64,000 nucleotides of DNA. Origin: Impatiens glandulifera (Eukaryota; Streptophyta; Magnoliopsida; Ericales; Balsaminaceae). The translations under genes and the position numbers were made by a program. The notes beneath the pieces were generated by a model. That model saw nothing but the letters and a program-made list of their open reading frames with translations. It did no database searches and was not told where the DNA came from. Below are positions 1 to 64,000 of this stretch, one piece after another; position 1 is the stretch's first letter, and each line of letters starts with the position of its first letter. The stretch is taken from the NCBI RefSeq assembly GCF_907164915.1, contig NC_061862.1:87778846-87842845 (forward strand), in the 5' to 3' direction.

Positions 1-214
1 AATTAATAGAGTTTATCATATTCAAGACTTTATTTAGTATAAATGATTTAAATAATCCATATTAATCTCACATATTATTTTCTTCAACTAATTTAGAAAT
101 TAAATTATTAAAATAATTTTATAAAAATAAAAAAATATGTTAAACGTATAATAATGTCAAATACATATTAGATAGAGAAAAAAATTAAATAGACTGAAAT
201 TGCTGATGTGTCAC

Positions 215-790
215 AAGTGTGTTTAAGGGGCCAAAAATGTGTTAAACGTACCAAAATGTGTTAAAAGTGTCAAAATGTGTTAAAAATGTTAAAACATGTT
301 AAATATGCCAAAAATGTATTAAATGTGTCAAAATGTGTTAAACGTTCCAAAAATGTATTAAACCTGTCAAAAACGTGTCAAAACGTGTTAAAACGTGCCA
401 AAAATATGTTAAACATTCAAAAATGTGTTAAACATGTCAAAACATGTTAGACGTGTCAAAACGTGAAAAATGTGTTAAACGTGCAAAAACATATTAAACA
501 TATTAAAAATGTGTTAAACGTGCCAAAACGTGTTAAGCGTGCAAAAATGTATCAAACGTGCTAAAAACATGTAAAATTGATTAAAACAAGTTACATACTT
601 ATTAAAACTAAAAACGTATTAAGCGAGTCAAAACAGATCAAACATATCAAATATTAGTTAGCGAGTTAAAAACGTGTTGAATAAGTAAAAAAACGTATTA
701 AATTAGGTAAAAAGAATCAAATAATTATTAAACGGATCAAAATGTGTTAATCGAGACAAAAACGTGTTAAATATTAAACGAATAAAAAGC
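215..790. repeat. Degenerate minisatellite, unit about 20 bp
   Basis: About 570 bases repeat a unit of the type TTAAACGTGCCAAAAATGTG, with many one- or two-base variants and length slips; roughly 25 units. Units are most regular between 230 and 560 and decay towards 790. No open frame of note runs through it. The bases before it (1-214) are plain AT-rich DNA with no feature I can name. The array may be a subterminal block of the transposon-like end that follows, but I cannot show that. Confidence 0.75.
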
Positions 791-814
791 ATAATAAATA
801 TGTTACAAACTAAA

Positions 815-945
815 ATCTAGTTTAGGTTACTCAACCCCTAACTAACCCATATTATGCATTAATATGGGTTGAATAATGGGTTGACCAAATTTAATTTGGG
901 TTGAATATGGGCTGGGTTTACCCATTTGCACACCCTAATTGCATC
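815..945 (-). mobile_element. Possible hAT-type element end
   Basis: The segment contains repeated GGGTTGAATATGGG-like words and ends, read on the minus strand, with a GGGTGTGCAAATGGG start. That resembles the GC-rich ends of plant hAT MITEs such as the clear one at 40.7 kb. I found no matching opposite end and no 8-bp target duplication, so it is at best a one-ended remnant. The stretch 946-1181 shows no feature I recognise. Confidence 0.25.
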
Positions 946-1181
946 ACTAGAAAAGCAAGAAACTCCGTTCGTCGATTGAAACACAATTAGTATGGTTGGT
1001 ACAGCACAATCGACGGTACGATCGGTATGAATGGAACGAATAAAACGAACAGCATGATCGACACAAACGACAAGATTCGCGAAGTAAGTTCCGCTAACCC
1101 TAAATCTCTCATAATTGCGTCGGTATCTTTTCTAGATTCTTATTTCCTATTCGTGAGCGTCGGTGTGTTCTTTAATCTTGA

Positions 1182-3055
1182 GTGTTAGAAGGTTGCCTTT
1201 TGATGCGATTCAATCGCAAAATCTTCAGGGTTTCTGAATTGCCCTGTTTTTGTATTTACTCTACTATTGTGTACTGCTCTTCAAAAATAGAGAAAAAGAA
1301 AAGTAATAAAGTCAAGGAAGTCAAAAAATTTGTTATGGAAGGCCTCAATGAAATTGCTGAAGAATTCATTCAAGAAAAACAAGACAAAAACAAAGTAAAA
1401 TCAAATGTTGTGGAAATTTCTGAAGAAAATAATTCATGAAAGTGGGGAAGAAGATTTCTGATAAAAATAATATAGAAAAAGCAAGGAAAGAAGGAAGGAT
1501 ACTAGAAGGTTGGTTACAATGAAAGAGCCAATCTGTTTGGCATCAAAACCAAATCACTAAACTTCTAATGCATTCTAAAAAAGAAGAGATTATTATTAAT
1601 AAGAAGAAAGTCCAGCATATAATAGTTCAACTCAATATTTATTATCTTCAAAACTGAAATTTACTGAAGAAGGAAGAATGTGAAGAGATAGTAAATTGGT
1701 TAGTGGTTATAATGAGGGAGCTGATGAAAGCTCCTAAATCGAAGACATGTACTATCAAGAGCAACTCTACCTGGAAAATAAATGAGGTATGAAATAAAAA
1801 TGTAGGAAAGAAATCGGAAGATCATACCTACAAAGAGAAAATCTTCTCAGGGGATATTAAAACAATAGTGAAGGTACTTAATTCTTCTTTTGAACTTAAA
1901 CTGCCCAATGAAGTAGAAGAAAAGTGCATAAAAGATTGAGAAATTTTGGTGGTAGGGATTATATTGGGAAAACAGAGTATCCTTCACCATCACTAAAGAA
2001 GTTTTAATGAAATAGTGAAAGGAAAAGGGGCTGGAAAAGATCTCTACAAATATACATGATCTCTACTTTCTTCAATTCAAGAATGGATCGAATATGGATG
2101 AAATTCTGGAAAATGGGCATACATTTATTGGATCTAACTGCATAAAGATTTGAATTACTTAAGTAAACCTAAGGAGATAATATTGATATGGTTCAAGCTT
2201 TGGAATATCCTTACACACATGTACAAAGCAGAAGTCATTAGTCATTTTGGAGGGTTATTGGGCAAACCATTATACATGGACTCAATAACAGAAGGAGAAG
2301 AGCATATATCCTTGGATAGAATTAGCATATAGGTAAATCATTGTAGCACATTGCCGAATAATATGACAATGGTCGACATTAAAGGAAAATCTAATGTCAT
2401 GGAAATCACTTATGAGTGGAGACTAGATAGTGTGCATTCTGCAATATTTTCCAATATGCCATCACGAAATGTGCTCAAGCTATGGAAGAAGAGTAGAAGA
2501 TACTGAAAAGTCAAGAAGAAAAAATTAGGAAAAAGAAATTGAGGAATCTAAAAACAAAGTTCAAAATGTGGAGAAAGAGAAAAAACAAAATCAAGAAGAA
2601 CTCTAAAAATGAAGAAAACAATGAAATTGAAGGAAAAATATTAAGGGGGTTTCTATTGAAAAAAGAGAATAAAGGTAGAGATGAAATAGGGAATGAAGAA
2701 AATGAAGGAAGTTGATTCTCAAACAAGTCAAGTTGTAATACAGGATGCCAGAAAGGAGGATACTCATAATAATCAAGTTTAAGTAGAGGTTATTAAGGCT
2801 GTTGCAGCATAGATGAAGTTGAAAGAAGCAAAGACATGAATCATAAAACTGAAATTGAGAACAACAAAGATAAAAATTCTAAAATCCTGAAAAAGAATAT
2901 TTTTTATTAGATTAGCATGGGTTCGTTCAAAAAAAGATTACACAATGAGAATAAACAAGGTTCATCATCTTCTTCAATTCAATCTTCTTTCAACGCAAAG
3001 GGAAAGGGAAAGAAAACCACAGGACGTAGTCGACTTATTATATGGAAATAAACAC
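1182..3055 (+). pseudogene. DUF4283 / plant L1 ORF1-like gene remnant
   Basis: Short pieces in shifting frames together resemble the plant DUF4283 plus zinc-knuckle protein, found in L1-type LINE ORF1 and in retro-derived host genes. Around 2010-2140 a frame gives words such as NGSNMDEILENGHTFIGSN. At 2150-2332 comes the diagnostic GLLGKPLYMDSITEGEEH block, and at 2400-2490 YEWRLDS followed, after a frameshift, by a knuckle-like stretch ending KCAQAMEEE. A lysine/glutamate-rich tail runs to about 3050. Several in-frame stops (for example near 1940) and frameshifts show it is dead. No endonuclease or reverse transcriptase follows, so this is either a truncated LINE or a retro-gene copy. Bases 1798-2131 recur at 29.69-30.01 kb with about 94% identity. 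Confidence 0.6.
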
Positions 3056-3425
3056 CCTAATTGGGATAACTTGGAGATGTTATTGATTGTAATATTTTAG
3101 TTTATAACATTTGTTGTATGATTGTGTGAATGTTATTAATCAAATATTTTAAGGTATGTTGATTATCATTCTTTATTTATAGTTAGGTTTGTCTATATAT
3201 AGTTCTTGACTCTCCCCCTTTTAAATTTTTTAATAAAATAATATTAACCATTTTCAAAAACTAACCATATTTATCTATACATATATCTAACTAATAATTT
3301 GATTCCAATTAATTTAGTCTACTCAATTTATTTATTAATAATTAGTTTGGTTTATTTAAGAAAAATATATATATAAATTATTAGTTTAAATAACAAATAG
3401 GTTATATACTTACGAAAAATAACCT

Positions 3426-3535
3426 ACAAATCTTTTCAATTACATAATGTCATTACATCGTTTACAAATCTTTTCAACTACATAATGTTATTACATTGTT
3501 TACAAATCTTTTCAACTACATAATGTTTAATCACC
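3426..3535. repeat. Three 38-bp tandem repeats
   Basis: ACAAATCTTTTCAA starts at 3426, 3464 and 3502, giving a 38-bp period with few mismatches and a partial third copy. The surrounding stretch 3056-3540 is otherwise AT-rich and featureless. Confidence 0.85.
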
Positions 3536-3539
3536 CAGA

Positions 3540-4330
3540 AAATGTGTCATTTTCATCTTCAAGATTAGGTCCCTCCAAGATTATGCCACCACTAGTTTCA
3601 TTATATCCAGGCATCTATCAAGAAATAATCCAAAAAATAAGAAAAATGGTTAAACCTTAACAACAAATAAAATCATGATTATCTCATAAATTGGCATGTG
3701 GATCAAAACTATATACTTCATTTTACCTCAATAGTAAAATTTCTCAGCATTACAGTAAGACTGTCATCTTCAATATAGGTAGGTTCAGTTAAAGGAAACT
3801 CAGTTGTAGGAAGTCATTTTTCCGAGGTTTGGAGCTTGAGGATGTTGATAGAATGTTACATGGTTAAGAAGGAGTCGATGACTGGAAGAAACATACTGGT
3901 TATAAGAAAACCGATCCTCAGATAACTTGGTTTTGAAAGGTACTATTTCTCTTTGGGGTTTGATTGGTGCAGAGAGTAGAAGAGATGAGTGCAGAAAATC
4001 GAATGAACCTTCTGAGCTTCTGGACATCAGTGAAATATCTACCTTTGGAAGGATTTAGTGGTTTGGGATCGAGGCTGTTAATATGCATATCAGCATCAAT
4101 TGTGAGAATCATCTCCCATCTTTGCATACATGCATTCCTGGCCCAAAATTAAAGAAAGAAAATCATAATGGATATAATGTTTTGTTTGAAAAGACAATCA
4201 CAATTTGAATATAAGTCAAATATTACCTGGATAAACTCAGCTTCAGCCAATGATAGGTCTTCAATCCAATATTCATGGATGAACCAATTTGTTCTCTCTC
4301 CTTTTAAGATTTGGCCTACGTGTGCCGACC
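3540..4330 (-). pseudogene. Host gene remnant with exon-like blocks
   Basis: Read on the minus strand, three blocks are bounded by plausible splice signals. The first ends at a GTAATATT donor near 4229 and includes TNWFIHEYWIEDLSLAEAEF; TNW-x-x-HEY recalls the D/E subdomains of NAC factors, but the match is short. The second begins after GGGCCAG near 4140, runs to about 3728 and ends TVMLRNFTIE before GTAAAATG. The third is short and ends in a stop near 3545 after MPGYNETSGG. A one-base shift near 3815 is needed to keep the second block open. I do not recognise the whole protein. Upstream exons are absent, and a short tandem duplication lies where they should be. It looks like a truncated, decayed host-gene copy. 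Confidence 0.35.
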
Positions 4331-4398
4331 AAAGGCGCGAGAAACACATACCCCAACTTGTGTGCCGACCAAAGGCGAGAAACATATACCCCAAAGTT
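4320..4398. repeat. Tandem duplication, 40 bp
   Basis: Two adjacent copies of a 40-base unit starting GTGTGCCGACCAAAGGCG, at 4320 and 4360, differ by an indel and a few substitutions. Confidence 0.9.
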
Positions 4399-4544
4399 GT
4401 GTGTCGTCTGTCGAGCCTAATTTGAGAGCGTAAACAGTTGCAGCACCAAGGCTTATAGATACTATATAGACCATCCTAGACATTAACTTTTTTAACAACT
4501 ACTCTTACATGCATGGTATTTGAATCTTGGCATAAGGAAAAGAA

Positions 4545-4600
4545 GGCGATCAAAGATCGAAACTATCATAGGAGGCGATCAAAGATCGAAACTATCATAG
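4545..4600. repeat. Tandem duplication, 29 bp
   Basis: GGCGATCAAAGATCGAAAC starts at 4545 and again at 4574, with near-identical units. Confidence 0.9.
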
Positions 4601-4639
4601 AATAGGAGAAAAAAACGGTAGAGGGACGGTAGAGAGGAA

Positions 4640-6060
4640 AAAAAATAATTAGGGTAAAACTCACTATGAAGATTATCTTTGGGCCAATGTTATTTTATAG
4701 AAAAATTTATATGGAGGCCCGAGTTGTATTAAAATAGAGAAATGATTAGGTGAGGGAATTTGGTGAGCATAATTTATTCGCTGAAAAAATCAAATAATTT
4801 CTCTTTTTTCTCTCTCTCCTCCCACTTTTACATTTTCCAACCAATGAAGGTGATGCCAAGTCATCCCCTCCCCAACTTCCCTCTTTCTATCACTCCTCAT
4901 TAAAATATTATATTATACTTATCTAAAAATATTTCATTATACTAAGTAAATTAAAAAAATTAACTAAACAATAATTATTAAAATATAAATAAATAATTTT
5001 AATAAATAATAATTTCAAATTTTATATTTATGTGTATCCATTATTAACAAACTTTAAATGTGTTTTTAAATTAAAAATATAATTCTTATTATTTATTTAT
5101 TTTTGTATGAATATAAAACTTATTATATTTTGTAATAAAAAAATATCTTTAAATAAATAATTTTACATTTATTTATAATTTTTCTTTTTCATTTATATAT
5201 TTTTACATATTGATATATATAATAAATAACTTTACATTCTTTTTCTTTATTCTTCATCCCTTTATTAAATTTTATTAAAATAGTATATAAATTTAATTCT
5301 TATATTTGTGTTAATATAAATCAAATTTATAATATTTTACAATAAAAAAATATCTTTAAATAAATATATATCATGAGATTGAGTATATCCTAATTAAACC
5401 ATCATTTTTTATAACTTGCACTCAATTCAAGTTAACCTATAAGAGATTAATTTCATTTTTCTTGCTCAAGTTGGCATAGGATGATATGAATCTCATTTTT
5501 CATGCTGAAGTTGGCATAGGATGATATCTTCCACAAGCTCATGTCTCATCAACCTATTTCTTACATATTAAATGTTCTAAAAACAAAGGTTAATTATTGC
5601 CTACACTTTTTAAAATTGTCTACAAACGAGTGAATTAAATGATTTGTCCAAATATATTCATCATCTTGTATCTCACTTTTCTTGTTCATGCCTTCATTTC
5701 ATCATATGATTATATCTTTCAAAAACTCATATCTCATCGACCTATCTTCTTTCCGGTTAGATGTTCTAACCACCAAAGTTATTGTTGCCTACATTTTTTT
5801 ACCTATCAATTATATCTCTCTTTGTTAAACAATATTTTACTTTAAAATTATAAAAAAACATTATTTATCAATGTGAACTAATTTTTTGTTAGCATTGTGT
5901 TCTGGGAAAACAAAGACGGGTAAAATTTGGCACTGTTTCTTTTTAGAATTAAAGGAGAACTAGAATGACATCCAACAACTATGGGCCTCCGCTTAAACTC
6001 AAAGCGCTTCCAGATTAAATGTGACCGCAAGGGGGTTGAGCACATATCCCACAAACACAC
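4640..6060. other. AT-rich stretch without a gene
   Basis: I see no coding region. The only structure is a partial tandem duplication near 5453-5530, where a stretch containing AGTTGGCATAGGATGATAT occurs twice about 41 bases apart. The small open frames here are short, AT-driven and lack recognisable motifs. Confidence 0.6.
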
Positions 6061-6069
6061 TTAACCATT

Positions 6070-6175
6070 TAACTAGACACAAAATTTTCTGTTTGACGGG
6101 CTCGAACCCAAACCTCTCGAGAAGGCTAGGGATATTCACCTCTTATTACTGCTAGGCTAGAATAGGGGATAATTT
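6070..6175 (-). repeat. tRNA-like (SINE-like) segment
   Basis: On the minus strand the segment has TAGCCTAGCAG, resembling a pol III A box, followed about 40 bases later by GGGTTCGAGCCC, which fits the B box. No convincing acceptor stem closes around them. It is therefore better read as a tRNA-derived SINE head than a functional tRNA. I found no A-tail or target duplication. Confidence 0.35.
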
Positions 6176-6229
6176 GGCACTATTATCCATAACACCAAGG
6201 GTATTTTGACTATGTGCATTCAAATGTCT

Positions 6230-8735
6230 AAAAACCTGTTAAGATCTCATCTCTTAAAGGTAGACATTATTTTGTTGCTTCTGTTGATGACTTTTCTAAA
6301 AGAGTATGGGTGTTTACTATGAAGAAAAAGATGAAGTGTTTGAGATTTTCTTTAAATGGAAAATTCAAGTTGAAAACCACGCAGGAAGAAAGATCTAAAT
6401 TCTTCGAAATGATAATGGTAGAGAATACAAGAACGGTCCGTTCTAGAAGTTATATATGTTAAGAGTGTGGTATAGTTCGACACTTTGAAGTCAGAAAAAC
6501 ACGACAGCATAATGGAGTATCGGAATGTATGAACATGACATTGGTGGAAAAAATTCGATGCATGTTGTCTAATACTAGGTTAAATATGAAATTTTGAGTA
6601 GAGGTTGTGACATACGTTCAACATTTGGTAAATGGTCTACCATCATCAACACTTGGTGGCAAGACTCCATTAGAGATATAGTTTAGAAAATTTACAATTG
6701 ATTATAATTTTTTGTATATTTTTGGTTTTATGACATCTTATCATGTAGTTGAATCAAAGTTAGATCCATAAGCAAAAGATCTCTCTTTATGGGATTTAAT
6801 ACTAGAGTTAAAGGATATTGCCTCTAATGTTTAGATACAAAGAAAACTAGTATCCATAAAGATGTTACTTTTGATGAATTTTTAATGTTGAATAAGGTAA
6901 TACCAGTAAAGAATGATTGTACTCCAAAATAGGTAGAGTTTGAGCAGATAAATGTAAGTCCAACTACAAGTGACTCTCCAACAGTAGATGAAGAGTCAAA
7001 TGAGGAAGAGGTTCAGACCCAAGAAATTTCACAACAGCGTGAATCAATTGTGGTGAACAAACTAAGACGATGTATTCAAAAACCATCTCGGTTTGTTGAC
7101 ATGGCGTCCTATGCACTTTCAGTCATAGATAATGTTCTATCCACTTTTTTAAATGTCATTCGAAGTATTGAAAATAGAAAATGAAAAGGTGTTATGGAAG
7201 ATGAGATGCAATTTCCTCATAAGAATGAGACATAGAAGTTGACGCATCTACCAAAAAGGAAGAAGGCTATTGGTTGTAAATTGATTTTTCAATGAAAGAA
7301 GGATTTTTTGAATAAAATTAATGTTCGCTACAAGGCAAGATTGGTAGTTAATGGTTACGCTCGGAAGGAAGGAGTCAATTATAATGAGGTGTTTTCACCT
7401 GTTGTTTAACATTATTCCATTATAATCTTGTTAGCCTTGGTAGCGTAGATGAATTTGGAGCTAGCTCAACTAGATGTGAGCATTCCTACACGTTTATTTG
7501 AAGGAGAAATTCTACATGTCTCAACCAGATGAATTCAAAGTTGCTAATAAAAAATGGGTTTGCAAGTTGAAAAAATTATTATACGGGTTGAAGAAATTAT
7601 CGAGACAAGTTTATGATGGACCACAAGTATACAAGAAACAAATACGGTCCCTGTGTGTATTTGCGTAAACTACAATGAGTCTTATATCTATCTACTTCTG
7701 TACGTTGATGATATGTTGATAGCATCAAAGGGCTAAGATAAAATTGACAAATTGAAGCCTCAATTGAGTACATAGTTCGAGATGAAAGATTTAGAAAAAG
7801 CCAAGAAATTTCTTGGCATGGAGATAAGTAGGGATACAAAAAGAGGGAAGTTTTATCTAACACAAAACAATATTAAAAAAAGGTACTACAACTGTTTCGC
7901 ATTAATAAAGATTCAAAACATGTAAGTACTTCACTTCCTCCTCAATTGAAAGTTGAAAACTTGATGTATGTAGTGGTATGTATGAGACCTATTATTTCAC
8001 AGGTAGTTGGTGTTGTGAGCTGACACATTCATGATCCAGGTAAGGATCACTAACAAGCAATAAAATGTACTATACAGTAAGTATATCCAATAAAATATAT
8101 ATATTGGTTTAATATTTTAGTAGAATAGATCATTTGATCAATGTGTAGTTGGATATTGTAATTCTGCCTATGTAGGTGACTCAAATAAGCCACGATCAAC
8201 AGCTGGCTATTAGTTCATGCTAGCCAAAGCGCTAGTTAACTAGAAATCTTTTTTGTAGTCAACAATTACTTTATTTACAACAAAGCCATAACTTATGCAA
8301 TTATAGATGTCGTGAATGAGGCCATTTGGCTTCAAGGATTACTAAAAGATTAGGAATTGGTTAGGAACACATTGTGGTATATTCTAACAATCATAGTGTT
8401 ATTCACTTATCAAGAAATCAGTTTTTTCATACAAGAATGAAGCATATTAATGTTCGTTATCACTTTGTGCCTAAATGATTGGGAATTGGTTAGGAGCAAA
8501 TTGTGGTATATTCTGACAATCATAGTGTTATTCACTTATCAAGAAATCAGGTTTTTCATACAAGAATGAAGCATATTAATGTTCGTTATTACTTTGTGCG
8601 GAAAATTCTTGAAGAAGAGGTAGTATTTCTCCATAAAATTTGTACTATGGAGAATCCTGCAGATATGATGACTAAGGTTGTGACAAAAGAAAAATCTAAA
8701 CAGTGTTTAAATTTTGTAAATATCTTACGCGTTTA
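6230..8735 (+). pseudogene. Ty1/copia pol remnant
   Basis: Shifted and stop-filled frames retain the order of a copia polyprotein. Integrase-like VASVDDFSKRVWVF lies near 6270. An integrase C-terminal region (GGKTPLE and following) is near 6650. The reverse transcriptase is at about 7240-7860, including YVDDMLIAS and EMKDLEKAKKFLGMEISR. RNase H remnants run to 8735, the last frame being at 8503-8736. There are dozens of disabling changes, and gag, protease and a 5' LTR are not recognisable. It is clearly older than the three copia elements further right. A 129-bp internal tandem duplication lies in the RNase H part. Confidence 0.8.
8342..8599. repeat. 129-bp tandem duplication in copia RNase H
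   Basis: The bases around GGAATTGGTTAGGA at 8353 recur at 8482, and the similarity continues to CTTTGTGC at about 8470 and 8599. The two units differ at only a few positions, so the duplication is much younger than the decayed pol around it. Confidence 0.85.
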
Positions 8736-8823
8736 GTCGGTGCCGAAGAGCGCCAAATTGGAATCAATAACTATTTTTTAATGATGAAGATTTGTATTGG
8801 ATATTGTGTCAAATGTGGAGATT

Positions 8824-9010
8824 TGTTGACTTTTGGCACAATTATAATTTTACATTAGAAGATGATGGGAATGGGAAAATTTCTTAGTCTATAAAAAAAT
8901 CTATTTTTTTATTAATGGATAGCCTTAATGTTTAGAGACGTAGGCAATATTTGAACGAACTCTGTTATCAAATTCTTTTAGTGTATTTTATCTTTGTTTC
9001 TTCTTTTATT
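8824..9010 (+). repeat. Probable 3' LTR start of the decayed copia element
   Basis: After the pol remnant a short purine-rich run is followed by TGTTGACTTTTGGC, which fits a copia LTR start. No partner LTR or end was found, so the boundary is a guess. From 9010 to 9420 the DNA holds loosely repeated words (GTCGA, AAATAAATA) but nothing I can name. Confidence 0.35.
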
Positions 9011-9422
9011 TATCAGTTTTCCACAAAATTCACCACCATCCAGCTTTGAAATTGCATCTTGATGTCCCACATTTTCTACATGTACTCTAATAAAAAAGTT
9101 GATGATAACTTCAATGTCGATAAAATAAATATCGATTGGAAAAGTCAATGGAGAGTTTAAAGTCAAGAAAATAAATACCAACTATAAATTTAATGTCGAC
9201 TTTATAGTCGATGCTGAATGTAAAAATTATAATGATTAGCAGTAAAATTTGAGGTCGAATGTAAAAGTCGAGAAAATAAATATCAACTATAAAATTGTCA
9301 CATTTAAAACTCGATATTGACCATGAGCTCTTTATTCGTCGCCAATGGAGGAGCTACATAGAGGGCGCGGGTGGACTATAGCCCATGGTAAAAAAAAATT
9401 ATGTGCATCATTTTCAATGTAC

Positions 9423-9541
9423 AAATCATCGTCGGAGGTTTGTCTTTCTGCTTGTGTCTTTATGCCTGTGTGAAAGACGAAGAAGAGAGAGAAAATGAAG
9501 GGTCTCCAATCCAACACTAGATCAAATTTCTTTAATATTTT
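9423..9541. repeat. Left part of a split duplicated segment
   Basis: About 120 bases, including GGAGGTTTGTCTTTCTGC and a GAAGAAGAGAGA stretch, match 23,487-23,575. In this copy the sequence is interrupted immediately afterwards by the 13.5-kb copia element; its continuation resumes at 23,044. Confidence 0.8.
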
Positions 9542-10157
9542 TGATAGATTAATTTAACCGGTTAAAATAAGAACTTAACAAAAACAATTTTCCTGTGCCG
9601 GAACGGTCAAGATTCTAACCGGTCAAGTAATCAAACTGGTTAGAAGAAGAAGCAAAAGATGTATCCAAAACCGGAAGTTATCCAGTTAACCTGAAGCTAT
9701 GAACAACCGGTAGACATCCTAAACCGAAATGAAGTACTCAACCTAAAACCGACGAGGAGACTACTTAAATAAAGAAGTCAAAGATATCAAATAAAGTACA
9801 ATCTACAAATTGGTGCAAACGAACACTTTGAGTATCTGCGGAAGATGATATCAAAGGATCAGACTATGACAATTGTCATATCCATACAAGTCTGATGATA
9901 CTCTGAAGGCTGCAGAAGATTGCCTGAAGAAACAGATACCATTTTGGTACAAGTCAAAGGTGCAGCTTTCCAGATGCAGGCAACTGGCCAACCGACAGTT
10001 GCCATATTAAGTAAAAGATAAATGAAGCCGGTCTGCTCCATGCCTTGGAAGCTTAAACCGCAATTAATGCAATGCTGAACCTCTGCTCAACCAATCAAAT
10101 TCAAGGATTACCCTGAAGGTATCCGTTGAAGAAATGTGACCGTTGGCACATTTCACC

Positions 10158-10164
10158 TATAAAA
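10158..10164 (+). promoter_or_regulatory. LTR TATA box
   Basis: CCTATAAAAG lies about half-way through the LTR, with an AT-poor transcribed-looking stretch after it. The same box sits at the same offset in the 3' LTR. It is the likely core promoter for the genomic RNA. Confidence 0.7.
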
Positions 10165-10474
10165 GAAGAAGCTGAAGATTAGTAAACACAGACACAACAA
10201 TTCAAAGTGCCAACAACCAAAAAGTTACAAGTTGTGTTTATCTCTCTACAAGATTCAAAGTTCAAGTGTGCATTTGAAGTGTGATTATAATTTCTGTGAG
10301 AATTGTAAGAGTGTTTATCGAGCAGTAAATAAGTCTCGATTGTGTAGTGTGGTTGAGTATTCCTTAGTGAATATCCTTCTCGCGGTTTGAGAAGAAGGGG
10401 TGACGTAGGAGTTTTATCTCCGAACATCCATAAAAACCTGTGTCTTGTTCTTTACTTTCTGTCGGTTCCACTTT

Positions 10475-10585
10475 CTTACCGACTCACACTGTCATAACCG
10501 ACTTACATCTTTTTAACCGACTTGCATTGTCATAACCGACTTACATCATTCTAACCGACTCACTAAACCTCAAACCGACTTTCTC
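10475..10585 (+). promoter_or_regulatory. Cluster of ACCGAC (DRE/CRT-core) words
   Basis: Six copies of ACCGAC occur in about 110 bases, in two slightly different 41-base subrepeats; the 3' LTR keeps five. RCCGAC is the known core bound by plant DREB/CBF factors. The cluster lies downstream of the TATA box, so a regulatory role is an inference. Confidence 0.45.
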
Positions 10586-10790
10586 CAAACTCTACCTCTA
10601 TTCATCCTGTATGTGTGTTGCTTCAGTCTGAAACAAACCACTTCCGCACTTGAACTCGGTTCAAGGGTTTGTGACAGCCTGTGTAGTATTGAAACCGGTG
10701 TTAATCTCTAATCGGATTAAACACCAACCGTTGAGTGATGTAGTGTTAGTCGGACCCCGGTCCCCCATCGGCGATCTAGATCCTAACAAT

Positions 10791-10802
10791 TGGTATCAGA
10801 GC
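10791..10802 (+). other. Primer binding site (initiator tRNA-Met)
   Basis: TGGTATCAGAGC lies two bases after the 5' LTR and is complementary to the 3' end of plant initiator tRNA-Met, the usual copia primer. Confidence 0.95.
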
Positions 10803-10841
10803 ATTTAATTTCAATACTCAAGCAACCCGAAGCAAGCAAGC

Positions 10842-12150
10842 ATGACTTTCGAGAAGCCTCCAATGCTACAAGGTGATGTTTTCGCCAACTGAAAGATACG
10901 GATGCACTTGCACCTAATCACTATGGATGATGAGATGTCGTTCATCCTTCCTGAAGGACCGATAAAGATTGATAAAGATAGAAAGGATTGGACAGCTGAG
11001 GATAAGAGGAGAAACCGTCTGGACAATCACGCCAAAAACCATATCTTCAAAGATTTGGACAGAAATACCTTCTATAAGGTCAGAGATTGCAAAACCTCAA
11101 AGGAAGTATGGGAAACAGTGATTCAACTTCATGAGGGAAATGAAAGAACCAAGGAAAATAAGATAATGGTGGTTACCCAGAAGTTTGAAAACATCAAGAT
11201 GAAGCCAGGAGAAACCATGAGGGAGTACAATGACCAGTTTACAAATGTGATAAATGAGCTATCATCTCTTGGAAAGAAGTATGATAACAAGGAAATAATC
11301 ATCAAAGCTTTAAGATCTCTTCCGAGTGCATGTGACATAAAGACGATGGTGATGAGAGAATCAAACTGCCTAAACAACATGAAGCTACACGATGAATTCG
11401 AAGATCTGAAGGCATATGAGTTTGAAATGAGATCTAGGATCGAAGATGAAGCATCAACCTCAACCGCTACTAAGGCACTAGTCACATCTATAGAACTGGT
11501 AGTTGTCGCACCGATCAAATCCGCTGAACAGTTCACTGAGGATGCAATGGCAATGCTTGCACAGAAGTTTGGCAGATTCATGAAGAAAAGCCAACCGACA
11601 AACAACAACTATAACTACGGTGATAAATCTAATATTAGATGTTATAATTGCAACTGTTTGGGACATTTCAGGTGGGAATACAGAAAACCAAGACGGGATG
11701 ACCGGAAGCCGGATGATCAAAACCAAAGAAACAACTACTCACAAATCGGAGAAGGGAGGGAAATTTAGAAAGCACTGATAGCCGATGATGGAGGAAGTCT
11801 ATGGGCTCACAGTGACAACGATGATGAACTCTCTTGTCTCATGGCAAACGAAGAACATGTATTTGATTTTTCTTGTGAAGAATTTACTAAAGATGATTTA
11901 GTTAATGCACTAAATGACATGGTAGTAGAATATAAAAATCTATTAACCTTAGTACCAACCCGACTCAACTTTAGAACCGACCCTATGGCACCAACTCGGT
12001 TCAATCTTGAAACCGATAGTATTCAACATGATGCAATCTTAGAAATCAACGCAGCACCTAAACTATCCTTTGAGACTGAACAGCTTAGGGAGTCAGTTCA
12101 AGAGTTGACCGAAGAGGAAGATGCACGAACAAGGTATCGAATAGCAGCAT
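10842..12150 (+). pseudogene. gag: gag of the SIRE-type element
   Basis: The gene starts at ATG 10,842 (MTFEKPPMLQGD). A stop stands in the same frame at about codon 17, where the family has a tryptophan, so the open frame restarts at 10,902. That frame carries the copia capsid region (KEVWETVIQLHEGNERTKENK and following). A zinc knuckle lies near 11,640, CYNCNCLGHFRWEY; the fourth ligand Cys is replaced by Tyr. A stop at 11,766 precedes the acidic linker (FSCEEFTKDDLVNALNDMV) found also in the gag of the element at 45.8-47.1 kb. Inactivation: at least two stops and one lost zinc ligand. Confidence 0.85.
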
Positions 12151-12239
12151 GAAAAAGATCTAGTGAAGCGGTGAACCAGATGTCTAATTATCAAAGACAT
12201 CCCAAATGAAAATTTGGTCTTGGATACAAAAACAACAAA

Positions 12240-15200
12240 TCCGCCAACCGGAACCGTTTCAACGAGATGAAACTCACAAAAGACAATCTTCCCTTTATAA
12301 GATTTGTCAAGAGCTCTTCAACCGACAATGAGGCACAACGTGACTCAAAACCGGAAAAAGAAATAAAATATGTAAGTCCAACTGACTCGCAAAAATGGCT
12401 TCATCCTGAGAGAAGGAAAGCCAACCGACCAACAGGTAAACAAACCGATCCATGACCACATAGAATAAACCAAACGTCACTACAAAATAAGGCACTCTTA
12501 GGACAACAGAAAGATGTCAAGCCAAGCACAGGAAAACTAATTAGAACCATAACCGGGAAAGTTATCCGACTTATTAAAGATTGGATACCGAAGGGACTAA
12601 TCAACCTTGGACCCAAGTAAATGTGGGTACCAAATAGTTGTAAATATGTGTATTTTATTGGTTATGAAGAAACGGCTAGGAAATTTTGAGTGGTACCTGG
12701 ACAGCGGTTGTTCTAGAAATATGACTAGAAACAGCAACCTTTTGACCGATATTAAAATAGAAACCGGTGCAATGATAGTTTTTGGTGACAACTCAAGAGG
12801 TAGAACTATGGGCAAGTGTAAGTTTGTCCATGGTAATTTAATAATTAACAATGTACTTTTAGTTGAAAATCTACATTTTAACCTACTAAGTATTAGTCAG
12901 ATGTGTGATGCTGGATATACTGTAGAATTTCTTAGACATGCATGCTTAGTTATAAACTCTCAGGGTAGCACACTACTAACCGGAAATAGGTTAGAAAATA
13001 TATACAAGGTAGACTGGAAAAATAAAGTGGAGCATCCTGTTTGCATGGTAGCTAAAAATGATCAAACTTGGCTATGGCATAAAAGGTTAAACCATCTAAA
13101 CCTCAAAACTATAAACTATATCCGCAATAAAAAGTTAGTTGAAGGAATTCCTGATATAACATTTAATAAGGATAAGGTGTGCTCAGCATGTCAAATGGGT
13201 AAACAAACTAAATCAACCTTTAAGAGTAAAGGAAACATTCAGTCTAACCGATGTTTAGACCTTCTTCACATGGATTTATTTGGACCGATTAGGGTCACCA
13301 GCCTAGGTGGTATGCATTACACTATGGTTGTTATTGATGATTATTCTAGATATACATGGGTCACATTCTTGGCATCTAAAAGTGAAACCGCATCCAATTT
13401 AATTACACTACTTAAGCGTTTACAAAATGAAAAATCGACACGTATAAATAGCATTAGGAGTGATAGAGGAACCAAATTTATAAATAGTACTCTAAATGCA
13501 TTTCTTGAGGAATCCGGCATTAAACATGAGTTGTCCAGTGCCAGAACTCCTCAACAGAACGGCCTGGCTGAGAGAAGAAACAGAACTCTCAAGGAAGCCG
13601 CAAGGTCTATACTAGCCGACTCAGGTGTTGCTCAAAAATTTTGGGCTAAAGCTATCAGCACTGCATGTTATACACAAAACCGGTCTTTGATTAACAAATT
13701 TCACAATAAAACACCATACGAAGTATATTTTGATAGAATTTCTAACATTCGGTATCTTAAGATTTTCGGTTGTAAATGTTACATTCACATTAATGGCAAA
13801 AACTACTTATCTACTTTTGATGCAAAATCTGATATTGGGATAATGCTAGGATACTCAGCGGTTAGTAAAGCATATAGAGTATATATAATACTAAACTTTA
13901 ACCGTGGAAGAATCTCTTCATGTTGTATTCGATGAATCGGTTGAAAGTAACACTGCATCATCCTTTGATCTACACAACAGATTGGAAAATCAGAATATCC
14001 ATTCTGATAGTGAAGATGAGATTCCAGTTTTCAGACAGTTTGTCCATGACCAAATGGGTGTTGTTGAAACCCAGCCGGATCAAGCTGCCACAAAGCAAAA
14101 AGCTGACACCCCGGCTCAAACTAAGAAAATTGGTCGGTCTAACACTATTGCTTAGCCTACCAATATGTCTAGCCTTGATCAAACAAACGGTAATTTGGTA
14201 GACATTCATAAACCGAATCTCAAAAGGAACACAAATCATCCTCCTGAACTTATTATAGGTGACCCTTCAAAACCCATCCAAACTAGGCGACAAAAACTGG
14301 AGGAATACTTTAATTCCGCTTTCATATCCCAGATTGAGCCGAAAAAGGTGGATGAAATATTGTTGGATCTGGATTGGATCTTAGCAATGCAAGAAGATTT
14401 AAACCAGTTTGAGAGTAATAAAGTCTGGTATCTAGTTTCTAGACCGAAAGATTAATCGGTCATAGGAACAAGATGGGTATTCAGAAATAAACTCAATGAA
14501 GACGGTTTGGTTACGAGGAACAAAGCTAGATTAGTGGCACAAGGATACAAATAGGAAGAAGGCGTTGATTTTGAAAAAATCATTTTCTCCTGTAGCTAGA
14601 ATTGAAGCCATTAGAATTTTTCTGGCCTTTGCTGCTTTCAAAAATTTTAAAGTATTCCAAATGGATGTTAAAAGTGCATTTTTAAATGGTGACCTACGTG
14701 AATAAGTATACGTTGAACAACCACCCGGTTTTAAAAATGCTGACCTGACTAATCATGTATATCGTCTAAATAAAGCTCTTTACGGTTTAAAACAAGCTCC
14801 TAGAGCTTGGTATGATACATTAACCGCATTTCTAATACATCATGACTTCACCATAGGTTCAGTAGATAAAACCCTATTTAAATTTGAGAAAAAGGGACAC
14901 ATTCTACTTGTTCAAATATATGTAGATGATATCATTTTCGGACCAATCGATCCTAAGCTGTGTGATAAATTATCAACCCTGATGACTAACAAATTTGAAA
15001 TGAGTATGATAGGAGAATTAAGTTTCTTCCTAGGTCTTCAGGTTAAACAACTCGAATGAGGAACTTTCATCAATCAATCCAAATATACAAAGGAACTTCT
15101 AAAGAAATTTGGGATGGAAACATGTTCCTCTGCCGCCACTCTAATGAGCTCATCAATCAAGCTGGATCAAGATGATGACGGTTAGGGAGTAGACGTGACA

Positions 15201-15873
15201 GTCTATCGTGGAATCATCGGTTCACTTCTGTACCTGACAGCAAGTAGACCGGACATATTATTTGCGGTCGGAATATGTGGAAGATTATAGGCTAATCCCA
15301 AATAGTCTCACTATACAGCCGCTAAACGAATCCTGAAATATCTAAAGGGAACCCCTAAAGTCGGATTATGGTATCCAAATGATTCAAGTTTTAACCTAAC
15401 AAACTATTTTGATGCAGACTATGCAGGATGTAAAGTTGATAGAAAAAGTACCAGCGGAACATGCCAATTCTTAGGTGATCGGCTTGTTTCATGGCACAAC
15501 AAGAAGCAAATGTCGGTTGCTACATCAACCGCAGAAGCTGAATATCTGGCAGCCGGAAGTTGTTGTTCACAATTTCTATGGATTCAACAACAACTAAAGG
15601 ACTTTGGTGTCACCGCCGAAGAGTCTCCAATTTTCTGTGACAACACAAGTGCCATAGCAATCACATACAATCCGGTTCTACACTCTAGAACCCAGCACAT
15701 CGACATAAGACATCATTTCATCCGGGAACGTGTCATGTAGAAGCACATCCGATTGGAATACGTATCAACTGATCAACAAGTAACCGATATCTTCACAAAG
15801 CCTCTACAGGAAGCTAAGTTTTCTTTCTTCAGAAACATCCTCTGTCTAGCCGATATAAATCAACTCATTTCTT
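12240..15873 (+). pseudogene. pol: pol of the SIRE-type element
   Basis: Protease WYLDSGCSRNMT begins near 12,690, with the aspartate of the DSG motif intact. The pre-integrase HHCC finger is at 13,077-13,200 (HKRLNHLN...CSACQMGK). The integrase core follows with D in HMDLFGP, D in RSDRGTKF and E in PQQNGLAERR. The frame opened at 12,607 ends at 13,935 after a frameshift near 13,890. Reverse transcriptase spans about 14,340-15,050 and contains YVDDIIF near 14,919; it has stops near 14,455, 14,550 and 14,703 and a frame slip near 14,580. RNase H covers about 15,230-15,870 (DADYAGCKVDRKSTSGT; TSTAEAEYLAA), ending DIFTKPLQEAKF. Many stops look like CAG/CAA or TGG codons changed by C-to-T or G-to-A. 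Confidence 0.9.
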
Positions 15874-16348
15874 AAAACTTTTAACCTCTAAAGGGAAAAA
15901 TCGGTTCGGACAGACAAAACCGACAGTTCTTCCTAAAATGTCAAAAACCGAATTTACCATCGTATTTATTGAAAAACCGCTTTGTCTATCAGTTACAGTA
16001 AACCGACCAGTTACTTAGTACATATACTAACTAACTGCATCGGGACCAATGACTGAAAACCAATCGGTTTGAATATAATATACTTTGGAATATTTGGCTT
16101 CCCAACAAAAATGGAACAACTGTCTGTGTTTGGACGTATCTGTTCTGAAAAGATTCCTTTTCAAAACAAAGCAGTCATGCCTCAAAAGACGTGAAGATAT
16201 GATATCTTTCATTGTCCAGGCCTATGACTCACATCCTTAGGCTGTAAACACACCTAATTCATGCAAGATGTTCTATCCTACGGTTAATAAACTGCATTAT
16301 ATGCTACCCACCAGATAATACTACTCACCTATATCACCCTCCAACTGA
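15874..16348 (+). other. Spacer between pol and the third-gene region
   Basis: About 475 non-coding bases. They are rich in AACCGA and ACCGG words, like the rest of the element. No splice acceptor can be singled out. The last 100 bases lead into the TATA box of the first extra gene. Confidence 0.6.
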
Positions 16349-16356
16349 TATATAAG
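16349..16356 (+). promoter_or_regulatory. TATA box upstream of extra gene 1
   Basis: TATATAAG stands 66 bases before the ATG at 16,415, with a C/T-rich leader between. An ATG at 16,361 lies only a few bases after the box and would not be in a transcript started from it. Confidence 0.5.
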
Positions 16357-16414
16357 TTAGATGAATATCAAACAAATATTCACACTCTCAACCTCTCATC
16401 TTACTAAGGCAAAA

Positions 16415-17157
16415 ATGTCTCAGTTCCAGAGCATTCTTCAAGTTGAGTTTGACACAGCACAAGGCACAAAACACTACGAAATTTTCAAGATGATCAAGTC
16501 TTTGGAGAGTACCGGTCTTCGATACTTCCTAGATGATAAACATATCATATTTCCTGAAACCGTAATCGAATTCTTTCACAATGCCAGAGTTTTTCGTGGC
16601 ACTCCATTTTTCAACACTCTTATCCAGTCAAGGGTAAGAGGAACAGTTTACGACTTCACCGAGCGAGACTTCGCTGGTGCTTCGACCTTCCCAAGGAAGG
16701 TTTTACAGACCTATCAATTTCGGCTGAACAGAAAGCCGAAATATCTCTGGAATTCTCCCGCTCCAACTCTCCGGTCGATGATCACGGTGCACGATCATCG
16801 TTGATGGCCGAATATCAGCTCCTCAACGACATCATTGGTAAGGCCATCCTAGGAAAGTATGTCACCAATACCTATTGTACCGCGATCTTTAACATCATGA
16901 CCGCCATAACGACCGATACTCCGGTAAACCGGTCTAGGTTGCTATTTGACAACCTAATCTGGATGATCAATACCCGACACACCAGTTTTATTCCTCAAAT
17001 AAGCTCTCTACTCATCGAAATCGGGGCTCTACTCTGTCCAGGCGAAGGGCTGAACCAATCCCAGGTCTTGACCAGGGATTCTACGGATTCTTTCTTTGAG
17101 CGGTTTGAGAAAGCATGGAAGAAAAAGCAGAGAAACCTCACCTCCTCCAACCACTGA
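16415..17157 (+). pseudogene. Extra retrotransposon gene, copy 1 (frameshifted)
   Basis: About 245 residues from MSQFQSILQVEFD at 16,415, in two frames that join near 16,750-16,800 (first frame ends 16,804; second opens at 16,801). The N-terminal half shares with copies 2 and 3 the pattern (L/V)(E/D)FD...(E/Q)...L(I/E)...GL(R/E)(Y/G/N)FL...VIEFF. The C-terminal half shares NRSRLLFDNLIWMI, against NWASVIFDNLKTMV in copy 2. I recall this fold-less family only as plant hypothetical or transposon proteins and know no activity. It ends cleanly at TGA 17,155 without the coiled-coil tail of copy 3. I preferred the ATG at 16,415 because the other copies also start M-S and because of the TATA position. 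Confidence 0.6.
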
Positions 17158-17477
17158 AGAATCACTCATTCGCACAATCGGTCATTTTGCTTCATGCACC
17201 GGTTGTATTTCTATCTATTTTAATCGATTGTGTCTTCCTTTTGGTCTACTGTAATTCACTTTTTTCTTAATGAAATTCTAGTACCTTTGAATTCTAACTG
17301 TATGAGAAACTACACAAACTTAGTTGGTTTCCAACTAGATTCTCAACCTTAGTCTCCGTAACCGGTCAAAATTACCACTTCCCAAGACGTTTTGAAAACA
17401 TAAATATTCTACAGCATTAATGAGACAAAACTGAATCTTGATCTTAAATGCTCTTACGTTACATCTCATTTCCAACC

Positions 17478-17485
17478 TATTTAAG
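17478..17485 (+). promoter_or_regulatory. TATA-like box upstream of extra gene 2
   Basis: TATTTAAG stands 74 bases before the ATG at 17,552 with a CT-rich leader, the same arrangement as for copies 1 and 3. The spacer from 17,158 holds nothing else I recognise. Confidence 0.45.
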
Positions 17486-17551
17486 ATACCTCTCACTCTC
17501 ATTCCAATACACTCCAAGACAACATTCTACATCTCTAAGAAAATCTGAAAA

Positions 17552-18247
17552 ATGTCTCATCCCATCCTCCGAAACTATTTGTGCATCGACTTTGACTCAG
17601 TGCTATCCCTTGATCATAATGAAACAAGGGAAGAAATCTTTGAATCTTTGATTGACACCGACCTCCGCGGATTCCTAGAGGAATCCGGACCCCTCTTTCT
17701 TCCAGAGGTACTAGAGTTCTTCTCCAATGCAGTTATGCATAACGGTGTCATCGTCTCCACTGTAAACACCAGTGTCATCACTCTATCGGAAAACACACTC
17801 GCTAGGATGTTCAACCCCCCAACCGAGGGGTTTTCGGACTTTCCACCACAGGTGAGCATGACAGTTGATGAATACGCTGAAATGTTCTCCGTCTCCGACA
17901 CACCGGTTCAAAACCACGGCTATAAAGCCCACCTTTCTCCCCACATCCAAATTTTGCATGAGATCGTCAGCCGGTCAATCCTCTGCCAGACCCCCAATCA
18001 AAACTACTCTAGAAAAGACTTTGACATGATGACCTATATCATCAGCCCAACTTCCATCAATTGGGCATCGGTCATTTTTGATAACCTGAAGACTATGGTC
18101 GAAATGAAGAAACAGTTCGGCTATGCTCCTCATTTGAGCCGGATCGTTCGAGCCTTCGTTCCAAACCTTAGACTGGGTAAACCGATGAATCCTTCAAATG
18201 TCCTCACCAAGGAAGCGGTGGAAGACAAAATCTCTAGGATGTTTTAG
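17552..18247 (+). CDS. Extra retrotransposon gene, copy 2 (open frame)
   Basis: 231 residues, uninterrupted. It starts MSHPILRNYLCIDFDSVLS and contains DTDLRGFLEESGPLFLPEVL (about residues 38-57) and NWASVIFDNLKTMV (about 170-183), both aligned with copies 1 and 3. No signal peptide, membrane segment or known catalytic motif is visible. It is the only copy of the three without a stop or frameshift, in an element whose gag and pol are broken, so it may simply be lucky or may have been kept. The protein corresponds to the N-terminal domain of the copy-3 protein without the coiled-coil tail. Function unknown. Confidence 0.65.
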   Translation: MSHPILRNYLCIDFDSVLSLDHNETREEIFESLIDTDLRGFLEESGPLFLPEVLEFFSNAVMHNGVIVSTVNTSVITLSENTLARMFNPPTEGFSDFPPQVSMTVDEYAEMFSVSDTPVQNHGYKAHLSPHIQILHEIVSRSILCQTPNQNYSRKDFDMMTYIISPTSINWASVIFDNLKTMVEMKKQFGYAPHLSRIVRAFVPNLRLGKPMNPSNVLTKEAVEDKISRMF

Positions 18248-18424
18248 GTTCTAAGTCGGTTAATTTTTTATTTTAACCTTGTATGTGTATCTCAAACCGA
18301 TCTTCATATCGGATCTATCATCATCATGTCTGTTTCATCCTTAATCAAATATCGGTTTAATTTACAAGGTTCAAATATCGGTTTAAATTCTCCACCGGTT
18401 AAATTGTTTACCGCTTCATTAATT

Positions 18425-18540
18425 ACCGCCAAAAATGTTTACCGCTTTAATCACTTCCCGTCAAAAGGCCTCCCGCCAAAAATATTGTCGCCCAAGAGTT
18501 TACCGCGAACCCGTTTTGGAGGGAAACCTTGGCGCCTTTT
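18425..18540 (+). promoter_or_regulatory. E2F-like sites before extra gene 3
   Basis: ACCGCCAAAAA (18,425), TCCCGCCAAAAA (18,471) and TTGGCGCC (18,530) match or nearly match the E2F consensus TTTSSCGS on one strand or the other. They lie 45-170 bases upstream of the copy-3 TATA box. Binding is not shown. Confidence 0.4.
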
Positions 18541-18584
18541 CTTGATGTGACGGTTCGCGTCGGTTAACATTCCAGGACGCTGCC

Positions 18585-18592
18585 TATAAATA
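18585..18592 (+). promoter_or_regulatory. TATA box upstream of extra gene 3
   Basis: TATAAATA, 118 bases before the ATG at 18,703, followed by a long CT-rich leader. It is the best-formed of the three internal TATA boxes. Confidence 0.55.
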
Positions 18593-18702
18593 ATATCATT
18601 CGTCTTCTTATTATCCTCTTCCGCGAATCTACTTTCTCTCTCTAGCAATCACTTAATCTTTCAAACTTTCAATCTTTCCAACTCCCAATCTTTCTAATCG
18701 AA

Positions 18703-21378
18703 ATGAGTCGTGATTCTGCACTTTTCACCCACATTTTCCAAGTAGACTTCGAAGATGTTCGAACCAACGGTTCGACGGAGGCTAAACAAGTGTTGAAACT
18801 TATAATTGCTTCGGGTCTGGAGAATTTCCTAAGTGGACCGTTCGTCATGTATCAAGACGCGGTCACGGAGTTCTTCAAAATCGTCGTACTCCTTGAGGAA
18901 ACCATGTCCGCAACGGTCGGTGGAAAACCGTTTCAAGTTACAAAGGAATCAATTGCTGAAGCTCTCCGCCTACCAACAAAAGGTTGTAACTTCACCGAGG
19001 ACATGGACGCCGACGAACTCTTTGCGGCTTGCTGTGCTGTATCGGATTCTGACCAACCGTTAGTGGTATACGGTAAGAAAATGGACCTGAAACCTGAATA
19101 CATACCACTTTGTGAAATTATCTCAAAGTCGGTCCAAGGAAGAGGAGGCAACTTCGACAGCCTAACAAATTCGAAGATTGAGATATTGTCCAGTATAGTT
19201 AGAGGTCTTCAAATCAACTAGGCCAAGGTCGTTTTCTTCAACCTCCGTGAGATGGTGGATCCGACTTCAAAACGTTCTCAGGGATATGCCGTTCAGCTCG
19301 GCAAGCTGATGCACCATTCTAATATCGAAACCGGCCCAAGTGTCCTTATACCTCATTGCAAGATAATAAAATCTACCCATTTTTTGAGAACAGCGGTTTG
19401 ACCAAGCAGAGCGAAGGCCTCAACCGCTAAACAACCATCCACGTGATCTAGGAAATCGCAGCCTATGAAGAAGAAGGCTCCGGAGGCAGAACAATCCGGA
19501 AGCAAAGCGGTTTCTCATACATCCAGGTCGGCAAATATTCAAACCGACATTCCGAATACGGAGGACTCTGCAGCTAGCTCTAGCCGCACCAACACCAACG
19601 ACACTGAGCAGAATCAGTTAAACAAAGGAAAAGGGAAGGTCGTCGATGAGGAAAATCCGGCCACAAATTTTGATGATGAATCCGGTCCAGTTAGTCAACA
19701 GGAGGCATCCGAAACCGTAGACGACGACATCCAAAAATTAGGAGAGGAACTTGTCTCCAAAATAATAAAGCAGCTCTTCAAGAAGGCACATATTGTGAGC
19801 AATGACTTCTATCGGTGGGTTCTTCTACGAGAGGAAGTCGGTTTTGCCGACATGTTACCAAAGTGTCCCGCTCATCAGAAATGGGAAAAACTGGTGGAAA
19901 TGGAGAGGAAGGTGTTCGAATTGACGAAGACAAAGAGCGTTGTCACTGCTCTTAGAAGAGGAAGGATGGTTAAAACGCACGCCCGGTTAAAAGAACTCAC
20001 CGGTCACATCCTTCACATTCAGGAACAAAACGTCTCTCCATATGACAAAAACCAAATCGATGTGATAGTGTTGGAGACGTTAAAGACTAAGGAACAAGAG
20101 TTGACCGATGAGATGACGCGGTTGAAATCGGAAGCCGGTCATCAAGAAGTTTCGCACATTTCAAGATCTTATCTTGACGATGATAAAGGATCTGAAGGAT
20201 CCAAATCCAATGTCGGTCCTAATCCAGAAGAGGCCGAGAATGCCCCTCCTCCACCGGATTCCACGATCAACATAATTGAAACTGAAACGGGTAATCCGCT
20301 CCCCGATCAGCCCGGGTCCCCACAAAGAGATAAATCGTCGGCGCTTGCAATAACTGAGGACCAAATCAAGGCATACATCGAGAAATTTTTCCAAGATGCC
20401 ATCATTCCGTGGCAGACTAAAGTGAAAGAGAGGGCGAAAACATCACACCGATTGGTTAAGTCTATCGGTGAGATGCTCAACTCTGCGATCCAACGGCTTA
20501 CAGCCATTAAAGAGAATCACGCCCCAACCGACCAACTGATCAGTTCAACGACACAGAAAACTACAACTCTTGAGGACGGTCTTGTTCAAACCGACTAGCG
20601 GCTCGGTTCAACGGATCAAAGATTAGCGACTCTTGAAGAGGGTCACAATCAAAGGTTAGCGACTCTTGAAGAGGGTCACACTCATACCGCTCAACAACTC
20701 ACGTCAACGGAGCAAAGGCTGGCATCTCTTGAAGAAGGCCATTTTCAATCCGGTATCCAGACCGGTTCGATACTTCAAAGAATGGAAGCCTTTGAAGAAA
20801 AGCATGCCCTGACCGAAGCCTCGCTACAAGCGGTCTCCGAACAGCTTGCGAAAATGATTGCGGCCAAGCTAGCGGCCGACGAGGCAATTGAGAAAGTGAA
20901 TGAGATCGCGGCCCAAAAACTCCAAGAAGCTGAGAACGAGAATATGCGGATACTAAAGGAAATGGAACAGGCGGATGCGAACCTAGCCCGACACGTTCAA
21001 GTGGTAGAAAATGTCGGACCGGAACAAGCAGTACAAGCGAATGAGGATGCGGATCGACTAATCCAACAAAGGATGATAGAAGAAGAAATAGCCGAAAGTA
21101 ATAAACTCTCTAATCTGGCTGCTCCCTCAACCAGACCGGTCATCAAAAAGAGAAAGGTCACCAAGAAGACAGCGACTAAACGGGCTCAACAACTGTTGGA
21201 TGACATTGCTAAACTGACCGATGCTCCTCCAATCAACCCGGATTCACCAGAAGTTGAAGAAGTTGCGGACGAGGCTATACCGCTGAGGAAGAGAGTGTGG
21301 TGCGTTAATGTGTTCCCACTCAGATCGGTCCCTCCACCAGCACAGGCTTCACCAACCACCGACACCTCAGGCGGTTAA
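18703..21378 (+). pseudogene. Extra retrotransposon gene, copy 3, with coiled-coil tail
   Basis: One frame of 892 codons runs from ATG 18,703 to TAA 21,376, broken only by stops at 19,219 (TAG), 19,399 (TGA), 19,444 (TGA) and 20,596 (TAG). All can be explained by single transitions; the first replaces the tryptophan conserved in copy 2 (IN*AKVVFFNLREMV against INWASVIFDNLKTMV). Residues 1-235 are the shared family domain. Residues 255-360 are low-complexity Ser/Asp/Glu/Gln-rich. After about 360 come charged helical segments and, at 20,625-20,760, tandem RLATLEEGH units typical of a coiled coil. A Lys/Arg-rich stretch (KKRKVTKKTATKR) near 21,150 could be a nuclear-localisation signal. SIRE-type elements often carry a coiled-coil 'envelope-like' third gene; I see no signal peptide or membrane segment here, so I would not call it an envelope. 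Confidence 0.7.
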
Positions 21379-21796
21379 GCATCCTCCTCCGGACTTGGCA
21401 GCGATCCGTGCAATCTGGGAAAGGGGATGATGGCTCACTATCTCCGGAAATATATGCCTAAAGACGACAAGAATAGAGAATAGACTTTCAATTATTTGTT
21501 CTTTATGTCAACTTTATAATATTTCCTATTTATATATATATAAAGTATTTTTGGAAACCGGCCTACATTTTACTTATTACATGATTTTGAATATTTTAAA
21601 TAAAATAATCAAAAAGGGAGAAATTGATAAGGTAAAAAATTTTCTAAAATTCTTCAAAAAAAAAATTTCTAAAAATTTTTCTAAATTTTTTTCAAAAATC
21701 CTTCCAAAACAAACAAAATTTTAAAACAACAGGCCTATTTCTTACTTCTTACATGATTTTGAATATTTTAAATAAAATAATCAAAAAGGGAGAAAT
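21379..21796 (+). other. 3' non-coding region with two polypurine tracts
   Basis: AAAAAGGGAGAAAT occurs at 21,783-21,796, directly before the 3' LTR, and also at 21,611-21,624. About 60 bases of flanking sequence and the first bases TGAT of the LTR edge are duplicated with it (offset 172). The second tract is the functional one by position. Between them is an A/T-rich stretch. Confidence 0.8.
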
Positions 21797-23043
21797 TGAT
21801 TGATAAATTAGACCAGTTAAAATAAGAACTTAACAAAAACAAATTTCCTGTGCAGGAACGGTCAAGAAACTATCCGGTCAAGTAATCAAACCAGTTAGAA
21901 GAAGAAGCAAAGGATGTATCCAAAACCGGAAGTTATCTGGTTAACCTGAAGCTATGAACAATCGATAGACATCCTAAACCGAAATGAAGTACTCAATCTA
22001 AAACCGACGAGGAGACTACTTAAAGAAAGAAGTCAAAGATATCAAATAAAGTACAATCTACAAATTGGTGCAAACGAACACTTTGAGTATCTACGGAAGA
22101 TGATATCAAAGGATCAGACTGTGACAATTGTCATATCCATACAAGTCTGATGATACTCTGAAGGCTGTAGAAGATTGCCTGAAGAAACAGTTACCATTTT
22201 GGTACAAGTCAAAGGTGCAGATTTCCAGATGCAGGCAACTGGCCAACCGGCAGTTACCATATTAAGTAAAAGACAAATGAAGTCGGTCTGCTCCATGCCT
22301 TGGAAGCTTAAACTGCAATTAATGCAATGTTGAACCTCTGCTCAACCAATCAAATTCAAGAATTACCCTAAAGGTATCCGTTGAAAAAATGTGACCGTTG
22401 GCACATTTCACCTATAAAAGAAGGAGCTGAAGAGGAGTAAACACAGACACAACAATTCAGAGTGCCAACAACCAAAGAGTTACAAGTTGTGTTTATCTCT
22501 CTACAAGATTCAAAGTTTAAGTGTGCATTTGAAGTGTGATTACAATTTCTGTGAGAATTGTAAGAGTGTTTATCGAGCAGTAAATAAGTCTCGATTGTGT
22601 AGTGTGGTTGAGTATTCCTTAGTGAATATCCTTCTCGCGGTTTGAGAAGAATGGGTGACGTAGGAGTTTTATCTCCGAACATCCATAAAAACCCGTGTCT
22701 TGTTCTTTACTTTCTGTCGGTTCCGCTTTCTAACCGACTCGCACTGTCATAACCGACTTACATCTTTTTAACCGACTCGCACTGTCATAACCGACTTACA
22801 TCATTCTAACCAACTCACTAAACCTCAAACCGACTTTCTCCAAACTCTACCTCTATTCATCATGTGTGTGTGTTGCTTTAGTCTGAAATAAAGCACTTCC
22901 GCACTTGAACTCGGTTCAAGGGTTTGTGACAGCCTGTGTAGTATTGAAACCGGTGTTAATCTCCAACCGGATTAAACGCCAACCGTTGAGTGTTGTAGTG
23001 TTAATCGGACCCCGGTCCCCCATCGGCGATCTAGATCCTAACA
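21797..23043 (+). repeat. 3' LTR of the SIRE-type element
   Basis: 1,247 bases beginning TGATTGATAAATTA and ending GATCCTAACA. It aligns without net gap to the 5' LTR; the substitutions I counted by eye (about 58) are mostly transitions and are densest in the first 20 and the last 500 bases. Confidence 0.97.
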
Positions 23044-23073
23044 ATTTTGTATAATTGTTTGCATGTTAAGTTA

Positions 23074-23321
23074 GAAAAATGATAAACTCAGCGAAGCTGT
23101 AGAGAAAGTATAAGAATCTGACGCGGCATGCCATGTGGATAAGAGAAAAAAAATTTAAAATCTCACATTTCGGGTTGGAACCCAAAATGTCCCGAAATTA
23201 ATATATTTTTTTTTCGAAATTCCAATTTTTTTTCAAATTCTGACGTGGGAGCAACGTTGCAAGGCACGACGGATTCGTGGTCTTACTTTCGCTACCCTTT
23301 CACTGAGTTTATCATTACCTC
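23074..23321. mobile_element. Mutator-type MITE, 248 bp, 9-bp target duplication
   Basis: The ends are inverted repeats of about 50 bases sharing AATGATAAACTCAG. The 9-bp duplication GTTAAGTTA lies at 23,065-23,073 and 23,322-23,330; nine bases is the Mutator-like length. The interior has no coding capacity but contains CCCGAAAT/ATTTCGGG-type words. Its ends resemble those of the autonomous-size Mutator-like element at 32.69 kb (AATGATAAACCCAACGAAA), so that family could have mobilised it. Confidence 0.85.
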
Positions 23322-23469
23322 GTTAAGTTATTGGCCTTAATATAATAGGTTAATTACAGCTTTTCCACTTTATACTATTGTTATTAAATGGTCCAACTAT
23401 TAATCCATTTTTTAATTTATTATTATTACATTATCATATTTGATTATTTTCTTTAGTAATGTTATTGTT

Positions 23470-23630
23470 AAAAATCATCTTCAAATCATCATTGGAGGTT
23501 TGTCTTTTTGCTTGTGTGAAAGACGAAGAAGAGAGAATGAAGGGTCGTCAATCCAACACAGGATCAGATTTCTTTAATACTTTGTATAATTGTTTGCATA
23601 TAAAGTTATTGCCATTAATGTAACTAGCAT
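23470..23630. repeat. Uninterrupted paralogue of the split segment
   Basis: This stretch matches 9423-9541 joined to 23,044-23,073 and 23,322-23,345, but lacks both the copia element and the MITE. It therefore shows what the target looked like before either insertion. Between 23,331 and 23,470 the DNA is AT-rich without features. Confidence 0.8.
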
Positions 23631-23639
23631 TTATCTCGT

Positions 23640-24639
23640 GCATTTGCACGAATAATAATATAAAAACGGTGAAAAAAATATTACGGTAAAAATGTGATAA
23701 CATTTTTAATTTTATTTTTAACCGTTTTAAGTTTATGGGCGGGTCAACCAACAATCCGACTCTAATATTCATTTACTCTCACATTGTAGAACGATCTCTA
23801 AAATAATTGATACAGTTTGATTTCTCAACTCAATTAGTTTAACCTTTAGAGTCCACTTCTTCCCCATACTACGAATGAAAGAAAAATGTAAATACTACCA
23901 TTAAAGTAGCACATGCGAGACTTACTATATCCATATGAATTATGTCCCCTATCTCTATAAATATGACAAAATTCTTCCATTATTCCTCACTAATTATAGT
24001 TAAATCTATAGCGCAAAATCAAAAGAGAATTATGACTGATTAAAAACTATTGATGAACCACCGCGTTCATCAAATTTGGTGTTGAATTAAAAATATAAAG
24101 TGTTATTAGTTTAGTTGGTTAAAATGGTTGTACTTGTTTTGTTAAGTTGCAAGTTCGAACCATACCTATAGCATTTTTTATTTTATTTTTAACCGTTTTA
24201 AGTTTATGGGCGGGTCAACCCACAATCCGACCCAAGTATCCATTTACTCTCACATATATATCTAAATTAACCACAGCTCTCGACCCAACAATCCGGACAC
24301 TTTAAAAATTAAGCATCATTATATATATATATATATAGATTAGTTAGTTAAAAAATTGAACTTATATTGTTAAAATGTCCCGCGTTCATCAAATTTGTTG
24401 TTGAATTTAAAATATAAAGTGTTATTAGCCTAAATGGTTAAAGGGTTGTACTTGTTTTTGTTAGGTTGCAAGTTCGAACCATACCTATAGCATTTTTAAT
24501 TTTATTTTTAACCGTTTTAAGTTAATGGGGGGGGGGTCAATCCACAATCCGACTCAAATATCCATTTATTCTAACATATATATCTAAATTAACTATAGTT
24601 CTCGACCCGACAATCCGGACACTTTAAAAATTAAGCAAC

Positions 24640-24723
<84 letters not shown>

Positions 24724-24935
24724 TTAGTTAGTTAAAAAGTTAAACTTATATTGTTAAAATATCCCGCATTCATCAAATTTGGTGTTGAATTTAAAATATA
24801 AAGTTTTATTAGTTTAGTTAGTTAAACGGTTGTACTTATTTTGTTAGGTTGCAAGTTCTAACCATGCCTATAACATTTTTAATTTTATTTTTAACCGTTT
24901 TAAGTTTATGGGCGGACGGGTCAACCCACAATCAG
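23640..24935. repeat. Array of about 320-bp tandem repeats with tRNA-like boxes
   Basis: A unit containing GTTCATCAAATTTGGTG, a TTAGTTGGTTAAA-like A box, a CAAGTTCGAACC B-box-like word, the stretch AACCGTTTTAAGTT and CCACAATCCGAC occurs at about 24,060, 24,379 and 24,764 in the same orientation, with a partial unit near 23,640-23,790. The third unit is lengthened by a (TA)n tract. The A/B-box pair suggests a tRNA-derived (SINE-like) origin of the unit, which is an inference. Confidence 0.75.
24640..24721. repeat. (TA)n microsatellite, about 80 bp
   Basis: An uninterrupted run of alternating T and A inside the third 320-bp unit; the preceding unit has a much shorter run at the same place, so this is an expansion within the array. 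Confidence 0.95.
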
Positions 24936-25454
24936 ATTTTTAGTGATGTTATTTAAAAAAATATATTATACTGTTTCATATTTCAAACATTTATAAATAA
25001 ATAAATAATTAATATCATTAATTTATTTATGGAATTAAAAATTTTGATTAATAATTCTTTCAAATTCGTTAATCAAATTCGTTAATCAAACTCGTTAAAT
25101 TCGATATTTAAATTAATGAAATTGATTTGTTATTTATATATATATAAATGTCATTTAGATAATAAATTAACGAGGTTTAAAATCATTAAGATATTTGGTA
25201 TAATTTTAACAATAAGGAATCAAGAACTGTAAAATTTTAAAAAGAAGACATGAAATCCCAATTAACACTAATAAGAAGTATAATTTAATAATTCCGTCAA
25301 AAAATTAAAATTATTATTTATAATGTCTACTTCTTAAATATAAAGGTATGGTAAATAAAAATTGTGACACAATTATGATATAAAATTTTGTGTAATTGAA
25401 AAATTATTGTTTGATTAAAAATTATATAGACGGATTATAAATATAATTAAAAAT

Positions 25455-26090
25455 AAGAAAAAAGCTCACTTAAACGTATGTACTTGTACAACTAGTTCTC
25501 TTAAATATATTTAAGAATAATAATAATAGATCATTTAAATCTACGGTACTATTAAAAATAGATTCATTTAGCCTATGTTTTTATTTTTTAATTTATATAT
25601 TTATTAATTAAAAATTAATATATTTTTTCTCTTTTTTTTCATTAATTAAACTATTTATTCTCTTAATCTTCAAATTCTTATTTTTAAGAGATTTTAGTAA
25701 CTTGTGAATTTTTTTCTACTATAATATTTTTCTGACTTTTTTTTATTTAATTTAATATAAACAAAAATTAAATTAATAATTTTTTATTTACATTTTGATT
25801 CATGACTTATAGTTGTAGGAAATATTATTTTTGTCTAATATTTGATTATTACTCTTTTGTTGGTTGATGAATGAGTTGCTATTATTAACCAATTCTTGAT
25901 TATTAATTTATTTATTTTTGTGTTGAATGGTTTTTATTGTTAAAAGGATAAGTAACTGTTATATCTAACAATTGGGACCAAACAATTTTAAAATAATTAA
26001 TAATCAATAATAATATAAAAAATATATAAAAATAAGAAGAAATATAAAATTAAAATAATTAATGATAAATACTCTTATATATATATAATA
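25455..26090 (+). repeat. Dispersed AT-rich repeat, copy 1
   Basis: Begins near GCTCACTTAAACGTATG and contains GATGAATGAGTTGCTATTATT and AAAGGATAAGTAACTG. The same sequence occurs in inverted orientation at about 39.78-40.55 kb. No coding capacity. It may be a non-autonomous transposon; ends are not resolved. The 24,936-25,455 stretch before it is AT-rich without features. Confidence 0.6.
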
Positions 26091-26099
26091 ATAATAATG

Positions 26100-26842
26100 C
26101 TTAATTTAAATTTATTTGATTTGTCAAGTCGAGAGTTATGGTTAATTTGGATACATACAGTAAAAACTCTTTAAATTAATATTCGGTAAATTAATAAACT
26201 CTCTAAAATAATAAATTTGTCCGATCCTGACTTAGGCCAATGTAAAAAAATTGAAAAACTCAATAAAATAATAAGATAATATTTTTTTCGGGAGATCCAT
26301 TTATAATTTTCGGTCCCAAAAAAAATCATAAATTAATAATTCATAGAAATTCAAAACATACAATTGTATTGAAAACATATACATTACACATACAATATAT
26401 TTAAAAAAGTCATTTGGTACTTCAAAAGTCTGCAATGTAATTCTAAGAGGCATAAACTAATTGTTTTTTTTGTTTGGTGTGTATAATTACTTATTTTAAG
26501 GGATATATGAATTATACGTTGAATCGGTTAAAAACTCTTTAAATTAATAATTATTAATTTACCGATAAATGAATAATTATTAATTAGTCGATAAATTAAT
26601 AACTTTCTAAATGAATAAATTTCTCCGATCCCGACATTATTAATTTAAATAGTTTCTATTGTATGTGAGAGTAAATAGATATTTAGGTTGAATCGTGGGT
26701 TGACTCGATCATAAGTTTACAACTGTTAAAAAAAATTAAAAATGTTATAGGTATGTTTCGAACTTACATCCTCACAAAATAATTAAAATACTTTAACAAA
26801 ATAATCTAATAAAACTTTAAGTTATAAATTCTACACCAAATT

Positions 26843-26845
<3 letters not shown>
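26100..26845 (-). repeat. Inverted copy of the 320-bp repeat, split by a MITE
   Basis: Read on the minus strand, 26,662-26,845 and 26,100-26,157 together match one unit of the 24-kb array. They are separated by the Emigrant-like element, which sits exactly between GGATACA and TGTGAGAG of the repeat. Confidence 0.8.
26158..26661. mobile_element. Emigrant/pogo-like MITE, 504 bp, TA target
   Basis: The left end CAGTAAAAACTCTTTAAATT and the right end, read inverted, CAATAGAAACTATTTAAATT form terminal repeats of about 24 bases, close to the known Emigrant terminus CAGTAAAACCTCTATAAATT. TA flanks both sides (26,156-26,157 and 26,662-26,663). There is no open frame of note. Subterminal copies of the end sequence recur near 26,530 and 26,580. 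Confidence 0.8.

Positions 26846-26905
<60 letters not shown>
26845..26905. repeat. (TA)n microsatellite
   Basis: An alternating T/A run of about 55-60 bases, followed to 27,140 by AT-rich DNA without features. Confidence 0.95.
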
Positions 26906-26907
<2 letters not shown>

Positions 26908-27139
26908 ATACATATAAATTAAAAATAAGAAAACAATATATAAATCAGAAAAAAATTATTTTATATATTTTTTTTAAAAAAATAGTTAGAATAAATATAA
27001 TATAAATATTTATATATAAATTTAAGTAAATAAATAAATATGTAACATTATATAATAATTATATATTAAAAAATAAATTAAGAGATAAATATTTTTAATT
27101 ATAATTATATATAGAAGAGTAAGGGAAGAATTGAGGGAT

Positions 27140-27986
27140 TGAGGGATGATTTCCCAAATTAACCTAGTTTATTATTTAAATTCAGTTTTTTTATTATATT
27201 TAAAATTTATTATATATATATATATAAATTATTATTTTTATAAATTTGATATATTTAAATTATTATTTATATAAACTAATTATTTATATTTTGATATATA
27301 TTTTAAATTATTACTTTTATAAATTTGATTATTTATATTTTGATATATAATTTATATTATTATTTTTTATAAATTTAATTATTTATATTTTAATATATAA
27401 ATATATATTTACATCTCAATTATTATGGAAAAAATTTTAACTCTGTCATGTGTTGTATTTTATTATTGAAATGTAGTAATTTTGTTCCCAATGAAAATTT
27501 GAGAAAGAAGAAAATCAACGAGGTTAAATTTAGTTTATTCGAACCAAATTTGATAATCCACGAAAGACTATCATTTGTGGGAGGTGTGGCCAAGAATGTC
27601 ATACGAGACGTAGCCAACATTGTCCTGAGCAAAATCCTTAATAATTTAGATAAATGATAATTGTAATCGTTTTTATGAATGGTTAATTATAATATTGTTA
27701 TGGTTAAGATATTTTTAATTTATTAGTATTTATCAATTATTTATTAGAATGTTAAAGGGAATATTTATTACACTATATAAATAATAATTGAAATGTAAAT
27801 ATATATATATATATATTAAAATATAAATAATCAAATTTATAGAAAATTATTTATTTAAATTATTTATTAAAATATAAATAATCAAATTTATAAAAAAAAA
27901 TAATAATTTAAAATATATATCAAAATATAAATAATTTAGTTTATAAAAATAATAATTTAAATATGTCAAATTTATAAAAATAATAA

Positions 27987-28024
<38 letters not shown>

Positions 28025-28100
28025 AATTTTCAATATAATAAACCAAAAAAACTGAGTTTAAACAATAATTAGGTTAGTTTGGAAATGAATGAAAGTTTAG
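27140..28100. mobile_element. Foldback element with about 280-bp inverted arms
   Basis: Bases 27,145-27,425 and 27,775-28,095 are inverted copies of each other, starting from TTTCCCAAATTAACCTAG on the left and from the complementary form of TTTCCAAACTAACCTAAT on the right. The arms are very AT-rich and end in ATTCAGTTTTTTT. The central 350 bases are non-repetitive and contain a short frame (27,448-27,657); a second frame there reads a zinc-knuckle-like CGRCGQECHTRRSQHC. Target duplications were not resolved. Non-autonomous Mutator-like or Foldback elements have this shape. Confidence 0.7.
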
Positions 28101-28172
28101 GAAGTTGAATGCCAAACAAGGTTAGTTTGAGAAACCATCCGGGAATGAGAGAGGAATGACATAACATGAAGT

Positions 28173-28612
28173 TTAGGGATGACAATGAGGCGGTTCGGGG
28201 TAGAGAATACATTTACCATCCTCACCCCGTTTATATTTCAGGGATTTTTTTAATATCATCCTCGCCTCGTTCGGTTTTGAGGAATCCCCGTGTGGCACCA
28301 TTTATAAAATATTTTTAAAATATAATAAAATTGTATTAACGATTTTTTTATATAATATATTGTAATATATCAAAATTTTATATTATTATAAAAAAAATAA
28401 ACTTATAACTCTTATAAAATATAATGAATAAATAAATATATTTGTGATTTTATATATTTAATTGTGTTTATAGTGTTCGGGAAGGAATCAGGGTAATATC
28501 GGAGTAGGTCGTTGCAGGGACACAAATACATTTCCCGTTCATCCTAGTTCGGTTTCGGGGAGAAATCGCCCAAAACAGGACAATTTGGTTCAGTTTCAAA
28601 TTGTCATCCATA
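28173..28612. mobile_element. hAT-type MITE, about 440 bp
   Basis: The left end TAGGGATGACAAT and the right end ATTGTCATCCATA are inverted repeats, followed by G/C-rich subterminal words (GGCGGTTCGGGG; GTTCGGTTTCGGGG), a pattern common in plant hAT MITEs. An 8-bp duplication is not clear; ATAACATG precedes by a few bases and ATAACATT follows, which could be its decayed form. Confidence 0.6.
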
Positions 28613-28730
28613 ATAACATTATTAGTTGAAAAAATGAAAAAGTATAAAGAGATATTAGAGAGAAATTTAAATTGCGCAACTACATTCTATCATTCATTCA
28701 GTGTTTATTCAATTTTCTTCCAAAATCATT

Positions 28731-28735
<5 letters not shown>

Positions 28736-28793
<58 letters not shown>
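28736..28793. repeat. (TA)n microsatellite
   Basis: A pure alternating run of about 58 bases, with AT-rich, featureless DNA to 29,150. Confidence 0.95.
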
Positions 28794-28805
<12 letters not shown>

Positions 28806-29154
28806 AAAATAAATAAAAAATTATTTTATTATTAAATTTATATAATATATTGGGAAAAGTTATGATATAATAACAATGTTATATATATATATGTCATTAT
28901 TATTTTTATTTAATATTAGAATAAAAATATAATTATTTTTATTATATTTTTTTAATATGAGTTATAATTATTTAAAATGTAACTTACAAAATATATATAT
29001 ATATATAAATTATAAAATTATTGTTATATAGTGATTAAAGTCTTAACATTTTATAAGATTATGGTTCTAATCCCTCTAAAAGTAATATTATATGTGGGTG
29101 CGCGAACATTGTACATGAAGAAAAAGCGAGAATGTATGCTAAAAGGTGTACGAA

Positions 29155-30475
29155 TTTTGGGAATGTTGGTTTGAGTAAAGCAAACATTGGTGAGAAAACT
29201 TAAGGGTTCATCAACGAAGGGTGATTCAAGACCTAATATCATGCCAAAATGTGTAATCAAATATTTAAGAATGCACCCTTAAAAATCGCAAAGTTCTTAC
29301 AAAGAAGGTGAGTCAAAGCCAAAAGACATAATTGAATGCTGTAGAATGATTCGGGTTAATAATGCATCATTGAAAGATAATTTAGATGATATATATGGAT
29401 GTAAAAGATTTTAATAATGCATATTTTTAGTATTAATTTATTAATTATTTATTTATATATACAAAATCCATAAATTATTTATTATTTTAATATTTATTGT
29501 TCATATATATATATATATATATATTTAAAAAATATATAAATTAAAAAATATATTTAAAAATATATTTAACTAAATAGGTTAAGTATTTAATTAAAGTGAT
29601 CGAATTTTTTATTTATTTACTTATTATTATAAAAATACAAAATAAGACATTATATACTTGAAATAATATTTTAGAATTGACAAAAAATGTAGGAAAGAAA
29701 TCGAAAGATCATGCTTACAAAGGGAAAATCTTCTCAGAGGATATTAAAACAATAGTGAAGGTACTCAATTCTCCTTTTGAACTTAAACTGCCCAATGAAA
29801 TAGAAGAAAAGTGCATAAAAGATTTGGAAATTTTAGTGGTAGGGATTATATTGGGAAAACAGAGTATCCTTCACAATCACTTAAAAAGTTTTAATGAAAT
29901 AGTGAAAGGAAAAGGGACTGGAAAAGATCTCTAAAATATACATGATCTCTACTTTCTTCAATTCAAGAATGGATCGAATATGGATGAAATTCTGGAAAAT
30001 GGGCATACATTAAAAATTATATAAATTAAAAAATATATTTAAAAATATATTTAACTAAATAGGTTAATTATTTAATTAAAGTGGTCGAATTTTTTATTTA
30101 TTTACTTATTATTATAAAAATACAAAATAAGACATTATATACTTGAAATAATATTTTAGAATTGACGAAAAATTTAAAAAGAAAATATCAATATATGTTT
30201 AATATATTATTAATTAAAAAGACTTTAATAAAAAAGAATATATATATATATTTGTTAAAAGTAAAAATAAAAAATAAAAAAAAAATAAATAATATTTAAT
30301 AAAATATGTTAAGTTTTAAATTTAATGAGAAATGTAATGAAGACTTATTTATTATTATAAAAAAAATAAGATGCATGAAAAATCCATTTTTTAATTATCA
30401 AATATTTTTTATTTAATTATTTATATATCTATATATCTATATATATAAATTTTAAATAATTTTTTATAATTTATT
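29155..30475. repeat. Tandem duplication, unit A (carries an insert)
   Basis: Starting around CATTGGTGAGAAAACTTAAG, this unit matches unit B at 30,585-31,385 throughout, at roughly 80-85% by eye. Unit A is longer because of an insert at 29,688-30,010 and a 160-base direct duplication that flanks it. No coding region. Confidence 0.75.
29688..30010 (+). pseudogene. Copied fragment of the DUF4283-like gene
   Basis: It matches 1,798-2,131 of the window at about 94%, including the frame SEDIKTIVKVLNSPFELKLP. This copy stays open for 85 codons (29,677-29,934), whereas the copy at 1.9 kb has a TGA. It has no start or promoter of its own and is too short to be a gene. It is flanked by direct copies of the local sequence (29,524-29,687 and 30,010-30,172). 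Confidence 0.8.
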
Positions 30476-30584
30476 ATTATAAAAAAACATATTAAGATAT
30501 TGTATGAACAACATTTTTATTAGCACATATTTTTTATTTAATAGTGTCTAAGTTAATGCCGAAAAGTGTAATCGAATGATATGA

Positions 30585-31385
30585 ATGTCGGATTTTATAA
30601 AGCAATCATTGGTGAGAAAACTTAAGAGTTCGTCAATAAAAGGTAATTTAGGGCCTAAGATTATGCAAAACTGTGTAATTAAATGTTTAAAAATGCACCA
30701 TTCAATACCGCAAAGTTCTTACACAGAGGAGTGAACCAAAGTTAAAAAGACATAATTGAATGCTTGAGAATGGTTATAGTTAATAATGTATTATTGAAAG
30801 ATAATTTATATAATATATATGGTTGCAAAAGATTTTAATAATGTATTTTTTAGTATTAATTATTAATTATTTATATATATAAATATATTAAAAAATCCAT
30901 AAAATATAATAAATATTTATTATTTTAATTATAATGTTCATATATATATTTTCAAAATTATAATAAAAAAGAAATTTAAAAAGAAATTTAACTTATCGAA
31001 TTTTTTATTTATTTATTTATTATAATACAAAATAAGATATTATATACTTGCAATAATATTTTAGAATTGATAAAAAAAAAATTGAAATGAAAAATATCAA
31101 TATATATTTAATATATTATTAATTAAAAAGACTCAAATTAAAAAATATATTTGTTCAAAATAAAAATAAAAACGTAAAAACAAATTAATGAAAATATTTA
31201 AATTAAAAATATACTTAACTATATACTTAAGTTTTAAATTTATTGGAAAATATATTTGACACTTATTTATTATTAAAAAAATTAAGATACGTGAAAGAAT
31301 CATTTATTTATTATCATATATTTTTTATTTAATTTTTTATATATTAATTTTAAATAGTTTTAATAATTTAATATTATAAAAAAAA
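30585..31385. repeat. Tandem duplication, unit B (uninterrupted)
   Basis: Second copy of the unit at 29,155-30,475. Its equivalent of the insert site (about 31,020-31,080) is intact and without the 160-base flanking duplication. Confidence 0.75.
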
Positions 31386-32688
31386 CAAATTATTAGTATG
31401 AAAATTGAGAAAATGAAGTTTTTCAATCACTAAATAAACCCATTGTCGAATCCTACTAGGCGAAATATGGAGGCGTTTATGGCGAAATATGGAAGCGCTT
31501 ATGGCAGAACAGGCCAATTTGGTATTTCACAATAAGGCGATAGACAAAACTGATTCATTTGGATCGACATTAAAGTCCAACTATATTGCATTGTTAGAAT
31601 GCATGTTTTATATTTGAAAGAGGTTGACGATTGCTTCTATTAGGAACACATTTTTTATTAATACATATTTTTTATTTAATTATTATATTAATTTAATTAT
31701 TTTTAATATTTGTTTAATTATTTATTATAACAATTTATTATTATTTTTGTATACAATAATTTTATTATCACATTTTTTTTATTATTTATATATGTATATA
31801 TATTGATTTTAAATATTATTTATATCTGTACAATTATCTAATATATTAATTTATTTATTTTTATACAAATTATTATATTAAATTTATTTTTTTATATAAA
31901 TTTTTATTCTTAATAAATTTGATTCAAAATTATTATTAATATAAAAAACTTAAATGAATTAGTTAGATATTTTTTTATTTTTTTTATTTTGCAAATAAGT
32001 ATATAATAATAATAATAATAAAAATTAAACCCAAATAAAAATTTATATAATTTGATCACTAATTTATCCAAAATTCAATATTTGATGAATTATATTTTCT
32101 AAACTACATTTTTCTTCCTACCTAATTTATGTTATCTGTTTATATGATTGGTCCGCAAGCATTATATTTGTTTTTCAAACTTTATATACTCGATGAATTT
32201 TAAAATAATATAAGTAAACATTAAATTTAAATTTAATTTAATTTTACAAATTAAAACCAATTCAAAGATTTGAATAATATTATTTTTATTTAAAATATTT
32301 ATATATATATTATTTTGTTTACATGTTTACCCGTACAATGCATGTAATCCATGATATAGGTTATTTATTTGATTAAGAGACACTTTCATTAAAAAAAAAA
32401 AAAACACTTTATATCTTTTTAAGTAAAACATTTAAATTTAAATGTTGAGTTATTGTGTATTGTTATTATTTTTTCTGAAAAAATAATTTATTTATTATTT
32501 AAAGCTTAAGTTTGAATATAATTTTGTTTTATTAAGTGGTTTGAATTTTAAACTTTGTAATATATACTTGAACTAGTCATTCAATTTTTTTTATCTAATT
32601 CGTATGATATTTATAGCCAAGAAAAAAAAATGTGGTTTCGCATTTGTTCATCGTACACCATCAGTTAGTCGTTAAAATATATATATAT
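31386..32688. other. AT-rich stretch without a gene
   Basis: Near 31,463-31,506 a 21-bp unit starting GGCGAAATATGGA is repeated twice. Otherwise only AT-rich DNA with short chance frames is seen. Confidence 0.6.
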
Positions 32689-33063
32689 GAGAAATGATAA
32701 ACCCAACGAAATTTTAGTTAAAATAATGTCACGAATTCTACGTGGCTTGTCAAGTGGGTAGGAGAGAGAAAAAAAAATAAAAAAATAAAAAATATATTCG
32801 GTATCGTTTATTCTCTGGTTTCATTTATTTATCTCTCTGAAACTTCTCCGACTTTATTTATTTCTCTCTCTAAAACCTCTCCGGCCAAAATCCTTAACCC
32901 GAAACCCAGCTCATGATATCGTTTTAACAGACCTAGTTATTTAGTTTTTACATATCTAGTTATTTAGGGTTTAGGAACCCCAGTATTTTTACAGATCTAG
33001 TTATTTAAGGTTTAAAGATTTATTTCAATTCGTTTTTATATGATAACATTGTTTTATCTTTTA

Positions 33064-35367
33064 GAAACCAGCACTGAAGCACCGAACCTAAACAACATAG
33101 TAGATGAAGCATCGAACCTGAACAAATCCCCCCTATTGAACCCGAAAAGTACCCGATTGTGTATAAAAAAATCTACATTTCAATGTTGGTATATTTTGAT
33201 GTCCCGAAACCATCATTTTGGGACTAGAAAATAGAATTTTTAGGGGAAATTTCCCAAAATGTCCCAAAATGGGTGGTTTTAGGGCCCACAAGGGTGGTTT
33301 CGTGACGTGTTTATTATAGTTACACTTATTTTTTGTAGTGAAATTCCCAGCGTTGAAATAACATTTTCCTCTAAAGAACAACTTTTTCAATTCTACACAT
33401 CATATGCCCACTTAACTAGATTCAGCATTATCAATTTAGGGAGCAAAAATGTAGGTGGTAAGAGGAAATACTTCAGCATTGGTTGTGCCAAGTGTTTTAT
33501 GAAAGAATCGAAGATCAAAAATAAGTTTCATCAGCCTAGACCAATAACGAAGACAGATTGTAAAGCAAAGATTAATGTTGTTGTTTGAAATGAAGGGGAA
33601 TATGTGATAACAAGTATTTGTCTTGATCACAACCATACATTAAGCTCTAAGAGGATACGTCATGTTAGATCCTACAAAGTAATAGACAGAAATGTAAAGA
33701 GAATATTGTATACAAACGATGAAGCTAGAATAACTGTTGCCAAAACATTTCAATCCCTTGTAGTGGAAGCAGGAGGGTATGAAAACATGTCTTTCGATGA
33801 GAGAACATGTAGAAATTACGTTACAGAAGAATGAAGGTTGAGGTTAAGGAGTGGGGATGCTGAAACACTCACTAATTATTTTTTAAGAATGCAAACCAGG
33901 AACTCAAACTTCTTCTACCTTATTGATTTGGACGAGGAATCCAGAATTAAAAACGTGTTTTGGGTAAATGGTAGGTGTGGGGCTACCTTTGAAGATTTTC
34001 ACGATGTTATCTCTTTTGATGCAATCTATTTGACAAATCGTTATGACATGTCTTTCGCTTCGTTTGTCGGGGTTAATCATCATGGTCAATCAATTTTACT
34101 AGGATGTGACTTATTGTCAAGTGAAGATGCAAATTCTTTCACTTGGTTGTTTAGAACTTGGTTGGAATGTATGGATGATCGACCTCCAAATGCCATAATC
34201 ACATACCAATGTCGATCCATGGAAATTGCAATTGAGAAGGTATTTACTAAAACTCATCATCGTTTTTGTTTGTGGCATATAATAAATAACATCTAATAAA
34301 GAAGAGACTGAAAACATAGTATACAACTCCATAAATATTCAACAATGCGAAGACGATTAGATTAGACTAATAGATAGCTGGAAGATAATGTCTGGTTGAA
34401 ATCTTTATTTTTGAAAAGATCTAAATGGATACCCGTTTATGTGGAAGGAGAATTTTAGGTTGGGATGTGAACATCTCAACGGAGTGAAAGTATGAACGCC
34501 TTCTTTGATGACTACGTACAGTCCAAAACATCCCTCAAACAATTCGTCGAGCAATATGATAGGGTTCTGTTGAAAAATATCGAGAGAGAAAAGAAATTAA
34601 ATTTTCAATCGTTTAATTTTTTGATACCAACTATTGGTGGATTTGCCTTTGAAAGGCAATACCAAACCTTCTACGCTCCAAATATATTTAGGTTGGTTTA
34701 AGAAGAAGTTAGAGGGTTGATGTTGTGCGACATCTCAATCAATTAAGAGGAAGGGACAACTTGTATATTTAGAGTTGAGGAAATCATTTTGGGGGTTAAT
34801 GGAGAACATGTAAGAGATGTTTCTTACAAAGTGCATTATACCGAAATGGACTGCAATGTTAAATGTCAATATCGATTGTTTGAGTTCAGATGTATTTTGG
34901 GTAGGCATATCATGGTTGTGTTGAAAAAAATGAGGGTGAATGAGGTATCAATGTGTTATATAATGGACCAGTGGCGTAAAGATATTAAGTGTGGCTATCA
35001 AACTATCACCAACATTTATGATTCAGATATGTCTGTGGAAGAAAAAAAACGTCATAATAGTCTAACTCGATTGATGCAAGAGGTTCAACAGGTTGGAGTA
35101 AAATCAGAAGACAATTTTTCTTTTTGTATGAACGGCATAAAAAAATTGATGAAACAGTTTATGTCACTTAATCATGGAAGCACAGAAGCATCTAAATACA
35201 AAAGCACAGAAGTATTTTCATCTCCTGCTTCATTTTCATCTCCAGCTACATTCATTTTGATACACTCTCCTAACAAAGTTAAAAGTCGAGGACGACCACC
35301 AACAAAGAGGAAAAAATCTTTAATTGAGAAAATCTCCAAGAAGTCGTCGAGATCGAAAATGAAGTGA
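33064..35367 (+). pseudogene. FAR1/mudrA-type transposase, broken
   Basis: A first exon-like part (TSTEAPNLNNIVDEASN, from about 33,064) is followed, after an acceptor TTTTTTGTAG near 33,340, by the FAR1 DNA-binding region (SKEQLFQFYTSYAH; then DCKAKI and DHNHTLSS, 33,342-33,650). The MULE transposase domain is at about 33,950-34,290: the first aspartate is in ISFDAIYLTNRY, the second position reads ITYQCRSM where TDQ is usual (Asp to Tyr), and the glutamate is in RSESMNAFF near 34,490. A SWIM-type zinc segment (FEFRCILGRHIMVVLKK) lies near 34,890. A basic tail (RGRPPTKRKKS) ends the frame at 35,367. Stops near 33,588, 33,832, 34,295, 34,456 and 34,700 and a lost catalytic residue make it inactive. 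Confidence 0.85.
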
Positions 35368-35565
35368 AATACGGCCACAACATCAATACTGTTGGATTCA
35401 ACACAACAACAACAACAACAATTAAATGATCCACTATCGACTAAATTTTCCTTCACATCACTTTTATCCTCTCAAATATGTGTCGAAGATAATGCGTGTG
35501 GAGATAACATTCAACGAGATGGTATTTATATGATCATGTTGTAACTTTGAATTTTTTAAGATTTT

Positions 35566-36085
35566 GTCATAATGCGCCCCGAAATGATGGTTTCTTGTCC
35601 CAAAATGATTGTTTGTCGTCCCGAAATGGTGGTTTTTCGTCCCGAAATGGTGATTTCTTGTCTCGAAATGGTGATTTCGGGTCTCGAAATCATAGTTTTG
35701 GGACAAGAAATTGGTGTTTATCGTCCTAAAAGGATGGTTTTAGGTCATGAAATGGTGGTTTCGGGACCCAAAAGGGTGGTTTCAGGACCTGAAAGAGTGG
35801 TTTTAGGACCTGAAAGGGTGGTTTTATGACCTAAAATGGTGGTTTCGGGACTAGAAATGTTGGTTTTAGGACCTAAAATGGTAGTTTCTTGTCTTGAAAT
35901 CATGGTTTTAGGACAAAAAATGGGTGTATATCGTCCCGAAATGAGTGTTTTATCGTCATGAAATGGGTGGTTTATCGTCCCGAATTGATAGTTGCAGGTC
36001 CTAAAATGGTGGTTTCGGGACCCGAAATGGGTATTTATCGTACAGAAATAGTTGTTTATCGCCCCGAAATGGTGGTTTTTTAACA
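35566..36085 (+). repeat. Minisatellite in the Mutator element, plus orientation
   Basis: About 25 units of a 20-22-base motif of the form CCCGAAATGGTGGTTTCGGG, with many variants. The chance frames across it (for example 35,572-35,829) translate as a repeated RPEMVVS-like peptide because the unit is often 21 bases; I regard these as artefacts. Confidence 0.9.
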
Positions 36086-36160
36086 TTTTGTCACAAAAGA
36101 GAAAAGAATTGAAGAGTAGAAAATCGAAAAGAATTGAAGACTAGAAAATACCACAATGTA

Positions 36161-37644
36161 TTACTTATTTACATACAACTTATATGTTTCAGGACAATCT
36201 TCTTTTATAATTTCTAAATATCTCTTAAAAATATTGTTCAAATTTTTGTTTAAAGTTGACATAACGATGAACGCACAAAATTTTACTCGTAAAACTTCAA
36301 GCATTCCGCTTGCCTACAAAAAAATTAAAATTGAGCAGTTACACTTACATTTGTTTTGGTTATACCACAATCCCACTTTGCATCGCCCAAATAAGATTGA
36401 ATATGTCTTATACAGTATATGGCGCAATCTGGTATTTGAATTTTCTTGCCAAGCTAATTTCAAAACTTTGAATGGGAATTTAGCAATTTTGATTTCGATT
36501 TTCAGGTTGATAGTTTAGAAGAACTCCACAAAGGTTTCTATCTGTTTTACCAATGAAGTTAATAAACATAGATTTGAAAACATTTAAACATACAAACACA
36601 TTCAACTTACCAGTTTCCGAGTTGTGACATATTTATCTTCCCATGACATTTTTTGGGTAGTGGGAAGTTGTCGATGATTTCGATTATTCTCTTTTGCATA
36701 TTGATGCAAACAACATAATAGTGACTTTTATATAAATTTGGGAAGAAGATCTGCAAAGTCATATTAAAATATGATATATATGAGCAATATTTGGATGATA
36801 TTAAAATATTTAACTTACAAGATTAGCATTTTTCATTTCTTCGGGTGTTATTTCGAATAGTCTCATTTCTTCAATAACTTGTTCATTAAAAGTTTGTGAA
36901 TCTCTATAAAAGCCCAACAAATGAAATTAACATCATAATTAGACCATTGGTTTAAACAACAATAAAAGATATAGTGACTTATAGAAACCACGATTTCGGG
37001 ATAAGAAACCATCATATTGTGACCCGAAACCACCATTTCGGGAAGATAAACGCCAATTTCGGGTCCCAAACCACCCTTTTAGGTCCCGAAACTACCATTT
37101 CAGGTCTTGAAACCACCCATTTTGGGACGATAAACAGTCATTTCGGGTCCTGAAACCACCCTTTCGGGTCGATAAACACCTATTTTTTGTCCCGAAACCA
37201 CTCTTTCAGGACCCGAAACTATCATTTCTTCTTTTGGGACACACAATATGATAGTTTCTCGTCCCAAAATGGTGGTTTCGGGACAAGAAATCGTGGTTTC
37301 AAGATAATATGCAGCTAATAAACCTTTCGGGACAAAATATATGGATATCAAAAACGTTTCTACGCTAAACCCTAATCGCTATATATTTTTTTGTCGTTAA
37401 ATCCTAAATGGAGCTAAACCTTAATCGCTATATACTAAAGAGAATATTGATATAAAAATCATCAAAATTATCTACGTTTCTAAATATAAGATTTCTTATT
37501 TACCTTGAAGTCCTTGGAGATCTTGGAGTCTTGTCGGGCGATGTACTTGGACCAACACCAGCCTGAAAAGAAGAGTAGTATGAACCTGGACCTACCCTAA
37601 ATGAAGTGAAGATACACGAAGGAAAACTTAAAAATTTTTACCAT
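36161..37644 (-). pseudogene. Ulp1-like (C48) cysteine protease gene, spliced
   Basis: Six exon-like blocks on the minus strand: 37,642-37,644 (ATG only), 37,504-37,562, 36,819-36,903, 36,611-36,750, 36,349-36,541 and 36,161-36,313. Nearly all are bounded by GT and AG and keep one frame, starting MAGVGPSTSPDKT. The third and fourth blocks give EEMRLFEITPEEM and KSHYYVVCIN...EIIDNF, carrying the histidine and aspartate of the triad. The fifth carries DCAIYCIRHIQSYLGD with the likely catalytic cysteine, but it needs a one-base shift before DCAIY and has stops at its start. The last block has LRVKFCAFIVM and ends at 36,161. At about 210 codons it is shorter than usual Ulp1 domain proteins. Ulp1 proteases cut SUMO from targets. 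The ATG is preceded by a CT-rich leader like a plant 5' UTR. The second inverted minisatellite lies in its second intron. Confidence 0.7.
36985..37290 (-). repeat. Minisatellite in the Mutator element, inverted
   Basis: About 14 units of the same motif as at 35,566-36,085, in the opposite orientation (CCCGAAACCACCATTTCGGG). It lies in an intron of the Ulp1 gene. A few further units occur at 33,190-33,300 near the left end. Confidence 0.9.
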
Positions 37645-37882
37645 TTTCGATCGGACGACGATGAAGAAGAGAGAAGAAGTCGCGGATGCCGGAGAGCGAA
37701 ATCGTCAGAGAAGAAAGAGACCGATCGCTAGAGAAGAAGTCACGGATCGCCGGAAATGAAAAATGAAAAGAAGAAAGAGAGGGAAGTGAAACGCGTTTTT
37801 AATATTATTGATATTTTTTAATTTTTAATTTTTTTATTTGTGACCTTACTTTCGATTAAGTTTCGTTGGAATCTATAAATAT

Positions 37883-38640
37883 TTAGGATCAACTGTTGAA
37901 ACCATATCCCAAGAATTTCCCTCAAACCATTTTAATTGATTACGTGTACAGTTTTACCTCCTTGTTTTGTTTGAAGGAATATATTAAAAGTTATAATATC
38001 ATCAATGATTAAGGATTGAGTCAAAACCTAAACCAAAACCAATCTCTCTCTTTATACTCTTAAGTTTATGAATTTGTATGATCTAATAATATTAAGTGAC
38101 AGCCATATATATATGCATGTAGAACCAGGGCGATTTTATAATGAAATCGTGATTTTACCAATAGCAAGCAAAACAAAGTTCACTAAAAAACAACTGATAC
38201 AGGTTTAGAAGTTGGTCAAATTAATATGACAACTAAAACACATTTCAGCAAATGAAGGTAAAAACAGAATGTTACATAAGAAGATAACCCATATATATAT
38301 ACCTGCTCAGCGGTCAGCACTATGAATAAGGACACAGTAACCTGCATAAAAAGTTGAATTGTGTTTTAACACTTTATTACAAAATTTATTAACCAAATGT
38401 TTTCCACTCTCTTAATAATCCCCAACAGAATATTCTTCAAAATCATACCACAAATTGTTCACCAAATAGTTTTATCCAAATCAAAGCCGGGAGAATTTTG
38501 GGGGAAGACTTGTATGCTTGCCTAAAAACAAAAACATCTCAATAATGAAATAAATCTGGCAGAGAAATTGTATCAAAATGACCATAAAGACCAGAGTTGA
38601 AGTGATTTTAATCAAGGGTTTAGATCAAAATAGCTTACTA
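37883..38640 (-). other. Non-coding stretch with two possible exons
   Basis: On the minus strand a block at about 38,525-38,455 follows a T-rich AG acceptor and ends before GTATGATT. A block at 38,341-38,303 lies between TGCAG and GTATAT. Together they would read KILPALIWIKLFGEQFV then VTVSLFIVLTAEQ, hydrophobic and unrecognised. This may be a host-gene scrap or chance. Confidence 0.2.
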
Positions 38641-38689
38641 AAGAACCCATATTATTAGTTATTTATATATTTCAGACTAATATTTTAGT

Positions 38690-38885
38690 TTGTATAAATT
38701 CCAAGTATTATATTGATTGTCTTCATTAATTTCATAAACATGAATATATGGTGTTTTGTCCTAAGTGGGTGATTGATTGTTTTTTTAATAAAATATGTAT
38801 TTTAAAAATTAATTTGATTATGCTAAATTCAATCAGATAAAAGTATGGTTGATCGGTTATTTGTATATTTATTTAAAAACTAGAT
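38690..38885 (+). repeat. Local duplication, copy 1
   Basis: Contains ATTAATTTCATAAACATGAA and CCTAAGTGGGTGATTGATTG. It matches 42,100-42,290 in the same orientation, so the 3.2 kb between the copies is bracketed by this pair. Confidence 0.65.
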
Positions 38886-38953
38886 TTTGATGTGAGGTTT
38901 ATATCAAAATATCTTATACAAAAAAACTAAAAAAAAACTAAATATTTAAGATT

Positions 38954-39334
38954 GAAATTTGACGAAATGACCCTAAAAATGTCATTAAATGCGCTGGTAA
39001 ATTTAATTGAGCAAATGACCACTTTAAAATATTTTGACGAAATTATTCCCGTCGCGTAACGCGAAAGAAAAGTCTGTGAAAAGTCAAGAATGATCGTGTC
39101 ATTCGCGTGACGATCGTGCCCTTCGCGTGACGATCGTGCCCTTCGCGTAACGATTGTGTCCTACGCGTTACGCGACGTGGGTAATTTAACAGGTTTTTTC
39201 TTCACGTAACAATCATGCCCTTCGCATTACGCGACGGGGTAAGTTCGTCATAATATTTTGACGTGGTTATTTGCGCAATTTAATATATGTCCGCGCATTT
39301 AAGGCCCTTTATAGGATCGTCTCGTCAAATTTCC
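38954..39334. mobile_element. Foldback MITE, about 380 bp, GC-rich core
   Basis: The outer 105 bases on each side are inverted copies, beginning GAAATTTGACGAAATGACCC on the left and, inverted, GAAATTTGACGAGACGATCC on the right. The centre holds four units of a roughly 20-base motif of the type CTTCGCGTGACGATCGTGCC, far more GC-rich than the surroundings. No coding capacity. The target duplication is unclear. The stretch 39,335-39,782 after it has no feature I recognise. Confidence 0.75.
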
Positions 39335-39782
39335 CAATTATTTGAGTTCACATACAAGTTCTATTTAGGTGAAAATAATTCAAAATGAATGCTCATTAGT
39401 GAATCTGATTTAATTCGAAGGAAATTTTATAAATGAAAGAAAATATTTGAAAGATAATGTATTAAATGAAAAGATTTCAAAACAAACAAAAATAATCTAA
39501 TAAAAGTTTTTTTTTTTTTTTGACTCATATGTGAGTTTGTACGGTGTTTATTATATTTTATAATGTATTTGTAGATAAATTGTGTGAGACTATTGTATCG
39601 GCATAATTATGCCATAGAAAAATAGTGGAAATCCTGTTACTGAAAGAGAAGTTTGTGGTGCTTAGAAATGGATGGAGAGATATTGGTTTTATAAAGGATA
39701 TCGATTTTTCCTATAACATTCATACACTGTCCTTTTAAAGATTAAAGTATAAATAAATGTAAGAGTGGTTTTTATTTAGAAA

Positions 39783-40545
39783 AAAAAAAACGCATTTAAA
39801 CGTATAACTAGCTTATCTAGATATATGTACTAATAAAATAATATTTAAACATACGTATTATCAAAAATTGGCTTGTTTAACTTTTTTTTTTAATAAAACA
39901 TAGTTAATTTTAATTTATATATTTATATATTTATTAATTAAATATTAATATATTTTTTCTATCATTCTTTTTTATTAATAAATAAACCCTCTATTTTTAT
40001 TTTTTCATAAAAAAATTATTATTTTTATATGAGTATTTATTATTGATTTATTTTAATTTTATTTTATATATATAACCATTTATCATTAATTATTTTAACT
40101 TTATATTTCTCCTTCTTTTTAATATTTTTTTCTTATATTAATACTCATTATTAATTATTTTAAAATTGTTTGGTTCAATGATTGAATATAACAATGACTT
40201 ATCCTTTCAACAATAAAAATCCTTCTAACACAAAAATAAATAAATTAATAATCAAGAATTAGATAATAATAGCAACTCATTCATCCAACACAAAAAAATT
40301 GATAATCAAATATTAGACAAAATAATGTTCATTACTACTATTATAAGTCATGAATAAAAATTAAATAAAAAATTATTAATTTTATTTTTGTTCATATTAA
40401 ATTAAATAAGAAAGAAATTTTTTAAAAAAATATTACAGTAAATATAAAATTAAAAAATGAGTTGATAAATTTTTTTCAAAATTAAAAATTTAAGAATTAT
40501 GATAAATAAAAACAGATTAAAAATGAAGATTAAATAAAAAAGAGA
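39783..40545 (-). repeat. Dispersed AT-rich repeat, copy 2 (inverted)
   Basis: Inverted relative to the copy at 25.46-26.09 kb, with the word GTTGGATGAATGAGTTGC on the minus strand. Its likely far end resumes beyond the hAT MITE at 41,276-41,330, where CTCACTTACACG/GACGTATATAC words recall the start of copy 1. Confidence 0.55.
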
Positions 40546-40547
40546 AA

Positions 40548-40652
40548 CTAAAAGTGTTATTTCGTTAAAAAAAAAATGTCACCAGCGCTTAAGCGCTGAC
40601 ACTTTTAGCAATTAGAGGCATCTTTAGTGTCATTTCATCAAATTTCCCATTA
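40548..40652. mobile_element. Short foldback MITE with palindromic core
   Basis: About 105 bases. The right end, inverted, reads GGGAAATTTGATGAAATGAC, close to the ends of the element at 38,954. The core is a palindrome around AGCGCTTAAGCGCT (40,595-40,608). The left end is less well matched. Confidence 0.5.
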
Positions 40653-40726
40653 AAAGAGATTAACTAAGCTAATTTTTAATATTTAATGTATATTTAAATG
40701 ACATTTTATTAGTATATACGTGTAAG

Positions 40727-41275
40727 TAGGGGTGTTCAATATTTGGTCTGAACCGAATATTTGACCGAATTCGAATTCCATTTTCGGTTTTCGAATCGAA
40801 TTTCAAACCAATTCGAATTCAAATACGGTTTTCGAATTGGTTTTCGAGTTTGGGTTTCAACTCGAAAACCAAACCGAAAACCGAATTCAATTTTTTATTA
40901 TTTATTTTTCCAAATTTAGCTTAAAAAAAGTTCAAAATAATCAAATTAAAATATTTTAAACTAAAGATTTAATAATAAAAAAGAAGGTAACAAAAGCACC
41001 AGTGGTCTAGTGGTAGAATAGTACCCTGCCATGGTACAGACCCGGGTTTAATTCTTGGCTGGTGCAATTTATTTTGAATTATGCTAGTTTAAAAAAATGA
41101 ATTCGATTTGAATTCGAATTATTCAAATTCAAACCGAATATCAAATTCGGTTCGGTTTAATTAAAATTTATTCGAATTCGGTTCGGTTTTCAAATTGATT
41201 AAAAAAAATAAAAATTCGAATAAACCGAACCAAGGAACTCGTATAACCCGAAAACTGAACCGATGAACACCCCTA
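40727..41275. mobile_element. hAT MITE, 549 bp, 8-bp target duplication
   Basis: Inverted ends TAGGGGTGTTCA and TGAACACCCCTA, and a perfect 8-bp duplication CGTGTAAG at 40,719-40,726 and 41,276-41,283, the hAT length. Subterminal regions are rich in TTCGAATTCG-like words in both orientations. The middle carries a tRNA-Gly-like gene. Confidence 0.9.
40996..41066 (+). tRNA. tRNA-Gly(GCC)-like gene inside a hAT MITE
   Basis: 71 bases with a seven-pair acceptor stem (GCACCAG with CTGGTGC), A box TGGTCTAGTGG, and a five-pair anticodon stem (GTACC/GGTAC) around the loop CTGCCAT with anticodon GCC. The T arm reads CCGGG TTTAATT CTTGG: still paired, with two G-U pairs, but the B box is GGTTTAATTCT instead of the usual GGTTCGANTCC. 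The CG to TA change and the later C-to-T changes look like decay of methylated sites. It may therefore be a poorly transcribed or dead copy. Confidence 0.75.
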
Positions 41276-41629
41276 CGTGTAAGTGAGCTACTTGTAAAAG
41301 TATATACGTCTAAGTAAGTTTTTTCCTTTTATTTTTATAGAGTTACGTTAGTTTACAAATTTATTTATTAAAAAATTGTAATATACAAGTAAATGTTTTT
41401 TTATTTGGCTATGATATGATTTGATGAGATAATATTGTTTAAAAAATTATGTTTATTATTTAAAATATCATTTCTTACCATTATTGATAATGATAAGAAA
41501 TGATATTTTAACAATTATTTAATTTTAAAAAAATACAAATTAAAAATTCAGATAAAATTGTTAATAAAAAAATTAAAATAAAATATTAATTTTTTTTTTG
41601 TTCAAAGTTAAATATAGTTTCGGCGATAC

Positions 41630-41787
41630 TTAAATTAATGTTACAGACGCTTAAATAAATTTCGTTATAATTTATGTCAACGCCGTTTCTGACGACGCGA
41701 AAATAAGTGTCTTCGATATTTTTAACACCACTTTAAGGGTTGTAAGTTTTTAAGTGTTGACAAAAGGATTTTTTTTGGGTTGTAGTG
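41630..41787 (-). mobile_element. Possible CACTA-type element end
   Basis: Read on the minus strand the segment starts CACTACAACCCAAAAAAAAT, like the terminus of plant CACTA elements, followed by loosely repeated CTTAA-containing words. No partner end was found. The stretch 41,284-41,629 is AT-rich without features. Confidence 0.35.
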
Positions 41788-42099
41788 AACAATGAAAGAT
41801 TAAAAAATATTTTGAGGGACAACTTACTAGAGAGAGTAAATGTGAGATCTACCATGTTTTAGCTCATAAATAAAAGTCAGAATTATGTTTGGAGTTTGAA
41901 ATACTCAAATACCTAATCGCATTTCTTCCCATTTACTTATTTTTTATGGGTTGCCCCATATACACCATTTAATGACATAAAAAGCCGTTAGTCTTTTTTT
42001 TTTTCTTTTTCTTTTTATCACCGGTTGGAAATGAATAAAAGCTATGAGGAACACGTGGACCAATTCATTAAAACTCCTTTATAAAATTACAATTTTATA

Positions 42100-42290
42100 T
42101 TGAATGTCATCAATAATTTCATATACATACATGATTCATCTATGTTGTTTGATCCTAAGTGGACGGTTTGATTTTATTTTATTTTTAATAAAATGTGTAA
42201 TTTAAAAATAATTTGATTATTTCATTTGTATATATTAGAAGCCTAGAAGGGTTGATAGGTTATATGTATAAAATATTTAAATAAAGGTTA
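42100..42290 (+). repeat. Local duplication, copy 2
   Basis: Matches 38,690-38,885 (ATCAATAATTTCATATACAT; CCTAAGTGGACGGTTTGAT) with several indels. Confidence 0.65.
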
Positions 42291-42538
42291 ATTTTGATAG
42301 TTTAATTAATATAATAATGGATAGATCAGTGATGTAATTTTAAATTTTGGGATAAAAACTTATTTTTATATAATAAAATCAAAGAAAATCTAAACAAATT
42401 TCTATTATTTGTTTGGATAAGATAAAGTTGTGCCCACAATATGGATGTGGCTCGATTATATCACCTTTCACTACTTTCTATGAGATAAAGTTGCAGACAT
42501 ACATGTACATATAATCAAACTTAGAACCGCTTCGGGTG

Positions 42539-42541
<3 letters not shown>

Positions 42542-42597
<56 letters not shown>

Positions 42598-42717
42598 TAA
42601 TTTGCAATAATTTTAATTTTATTAATTCTTATAAGTTTCAATATTTTGTAATATTAGAGAATGAGCTTTTAATGTGAGTGTAGGAGTTTTTATTATTATT
42701 ATTATTATTATTATTAG
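42542..42717. repeat. (TA)n and (ATT)n microsatellites
   Basis: A (TA)n run at 42,542-42,591 and an (ATT)n run of about nine units at 42,690-42,717. Confidence 0.95.
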
Positions 42718-42849
42718 TACTCATATAACTTATATATTCATACACAAAATTTAAAATAATAATTAATAATTTTATGTAGTTTAATGGTTAAAATGTCTAT
42801 GGTATATAATAAAGACCAATGTTTAAATTTTATGTGGTCTAAATTTAAT

Positions 42850-42962
42850 TTTGATGGTTAAATATATGAATAAAATTGTTGGTTGACTAGAGTGAAAATT
42901 AGGTCACGGGATGAAAAGTCGATTGGGATTGATTGGGATTGGTGGTGGTTGGTTTTCCAAGT
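42850..42962 (+). repeat. Satellite, about 205-bp unit, left part
   Basis: Contains GGTTAAATATATGAATAAA and GTTGGTTGACTAGAGTG, words shared with 47,792-48,900. The array is cut here by the copia element at 42,963-47,791. Confidence 0.7.
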
Positions 42963-43859
42963 TGTTAGGATCGGCGGCACCAATAGAGACGGGGGTCTGA
43001 CTATTGTTGACGACTTCGGATAAACAGTTTGATAGAAATCCTATTAGGGATTAATATCTTTTTCTATTCTTCACAAACCTTTGCAAACTGTTGAACGATT
43101 CAAGGACGGAAACGTTTGCTTAGGTTTGAAGCTAAAACCAAAGAAGGAGAAGATGACAGAATGTAAATAACACAGCAGATTATTTATGGATGTTCGGAAC
43201 AAACTCTCCTACGTCACCCCTTCTTCCAACCACCGGAAGGATTCACTATACTTTTTAATCAAATACAGTTAGCTGACTAGCTAATACTCTGTTGAATAGA
43301 ACAACCTCTATTCAACTTACAACACACTGTTAATGACTATCAAATAGTCCAATAACTTATCTTTTAACTTCACGTAGTGATTTACAAAATACACTTAAGA
43401 ATAAAATATCTAGAGAGAGAGAGTAAGTTTATTCAAGAAATTAAGCTTCTGGAAATCTTTTTATTCAATGAGAGAGAAAGCTTCAGTTTCTGTCTTGTTT
43501 TCTGCTTTTTTTTTTCATCTTCATCCTTAGGCAGCAATATATTTTTGAAAAGCTTCAACGGTCGAATCTTCCTTTTGGATACGTGGCAAGCATCCATTGG
43601 AAGGCCGCCCATAGTACACAAGTACAGCAGGCACTGTGCATATGGAGCGTGGCCGTACCAATCTGGTAGTGGCCAAATATTCTTCTGAAATTGTCCTGCA
43701 CAGAACAAGTAGTAGGAAGAATATTTACTTACGTGGCATTCATCAATTGATTACAGCTGACTGTCGTACTGATCTTCATAGGAGAGTGGAGCAGGAGTAG
43801 CGTACAGCTAGAGCACGTGGGTAGGCGGGTACTAGCTTCAAGCATACTGCTTAAGCTGA

Positions 43860-44750
43860 GCATTAGACGTATTTCAGTTAGACGGATTGTGAAAATCAGT
43901 CTAATGAAATTTAAACATCCTCGTCTAATAATAGAGTCTATTAGACCGTCTGGTCTAATAGAATTAGACTTACGTCTAATTACAATAACCATTAGACTGC
44001 ACGTCTAATTCCAGTTCTACCTTAGACTAATCTGAAGGAGTTAGACTCACGTCTAACTTTCACTTAATTAGACTACACATCTAATTATCCAATAACCATT
44101 AGACTGCACGTCTAACTCCACTGAGTTAGATTGCACGTTTAATTCCAGTTCTACCTCAAATTAATCTGAAGGAGTTAGACTCACGTCTAACTTTCACAAT
44201 CCATTAGACTTACGTCTAATTCCGCAAATATATTAGACTTACGTCTAATTACGCAAATACATTAAACATCCCCGTCTAATAACAGAGTCTATTAGACCGT
44301 CTGGTCTAATAAAATTAGATTTACGTCTAATTACAATAACCATTAGACTGCACGTCTAACTCCACTGAGTTAGACTGCACGTCTAATTCCAGTTCTACCT
44401 CAGACTAATCTGAAGGAGTTAGACTCACGTCTAACTTTCACTTAATTATACTACACGTCTAATTATCCAATAACCATTAGACTGCACGTCTAACTCCACT
44501 GAGTTAGATTGCACGTTTAATTCCAGTTCTACCTCAGATTAATCTGAAGGAGTTAGACTCGCGTCTAACTTTCACAATCCATTAGACTTACATCTAATTC
44601 TGCAAATATATTATACTTACGTCTAATTCTGCAAATACATTAAACTTATGTCTAATTCCTTGCATCTATTAGACTCCACGTCTAATTCCTATGGTTAGAC
44701 CCCCACGTCTAACATTAGACGTTTTTCATAAAATCGGTCTAACTCCGCGT
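43860..44750. repeat. Palindromic TTAGAC/GTCTAA array in the LTR
   Basis: About fifteen perfect and eight imperfect inverted motifs of the form TTAGAC-N(4-5)-GTCTAA (for example TTAGAC TGCAC GTCTAA). A longer one, TTAGACC GTCT GGTCTAA, occurs twice. Higher-order copies repeat at about 350 bases: the block starting near 43,917 recurs near 44,266. It lies in the U3 part of the LTR. Confidence 0.9.
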
Positions 44751-44814
44751 TGACTTTGCTCGCGCGCGTTGACTTTCAGTTGTGCCTGCAAATTAACAAA
44801 ACTCTAATTATTAA

Positions 44815-44888
44815 TTATGCACCTGGTGAGATTAGAACCCAGGTCACCTGTGTAAAAGGTAGGCATGCTTACCACTACACCACTTAAG
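44815..44888 (-). repeat. tRNA-like segment in the 3' LTR
   Basis: On the minus strand GTGGTGTAGTGGTAAGCATG (A-box-like) is followed by GGTGACCTGGGTTCTAATC (B-box-like). It resembles a decayed tRNA and matches the copy in the 5' LTR at 47,584-47,655. Confidence 0.45.
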
Positions 44889-45282
44889 ATGTTGATATCT
44901 AAGTATATATTTATATATTCATATATTTGATATGACTAACAATTATTGAACTTAGCTTTATCCAAAAACTATTTCATCAATCATTAAATCAAATTTTTTA
45001 AGTTATTTTTAAATCAATTAAAAATTTCAACCCAACAATTCCCCCTTTTTGATTATTTAAACTAAATTATCAAAACCTGTTGAGTTCATTAAAAATTTCA
45101 ACCCAACAATTTCCCCCTTTTTGATTATTTAAATTAAATTATCAAAACTAGTTGAGTTCATTATTTAAACATAATCTAGGAATTATTATAATCCAACAAT
45201 CCTAAAAATATTTCTAAGGTAAGAAAACTTAGACTCGAGAAGTGGCTTTGAGAAGATGTCAGCCACTTCAGGCTGCTGATTG

Positions 45283-45825
45283 TCATATGCTATGTCCGAG
45301 CAGCCAGCTGTGCAGATGTCGTTTGGCTCTTCCAATCTGCTTTCCTGTTTTACCTGCATTCAAAGACAATAACGAATCTGGTACCCATTTTCCTTTGGGT
45401 CCATGTCTTATTAGTCCTTTGGGAATCCATACTTTGATTATTTTTATGGATTTCCCATGTTGCGTTGTGATCGGTGCGTATGATTTAGGCTTAGAAGACG
45501 TCTTCCTGCTAGCAGCTGAACTGTTAATCTTAGAGGATGGTTTTTGTCTAAAACTCTTTGACTTCCTGTTAAGTTTTAATATGCGAGACTTGCTGGATGC
45601 TTCCATCTTAAGTTTCAACCAGCTAACAGTTGGCGGAACATAAGTAATCTCATCCTTTAAGGTTAACTTATCACAGCTTGGATCAGTTCCATTCTCAGTT
45701 AAGCTCCCTTTGACAAAGTTTATAGACTTAAACTTGTCAGTTTCTGGGTTTAACTTTTCATAAGACTTGTCTGAGTCATTGTCATCAAATCCTAAATCGG
45801 ATTTGCATCCGGCAGGCCTCAACAT
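45283..45825 (-). pseudogene. Gag-pol linker, 3' part deleted
   Basis: 180 codons in the same frame as gag, separated from it by one TAG. The basic stretch with KVWIPKGLIRHGPKGKWVPD corresponds to the start of pol in SIRE-type elements (compare DWIPKGLI near 12,580). After about 45,310 the frame runs out of phase into RNase H sequence, which marks the deletion join. Confidence 0.7.
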
Positions 45826-45834
45826 ACTTATCTG

Positions 45835-47097
45835 CTATCTGACTGCATCTCCAAACTTCGTCCAGGAATCGACCACATATGTCAAACGTTGGATTTCAGA
45901 AAACAGAGATTGAACATTTTCCTTGAGCTTCTCATTCTCAGATGAGAGCTCAGCCATTTTGTTTTCAAAAACTTCAAAATCATTATTTTGAGATGAAGAA
46001 GAGCTGTCAGATTTGTTTTTCAAATTTAGTTCATCAAAAGAGTTTGACAGTTTCTTGTACTCAATGACCATGTAATTGAGTGCAGTAATTAACTCATCTG
46101 TTGAGAATTTTTCAGAGGAGAAATCAAATACCTCAGAGTCAAATTCTTCTTTTTCCATGAAGCAAGTGACCTCTTCATCATCACTGACGTTGGATGATGA
46201 ATCATCTGAGTCGCTGTCGGCCCACTTGGCTTTGTTTTCAGCCGCCATGAGAGTCTTCAGCTCTTTCTTGTTCTTTTTCTCATTTTTCTTTTTCTCATCA
46301 CGCTTTGGCTTGCTGTTTCCTTCCTTGAAGTGTCTCTTCTTTATGAATTTGCATATTTTCTTCATGAAAAGAGCCATGGCATTGCTGCTAATTTGCATAG
46401 CAGCAGCCTTTACAGCAGTGGCATTAGATGGCTCCTCAACAGTCACCAATGCTTTTGTTATGATGGAGGATGTGGGGTGCTTCTCTTCATTTCTATAGTT
46501 CAACTCGAACTCATAGGCCTTTAGATCGGCCATCAAGTTAGAGAGCTCCATCTTATTGAGGTCTTTAGACTCCCTCATCGCCATCGTCTTAATATCCCAC
46601 TCTCTGGGCAAAGCACGCATGACTTTAATCGCAACATCTTTGTTGTTGTAAGTCTTGCCCAGAGTGGATAGAGAAGTGATAACCTTACTGAATCTCTCAT
46701 CGAACTCAGTCATCGTCTCTTCAGGATGCATCTTGAGGTTATCGAACTGTTGAGTAGCAACCATGAGTTTGTTTTCTTTTATTTGTTCGTTGTCCTCACA
46801 CATTTTAGTTAGCTTCTCCCAAATATCTTTGGTAGTGGGATAGGTAATGATCTTGTATGCCATGTTGTCATCCAATGTCTTGTAGAGAATGTATTTTGCT
46901 ATGTTGTCGAGGTTGTTCTTTCTTTTATCTTCATTGGTCCACTCAGATCTAGCCTTCTCAATCTTTATCGGACCGTCGGTGATGACAAACCACATGTCAT
47001 CATCTATGGCAGCTAGATGAGCGTGGACTCTCGCCTTCCACACAACATAGTTTTTCTCTAAGAACATGGGAACATTGTTGATGACAACAATAGACAT
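45835..47097 (-). CDS. gag: Open gag gene, 420 codons
   Basis: Starts MSIVVINNVPMFLEKNYVVW close after the primer site and runs open through the copia capsid region (IWEKLTKMCEDNEQIKENK; LPREWDIKTMAMRES) and a Lys-rich stretch to an acidic linker with KFSTDELITALNYMVIEYKK. The zinc knuckle expected after the capsid (present, though damaged, in the 13.5-kb element) is missing: RHFKEG passes straight into NSKPKRDEKK. It is the only open gag in the window. It ends at TAG followed by CAG. It could supply or poison particles of related elements, but no expression evidence is available. Confidence 0.8.
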   Translation of the reverse strand: MSIVVINNVPMFLEKNYVVWKARVHAHLAAIDDDMWFVITDGPIKIEKARSEWTNEDKRKNNLDNIAKYILYKTLDDNMAYKIITYPTTKDIWEKLTKMCEDNEQIKENKLMVATQQFDNLKMHPEETMTEFDERFSKVITSLSTLGKTYNNKDVAIKVMRALPREWDIKTMAMRESKDLNKMELSNLMADLKAYEFELNYRNEEKHPTSSIITKALVTVEEPSNATAVKAAAMQISSNAMALFMKKICKFIKKRHFKEGNSKPKRDEKKKNEKKNKKELKTLMAAENKAKWADSDSDDSSSNVSDDEEVTCFMEKEEFDSEVFDFSSEKFSTDELITALNYMVIEYKKLSNSFDELNLKNKSDSSSSSQNNDFEVFENKMAELSSENEKLKENVQSLFSEIQRLTYVVDSWTKFGDAVR

Positions 47098-47129
47098 GAT
47101 TCAGATTCTTTAGAAGCTTGAGAATAGAA

Positions 47130-47149
47130 AACGAGGCTTTGATACCAAT
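47130..47149 (-). other. Primer binding site of the gag-only element
   Basis: Minus strand TGGTATCAAAGCC follows the 5' LTR after two bases and matches initiator tRNA-Met with one change from the form in the other two elements. Confidence 0.85.
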
Positions 47150-47791
47150 TTTTAGGATCGACGGAACCAATAGAGACGGGGTCTGACTATTGTTGACGAC
47201 TTCGGATAAACAGTTTGATAGAAATCCAGTTAGGGATTAATATCTCTTTCTATTCTTCACAAACCTTTGCAAACTCTTGAACGATTCTAGGGCAGATTGT
47301 TTATGGATGTTCGGAGCAAACTCTCCTACGTCACACCCCTTATTCCAACCACCGGAAGGATTCACTATACTTTTCAATCAAATACAGTTAGCTGACTAGC
47401 TAATACTCTGTTAAACAGAACAACCTCTGTTCAACTTACAACACACTGTTAATGACAACTTACAACACACTACTAATGACTATCAAATAGTCCAGTAACT
47501 TATTTCTCAACTTCACGTAGTGATTTACAAAATACACTTAAGAATAAAATATCTAGAGAGAGTAAGGCGTTGACTTTGCTCGCGGAGGTGAGATTCGAAC
47601 CCAGGTCACCTGTATGACAGACCCGCATGGTTACCACTACACCACTTAAGATGTTGATATCTAAATATATATTTATATATTTGATATGACTAACAATTAT
47701 TGAACTTAGTTTTATCCAAAAACTATTTCATCAATCATTAAATCAAAATTGTTAAGTTATTTTTAAATCAATTAAAAATTTCAACCCAACA
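47150..47791 (-). repeat. 5' LTR of the gag-only element, 642 bp, internally deleted
   Basis: Aligns with both ends of the 2,075-bp 3' LTR but lacks the middle. One join is at GAGAGTAAG/GCGTTGACTTTGC and a smaller one lies a few bases later near GCTCGCG. Its inner end reads CTAAAA instead of CTAACA. It includes a tRNA-like segment (47,584-47,655) with a good B box, GGTTCGAATC, and an Asp-type anticodon-like CTGTCAT. Confidence 0.9.
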
Positions 47792-47847
47792 CGAGTGATA
47801 AGAGGTCGATAATAAATGAAATATTGGTGGTTAAAAATATATGAATG

Positions 47848-48335
47848 TGTTACGACTTGTTTCGTAAGGTATATTTATGGGTTCTTGATCTCAAGAATCA
47901 AGTTCTTGATCTCTAGAACCGGGTGGAAATTCTACAATCAAAAGGCAATGGAAGGTTTTTAATAGAGAATTTGGGGTGAGGGGATAGAAGATCCTAGGAT
48001 GAGAAGAGAAATACTGTTGGTCTATACCAAACAGTCCATAATAAATAATAATAGACAAATGGGGGCGAAGTTCATATCTTCATTATTCCATTCATGGGTC
48101 CTTGGGGAAGAAAGATCAGCCTTATATAGGTGATGTCTTGCCCAGAATATTCGGTTACAACAACTACTAGAAAATAACAGAATTCGGTTTGTAAAATAGA
48201 AAAGGAAAACAAAACAAAATATTAAAACAACAAAATAGAAATCTGGCCCATGTGCACACTAGGACCGAGAGAGGGTGCCGAGAAAGGTTGCTTGAATTAT
48301 TCTAGGACTGATGCCTTAATTTGTAGACCCTAGCA
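47848..48335 (-). mobile_element. Solo LTR, 488 bp, in the satellite
   Basis: Starts TGTTACGACTTG and ends GACCCTAGCA on the plus strand, with the perfect 5-bp duplication GAATG at 47,843-47,847 and 48,336-48,340. A CTATATAAGG box on the minus strand suggests that orientation. There is no internal coding region, so this is what remains after LTR-LTR recombination. Confidence 0.85.
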
Positions 48336-48900
48336 GAATGATAAGTAATTGACCGAAATGTGGAAGTTATGTCACAAATGAAAGCTCGTTTAGATTGTGG
48401 TTGGTTTGCCAAAGTGGGAATAAGAGGTCGATAATATGATATGTGATAGTTAGGGTGAAAAATATTCGAAGTGAGGTGAAGAGATTAGAAATGAGAGGTC
48501 AATTGAGAAACACAGAATATTTATGTGGTTAAATATTTGAATGAGATGGTTAGTTGACCAAAGTGTAAAGTAAGGTCATGAGATGATGAAAGGTAAATTG
48601 GATTGGTGGTTTGTTTAATGAAGTAAGGGTAAAAGAGGTCGCGATAATGATATGGAATGGTTAAAGTATAAAATGTTTGAAGTAAAGTCACGAGATTAGT
48701 AATGAGAGGTCCATTAAAGAACAAAAAATATTGGTGATTAAATATGTATATGAGAGTGTTAGTTGACCGAATAAGTGGATGGTAAAGATGTCGGTGATTG
48801 ATGAAATGGTTGGATGCAGAGGTTCATTAGGGAAGAAATTATATTAGTAGTTAAATGAAGTTGTTGGTTGACCGAAGTGAGGGTGAAGAGGTGGTTAAAG
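48336..48900 (+). repeat. Satellite, about 205-bp unit, right part
   Basis: Words such as GTTAGTTGACC (48,549 and 48,758), AAGGTCATGAGATGATG and GAAATGAGAGGTC recur at about 205-210 bases, with half-period resemblance of about 105. The array continues from 42,962 and 47,792-47,847 across the two insertions. From 48,900 to 49,483 the DNA contains GATGA/GACGA-rich runs (49,050-49,130 and 49,250-49,400), which look like expanded trinucleotides; no gene is seen. Confidence 0.75.
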
Positions 48901-49483
48901 AGGAAGAGGTCGATGGAGATCTCCTTATCAAACTTGTTATCATTTCTTTCCTTCTTGATAATAATGAAGATAGCGATGAATGAGATGAGGAAGAAACCAC
49001 TAAGTTGCCTCAATCACTAAAGTCCCTCATATTCATACCATATATGTTGGCGACGAAGAGGATGATGAAGGTGATGGAGACGATAATGACGACGGTGGAG
49101 ACGATGTTGACGGTGACAAAGAGATGAGTAACGTCTATTTCAAGTTTATATCTATTGTATTTTATATTCAATTAGTTAGATATGTCATTTTTTATACTCT
49201 AACTTTAGAGTTACATTAAAATCGAGTTATTTATTTTTGAACTTTGTTTAGGTTGACGATGATGAAGATGACCACAAAGTTGCTCTAACCATAAGAGCCC
49301 CTCTAGTTTAGATTATAAAATGTTGACGACTAAGAAGATGACTGTGATAATGACAATTAAGATGATCATGATGACGACGACAATGAAAATGACAACATAT
49401 ATGTGAATTTGATTAATCCTTGCAACGCAAAACTATTATGATAGTTTTATATATTTTTGAATTAAGGAAAACTATCATGACAC

Positions 49484-49956
49484 TGTTGGATTTTGGATTT
49501 AAATATATATGTAGAACATATTATTAGATTAAAGTCATGAGCTTAATGATTATGAAATGATTAATTTTAGATACTCGTTTAGTATTTGTTTATTTGGTGA
49601 AGTGACAAAATAAGTATTAATAATATGGTGGACCTTCTTATATTGTGGGCTTTAACAATATATGGGCTTCAACTAGGGTTAGGTCCCTGAGACAAGTATT
49701 ATTTAAGAAACAGGAGAGGAGATTCAAAGAAGAACTCTCACGCCTTCTCTCTCTCAACTCACCTCCGTTTTCTTGTTCTTTGATTTCCCCGTCAATATCA
49801 GAGGAGAACGGATAATACTTAGTCTATGAAGACTTAGTCGTTCCTTTCAAGAACAGATCAATCCGGATCTACAATGGGATCATCTTCAGGTACACTTCCG
49901 CTGCATTATAATTATAGTCTATATTCATGATTAGGATAATGATAAAAATTCTAACA
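49484..49956 (+). repeat. 5' LTR of the 6.2-kb copia element
   Basis: Begins TGTTGGATTTTGG and ends AATTCTAACA. Directly after it, 49,959-49,970 reads TGGTATCAGAGC, the initiator tRNA-Met primer site. The leader up to the gag start (49,971-50,877) is 900 bases of AT-rich DNA without features. Confidence 0.97.
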
Positions 49957-50877
49957 GTTGGTATCAGAGCTATCCTATTTATGAATCGATAATTTTTATA
50001 ATGATCGTATTTGAATCTGGATTGGTTTATTTATTTATTTATTTATTTTTAATTAATAATAAATAAAATATATTATTTTATTTTTATTATCATTACTATT
50101 AAACTACAAGATAAATAAGGAAATAATATTCTCTATTAAGAAAATAAAATAAATAAGGAATTGATAATATAATATTTTTTTTATTATTAAATAAATAAGA
50201 AATTAATAATATAATAATTTTTTATTATTATTAAATAAATAAGGAATTGATAATATAATATTTATTTTTTATCATCATTAATAAAGAATTTATATTATAT
50301 TAAATAATATTAACGACTAAGAAATGAATTATTAGAATCTGTTTTATTAAATTAGATAATAATATTAATAATCTAATATTTATTCCATTTAAATAAAATA
50401 ATTTCATCTTCATATGTCACCAAAGTGACCTCTATTTCGTAATTGTTTTATTTAAATTCTTAAGGATGGTTGTATTTTTTTTTCATGCGTTTATTGATTA
50501 ACCCAAAGGTTGATCAATACTTGGCAGAAATATAAACAAACTCATGGTAATAAATTTGTGACAGTTATAAAGTTTTATATGGATTATACTTTTATCTAAA
50601 TATAAATTTATTAGTTTTACAGAATTTATTGTCAATATTTTATTATTGCAACAAGAGTACCGCTTACAATTAAAATTATTATCCAAAGATTTGGTTTTAA
50701 TGCTGTGTTTGGTATCTTGCGATGGGGTTAACCATAATTTGTTTATTATTTATATATTTGTAATAATGTGAGTGTTTATATTTTTTGTTAACTTCATGAT
50801 CTGGTTCTTTGATATCTGCTAACTATTCCGTCCTCATTTTATCGGGGGACAATTTTTAGAACTGAAAAGAATTCATT

Positions 50878-51664
50878 TTGATTCATTTAGGCTGTATGGA
50901 TCTGGACTTAGCATTGAGGATAGACCAACCCGCTCCTCTTACGGATGTAAGCACTACTGATCAAAGACAGATGTTTGAGAAGTGGGAAAGGTCTAATCGT
51001 TTAAGTCTGATGATCATAAAGAAAAGCATTCCAGAAATATTTCGGGGTACGATATCTGATGATATCACTAAGGTTGAAGAATTTCTCATCGAGTGAGAAA
51101 AACGCTTTACTAAAAGCGATAAGGCGGAAATGAGTACTTTTCTTAAGTCTCATTACCATGAGGTATCTCAGGAAGGGGAACATAAGGGAGTACATCCTTA
51201 ATATGTCCAATGTCGCTTCAAAACTGAGAGCACTCAAGTTAGACCTTTCAGAGGACATGTTAGTCCTATTGGTCCTGCTCTCACTTCCTGCTCAATACGA
51301 TCAGTTCAAAGTTAGTTATAACTGTCAAAAGGAGAAATGGACTCTTAATGAACTCATTTCTCACTGTGTTGGAGAGGAATAAAGAATGAAGCACAAAAGG
51401 ACTGAGGAGGTACATATGATTGGAACCTCAAAATATGTCGGTGGCAATAAAAGAAAGTTTAAGGCCGTGAAGATTGAGACTGCTAAGGCTCCAGTCCCAA
51501 CTCTTCAGGCTCGTCCTATGGAGAAATCTTGCTTCTTTTGCAAGAAGACTGGACATGAAAAGAAGGATTGTGCCAACTATCACAATTGGTGTGTGAAGAA
51601 AGGTATTGTTCTTACATTGGTTTGTTCTGAAGTTAATCTAGCTTTAGTGCCTCGAAACACTTGA
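50878..51664 (+). pseudogene. gag: gag of the 6.2-kb copia element
   Basis: The frame at 50,878 gives a capsid-type start (QMFEKWERSNRLSLMIIKKS), stops at 51,094 and is out of frame with 51,158-51,382 (VASKLRALKLDLSEDM...LPAQYDQFKVSY). A third part at 51,386 contains an intact zinc knuckle CFFCKKTGHEKKDC near 51,530. At least one stop and one or two frameshifts break it. Confidence 0.8.
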
Positions 51665-52108
51665 TGGTTAGACTCTACTTCAACTACTAACATCAGTGTT
51701 TCAATGCAGGGTTGCCTAAGCCACCGAAGCCCAATTGATGTTGAAAGACGCATTTACTTTGGAAATGGGGAATCGGTCGAAGTGGAAGCAGTTGGCAATT
51801 TTAAATTGTTGCTAAGTACTGGGCATTTTCTTGAATTTAAAGACACTTTTATTATACCGTCATTTAGACGGAATTTGGTTTCTGTTTCTTATTTGGAAAA
51901 ATTCGGTTATTATTGTTCGTTTGGAAACAATGAAGTTACATTGTCTTTGAATTCAAATTTGGTTAGTTTTGGTACTTTTATGTTGAATGACAATTTATAC
52001 ATGTTTGACACTTTAACTTCATATCATGAAACCCTAAATGTGCAAACGAGAGGTACTAAGAGAAAATTAAATAATTCCAAGTTTATTATGGCACAAACGT
52101 TTAGGTGA
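51664..52108 (+). pseudogene. Protease region of the 6.2-kb copia element
   Basis: The active-site segment reads LDSTSTTNIS where copia proteases have DSGATxHxS: the aspartate is present but the following glycine is changed. A TGA (51,662) precedes it. The remaining fold (RIYFGNGESVEVEAVGNF; FRRNLVSVSYLEKFGY) is recognisable. The pre-integrase segment starts at about 52,085, out of frame. Confidence 0.75.
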
Positions 52109-52217
52109 TATTTCGAAAAATCGAGTTGAAAGACTCATTAAGGATGGAATCCTTGATTCCATAGTTTTTTCGGATATTGAGGTTTGTGTTAACTGTGTTA
52201 AAGGTAAACAGACCAAA

Positions 52218-53582
52218 GTGAAGAGGACAGGTGCTTATCGAGCTACAGAAGTCTTAGAGTTGATACATACAAACAATTGTGGGTCATTTTCCACACCTTC
52301 GTGGAATGGTCAACAATACTTTGTATCATTCATAGATAATTATTCTCAATATGGCTATCTTTACCTCATAAGGGAAAAATTTGAGGCAGTAGACATGTTC
52401 AAAGCATTTAAGGTTAAAGTTGAAAATCAACTCAACAAACGCATTAAGATCATCAGATCTGACCGTGGAGGTGAATATTACGGTAGAAATGATGGATCAG
52501 GTGAACAACGTCTAGACCCTTTTGTTGACTTCCTTAAAGAGTGTGGAATAGTCCCTCAATACACCATGTCGGGTTCTCCTAGCATGAATGGTGTTGCAGA
52601 GAGACATAATCTCACATTAAAGGATATGGTTCGAAGTATGATATGTCAAACTACTTTGCCAAAATCTTTTTGGGGGGAAGCATTGAAAACTGCAGTCTAC
52701 ATTCTTAATCGAGTACCGACTAAGGCGACAATCAAAACACCTTATGAACTCTGGATTGGGCGTAAACCCAGCTTACGTCATTTTAGGGTGTGGGGATGTC
52801 CAGCTGAGGCAAGGCGTTATATGCCAAATGAACCAAAGCTAGCATCTCGTACGGTGAGTAGTCACTTTATTGGTTACTCGGAACGGTCAAAGGGGTATAA
52901 GTTTTATGATCCCACATCAAGAAATATTTTTGAGACGGGTACTGCCACGTTCTTTGAGAATGTTGAGTTTGGGGGTAGAAATACAGTTTTAGACTTTTTT
53001 TTAGAGGATCAAGAAATCACCAAAGTAATTGATCTAACACCTCAAGAAGGATTAGTCATTTCGACTCCTATACAGTTTCAAGATACAATTGAGGAACCCA
53101 TTCAAATTGAACGGGAAAACCAAGTTGTAGCTGAAGAACAAACTCAAGAAACTCAAGAACATATTGTTCAAGAGCCAACGTTATTACGTAGATCCACTAG
53201 AGAACGGAGAAATGTCATTCTGAATGATTATGTGACATTTCTTCAAGAAAATGAGGACAATGGTGGCATGACTGAGGATGATCCTACCAACTTTTGTCAT
53301 GCCATGAAGGGTCCTAATTCGGATAAATGGATCGAAGCAATGCGTGATGAGTATAAATCAATGCAAGACAATAAGGTTTGGAAACTTGTCCTATTACTAG
53401 AAGGTGCAAAACCCGTAGGTTGTAAATGGATTTTTAAAACCAAACGGGATGCTAATGGTAATGTGGAGAGGTATAAAACACATCTTGTAGCTAAAGGTTA
53501 TACTCAGAAAAAGGGAATTGACTATAAAGAGACTTTCTCTCCGGTTTCTTCGAAAGACTCTTTAGGACAATCATGGCTCTAA
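52218..53582 (+). pseudogene. Integrase and start of reverse transcriptase
   Basis: 454 open codons, the longest frame of this element. The integrase core shows the first acidic site changed (HTNNCGSF, where copia has Asp), the second Asp present (IRSDRGGEY) and Glu present ([10 protein letters not shown]). The integrase C-terminal part runs to about 53,000 ([14 protein letters not shown]), followed by a Glu/Gln-rich linker. The start of reverse transcriptase ([36 protein letters not shown]) ends at 53,582 by frameshift. Although open, the protein would be inactive because of the lost Asp. Confidence 0.85.
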
Positions 53583-54063
53583 TGGCACATTTTGATTTGG
53601 AGCTTCATCAGATGGATGTAAAGATAGCGTTTCTGAATGGTGACATTGATGAAACAATCTATATGGTACAACCTGAAAGTTTTGAGGTCGATGACCCAAA
53701 ACAAATGGTTTGTAAATTAAGAAAATCTATCTATGGACTAAAACAAGCGTCTCGCTAGTGGTATCACAAATTTCATCAAATAATTCTTTCATACGGTTTT
53801 GAAATGAATGTAGTTGATGATTGTGTTTATCAAAAGTTTAGTGGGAGTAAATTTTTTTTTTGGTTTTGCATGTGGATGACGTTATGCTTGCCACAAACGA
53901 TATGAGCTTCTTGCACGAATCTAAGAAATTTCTTTCGAATAACTTTGAAATGAAAGATCTTGGTGAAGCATCTTTTGTATTAGGGATCCAAATATACTGT
54001 GAAATATCTCAGTATATTCTTGGGTTATCTCAAATGAGCTATATTTATAAAGTGCTTAAATGA
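53573..54063 (+). pseudogene. Reverse transcriptase, remainder
   Basis: Continues in a new frame (HQMDVKIAFLNGDIDETIYM), stops at 53,756 after GLKQASR, and shifts again to LHVDDVMLATND near 53,860, where the usual YVDD has His for Tyr. The frame ends at 54,061. Confidence 0.8.
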
Positions 54064-54099
54064 TTTGGCATGCAGAATTGCAAACCATGAAATACCTCA

Positions 54100-54840
54100 G
54101 TTGCAAAAGGAGACAAATTCAGTTTAAATCAATGTCCAAAATCAAGTTTAGACATCCAGGAAATGCAAAAGATTCCATATGCTTCTGCAGTTGGAAGTCT
54201 TATGTATGCACAAGTATGTACGCGTCCGGATATTGCGTTTATAGTTGGTGTGTTAGGCAGATATCTCAATAATCCTGGAATGGATCACTGGAAAGCAGCT
54301 AAAAGGGTGATGAGATACCTAAAGAAAACAAAGGATTATATGCTCACATATAGGAGGTCAGACCATTTGGAGATCGTTGGGTATTCTGACTCCGATTTTG
54401 CATGTTGCCCAGATAGTAGGAGATCTACATCTGGCTGTGTTTATACATTGGCTGGAGGAGCCATTTCTTGGCGTAGTGCCAAACAAACACTTGTTACCAG
54501 CTCTACAATGGAGGCTGAATTTGTGGCATGTTTTGAAGCATCACATCAGGGAATTTGGTTAAAGAATTTTGTCACAAGGCTGTGCATTATTCCGGGGGTC
54601 GAAATACCTATTAAGATTTTTGTGACAATAATTCAGTTGTTTTGTATTCCAATAACAATAAGAGCTCGTCGAAGTCAAAGCATATTGACATTAAGTTCCT
54701 ACGTGTGAAAGAAATGGTACAAAGTGGTCAGATTTGCATCGAGCATTTAGGAACAAAATCTATGTTAGCAGACACCTTAACTAAAGGTGTAACACCTATG
54801 GTATTTTACGGGCATATTGCACGTATGGGTGTGTTATAAT
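54100..54840 (+). pseudogene. RNase H of the 6.2-kb copia element
   Basis: YSDSDFACCPDSRRSTSG and SSTMEAEFVACFEASH hold the expected Asp and Glu positions. A frameshift near 54,630 separates it from the last part (KHIDIKFLRVKEMV...DTLTKGVTP). Confidence 0.8.
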
Positions 54841-55255
54841 TTAAGGAAGCTTCATTATAGTGGGAGAGTATGCTACAAATAATTTTTTGTCAATTGCGCG
54901 ATGTTTTTTAAAAGCACTTTTCTGATCAGAAATAAAGTTTATTTTTGACACTTTTGTACATTATATTCAAAGATAACGATCTCATTAAGTTTGGATCAGA
55001 GAAAATTGACATATTCAGGTCACATTAGTGTGATTTTCTCTCTACATGTTTCATAATTGATCTATGTCGTTTGATTGCAGTAGTATCAATGATTATTGTT
55101 AGTTTAGCCATAAATATGATGAATGCTTCTTTAGTCCTATATTGCTATGATTGATGGATCAGATTGTTATAAGCCCTTTATTTTTATTGACTGATAAATT
55201 AAGCTCTTGAAGAATAATGTGTTCATTCGGATACATATTAATTCTAGTGGGAGAT
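54841..55255 (+). other. 3' non-coding region with two polypurine-like tracts
   Basis: TAGTGGGAGA occurs at about 54,860 and again at 55,246 directly before the 3' LTR. The second is placed to prime plus-strand DNA. Confidence 0.7.
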
Positions 55256-55730
55256 TGTTGGATTTTGGATTTAAATATATATGTAGAACATATTATTAGA
55301 TTAAAGTCATGGGCTTAATGATTATGAAATGAATAATTGTAGATACTCGTTTAGTATTTGTTTATTTGGTGACGTGACAAAACAAGTATTAATAATATGG
55401 TGGGCCTTCTTATATTGTGGGCTTTAACAATATATGGGATTCAACTAAGGTTAGGTCCCTGAGACAAGTATTATTTAAGAAACAGGAGAGGGAGATTCAA
55501 AGAAGAACTCTCACGCCTTCTCTCTCTCAACTCTCCTCCGTTTTCTTGTCCTTTGATTTCCCCCATCAATATCAGAGGAGAACGGATAATACTTAGTCTT
55601 GGAAGACCTAGTCGTTCCTTTCAAAAACAAATCAATCCGGATCTACAATGGGATCATCTTCAGGTACGCTTCCGCTGCGTTATAATTATAGTCTATATTC
55701 ATGATTAAGATAATGATAAAAATTCTAACA
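55256..55730 (+). repeat. 3' LTR of the 6.2-kb copia element
   Basis: 475 bases, matching the 5' LTR apart from about 19 substitutions and two single-base indels; followed by GACAC. Confidence 0.97.
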
Positions 55731-55934
55731 GACACTCCACAGTCATAATCCCCGTTTCAACTTAAGTGTTTTTAAATGCAATTGAACCCGTAACATTTTG
55801 ATTTGTTGACTCTTATCACTTATCACTGGGTTATCTTGGTGGGTTTATTATGATAGTTTAATTAATAACGTAGAACTCAAAATTTTGTGTTGAAGTAATT
55901 TCTTTCAACAAAAAATCATTTATCAATTTTTATC

Positions 55935-56770
55935 CACATTTATCCACCCAATAATATACCTCTCATATGTGACCTTACACTTTCACTTCGGTCAACCATC
56001 TCCAACATCACCAATCTCTTTTACTCTTCATTTTGGTCACAAATCCCCAACTGACCTCTTATCTCATGACCCATCTCCTCACATATTTTATAATATACAA
56101 CCCGACTTTTTTGTCCTCACTTCGGATAATTAACCATCTCATTTCACATTTAACCACACATTAATCAACCTCTCATATTGTGTGACCTTACATAGTTTCA
56201 TTTTGGTGAAATCAACCATCTCCAACGTTATCAATCTTTTTTACCCTCACTTTGACACATCAATCCCCCAATCGGCCTCTTATAGTGTGACCTTACTTAC
56301 TTTGATTAACCAAAACTATCTCATTCCACATTTTTATCTCACTAATCTCAATTGATCTCTCATCTCGAGACTTTACTTTCATTTCCGTCAAATTCATCTC
56401 CTTACATATTTTACAATAAACGTATCCTCACTTTGACTGGTCAGCCCCATCTCATTTCATATTTATCCACCATAATCGGACATCTCATATCGAGACCTTA
56501 AACTTTCACTTTAGTACATTACCAATATCTTTTACCTTCACTTTGGCCCATCAATCCCCAATCGACCTCTCGTCGTGTGACATACTCACTTCGACTAACC
56601 AACCATCTCATTTCATATTTTTATCCACCTTGATTGATCTCTAATCTTGTGACCTTACACTTTCAATTCGATCAAATCAACAAATCATCTTCTTCCATAT
56701 CGTGAATGTCATTTACCCAACTACTAATTTCATCGCATATTTTAACCAACTATCCTAATCGACCTATAAT
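55935..56770 (-). repeat. Satellite, about 205-bp unit, inverted array
   Basis: Read on the minus strand it carries the same words as 48,336-48,900 (for example the complement of CTTCGGTCAACCATCT). Unit spacing is irregular (about 205, 185, 125 and 155 bases), suggesting loss of half-units. Confidence 0.75.
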
Positions 56771-56784
56771 TTTGTGAATGTATT

Positions 56785-56870
56785 ATGTCTAACGAGATTT
56801 GAACCACGATCTCTGTTATGTAGCATTAACATTTCAACCACTAAAAACCACTTAAGATTGCTGGTTCATA
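56785..56870 (-). repeat. tRNA-like segment
   Basis: The minus strand has GTGGTTTTTAGTGGTTGAAAT and, about 40 bases on, GTGGTTCAAATC, resembling A and B boxes of a tRNA or SINE. No acceptor stem is evident. From 56,870 to 57,530 the DNA is AT-rich with (TA)n runs and no gene. Confidence 0.3.
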
Positions 56871-57624
56871 TTTATAGTTTGTTGTATGCATATATAATTT
56901 ATAAGACTAATAATTAAAAAAATACATTTATATATATATATATATATTATTTGTATTTTGAAAATATTTAATAAATACTTATTATTGTAATAAATTAATT
57001 TTTTTTTTTTAAATTTATTATTTTTTCACTAAGGTTTATTATATATATATATATATATGAATGAATTATTAGTTGTTTTCTTTTATTATTTTAAATAAAT
57101 TTTGAATTTTATTTATTTAGGTTTATAATTAAAATAAAAAATGTGTTAATTTCTTTTATAATTAACTAAACTCTCTTCTTCACTTTTAAAGTTTATTTTA
57201 TATAGAGAGAGAAATGTTTAGGACATATAGAATTTACAAAGAAAGTCTGAAGAGGGATAAATCTTGTTTAGGATATATAGAAATGTCTATCAACCAATTA
57301 TAATACTTAACTTTAATTTAAAGTTCCATAATGTCCAACGTGCCTAAATAGTGGCCAAATAGGACTAAACAGGAACACAAAATTAAAGTACCATTTTATA
57401 AAAGGGATCGACACTTCAAATCCATGCCAGATGTCCATTCAAACTTCTGAGATAAGCTTTAATTATTTATTAATTACTCTATTTTTTAGGTAGGATAGTT
57501 AGCCGACATGATCAACACCTAATTAGATTAGCCTATTAAGCTTGACATTTAAAGCCTATAATTAAATACGTAGAAATATTTAAAACGTACCCGGAATTGA
57601 AGTCTAAACACACTGTCCTCCAAA

Positions 57625-57746
57625 CTTTTATTGATCCAACTTCAAATATATTACAACAGGGTGATGGTGATAGATAGAGAGTACAATACAGACTGCAGGG
57701 GTTGTTTTCGCCTCTCTTACCAACCAAACATGAACAACTATTTATA
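57625..57746 (-). promoter_or_regulatory. Pararetrovirus promoter and poly(A) signal
   Basis: The minus strand has CCTATAAATAG (57,739-57,746) and, about 110 bases downstream, AATAAAAG (57,625-57,632). A TATA box closely followed by a poly(A) signal is the usual layout of a caulimovirid terminally redundant transcript. No tRNA primer site is found downstream. Confidence 0.45.
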
Positions 57747-57785
57747 GGAAAATATTTTACAAAAGTTAAAAATATGAACAGTGAC

Positions 57786-57905
57786 TCCCGGGATTCCCGG
57801 GATAAGTTTTTTCCGCAAATTACGGATCTTGTCTTCTTCTTCTGCAAACAGTACCTCCCAGGATTTCCGGGATAAGTTTTTCCCGCACCTTACGGATCTT
57901 GTTTC
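57786..57905. repeat. 63-bp tandem duplication upstream of the viral promoter
   Basis: Two adjacent units share CCGGGATAAGTTTTT and TTACGGATCTTGT. On the minus strand they lie 40-160 bases upstream of the TATA box. Confidence 0.85.
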
Positions 57906-57909
57906 TTCT

Positions 57910-59325
57910 TTAAATCTTGAACTGGCTGGATGATGATGATCCAACGTCTTTTCTTGAAATTTTTTCAACCAAGGTGTCTTTGATTGCTTCGAAAATGTCT
58001 TCAATTCCGACATCACTTTGAGCGTCTTGGAGATAATCAGATGCCATAGTTGAATCTGTTTTTTTTGATTTATTATCATCTTCAAATTTAAACATAAAGT
58101 CTTTCTTCATTTCTTCAATATATGCAGATATCATCTGGCTTTTTGATAAGTTCTCTGACCTCATTCAAAATTTTTTGGAGATATAATCAAACGGGGACGG
58201 TGCTTCAGCTACTTGTCGTTTTTTCTTCATACATACTTATTTGCTGGCGTAGGAGGTCCATTGTCTCCTTCCCAAATCGCTCATTTGTTTCCTGGTCTAT
58301 TCTCATCATTTTATCCCAAAATTTATAATGAGATGATCTAAACAGGCAGGGAATGCCTGTTTTGGTATAACCAAATTCAGGAATCCATTTCCAAATCCAT
58401 GGAATGGAAAATTCAGTAAAAAAAGAAACATGAAACTATTCCTTCAATATATAAATTAGCTTCTTGTTTTTTCAGAAGTTGGGGAGATACCTTGCTCCAT
58501 TTATCAAATAGGACCTTGATCTCTTCTGGTAAAACCTTTGGGCTAGGACCAAAACAGTAAAACTAATCTATGAACTAGTGGGGAATGTCCTCTATAGACA
58601 TTTGCACATACCTTGATGAACCAGGAATGTTTATATTTATTATTCTCATAATTTAGTGCCTTGGTGAAGGCATCACAATAATCCCAATAATTAAATTTGA
58701 TTGTCGTCGTCTTATTAAACGACAATTTTCTTTCTTTCATTGGGGATATTCCCCAATCTTTCAAGGAAATTGTATTCTTTATTATTATTTTGCTGAAATT
58801 ATAAATTTCTTTGTTTGCCCCAGAGAAATGTGATATTTCACATGACTCACTTTGAATAAGTATTTGTTCGTAATATATTCGGGTCTTATAAGTCCTTGAT
58901 GGTGTGGATGTATTATCCAAATACCTTTGCATTATTGTCCATGCCTCATTCTTCCATTTGAGGTCTTTTTCTTCTAGGAGAAATATAATTTCTTTATATT
59001 CATTTCTCATAAATCCAATATTATTAGATTCTGATTCTTCATCTCCCAGTATTCTGGCGTACGTTGAATTGTCTTTTTGACTGTCCGTACTTTAGGAGAG
59101 ATCCATTGCTATCAGCTTTTGTTTACCATACTGAGATATGATCTCTGGTGTTCTGCCCCGACCTCTTCCTCTGATAGAGGAGGATCCTCTTCCTCTTTTA
59201 GAGAAAGATTCATAACCCCTTCCGCTCATTCATGTAAATTTAAAAATTCAGGGGTTAAGAAATCAGAGATTATTATTTATCCTTTTTTGTATGTTATTTC
59301 AAAATCAAATGGGGCTAAATGAGCT
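57910..59325 (-). pseudogene. Pararetrovirus region after RNase H
   Basis: Minus-strand frames 59,010-58,543 and 58,164-57,910, with stops and shifts between, continue the virus after RNase H. The first includes KFNYWDYCDAFTKAL and HSWFIKVCANVY, which I recall as a block conserved in related plant polyproteins. Its role is unknown to me; viroplasmin-like identity is not supported by any motif. Confidence 0.45.
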
Positions 59326-59327
59326 TG

Positions 59328-60720
59328 CTATCTGGCGAACATTTGTTTTGATACATCATGTTTAAAATCTTTCTGGAACATGAATTTAGCCGCATTGCAA
59401 TCTGTTCGTATAATAAATTTTTGATTATATAAATCATCTTGGAATTTTAAAACACATTTGACTATCGCAAGAATTTTTTTGGCGACTGTCGCATAATTCT
59501 TTTGAGAATTGTTCCATTTTCCTGAATGGAACCTGACAAGATAGACTTGTTTTGTTTCTGAATCTAATTGAGTTAATATTCCTCCAAATCCTATGTCAGG
59601 AGCGTCAGTCTCAATTACCTTTTCCCAATTTGGGTTACTTATCATTAAACAAGGAAGTACATTTACTTTATTTTTAATTCTTTTAATAGCATATGTATGA
59701 TGGTTTGACCATGGTTTTGGATTTTTCTTCAGCCTTTCATATAAGATTGATGTGTCCTCTGTTAGATTTTTATAGTATGGAGCCACATAATTTAGGCTGC
59801 CTAAAAATATTTGTAACTGTGTTTTATCAGTGATCATATTAGGGAATTTTTCCGTAAATTCTATGTTCCTATTAATAGGAGTAATATTTCCCTTTTCAAT
59901 GATATGACCTAAAAACCTTATTCTTGTTTTGAAAAGATCCATTTTTGGTTTAGAAATTACTAATCCATTTTGAGTTATTATTGTTTTAAACATATTTAAA
60001 TGTTTAAAATGGGTTTCAATTGTTTTTGAATAGACTAATATGTCATCAATGTAAACAATTATAAATGTTCTATAAGGATTAAAGATATTATCCATAATTT
60101 TTTGAAATTCGGATGGAGCATTTTTTAATCCAAACGGCATCACATTCCATTCATAATGTCCTATAGGGACATTGAATGTTGTTTTATACCTGTCAGATTT
60201 TTCAATTTGAATTTGTCAATATCCTGATTTTAAGTCAAACTTTAAGAATATTAAACTATCATATAGCCTATCTAATAGATCCTTTTTATTAGGAATTGGA
60301 TGCCTAATCCATTTTAATACTTTGTTGAGGGGTTTATAGTTTATTACTAACCTTGGCACGCCTCTTTCGATTTCTGAATGTTTATTTACATAGAAAGCCG
60401 TACATGACCAGGGTGATTGTGATGGACTTATTAACCCCTTCTGTAATAGCGCATCTATCTCCTTTTTGCATAATTCTAGATATTCTGAATTCATTTGGCA
60501 AGGTCTTGCCTTTGTAGGAATATTCTTTTCATTAAAAGATTCCTCATATGGTAGTGATACTATATGTTTCTTTCTATCCCAGAATGCATTAGGATGTTCA
60601 TTACAAATATCTATTGAAAGTTGGTCTTTTAGCAGAGCTATTTTTTCTTGTAATTTAGGATTTTCTAGTTGTTCATCTATTGTTATAAGACTTATTTCTT
60701 GCTTTAGAAAGTATATTTGA
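59328..60720 (-). pseudogene. Pararetrovirus reverse transcriptase and RNase H
   Basis: One frame from about 60,720 to 59,328, broken by a stop at 60,213 where a conserved tryptophan is expected. The reverse transcriptase shows PSQSPWSCTAFYVNK, PRLVINYKPLN, FDLKSGY, MPFGLKNAPSEFQ and the active site YIDDILVYSK (near 60,050). RNase H follows with ETDAPDIGFGG and an IRTDCNAAK segment. The frame ends at another tryptophan-to-stop change, so much of the catalytic core is still readable but separated by stops. Confidence 0.85.
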
Positions 60721-60722
60721 TC

Positions 60723-61163
60723 TTATTTTGCTTTGATATTATCATATATACTATGTAACATTTTAGTAATTGGTTCCACAATAAATTCTAGAAAAATATC
60801 ATGTTTCTGGAAAGTTCCTGTAATACTTTTATTATTAATCATCTTAATAGGGTAGATTGTGTTTAAAAATGGGGTTCCAAGTATGACCTGATTTGATATA
60901 TCTTTAGCAAGTATAAAATTTTGAGGAATGCACTTATTATCAGTACATATATAGGCTTTTGGAAGCTTATATTGGATTTGAAGTTTATCCCCACCTGCAT
61001 GCCATAGGGTATGGCTTATTTTATGAAAATACCTAGTAGGGATTAGTCCCTCTTGAATAATATTTAAATCTGCTCCGCTATCAACAAGGGCAGTAAATGA
61101 CCTTGTATAATGATTATCTATTAGGAGAGATATTTTTATGTGCCATTTTTGGGATTTAACCAT
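60723..61163 (-). pseudogene. Pararetrovirus aspartic protease
   Basis: 146 codons with the active-site motif ALVDSGADLNIIQEG near 61,085 and a second conserved part VILGTPFLNTIYP near 60,890. It is in the same frame as the reverse transcriptase, separated from it by a single stop at 60,720, and in a different frame from the nucleocapsid part upstream. In the family these are parts of one polyprotein. Confidence 0.8.
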
Positions 61164-61165
61164 TT

Positions 61166-63136
61166 CTATTGTGGATAAAAAAATTCTGAGAAGATATTTT
61201 CTTCAATTTCTACTTTGTTGTCATTATATTGATTATTTTCGTGAGGTTTATCATCAAGCTTAGTTATTCTAGATTCTTGTATAATATTCTTCTTTTTTAA
61301 TATCCTAATTTCTTCCTTTAAATTATTAATTTCTTTGTAAAGATTTGTGAGGGTTGTATTCTCTTCTTTGTTTTGAATCTTGTGTCTAAGTTGATTCATT
61401 ACTTCACTCATAGTGTAAGATTTATTATGATTATTATAATTTAATCTCTTTTCATCTGGCTCTTCTTCTTTAGAGGATGAAGTTCCTCCTTCAGAGTTAA
61501 ACTGGTCTATGATCTGCATTCTTAATTTTGGGTCTTTGATGGCTTTTAATAATTCAAAAGCATGATTTGATGTTAAAACATTAACTTTCATATCTGAAAA
61601 TTGAGATATGATTCTAAATAATTCTGATTTGTCAATATTTTGATCTAGGTTATATGTTTCTTTTTTAGGACAACTCAATCCTGATCGGCAAGGCTCACAT
61701 TCGGAGTCTTCCGAGCTTAATTCAGAAATGTTTTCATTATCTAGATAATCTATTTCAGAATTACTAATTATTGAATCAGAATCAGATTCTTCAGATTCTA
61801 AGTTTTGTAAAGTTTGGATTATTAATCTTTTTGTGTCTTCTAGGATTTCAAGATTATTAATTTTCTTTTTTGCCCAACAGTATTTTGATGTGTGTCCAAA
61901 TTTTCCACAGTTGTGGCATTTTTTACTATTTTTGAAAATTTTTGGCTTGGTTCTAACCTTTTCTTCCCTCCTTTCATGTTTTATGTCTGAGTATTTTCGG
62001 GGCGGTTTCCTATATTTGTGAAACTTATTATATTTCAACCTTTTCTCTTTTCTAGATGTAGGACTATCTATACCAAATTGTTGGCAGAATTGACCTAATT
62101 GTTATCTCTCACTTTGACTCTGTCTTTTAATTTGTTGGTTTAACCTTATTTCATTACATAAGGCTAGCCCTTCTTGTATACAAGTATCTATTAATACACC
62201 ATATGTATAGGTTTCATATGGTATCATTGAATGACTCTTTTTGAGGTTCCTTCTAACTCTTTCATTAAATAGGCTAGGAAGGCCATCAATAAATTTTGAT
62301 TTCCAATGTACATTATTGCATTCTGGTAGTTCTATTACTCTACTTAAAAAGGTATCTTTATACCATCTAAAATATGAAAGTGTCTTACACCTTAGATTTT
62401 GTAATAATGTTCTAATTGTATCATTATTATCATTGAACCTTCCCGTGAAGTGCTCAATGATGTTAATTGCTAGTGTATAAACTGCATGTTCAGTTAGGCT
62501 ATTGTTTTCTTGTTTTACAGTGTTAAGAATAGAATCTCTATTTTCTTGGGAAAAATAATTATCCCACCAGCCCTTTAATTGTCTAGTAAATCCAGCAACA
62601 ATCATTGTTGCTATTGTTTTATCACTATTTTTACTATTTTTACAAACTGTTGAGTACATTAACATCCTATGTACTGTATTATAGATTTGTTTGTTTGAAT
62701 ATCCATCAATATTCCATTCATAAATTTTGTTTCCTGAATAACTAATATCAATTATATCTGTGTATTCTTCATGTAAAACATCCATTGGTGTTGGTCTATT
62801 ATAGTAAAATTTACTCTGTATAGGCTTATCAGCCCATTTATCTATTTTATTAATTTGATCTCTGTTTTTCTTGTCCAAGGTCTTAATAATTAACTTGCTA
62901 AATTTTTCTTCAAGAATTTTTTCAAATTCTTGCATTGGCCTTTGTTTGAAATCAGATATGATTGGAGGTGGTTGGAAAGTTGGTAAAGCTTCTTTTTCCT
63001 TTGGGGTTATTTTTAACGTACCTAGTTTGATTTCATTTATCAATTTTATTAATTTTTCAATTTTTTTTTCCATGGATTGTAATTGTTCTCGTAGAATATT
63101 TAGGAACAGACTTGTGTAATTTTGTTGTTCAAACAT
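61166..63136 (-). pseudogene. Pararetrovirus coat/nucleocapsid region
   Basis: Two open stretches in one frame (63,136-62,102 and 62,038-61,166) separated by a stop at 62,102. The first has a coiled start and the conserved block TIATMIVAGFTRQLKGWWDN, followed by LPSLFNERVRRNLKK. The second begins with a basic region and the zinc knuckle CHNCGKFGHTSKYC (near 61,900), followed by an acidic Ser/Glu/Asp-rich stretch and a coiled-coil segment (LYKEINNLKEEIRILKKKN). The frame continues upstream to about 63,212 before a stop, so the virus was longer. Confidence 0.75.
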
Positions 63137-63215
63137 ATTATTGATATGCTTGCATGTTATTGGGAGTGTATCATTTTCAATTAAATTTTTGTATGGCGTG
63201 AAATTTATTATTTTC

Positions 63216-64000
63216 TAATCTCAAATTTATTATAATTTTTTATAGAAACGTTTTTTAAATACTACTAAAATAAAATAATACAAATATGGTCATTTATTCA
63301 AAATTTTAGTTTTTTCGTTCTATTAATTTAATTTAAATTTTCCTTTTTTTTAACGTGAATTATCACATTGTCTTAAATTAGCGAAAATAATATTTGAAAA
63401 AAATATGTTTGTATTTTTTTCTCTTTTGTACATAATTATTTCATCTTCTACTATATTCTCTCAAAAATTTCGAAAACAGTTTATTATACATTAAAAGTAA
63501 AAATATTAATTAAAATATATATGAAATGTCTATTAAAAAAATAACATTGAACCATCTTTTTTATGTCAACACCATAAAACTCTTGTTTTACAACTACATG
63601 TATATTTATACTTGAGTGTTATTATATATATAATTATATTTTGGTTAAACAATAACATTAATTATTATTTTTTTATTAAAAAAAATAATAATTCAATTTT
63701 ATGATATTTTATATAAAAAATATATATTTATAATAATATTATAAATTAAATTATTAAATATTTATCAATTATTTAAAATATATCAAAATATAAAGTTAAA
63801 TATATTTTGTATTATTTATATATATATATAATCTATTTATTATATTTTGTATTATATATATAAAAATATTTAAAATATTAATATTATTCATTAAAATATA
63901 ATTTTATTTATAATTTTATTATAAAATATCTTATTGGGTTTTGTTATAGAAGAAAAAAATAATAATAAAAAAAAATTAAAAATTCTAAATCCTTGGAGGC
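63216..64000. other. AT-rich stretch without a gene
   Basis: Homopolymer- and TA-rich DNA to the end of the window; no viral movement-protein region and no host gene can be seen. Confidence 0.6.

What the first reader, a model, noticed from the sequence alone, without database searches (positions are those of the whole stretch)
16349..21378. Three tandem copies of one gene inside a copia retrotransposon
Seen: between RNase H and the 3' LTR of an otherwise ordinary SIRE-type element are three diverged copies of one gene domain. The copies align at the N-terminal FDS...FL...EFF pattern and at the C-terminal (I/V)N-(W/R)-x-(R/S/K)-(L/V)(L/I/V)F(D/F)NL block. Copies 1 and 2 stop after the domain; copy 3 runs on in frame into a coiled-coil tail, giving an 892-codon frame with four stops. 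Known: SIRE-type elements may carry one envelope-like third gene. Inference: this lineage acquired a gene and amplified its first domain within the element, which might give proteins with and without the tail that co-assemble or compete.
Basis: partly seen in the sequence, partly recalled or inferred. Interest (0 to 1): 0.85.

Follow-up and report, generated by a model that had tools for sequence, protein, structure and literature searches.

The report
Three promoter-bearing accessory genes in a retrotransposon
A plant jumping gene carries three tandem, diverged copies of one accessory gene, each behind its own conserved promoter box and kept by selection, and the shared protein domain is predicted to fold like a DNA-binding protein that another plant transposon uses to undo host silencing.

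The parts
9537..9541 (.). target-site duplication ATTTT, left
   Evidence: same five bases at 23044-23048
9542..10788 (+). 5' LTR (TG...CA), TATA at 10158, C-rich stretch near its 3' end
10794..10802 (+). primer binding site TATCAGAGC
   Evidence: Sirevirus PBS per PMC2829016 passages
10893..12149 (+). gag, in two open stretches
   Evidence: Pfam PF14223 1e-24 on 10902-11765; frames
12601..13932 (+). pre-integrase and integrase part of pol, open
   Evidence: Pfam PF13976, PF00665, PF25597, PF22936
14156..15872 (+). reverse transcriptase and RNase H, broken by stops and frame changes
   Evidence: Pfam PF07727 1e-29 on 14706-15056
16349..16356 (+). TATA box of copy 1, TATATAAG, 66 bases before its ATG
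   Evidence: kept in 30 of 33 siblings; not among the eight best-kept 10-mers of its linker
16415..17157 (+). copy 1 of the domain (tailless), split over two frames in this element
17478..17485 (+). TATA box of copy 2, TATTTAAG, 74 bases before its ATG
   Evidence: kept in 34 of 35 siblings; best-kept 10-mer of this linker, tied with one other
17552..18247 (+). copy 2 of the domain (tailless), 231 aa, open
   Evidence: PF20167 2.4e-7, below cut-off; model pLDDT 90.6
18248..18584 (+). CpG-rich linker with 16 CGG/CCG before copy 3
   Evidence: highest CpG o/e windows of 267; 5000 shuffles reach at most 15 CGG/CCG, though its plain CpG count (21) is reached by some
18585..18592 (+). TATA box of copy 3, TATAAATA, 118 bases before its ATG
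   Evidence: kept in 32 of 33 siblings; best-kept 10-mer of this linker
18703..19398 (+). copy 3 of the domain, one internal stop at 19219
   Evidence: PF20167 4.3e-6 on 18703-19218, below cut-off; same place over the cut-off in 4 siblings
19465..21378 (+). charged C-terminal tail of copy 3, with a basic run KKRKV at 21145-21159
   Evidence: relatives P0121, P0122
21611..21622 (+). first polypurine-tract copy
21783..21794 (+). second polypurine tract, followed by AT/TG and the 3' LTR
   Evidence: AT/TG attachment per PMC2829016 passages
21797..23043 (+). 3' LTR
23044..23048 (.). target-site duplication ATTTT, right

Best explanation
The element carries a three-gene accessory module of one protein family (PF20167, called Transposase_32). 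Each gene is transcribed from its own TATA promoter. The proteins go to the nucleus, where a VANC-like domain binds DNA and recognises a short word (AACCG/CCGGT type) that the element has accumulated over most of its length; binding keeps the element free of silencing or drives its transcription. Copy 3 adds a long charged tail with a basic, NLS-like run that may recruit or multimerise; copies 1 and 2 are tailless partners with other specificities or roles. Shown: homology of the copies, old triplication, purifying selection, conserved TATA boxes, resemblance of the predicted fold to VANC21, word enrichment and its conservation. Inferred: use of the promoters, nuclear location, DNA binding, the bound word, anti-silencing, and the division of labour.
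Confidence: 0.55

Rival explanations
1. The extra genes are envelope-like or structural genes, as often said for Sireviruses.
For: Position between pol and 3' LTR; CGG/CCG cluster before copy 3 as described 5' of the Sirevirus ENV gene.
Against: Highest 19-residue hydropathy is 1.48 in the window pieces and 1.27 in the open third-family frames, under the usual 1.6 for a membrane helix (threshold recalled); basic NLS-like run; VANC21-like predicted fold. Signal peptides were not tested.
Confidence: 0.08
2. Nuclear accessory proteins that help import or integration-site choice of the pre-integration complex rather than anti-silencing or transcription.
For: NLS-like run; a PF20167 ORF of a sunflower Athila element is also predicted nuclear (PMC11728184 section 9).
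Against: Does not by itself explain the word spread and kept through the element, nor three genes with own TATA boxes.
Confidence: 0.2
3. Three PF20167 genes were captured one by one from other elements or the host instead of duplicating inside the element (compatible with the best explanation).
For: Window copies are only 24-35% identical to each other; no significant DNA similarity between the three upstream linkers; PF20167 is common in this genome, 150 scored of 3707 candidates.
Against: Same order in three families; copies 1 and 2 score closer to each other than to copy 3. The tree root is a midpoint only and no outgroup was available, so this stays open.
Confidence: 0.3
4. Passenger DNA without function: captured gene pieces or nested insertions.
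For: Stops in many siblings: stop-free copy 1 in 6 of 35, copy 2 in 19 of 34, copy 3 domain in 8 of 32, tail in 0 of 28. In the window the copy-3 frame (4 internal stops) and RT-RNase H (6) exceed a simple neutral expectation of 0.33 to 1.07 per simulated piece.
Against: dN/dS far below 1 only in the right frame; in the third family 129 of 146 scored copy-1 and 111 of 136 scored copy-2 matches carry no stop (counted by eye).
Confidence: 0.02

Closest known systems
VANC21 of the VANDAL21 Mutator-like DNA transposon (sequence-specific anti-silencing protein)
   Different: Carrier is a Ty1/copia LTR retrotransposon; three paralogs with own TATA boxes; 10% identity; word dispersed through coding and non-coding DNA, not in oriented tandem repeats; no methylation or binding data here.
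Sirevirus/SIRE elements with one 3' extra ORF (eORF-3'F, 'envelope-like')
   Same: PBS, attachment site, two PPT copies, CGG/CCG cluster before the last gene. [quoted passage not shown]
   Different: Three homologous genes in a row, each with a conserved TATA box; no envelope feature seen by hydropathy.
Sunflower Athila 14 ORF(+) with PF20167 (Ty3/gypsy)
   Same: Partial PF20167 match, predicted nuclear, NLS (PMC11728184 section 9).
   Different: One such ORF described, in a Ty3/gypsy element; that section reports no link to VANC.

Membership tests
Sirevirus (SIRE lineage of Ty1/copia) | PBS TATCAGAGC after the 5' LTR | tested here: met
   10794
Sirevirus (SIRE lineage of Ty1/copia) | PPT octamer AGGGGGAG, several copies, with AT/TG attachment site | tested here: inconclusive
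   two PPT copies and AT/TG present, but the octamer differs (AAGGGAGA type)
Sirevirus (SIRE lineage of Ty1/copia) | C-rich integrase signal at LTR 3' end; TATA near mid-LTR | tested here: met
   CGGACCCCGGTCCCCC near the LTR end; TATAAAAG at 10158; compared by eye with PMC2829016 passages
Sirevirus (SIRE lineage of Ty1/copia) | inverted repeat around the PPT/3' LTR junction (frequent, not universal) | tested here: not met
   score 10.0 against shuffles 9.5, p 0.43; absent also in 3 elements of the published set. I therefore write 'Sirevirus-type' and do not claim membership
Sirevirus (SIRE lineage of Ty1/copia) | place in an RT or INT tree | not tested
   no classified reference set at hand
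PF20167 Transposase_32 | score over the curated cut-off | tested here: inconclusive
   window copies 2 and 3 below it, 31.3 and 27.2 of 45 bits; the copy-3 site passes in 4 fetched siblings L019, L020, L027, L036 (placed by coordinates); copy 1 no hit
VANC anti-silencing proteins | VANC DNA-binding fold | tested here: inconclusive
VANC anti-silencing proteins | sequence membership in the VANC/DUF1985 family (name recalled) | tested here: inconclusive
   DUF1985 not among Pfam hits; direct comparison unanswered
VANC anti-silencing proteins | a short word dense in the own element | tested here: met
   ACCG/CGGT 0.99-3.56 per 100 bases in each region from the 5' LTR to the end of the tail, 0.24 between tail and PPT, 0.18 in the AT-richer rest of the window. 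That the protein binds it is untested
VANC anti-silencing proteins | induces loss of DNA methylation at targets | not testable with these tools
   needs plants
Envelope protein | transmembrane helix (19-residue hydropathy of about 1.6 or more, threshold recalled) | tested here: not met
   at most 1.48 and 1.27; no dedicated predictor
Envelope protein | signal peptide | not tested
   no predictor at hand

The most novel reading that the evidence does not exclude
LTR retrotransposons run a three-protein, sequence-specific anti-silencing system: three VANC-fold paralogs from three internal promoters read a short word that the element has built into most of its length, coding sequence included. 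PF20167 'transposases' of many plant LTR elements would then be VANC-type factors, so one protein class defends both DNA transposons and retrotransposons.
Probability: 0.4. Interest if true: 0.94.

Novelty: new variant of a known kind. Interest (0 to 1): 0.86.

Why it matters
What the 'envelope-like' genes of Sireviruses do is an open question, and Sireviruses make up about 21% of the maize genome (start of abstract of PMC3599292, search listing). A fold shared with a known anti-silencing factor, a candidate target word and three conserved promoter boxes turn it into a direct test: does the protein bind the word and remove methylation? It would also correct the name of PF20167. It fits, without proving, the reported fall of CG methylation between the LTRs of sunflower SIRE elements, where CHG methylation stays high (PMC12844716 passages).

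Tried and rejected
Single-sequence fold of copy 2: pLDDT 35, not used. Protein database search with copy 2: 102 candidates, none at E<=1. Viral contigs: 13 pattern matches, no relative. PDB sequence search: none for copy 2, only noise for the profile. A Dorcoceras gene model (P0030) that looked as if it carried the tail: z 1.3, rejected. DNA-level duplication of the three upstream linkers: not significant. Viral structure library: nothing under E 0.27. Coiled-coil heptad test: not beyond shuffles. PPT inverted repeat: not beyond shuffles. Elements with one or two copies were not found, but the sibling search used a copy-1/copy-2 query and could not show elements that lack them; the second and third families were entered by the tail and by copy 3, yet only 5 loci were read. 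Nine of the ten paper searches bore on novelty or mechanism; one was swamped by unrelated papers.

Full report
The element. The window holds one complete Ty1/copia insertion at 9537-23048, with LTRs of 1247 bp that differ at 58 positions (K2P 0.048) and a perfect 5-bp target duplication. It has the Sirevirus primer site, a C-rich LTR end, a mid-LTR TATA, two PPT copies and the AT/TG attachment site; its PPT octamer differs from the published one and the inverted repeat around the PPT is not significant (compared with passages and section 9 of PMC2829016). I call it Sirevirus-type; no RT tree was made. Gag and pol are broken: 12 in-frame stops in the stated frames, one of them (12618) past the start of the next open frame.

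The three copies. Copy 1 (16415-17157), copy 2 (17552-18247) and copy 3 (18703-19398, then a tail to 21378) are homologous by shuffle tests. Copies 2 and 3 hit Pfam PF20167 at 2.4e-7 and 4.3e-6, under its cut-off. In the whole genome 43 of 150 scored PF20167 matches (3707 candidates) pass the cut-off, counted by eye; by coordinates four of these lie on copy 3 of fetched siblings L019, L020, L027 and L036. Copy 1 has no Pfam hit of its own to this family.

Whose genome. The window lies at G000:C1:87778846-87842845 of a 653.9-Mb assembly. Contig lengths equal those of two Impatiens glandulifera protein records and P0121 matches at 100%, so I take the host to be Impatiens glandulifera.

Siblings. 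A query of copy 1 plus part of copy 2 gave 41 matches (40 of 2386 candidates scored), including the window itself; I fetched 35 of the other 40. 28 of 35 hold at least 90% of copies 1, 2, 3 and the tail, all in order. By the same measure copy 2 is wanting in 1, copy 3 in 3 and the tail in 7. dN/dS over all pairs of siblings and window in the right frame is 0.265, 0.441, 0.376 and 0.444 for copy 1, 2, 3 and tail, against 0.72-1.12 in shifted frames. Pairs are not independent, and decay after insertion pushes the ratio up, so past constraint was probably stronger. A first run on the 18 or fewer siblings lying in plus orientation gave the same picture. Stop-free: 6 of 35, 19 of 34, 8 of 32, 0 of 28.

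Other families. P0121, found through the tail, marks a second family with 82 scored matches of 7556 candidates. In 4 of 4 fetched loci copies 1, 2 and 3 stand in order behind an RNase H 88-91% identical, with aa identity to the window, by piece, of 59-79% (copy 1), 49-59% (copy 2) and 51-62% (copy 3 N-part). A third family (one locus, L048, RNase H 85%) has three open genes: stop-to-stop frames of 262, 287 and at least 704 aa. In the genome 129 of 146 scored copy-1 and 111 of 136 scored copy-2 matches of that family carry no stop (counted by eye). By coordinates, L048 and at least six further loci show all three genes across the three lists. A tree of 14 pieces (C-terminal half of the domain) from the window and the second family groups them by position; c1 and c3 have strong support, c2 89/87. 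So the row is older than the split of those two families, and the third family shares it.

Promoters. In the window alone the TATA boxes are weak evidence. Across siblings they are striking: unchanged in 30 of 33, 34 of 35 and 32 of 33, at the 96th, 96th and 100th percentile of 8-mers in their linkers. In the other five loci a TATA stands at -66 to -99 before copy 1 (5 of 5), -85 to -110 before copy 2 (4 of 5) and -116 to -120 before copy 3 (5 of 5). The copy-1 box is not among the eight best-kept 10-mers of its linker; the other two are first or tied first. The linkers before copies 1 and 2 diverge less (p 0.082, 0.091) than four-fold sites of the genes (0.121-0.158); the one before copy 3 is 0.113. 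That third linker holds the highest CpG o/e of 267 windows and 16 CGG/CCG, more than any of 5000 shuffles, though its plain CpG count is within their range; repeated CGG-CCG boxes are reported 5' of Sirevirus ENV genes. I infer three transcription units; no RNA was examined.

The word. ACCG/CGGT is first by z among 4-mers in LTR, linkers, gag-pol and extra genes, about 6 to 20 times denser than in the rest of the window, which is richer in AT. Synonymous shuffling leaves 58.1 expected against 103, z 7.9; six control words give z from -3.0 to -0.1. Five of 13 pieces are significant alone (integrase, copy 2, copy 3 N-part, both tail pieces); eight are not. The same word is first in four loci of the second family; in L048 CCGG, AACCG and AACCGG lead. 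Among siblings ACCG/CGGT sites are unchanged in 0.722 of cases, other CpG words pooled in 0.636 (p 0.0018; coding alone 0.011, linkers alone 0.043); of single words GCGC is kept more and CGAG as much. A copia element at 49.5-55.7 kb shows no such enrichment (ratio 0.65).

What is known. VANC21 binds a nine-base word dense in its own transposon, and VANC proteins cause loss of methylation (PMC5735166 passages). SIRE elements often have an extra 3' ORF of unknown role (PMC6317226 passages). A PF20167 ORF with an NLS occurs in a sunflower Athila (PMC11728184 section 9). A 2026 meeting report mentions unpublished VANC-DNA structures (PMC12859917 passages). The listings of the ten paper searches, in an open-licence library, showed me no report of three tandem extra genes in a Sirevirus or of a VANC-fold protein in an LTR element; that is not proof of absence.

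Verdict. The DNA facts are firm; the VANC-like mechanism is my best reading at 0.55.

Noticed in passing
window 42992-47800, minus strand: A second Sirevirus-like element with gag (45% aa identity) and a PPT; no integrase or extra-gene match there, so perhaps gag-only and non-autonomous. Its commonest non-trivial 8-mer is TTAGACGT (18 counts), possibly its own family word, though 276-base tandem repeats there inflate counts.
   Followed up: partly
window 49479-55731: Another copia element with LTR blocks 94-97% alike and a PBS at 49962, without a match to the extra genes; served as a control for the word count.
   Followed up: partly
window 10478-10580: Six ACCGACT units, mostly 19-20 bases apart, in the LTR after the TATA box.
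   Followed up: no
window 19219 and sibling equivalents: The in-frame stop of copy 3 recurs at the same codon in 10 of 32 siblings, perhaps a shared subfamily mark or repeated deamination.
   Followed up: no
genome-wide, third family (L048 type): Copy-1 search had 18957 and copy-2 search 17673 first-look candidates, with 93-100% and 85-100% identity among those scored: apparently a large, young family with open extra genes.
   Followed up: partly
window 8342-8599 and 24061-24957: Tandem 129-base duplication left of the element, and repeats of about 320-384 bases with long TA runs right of it.
   Followed up: no
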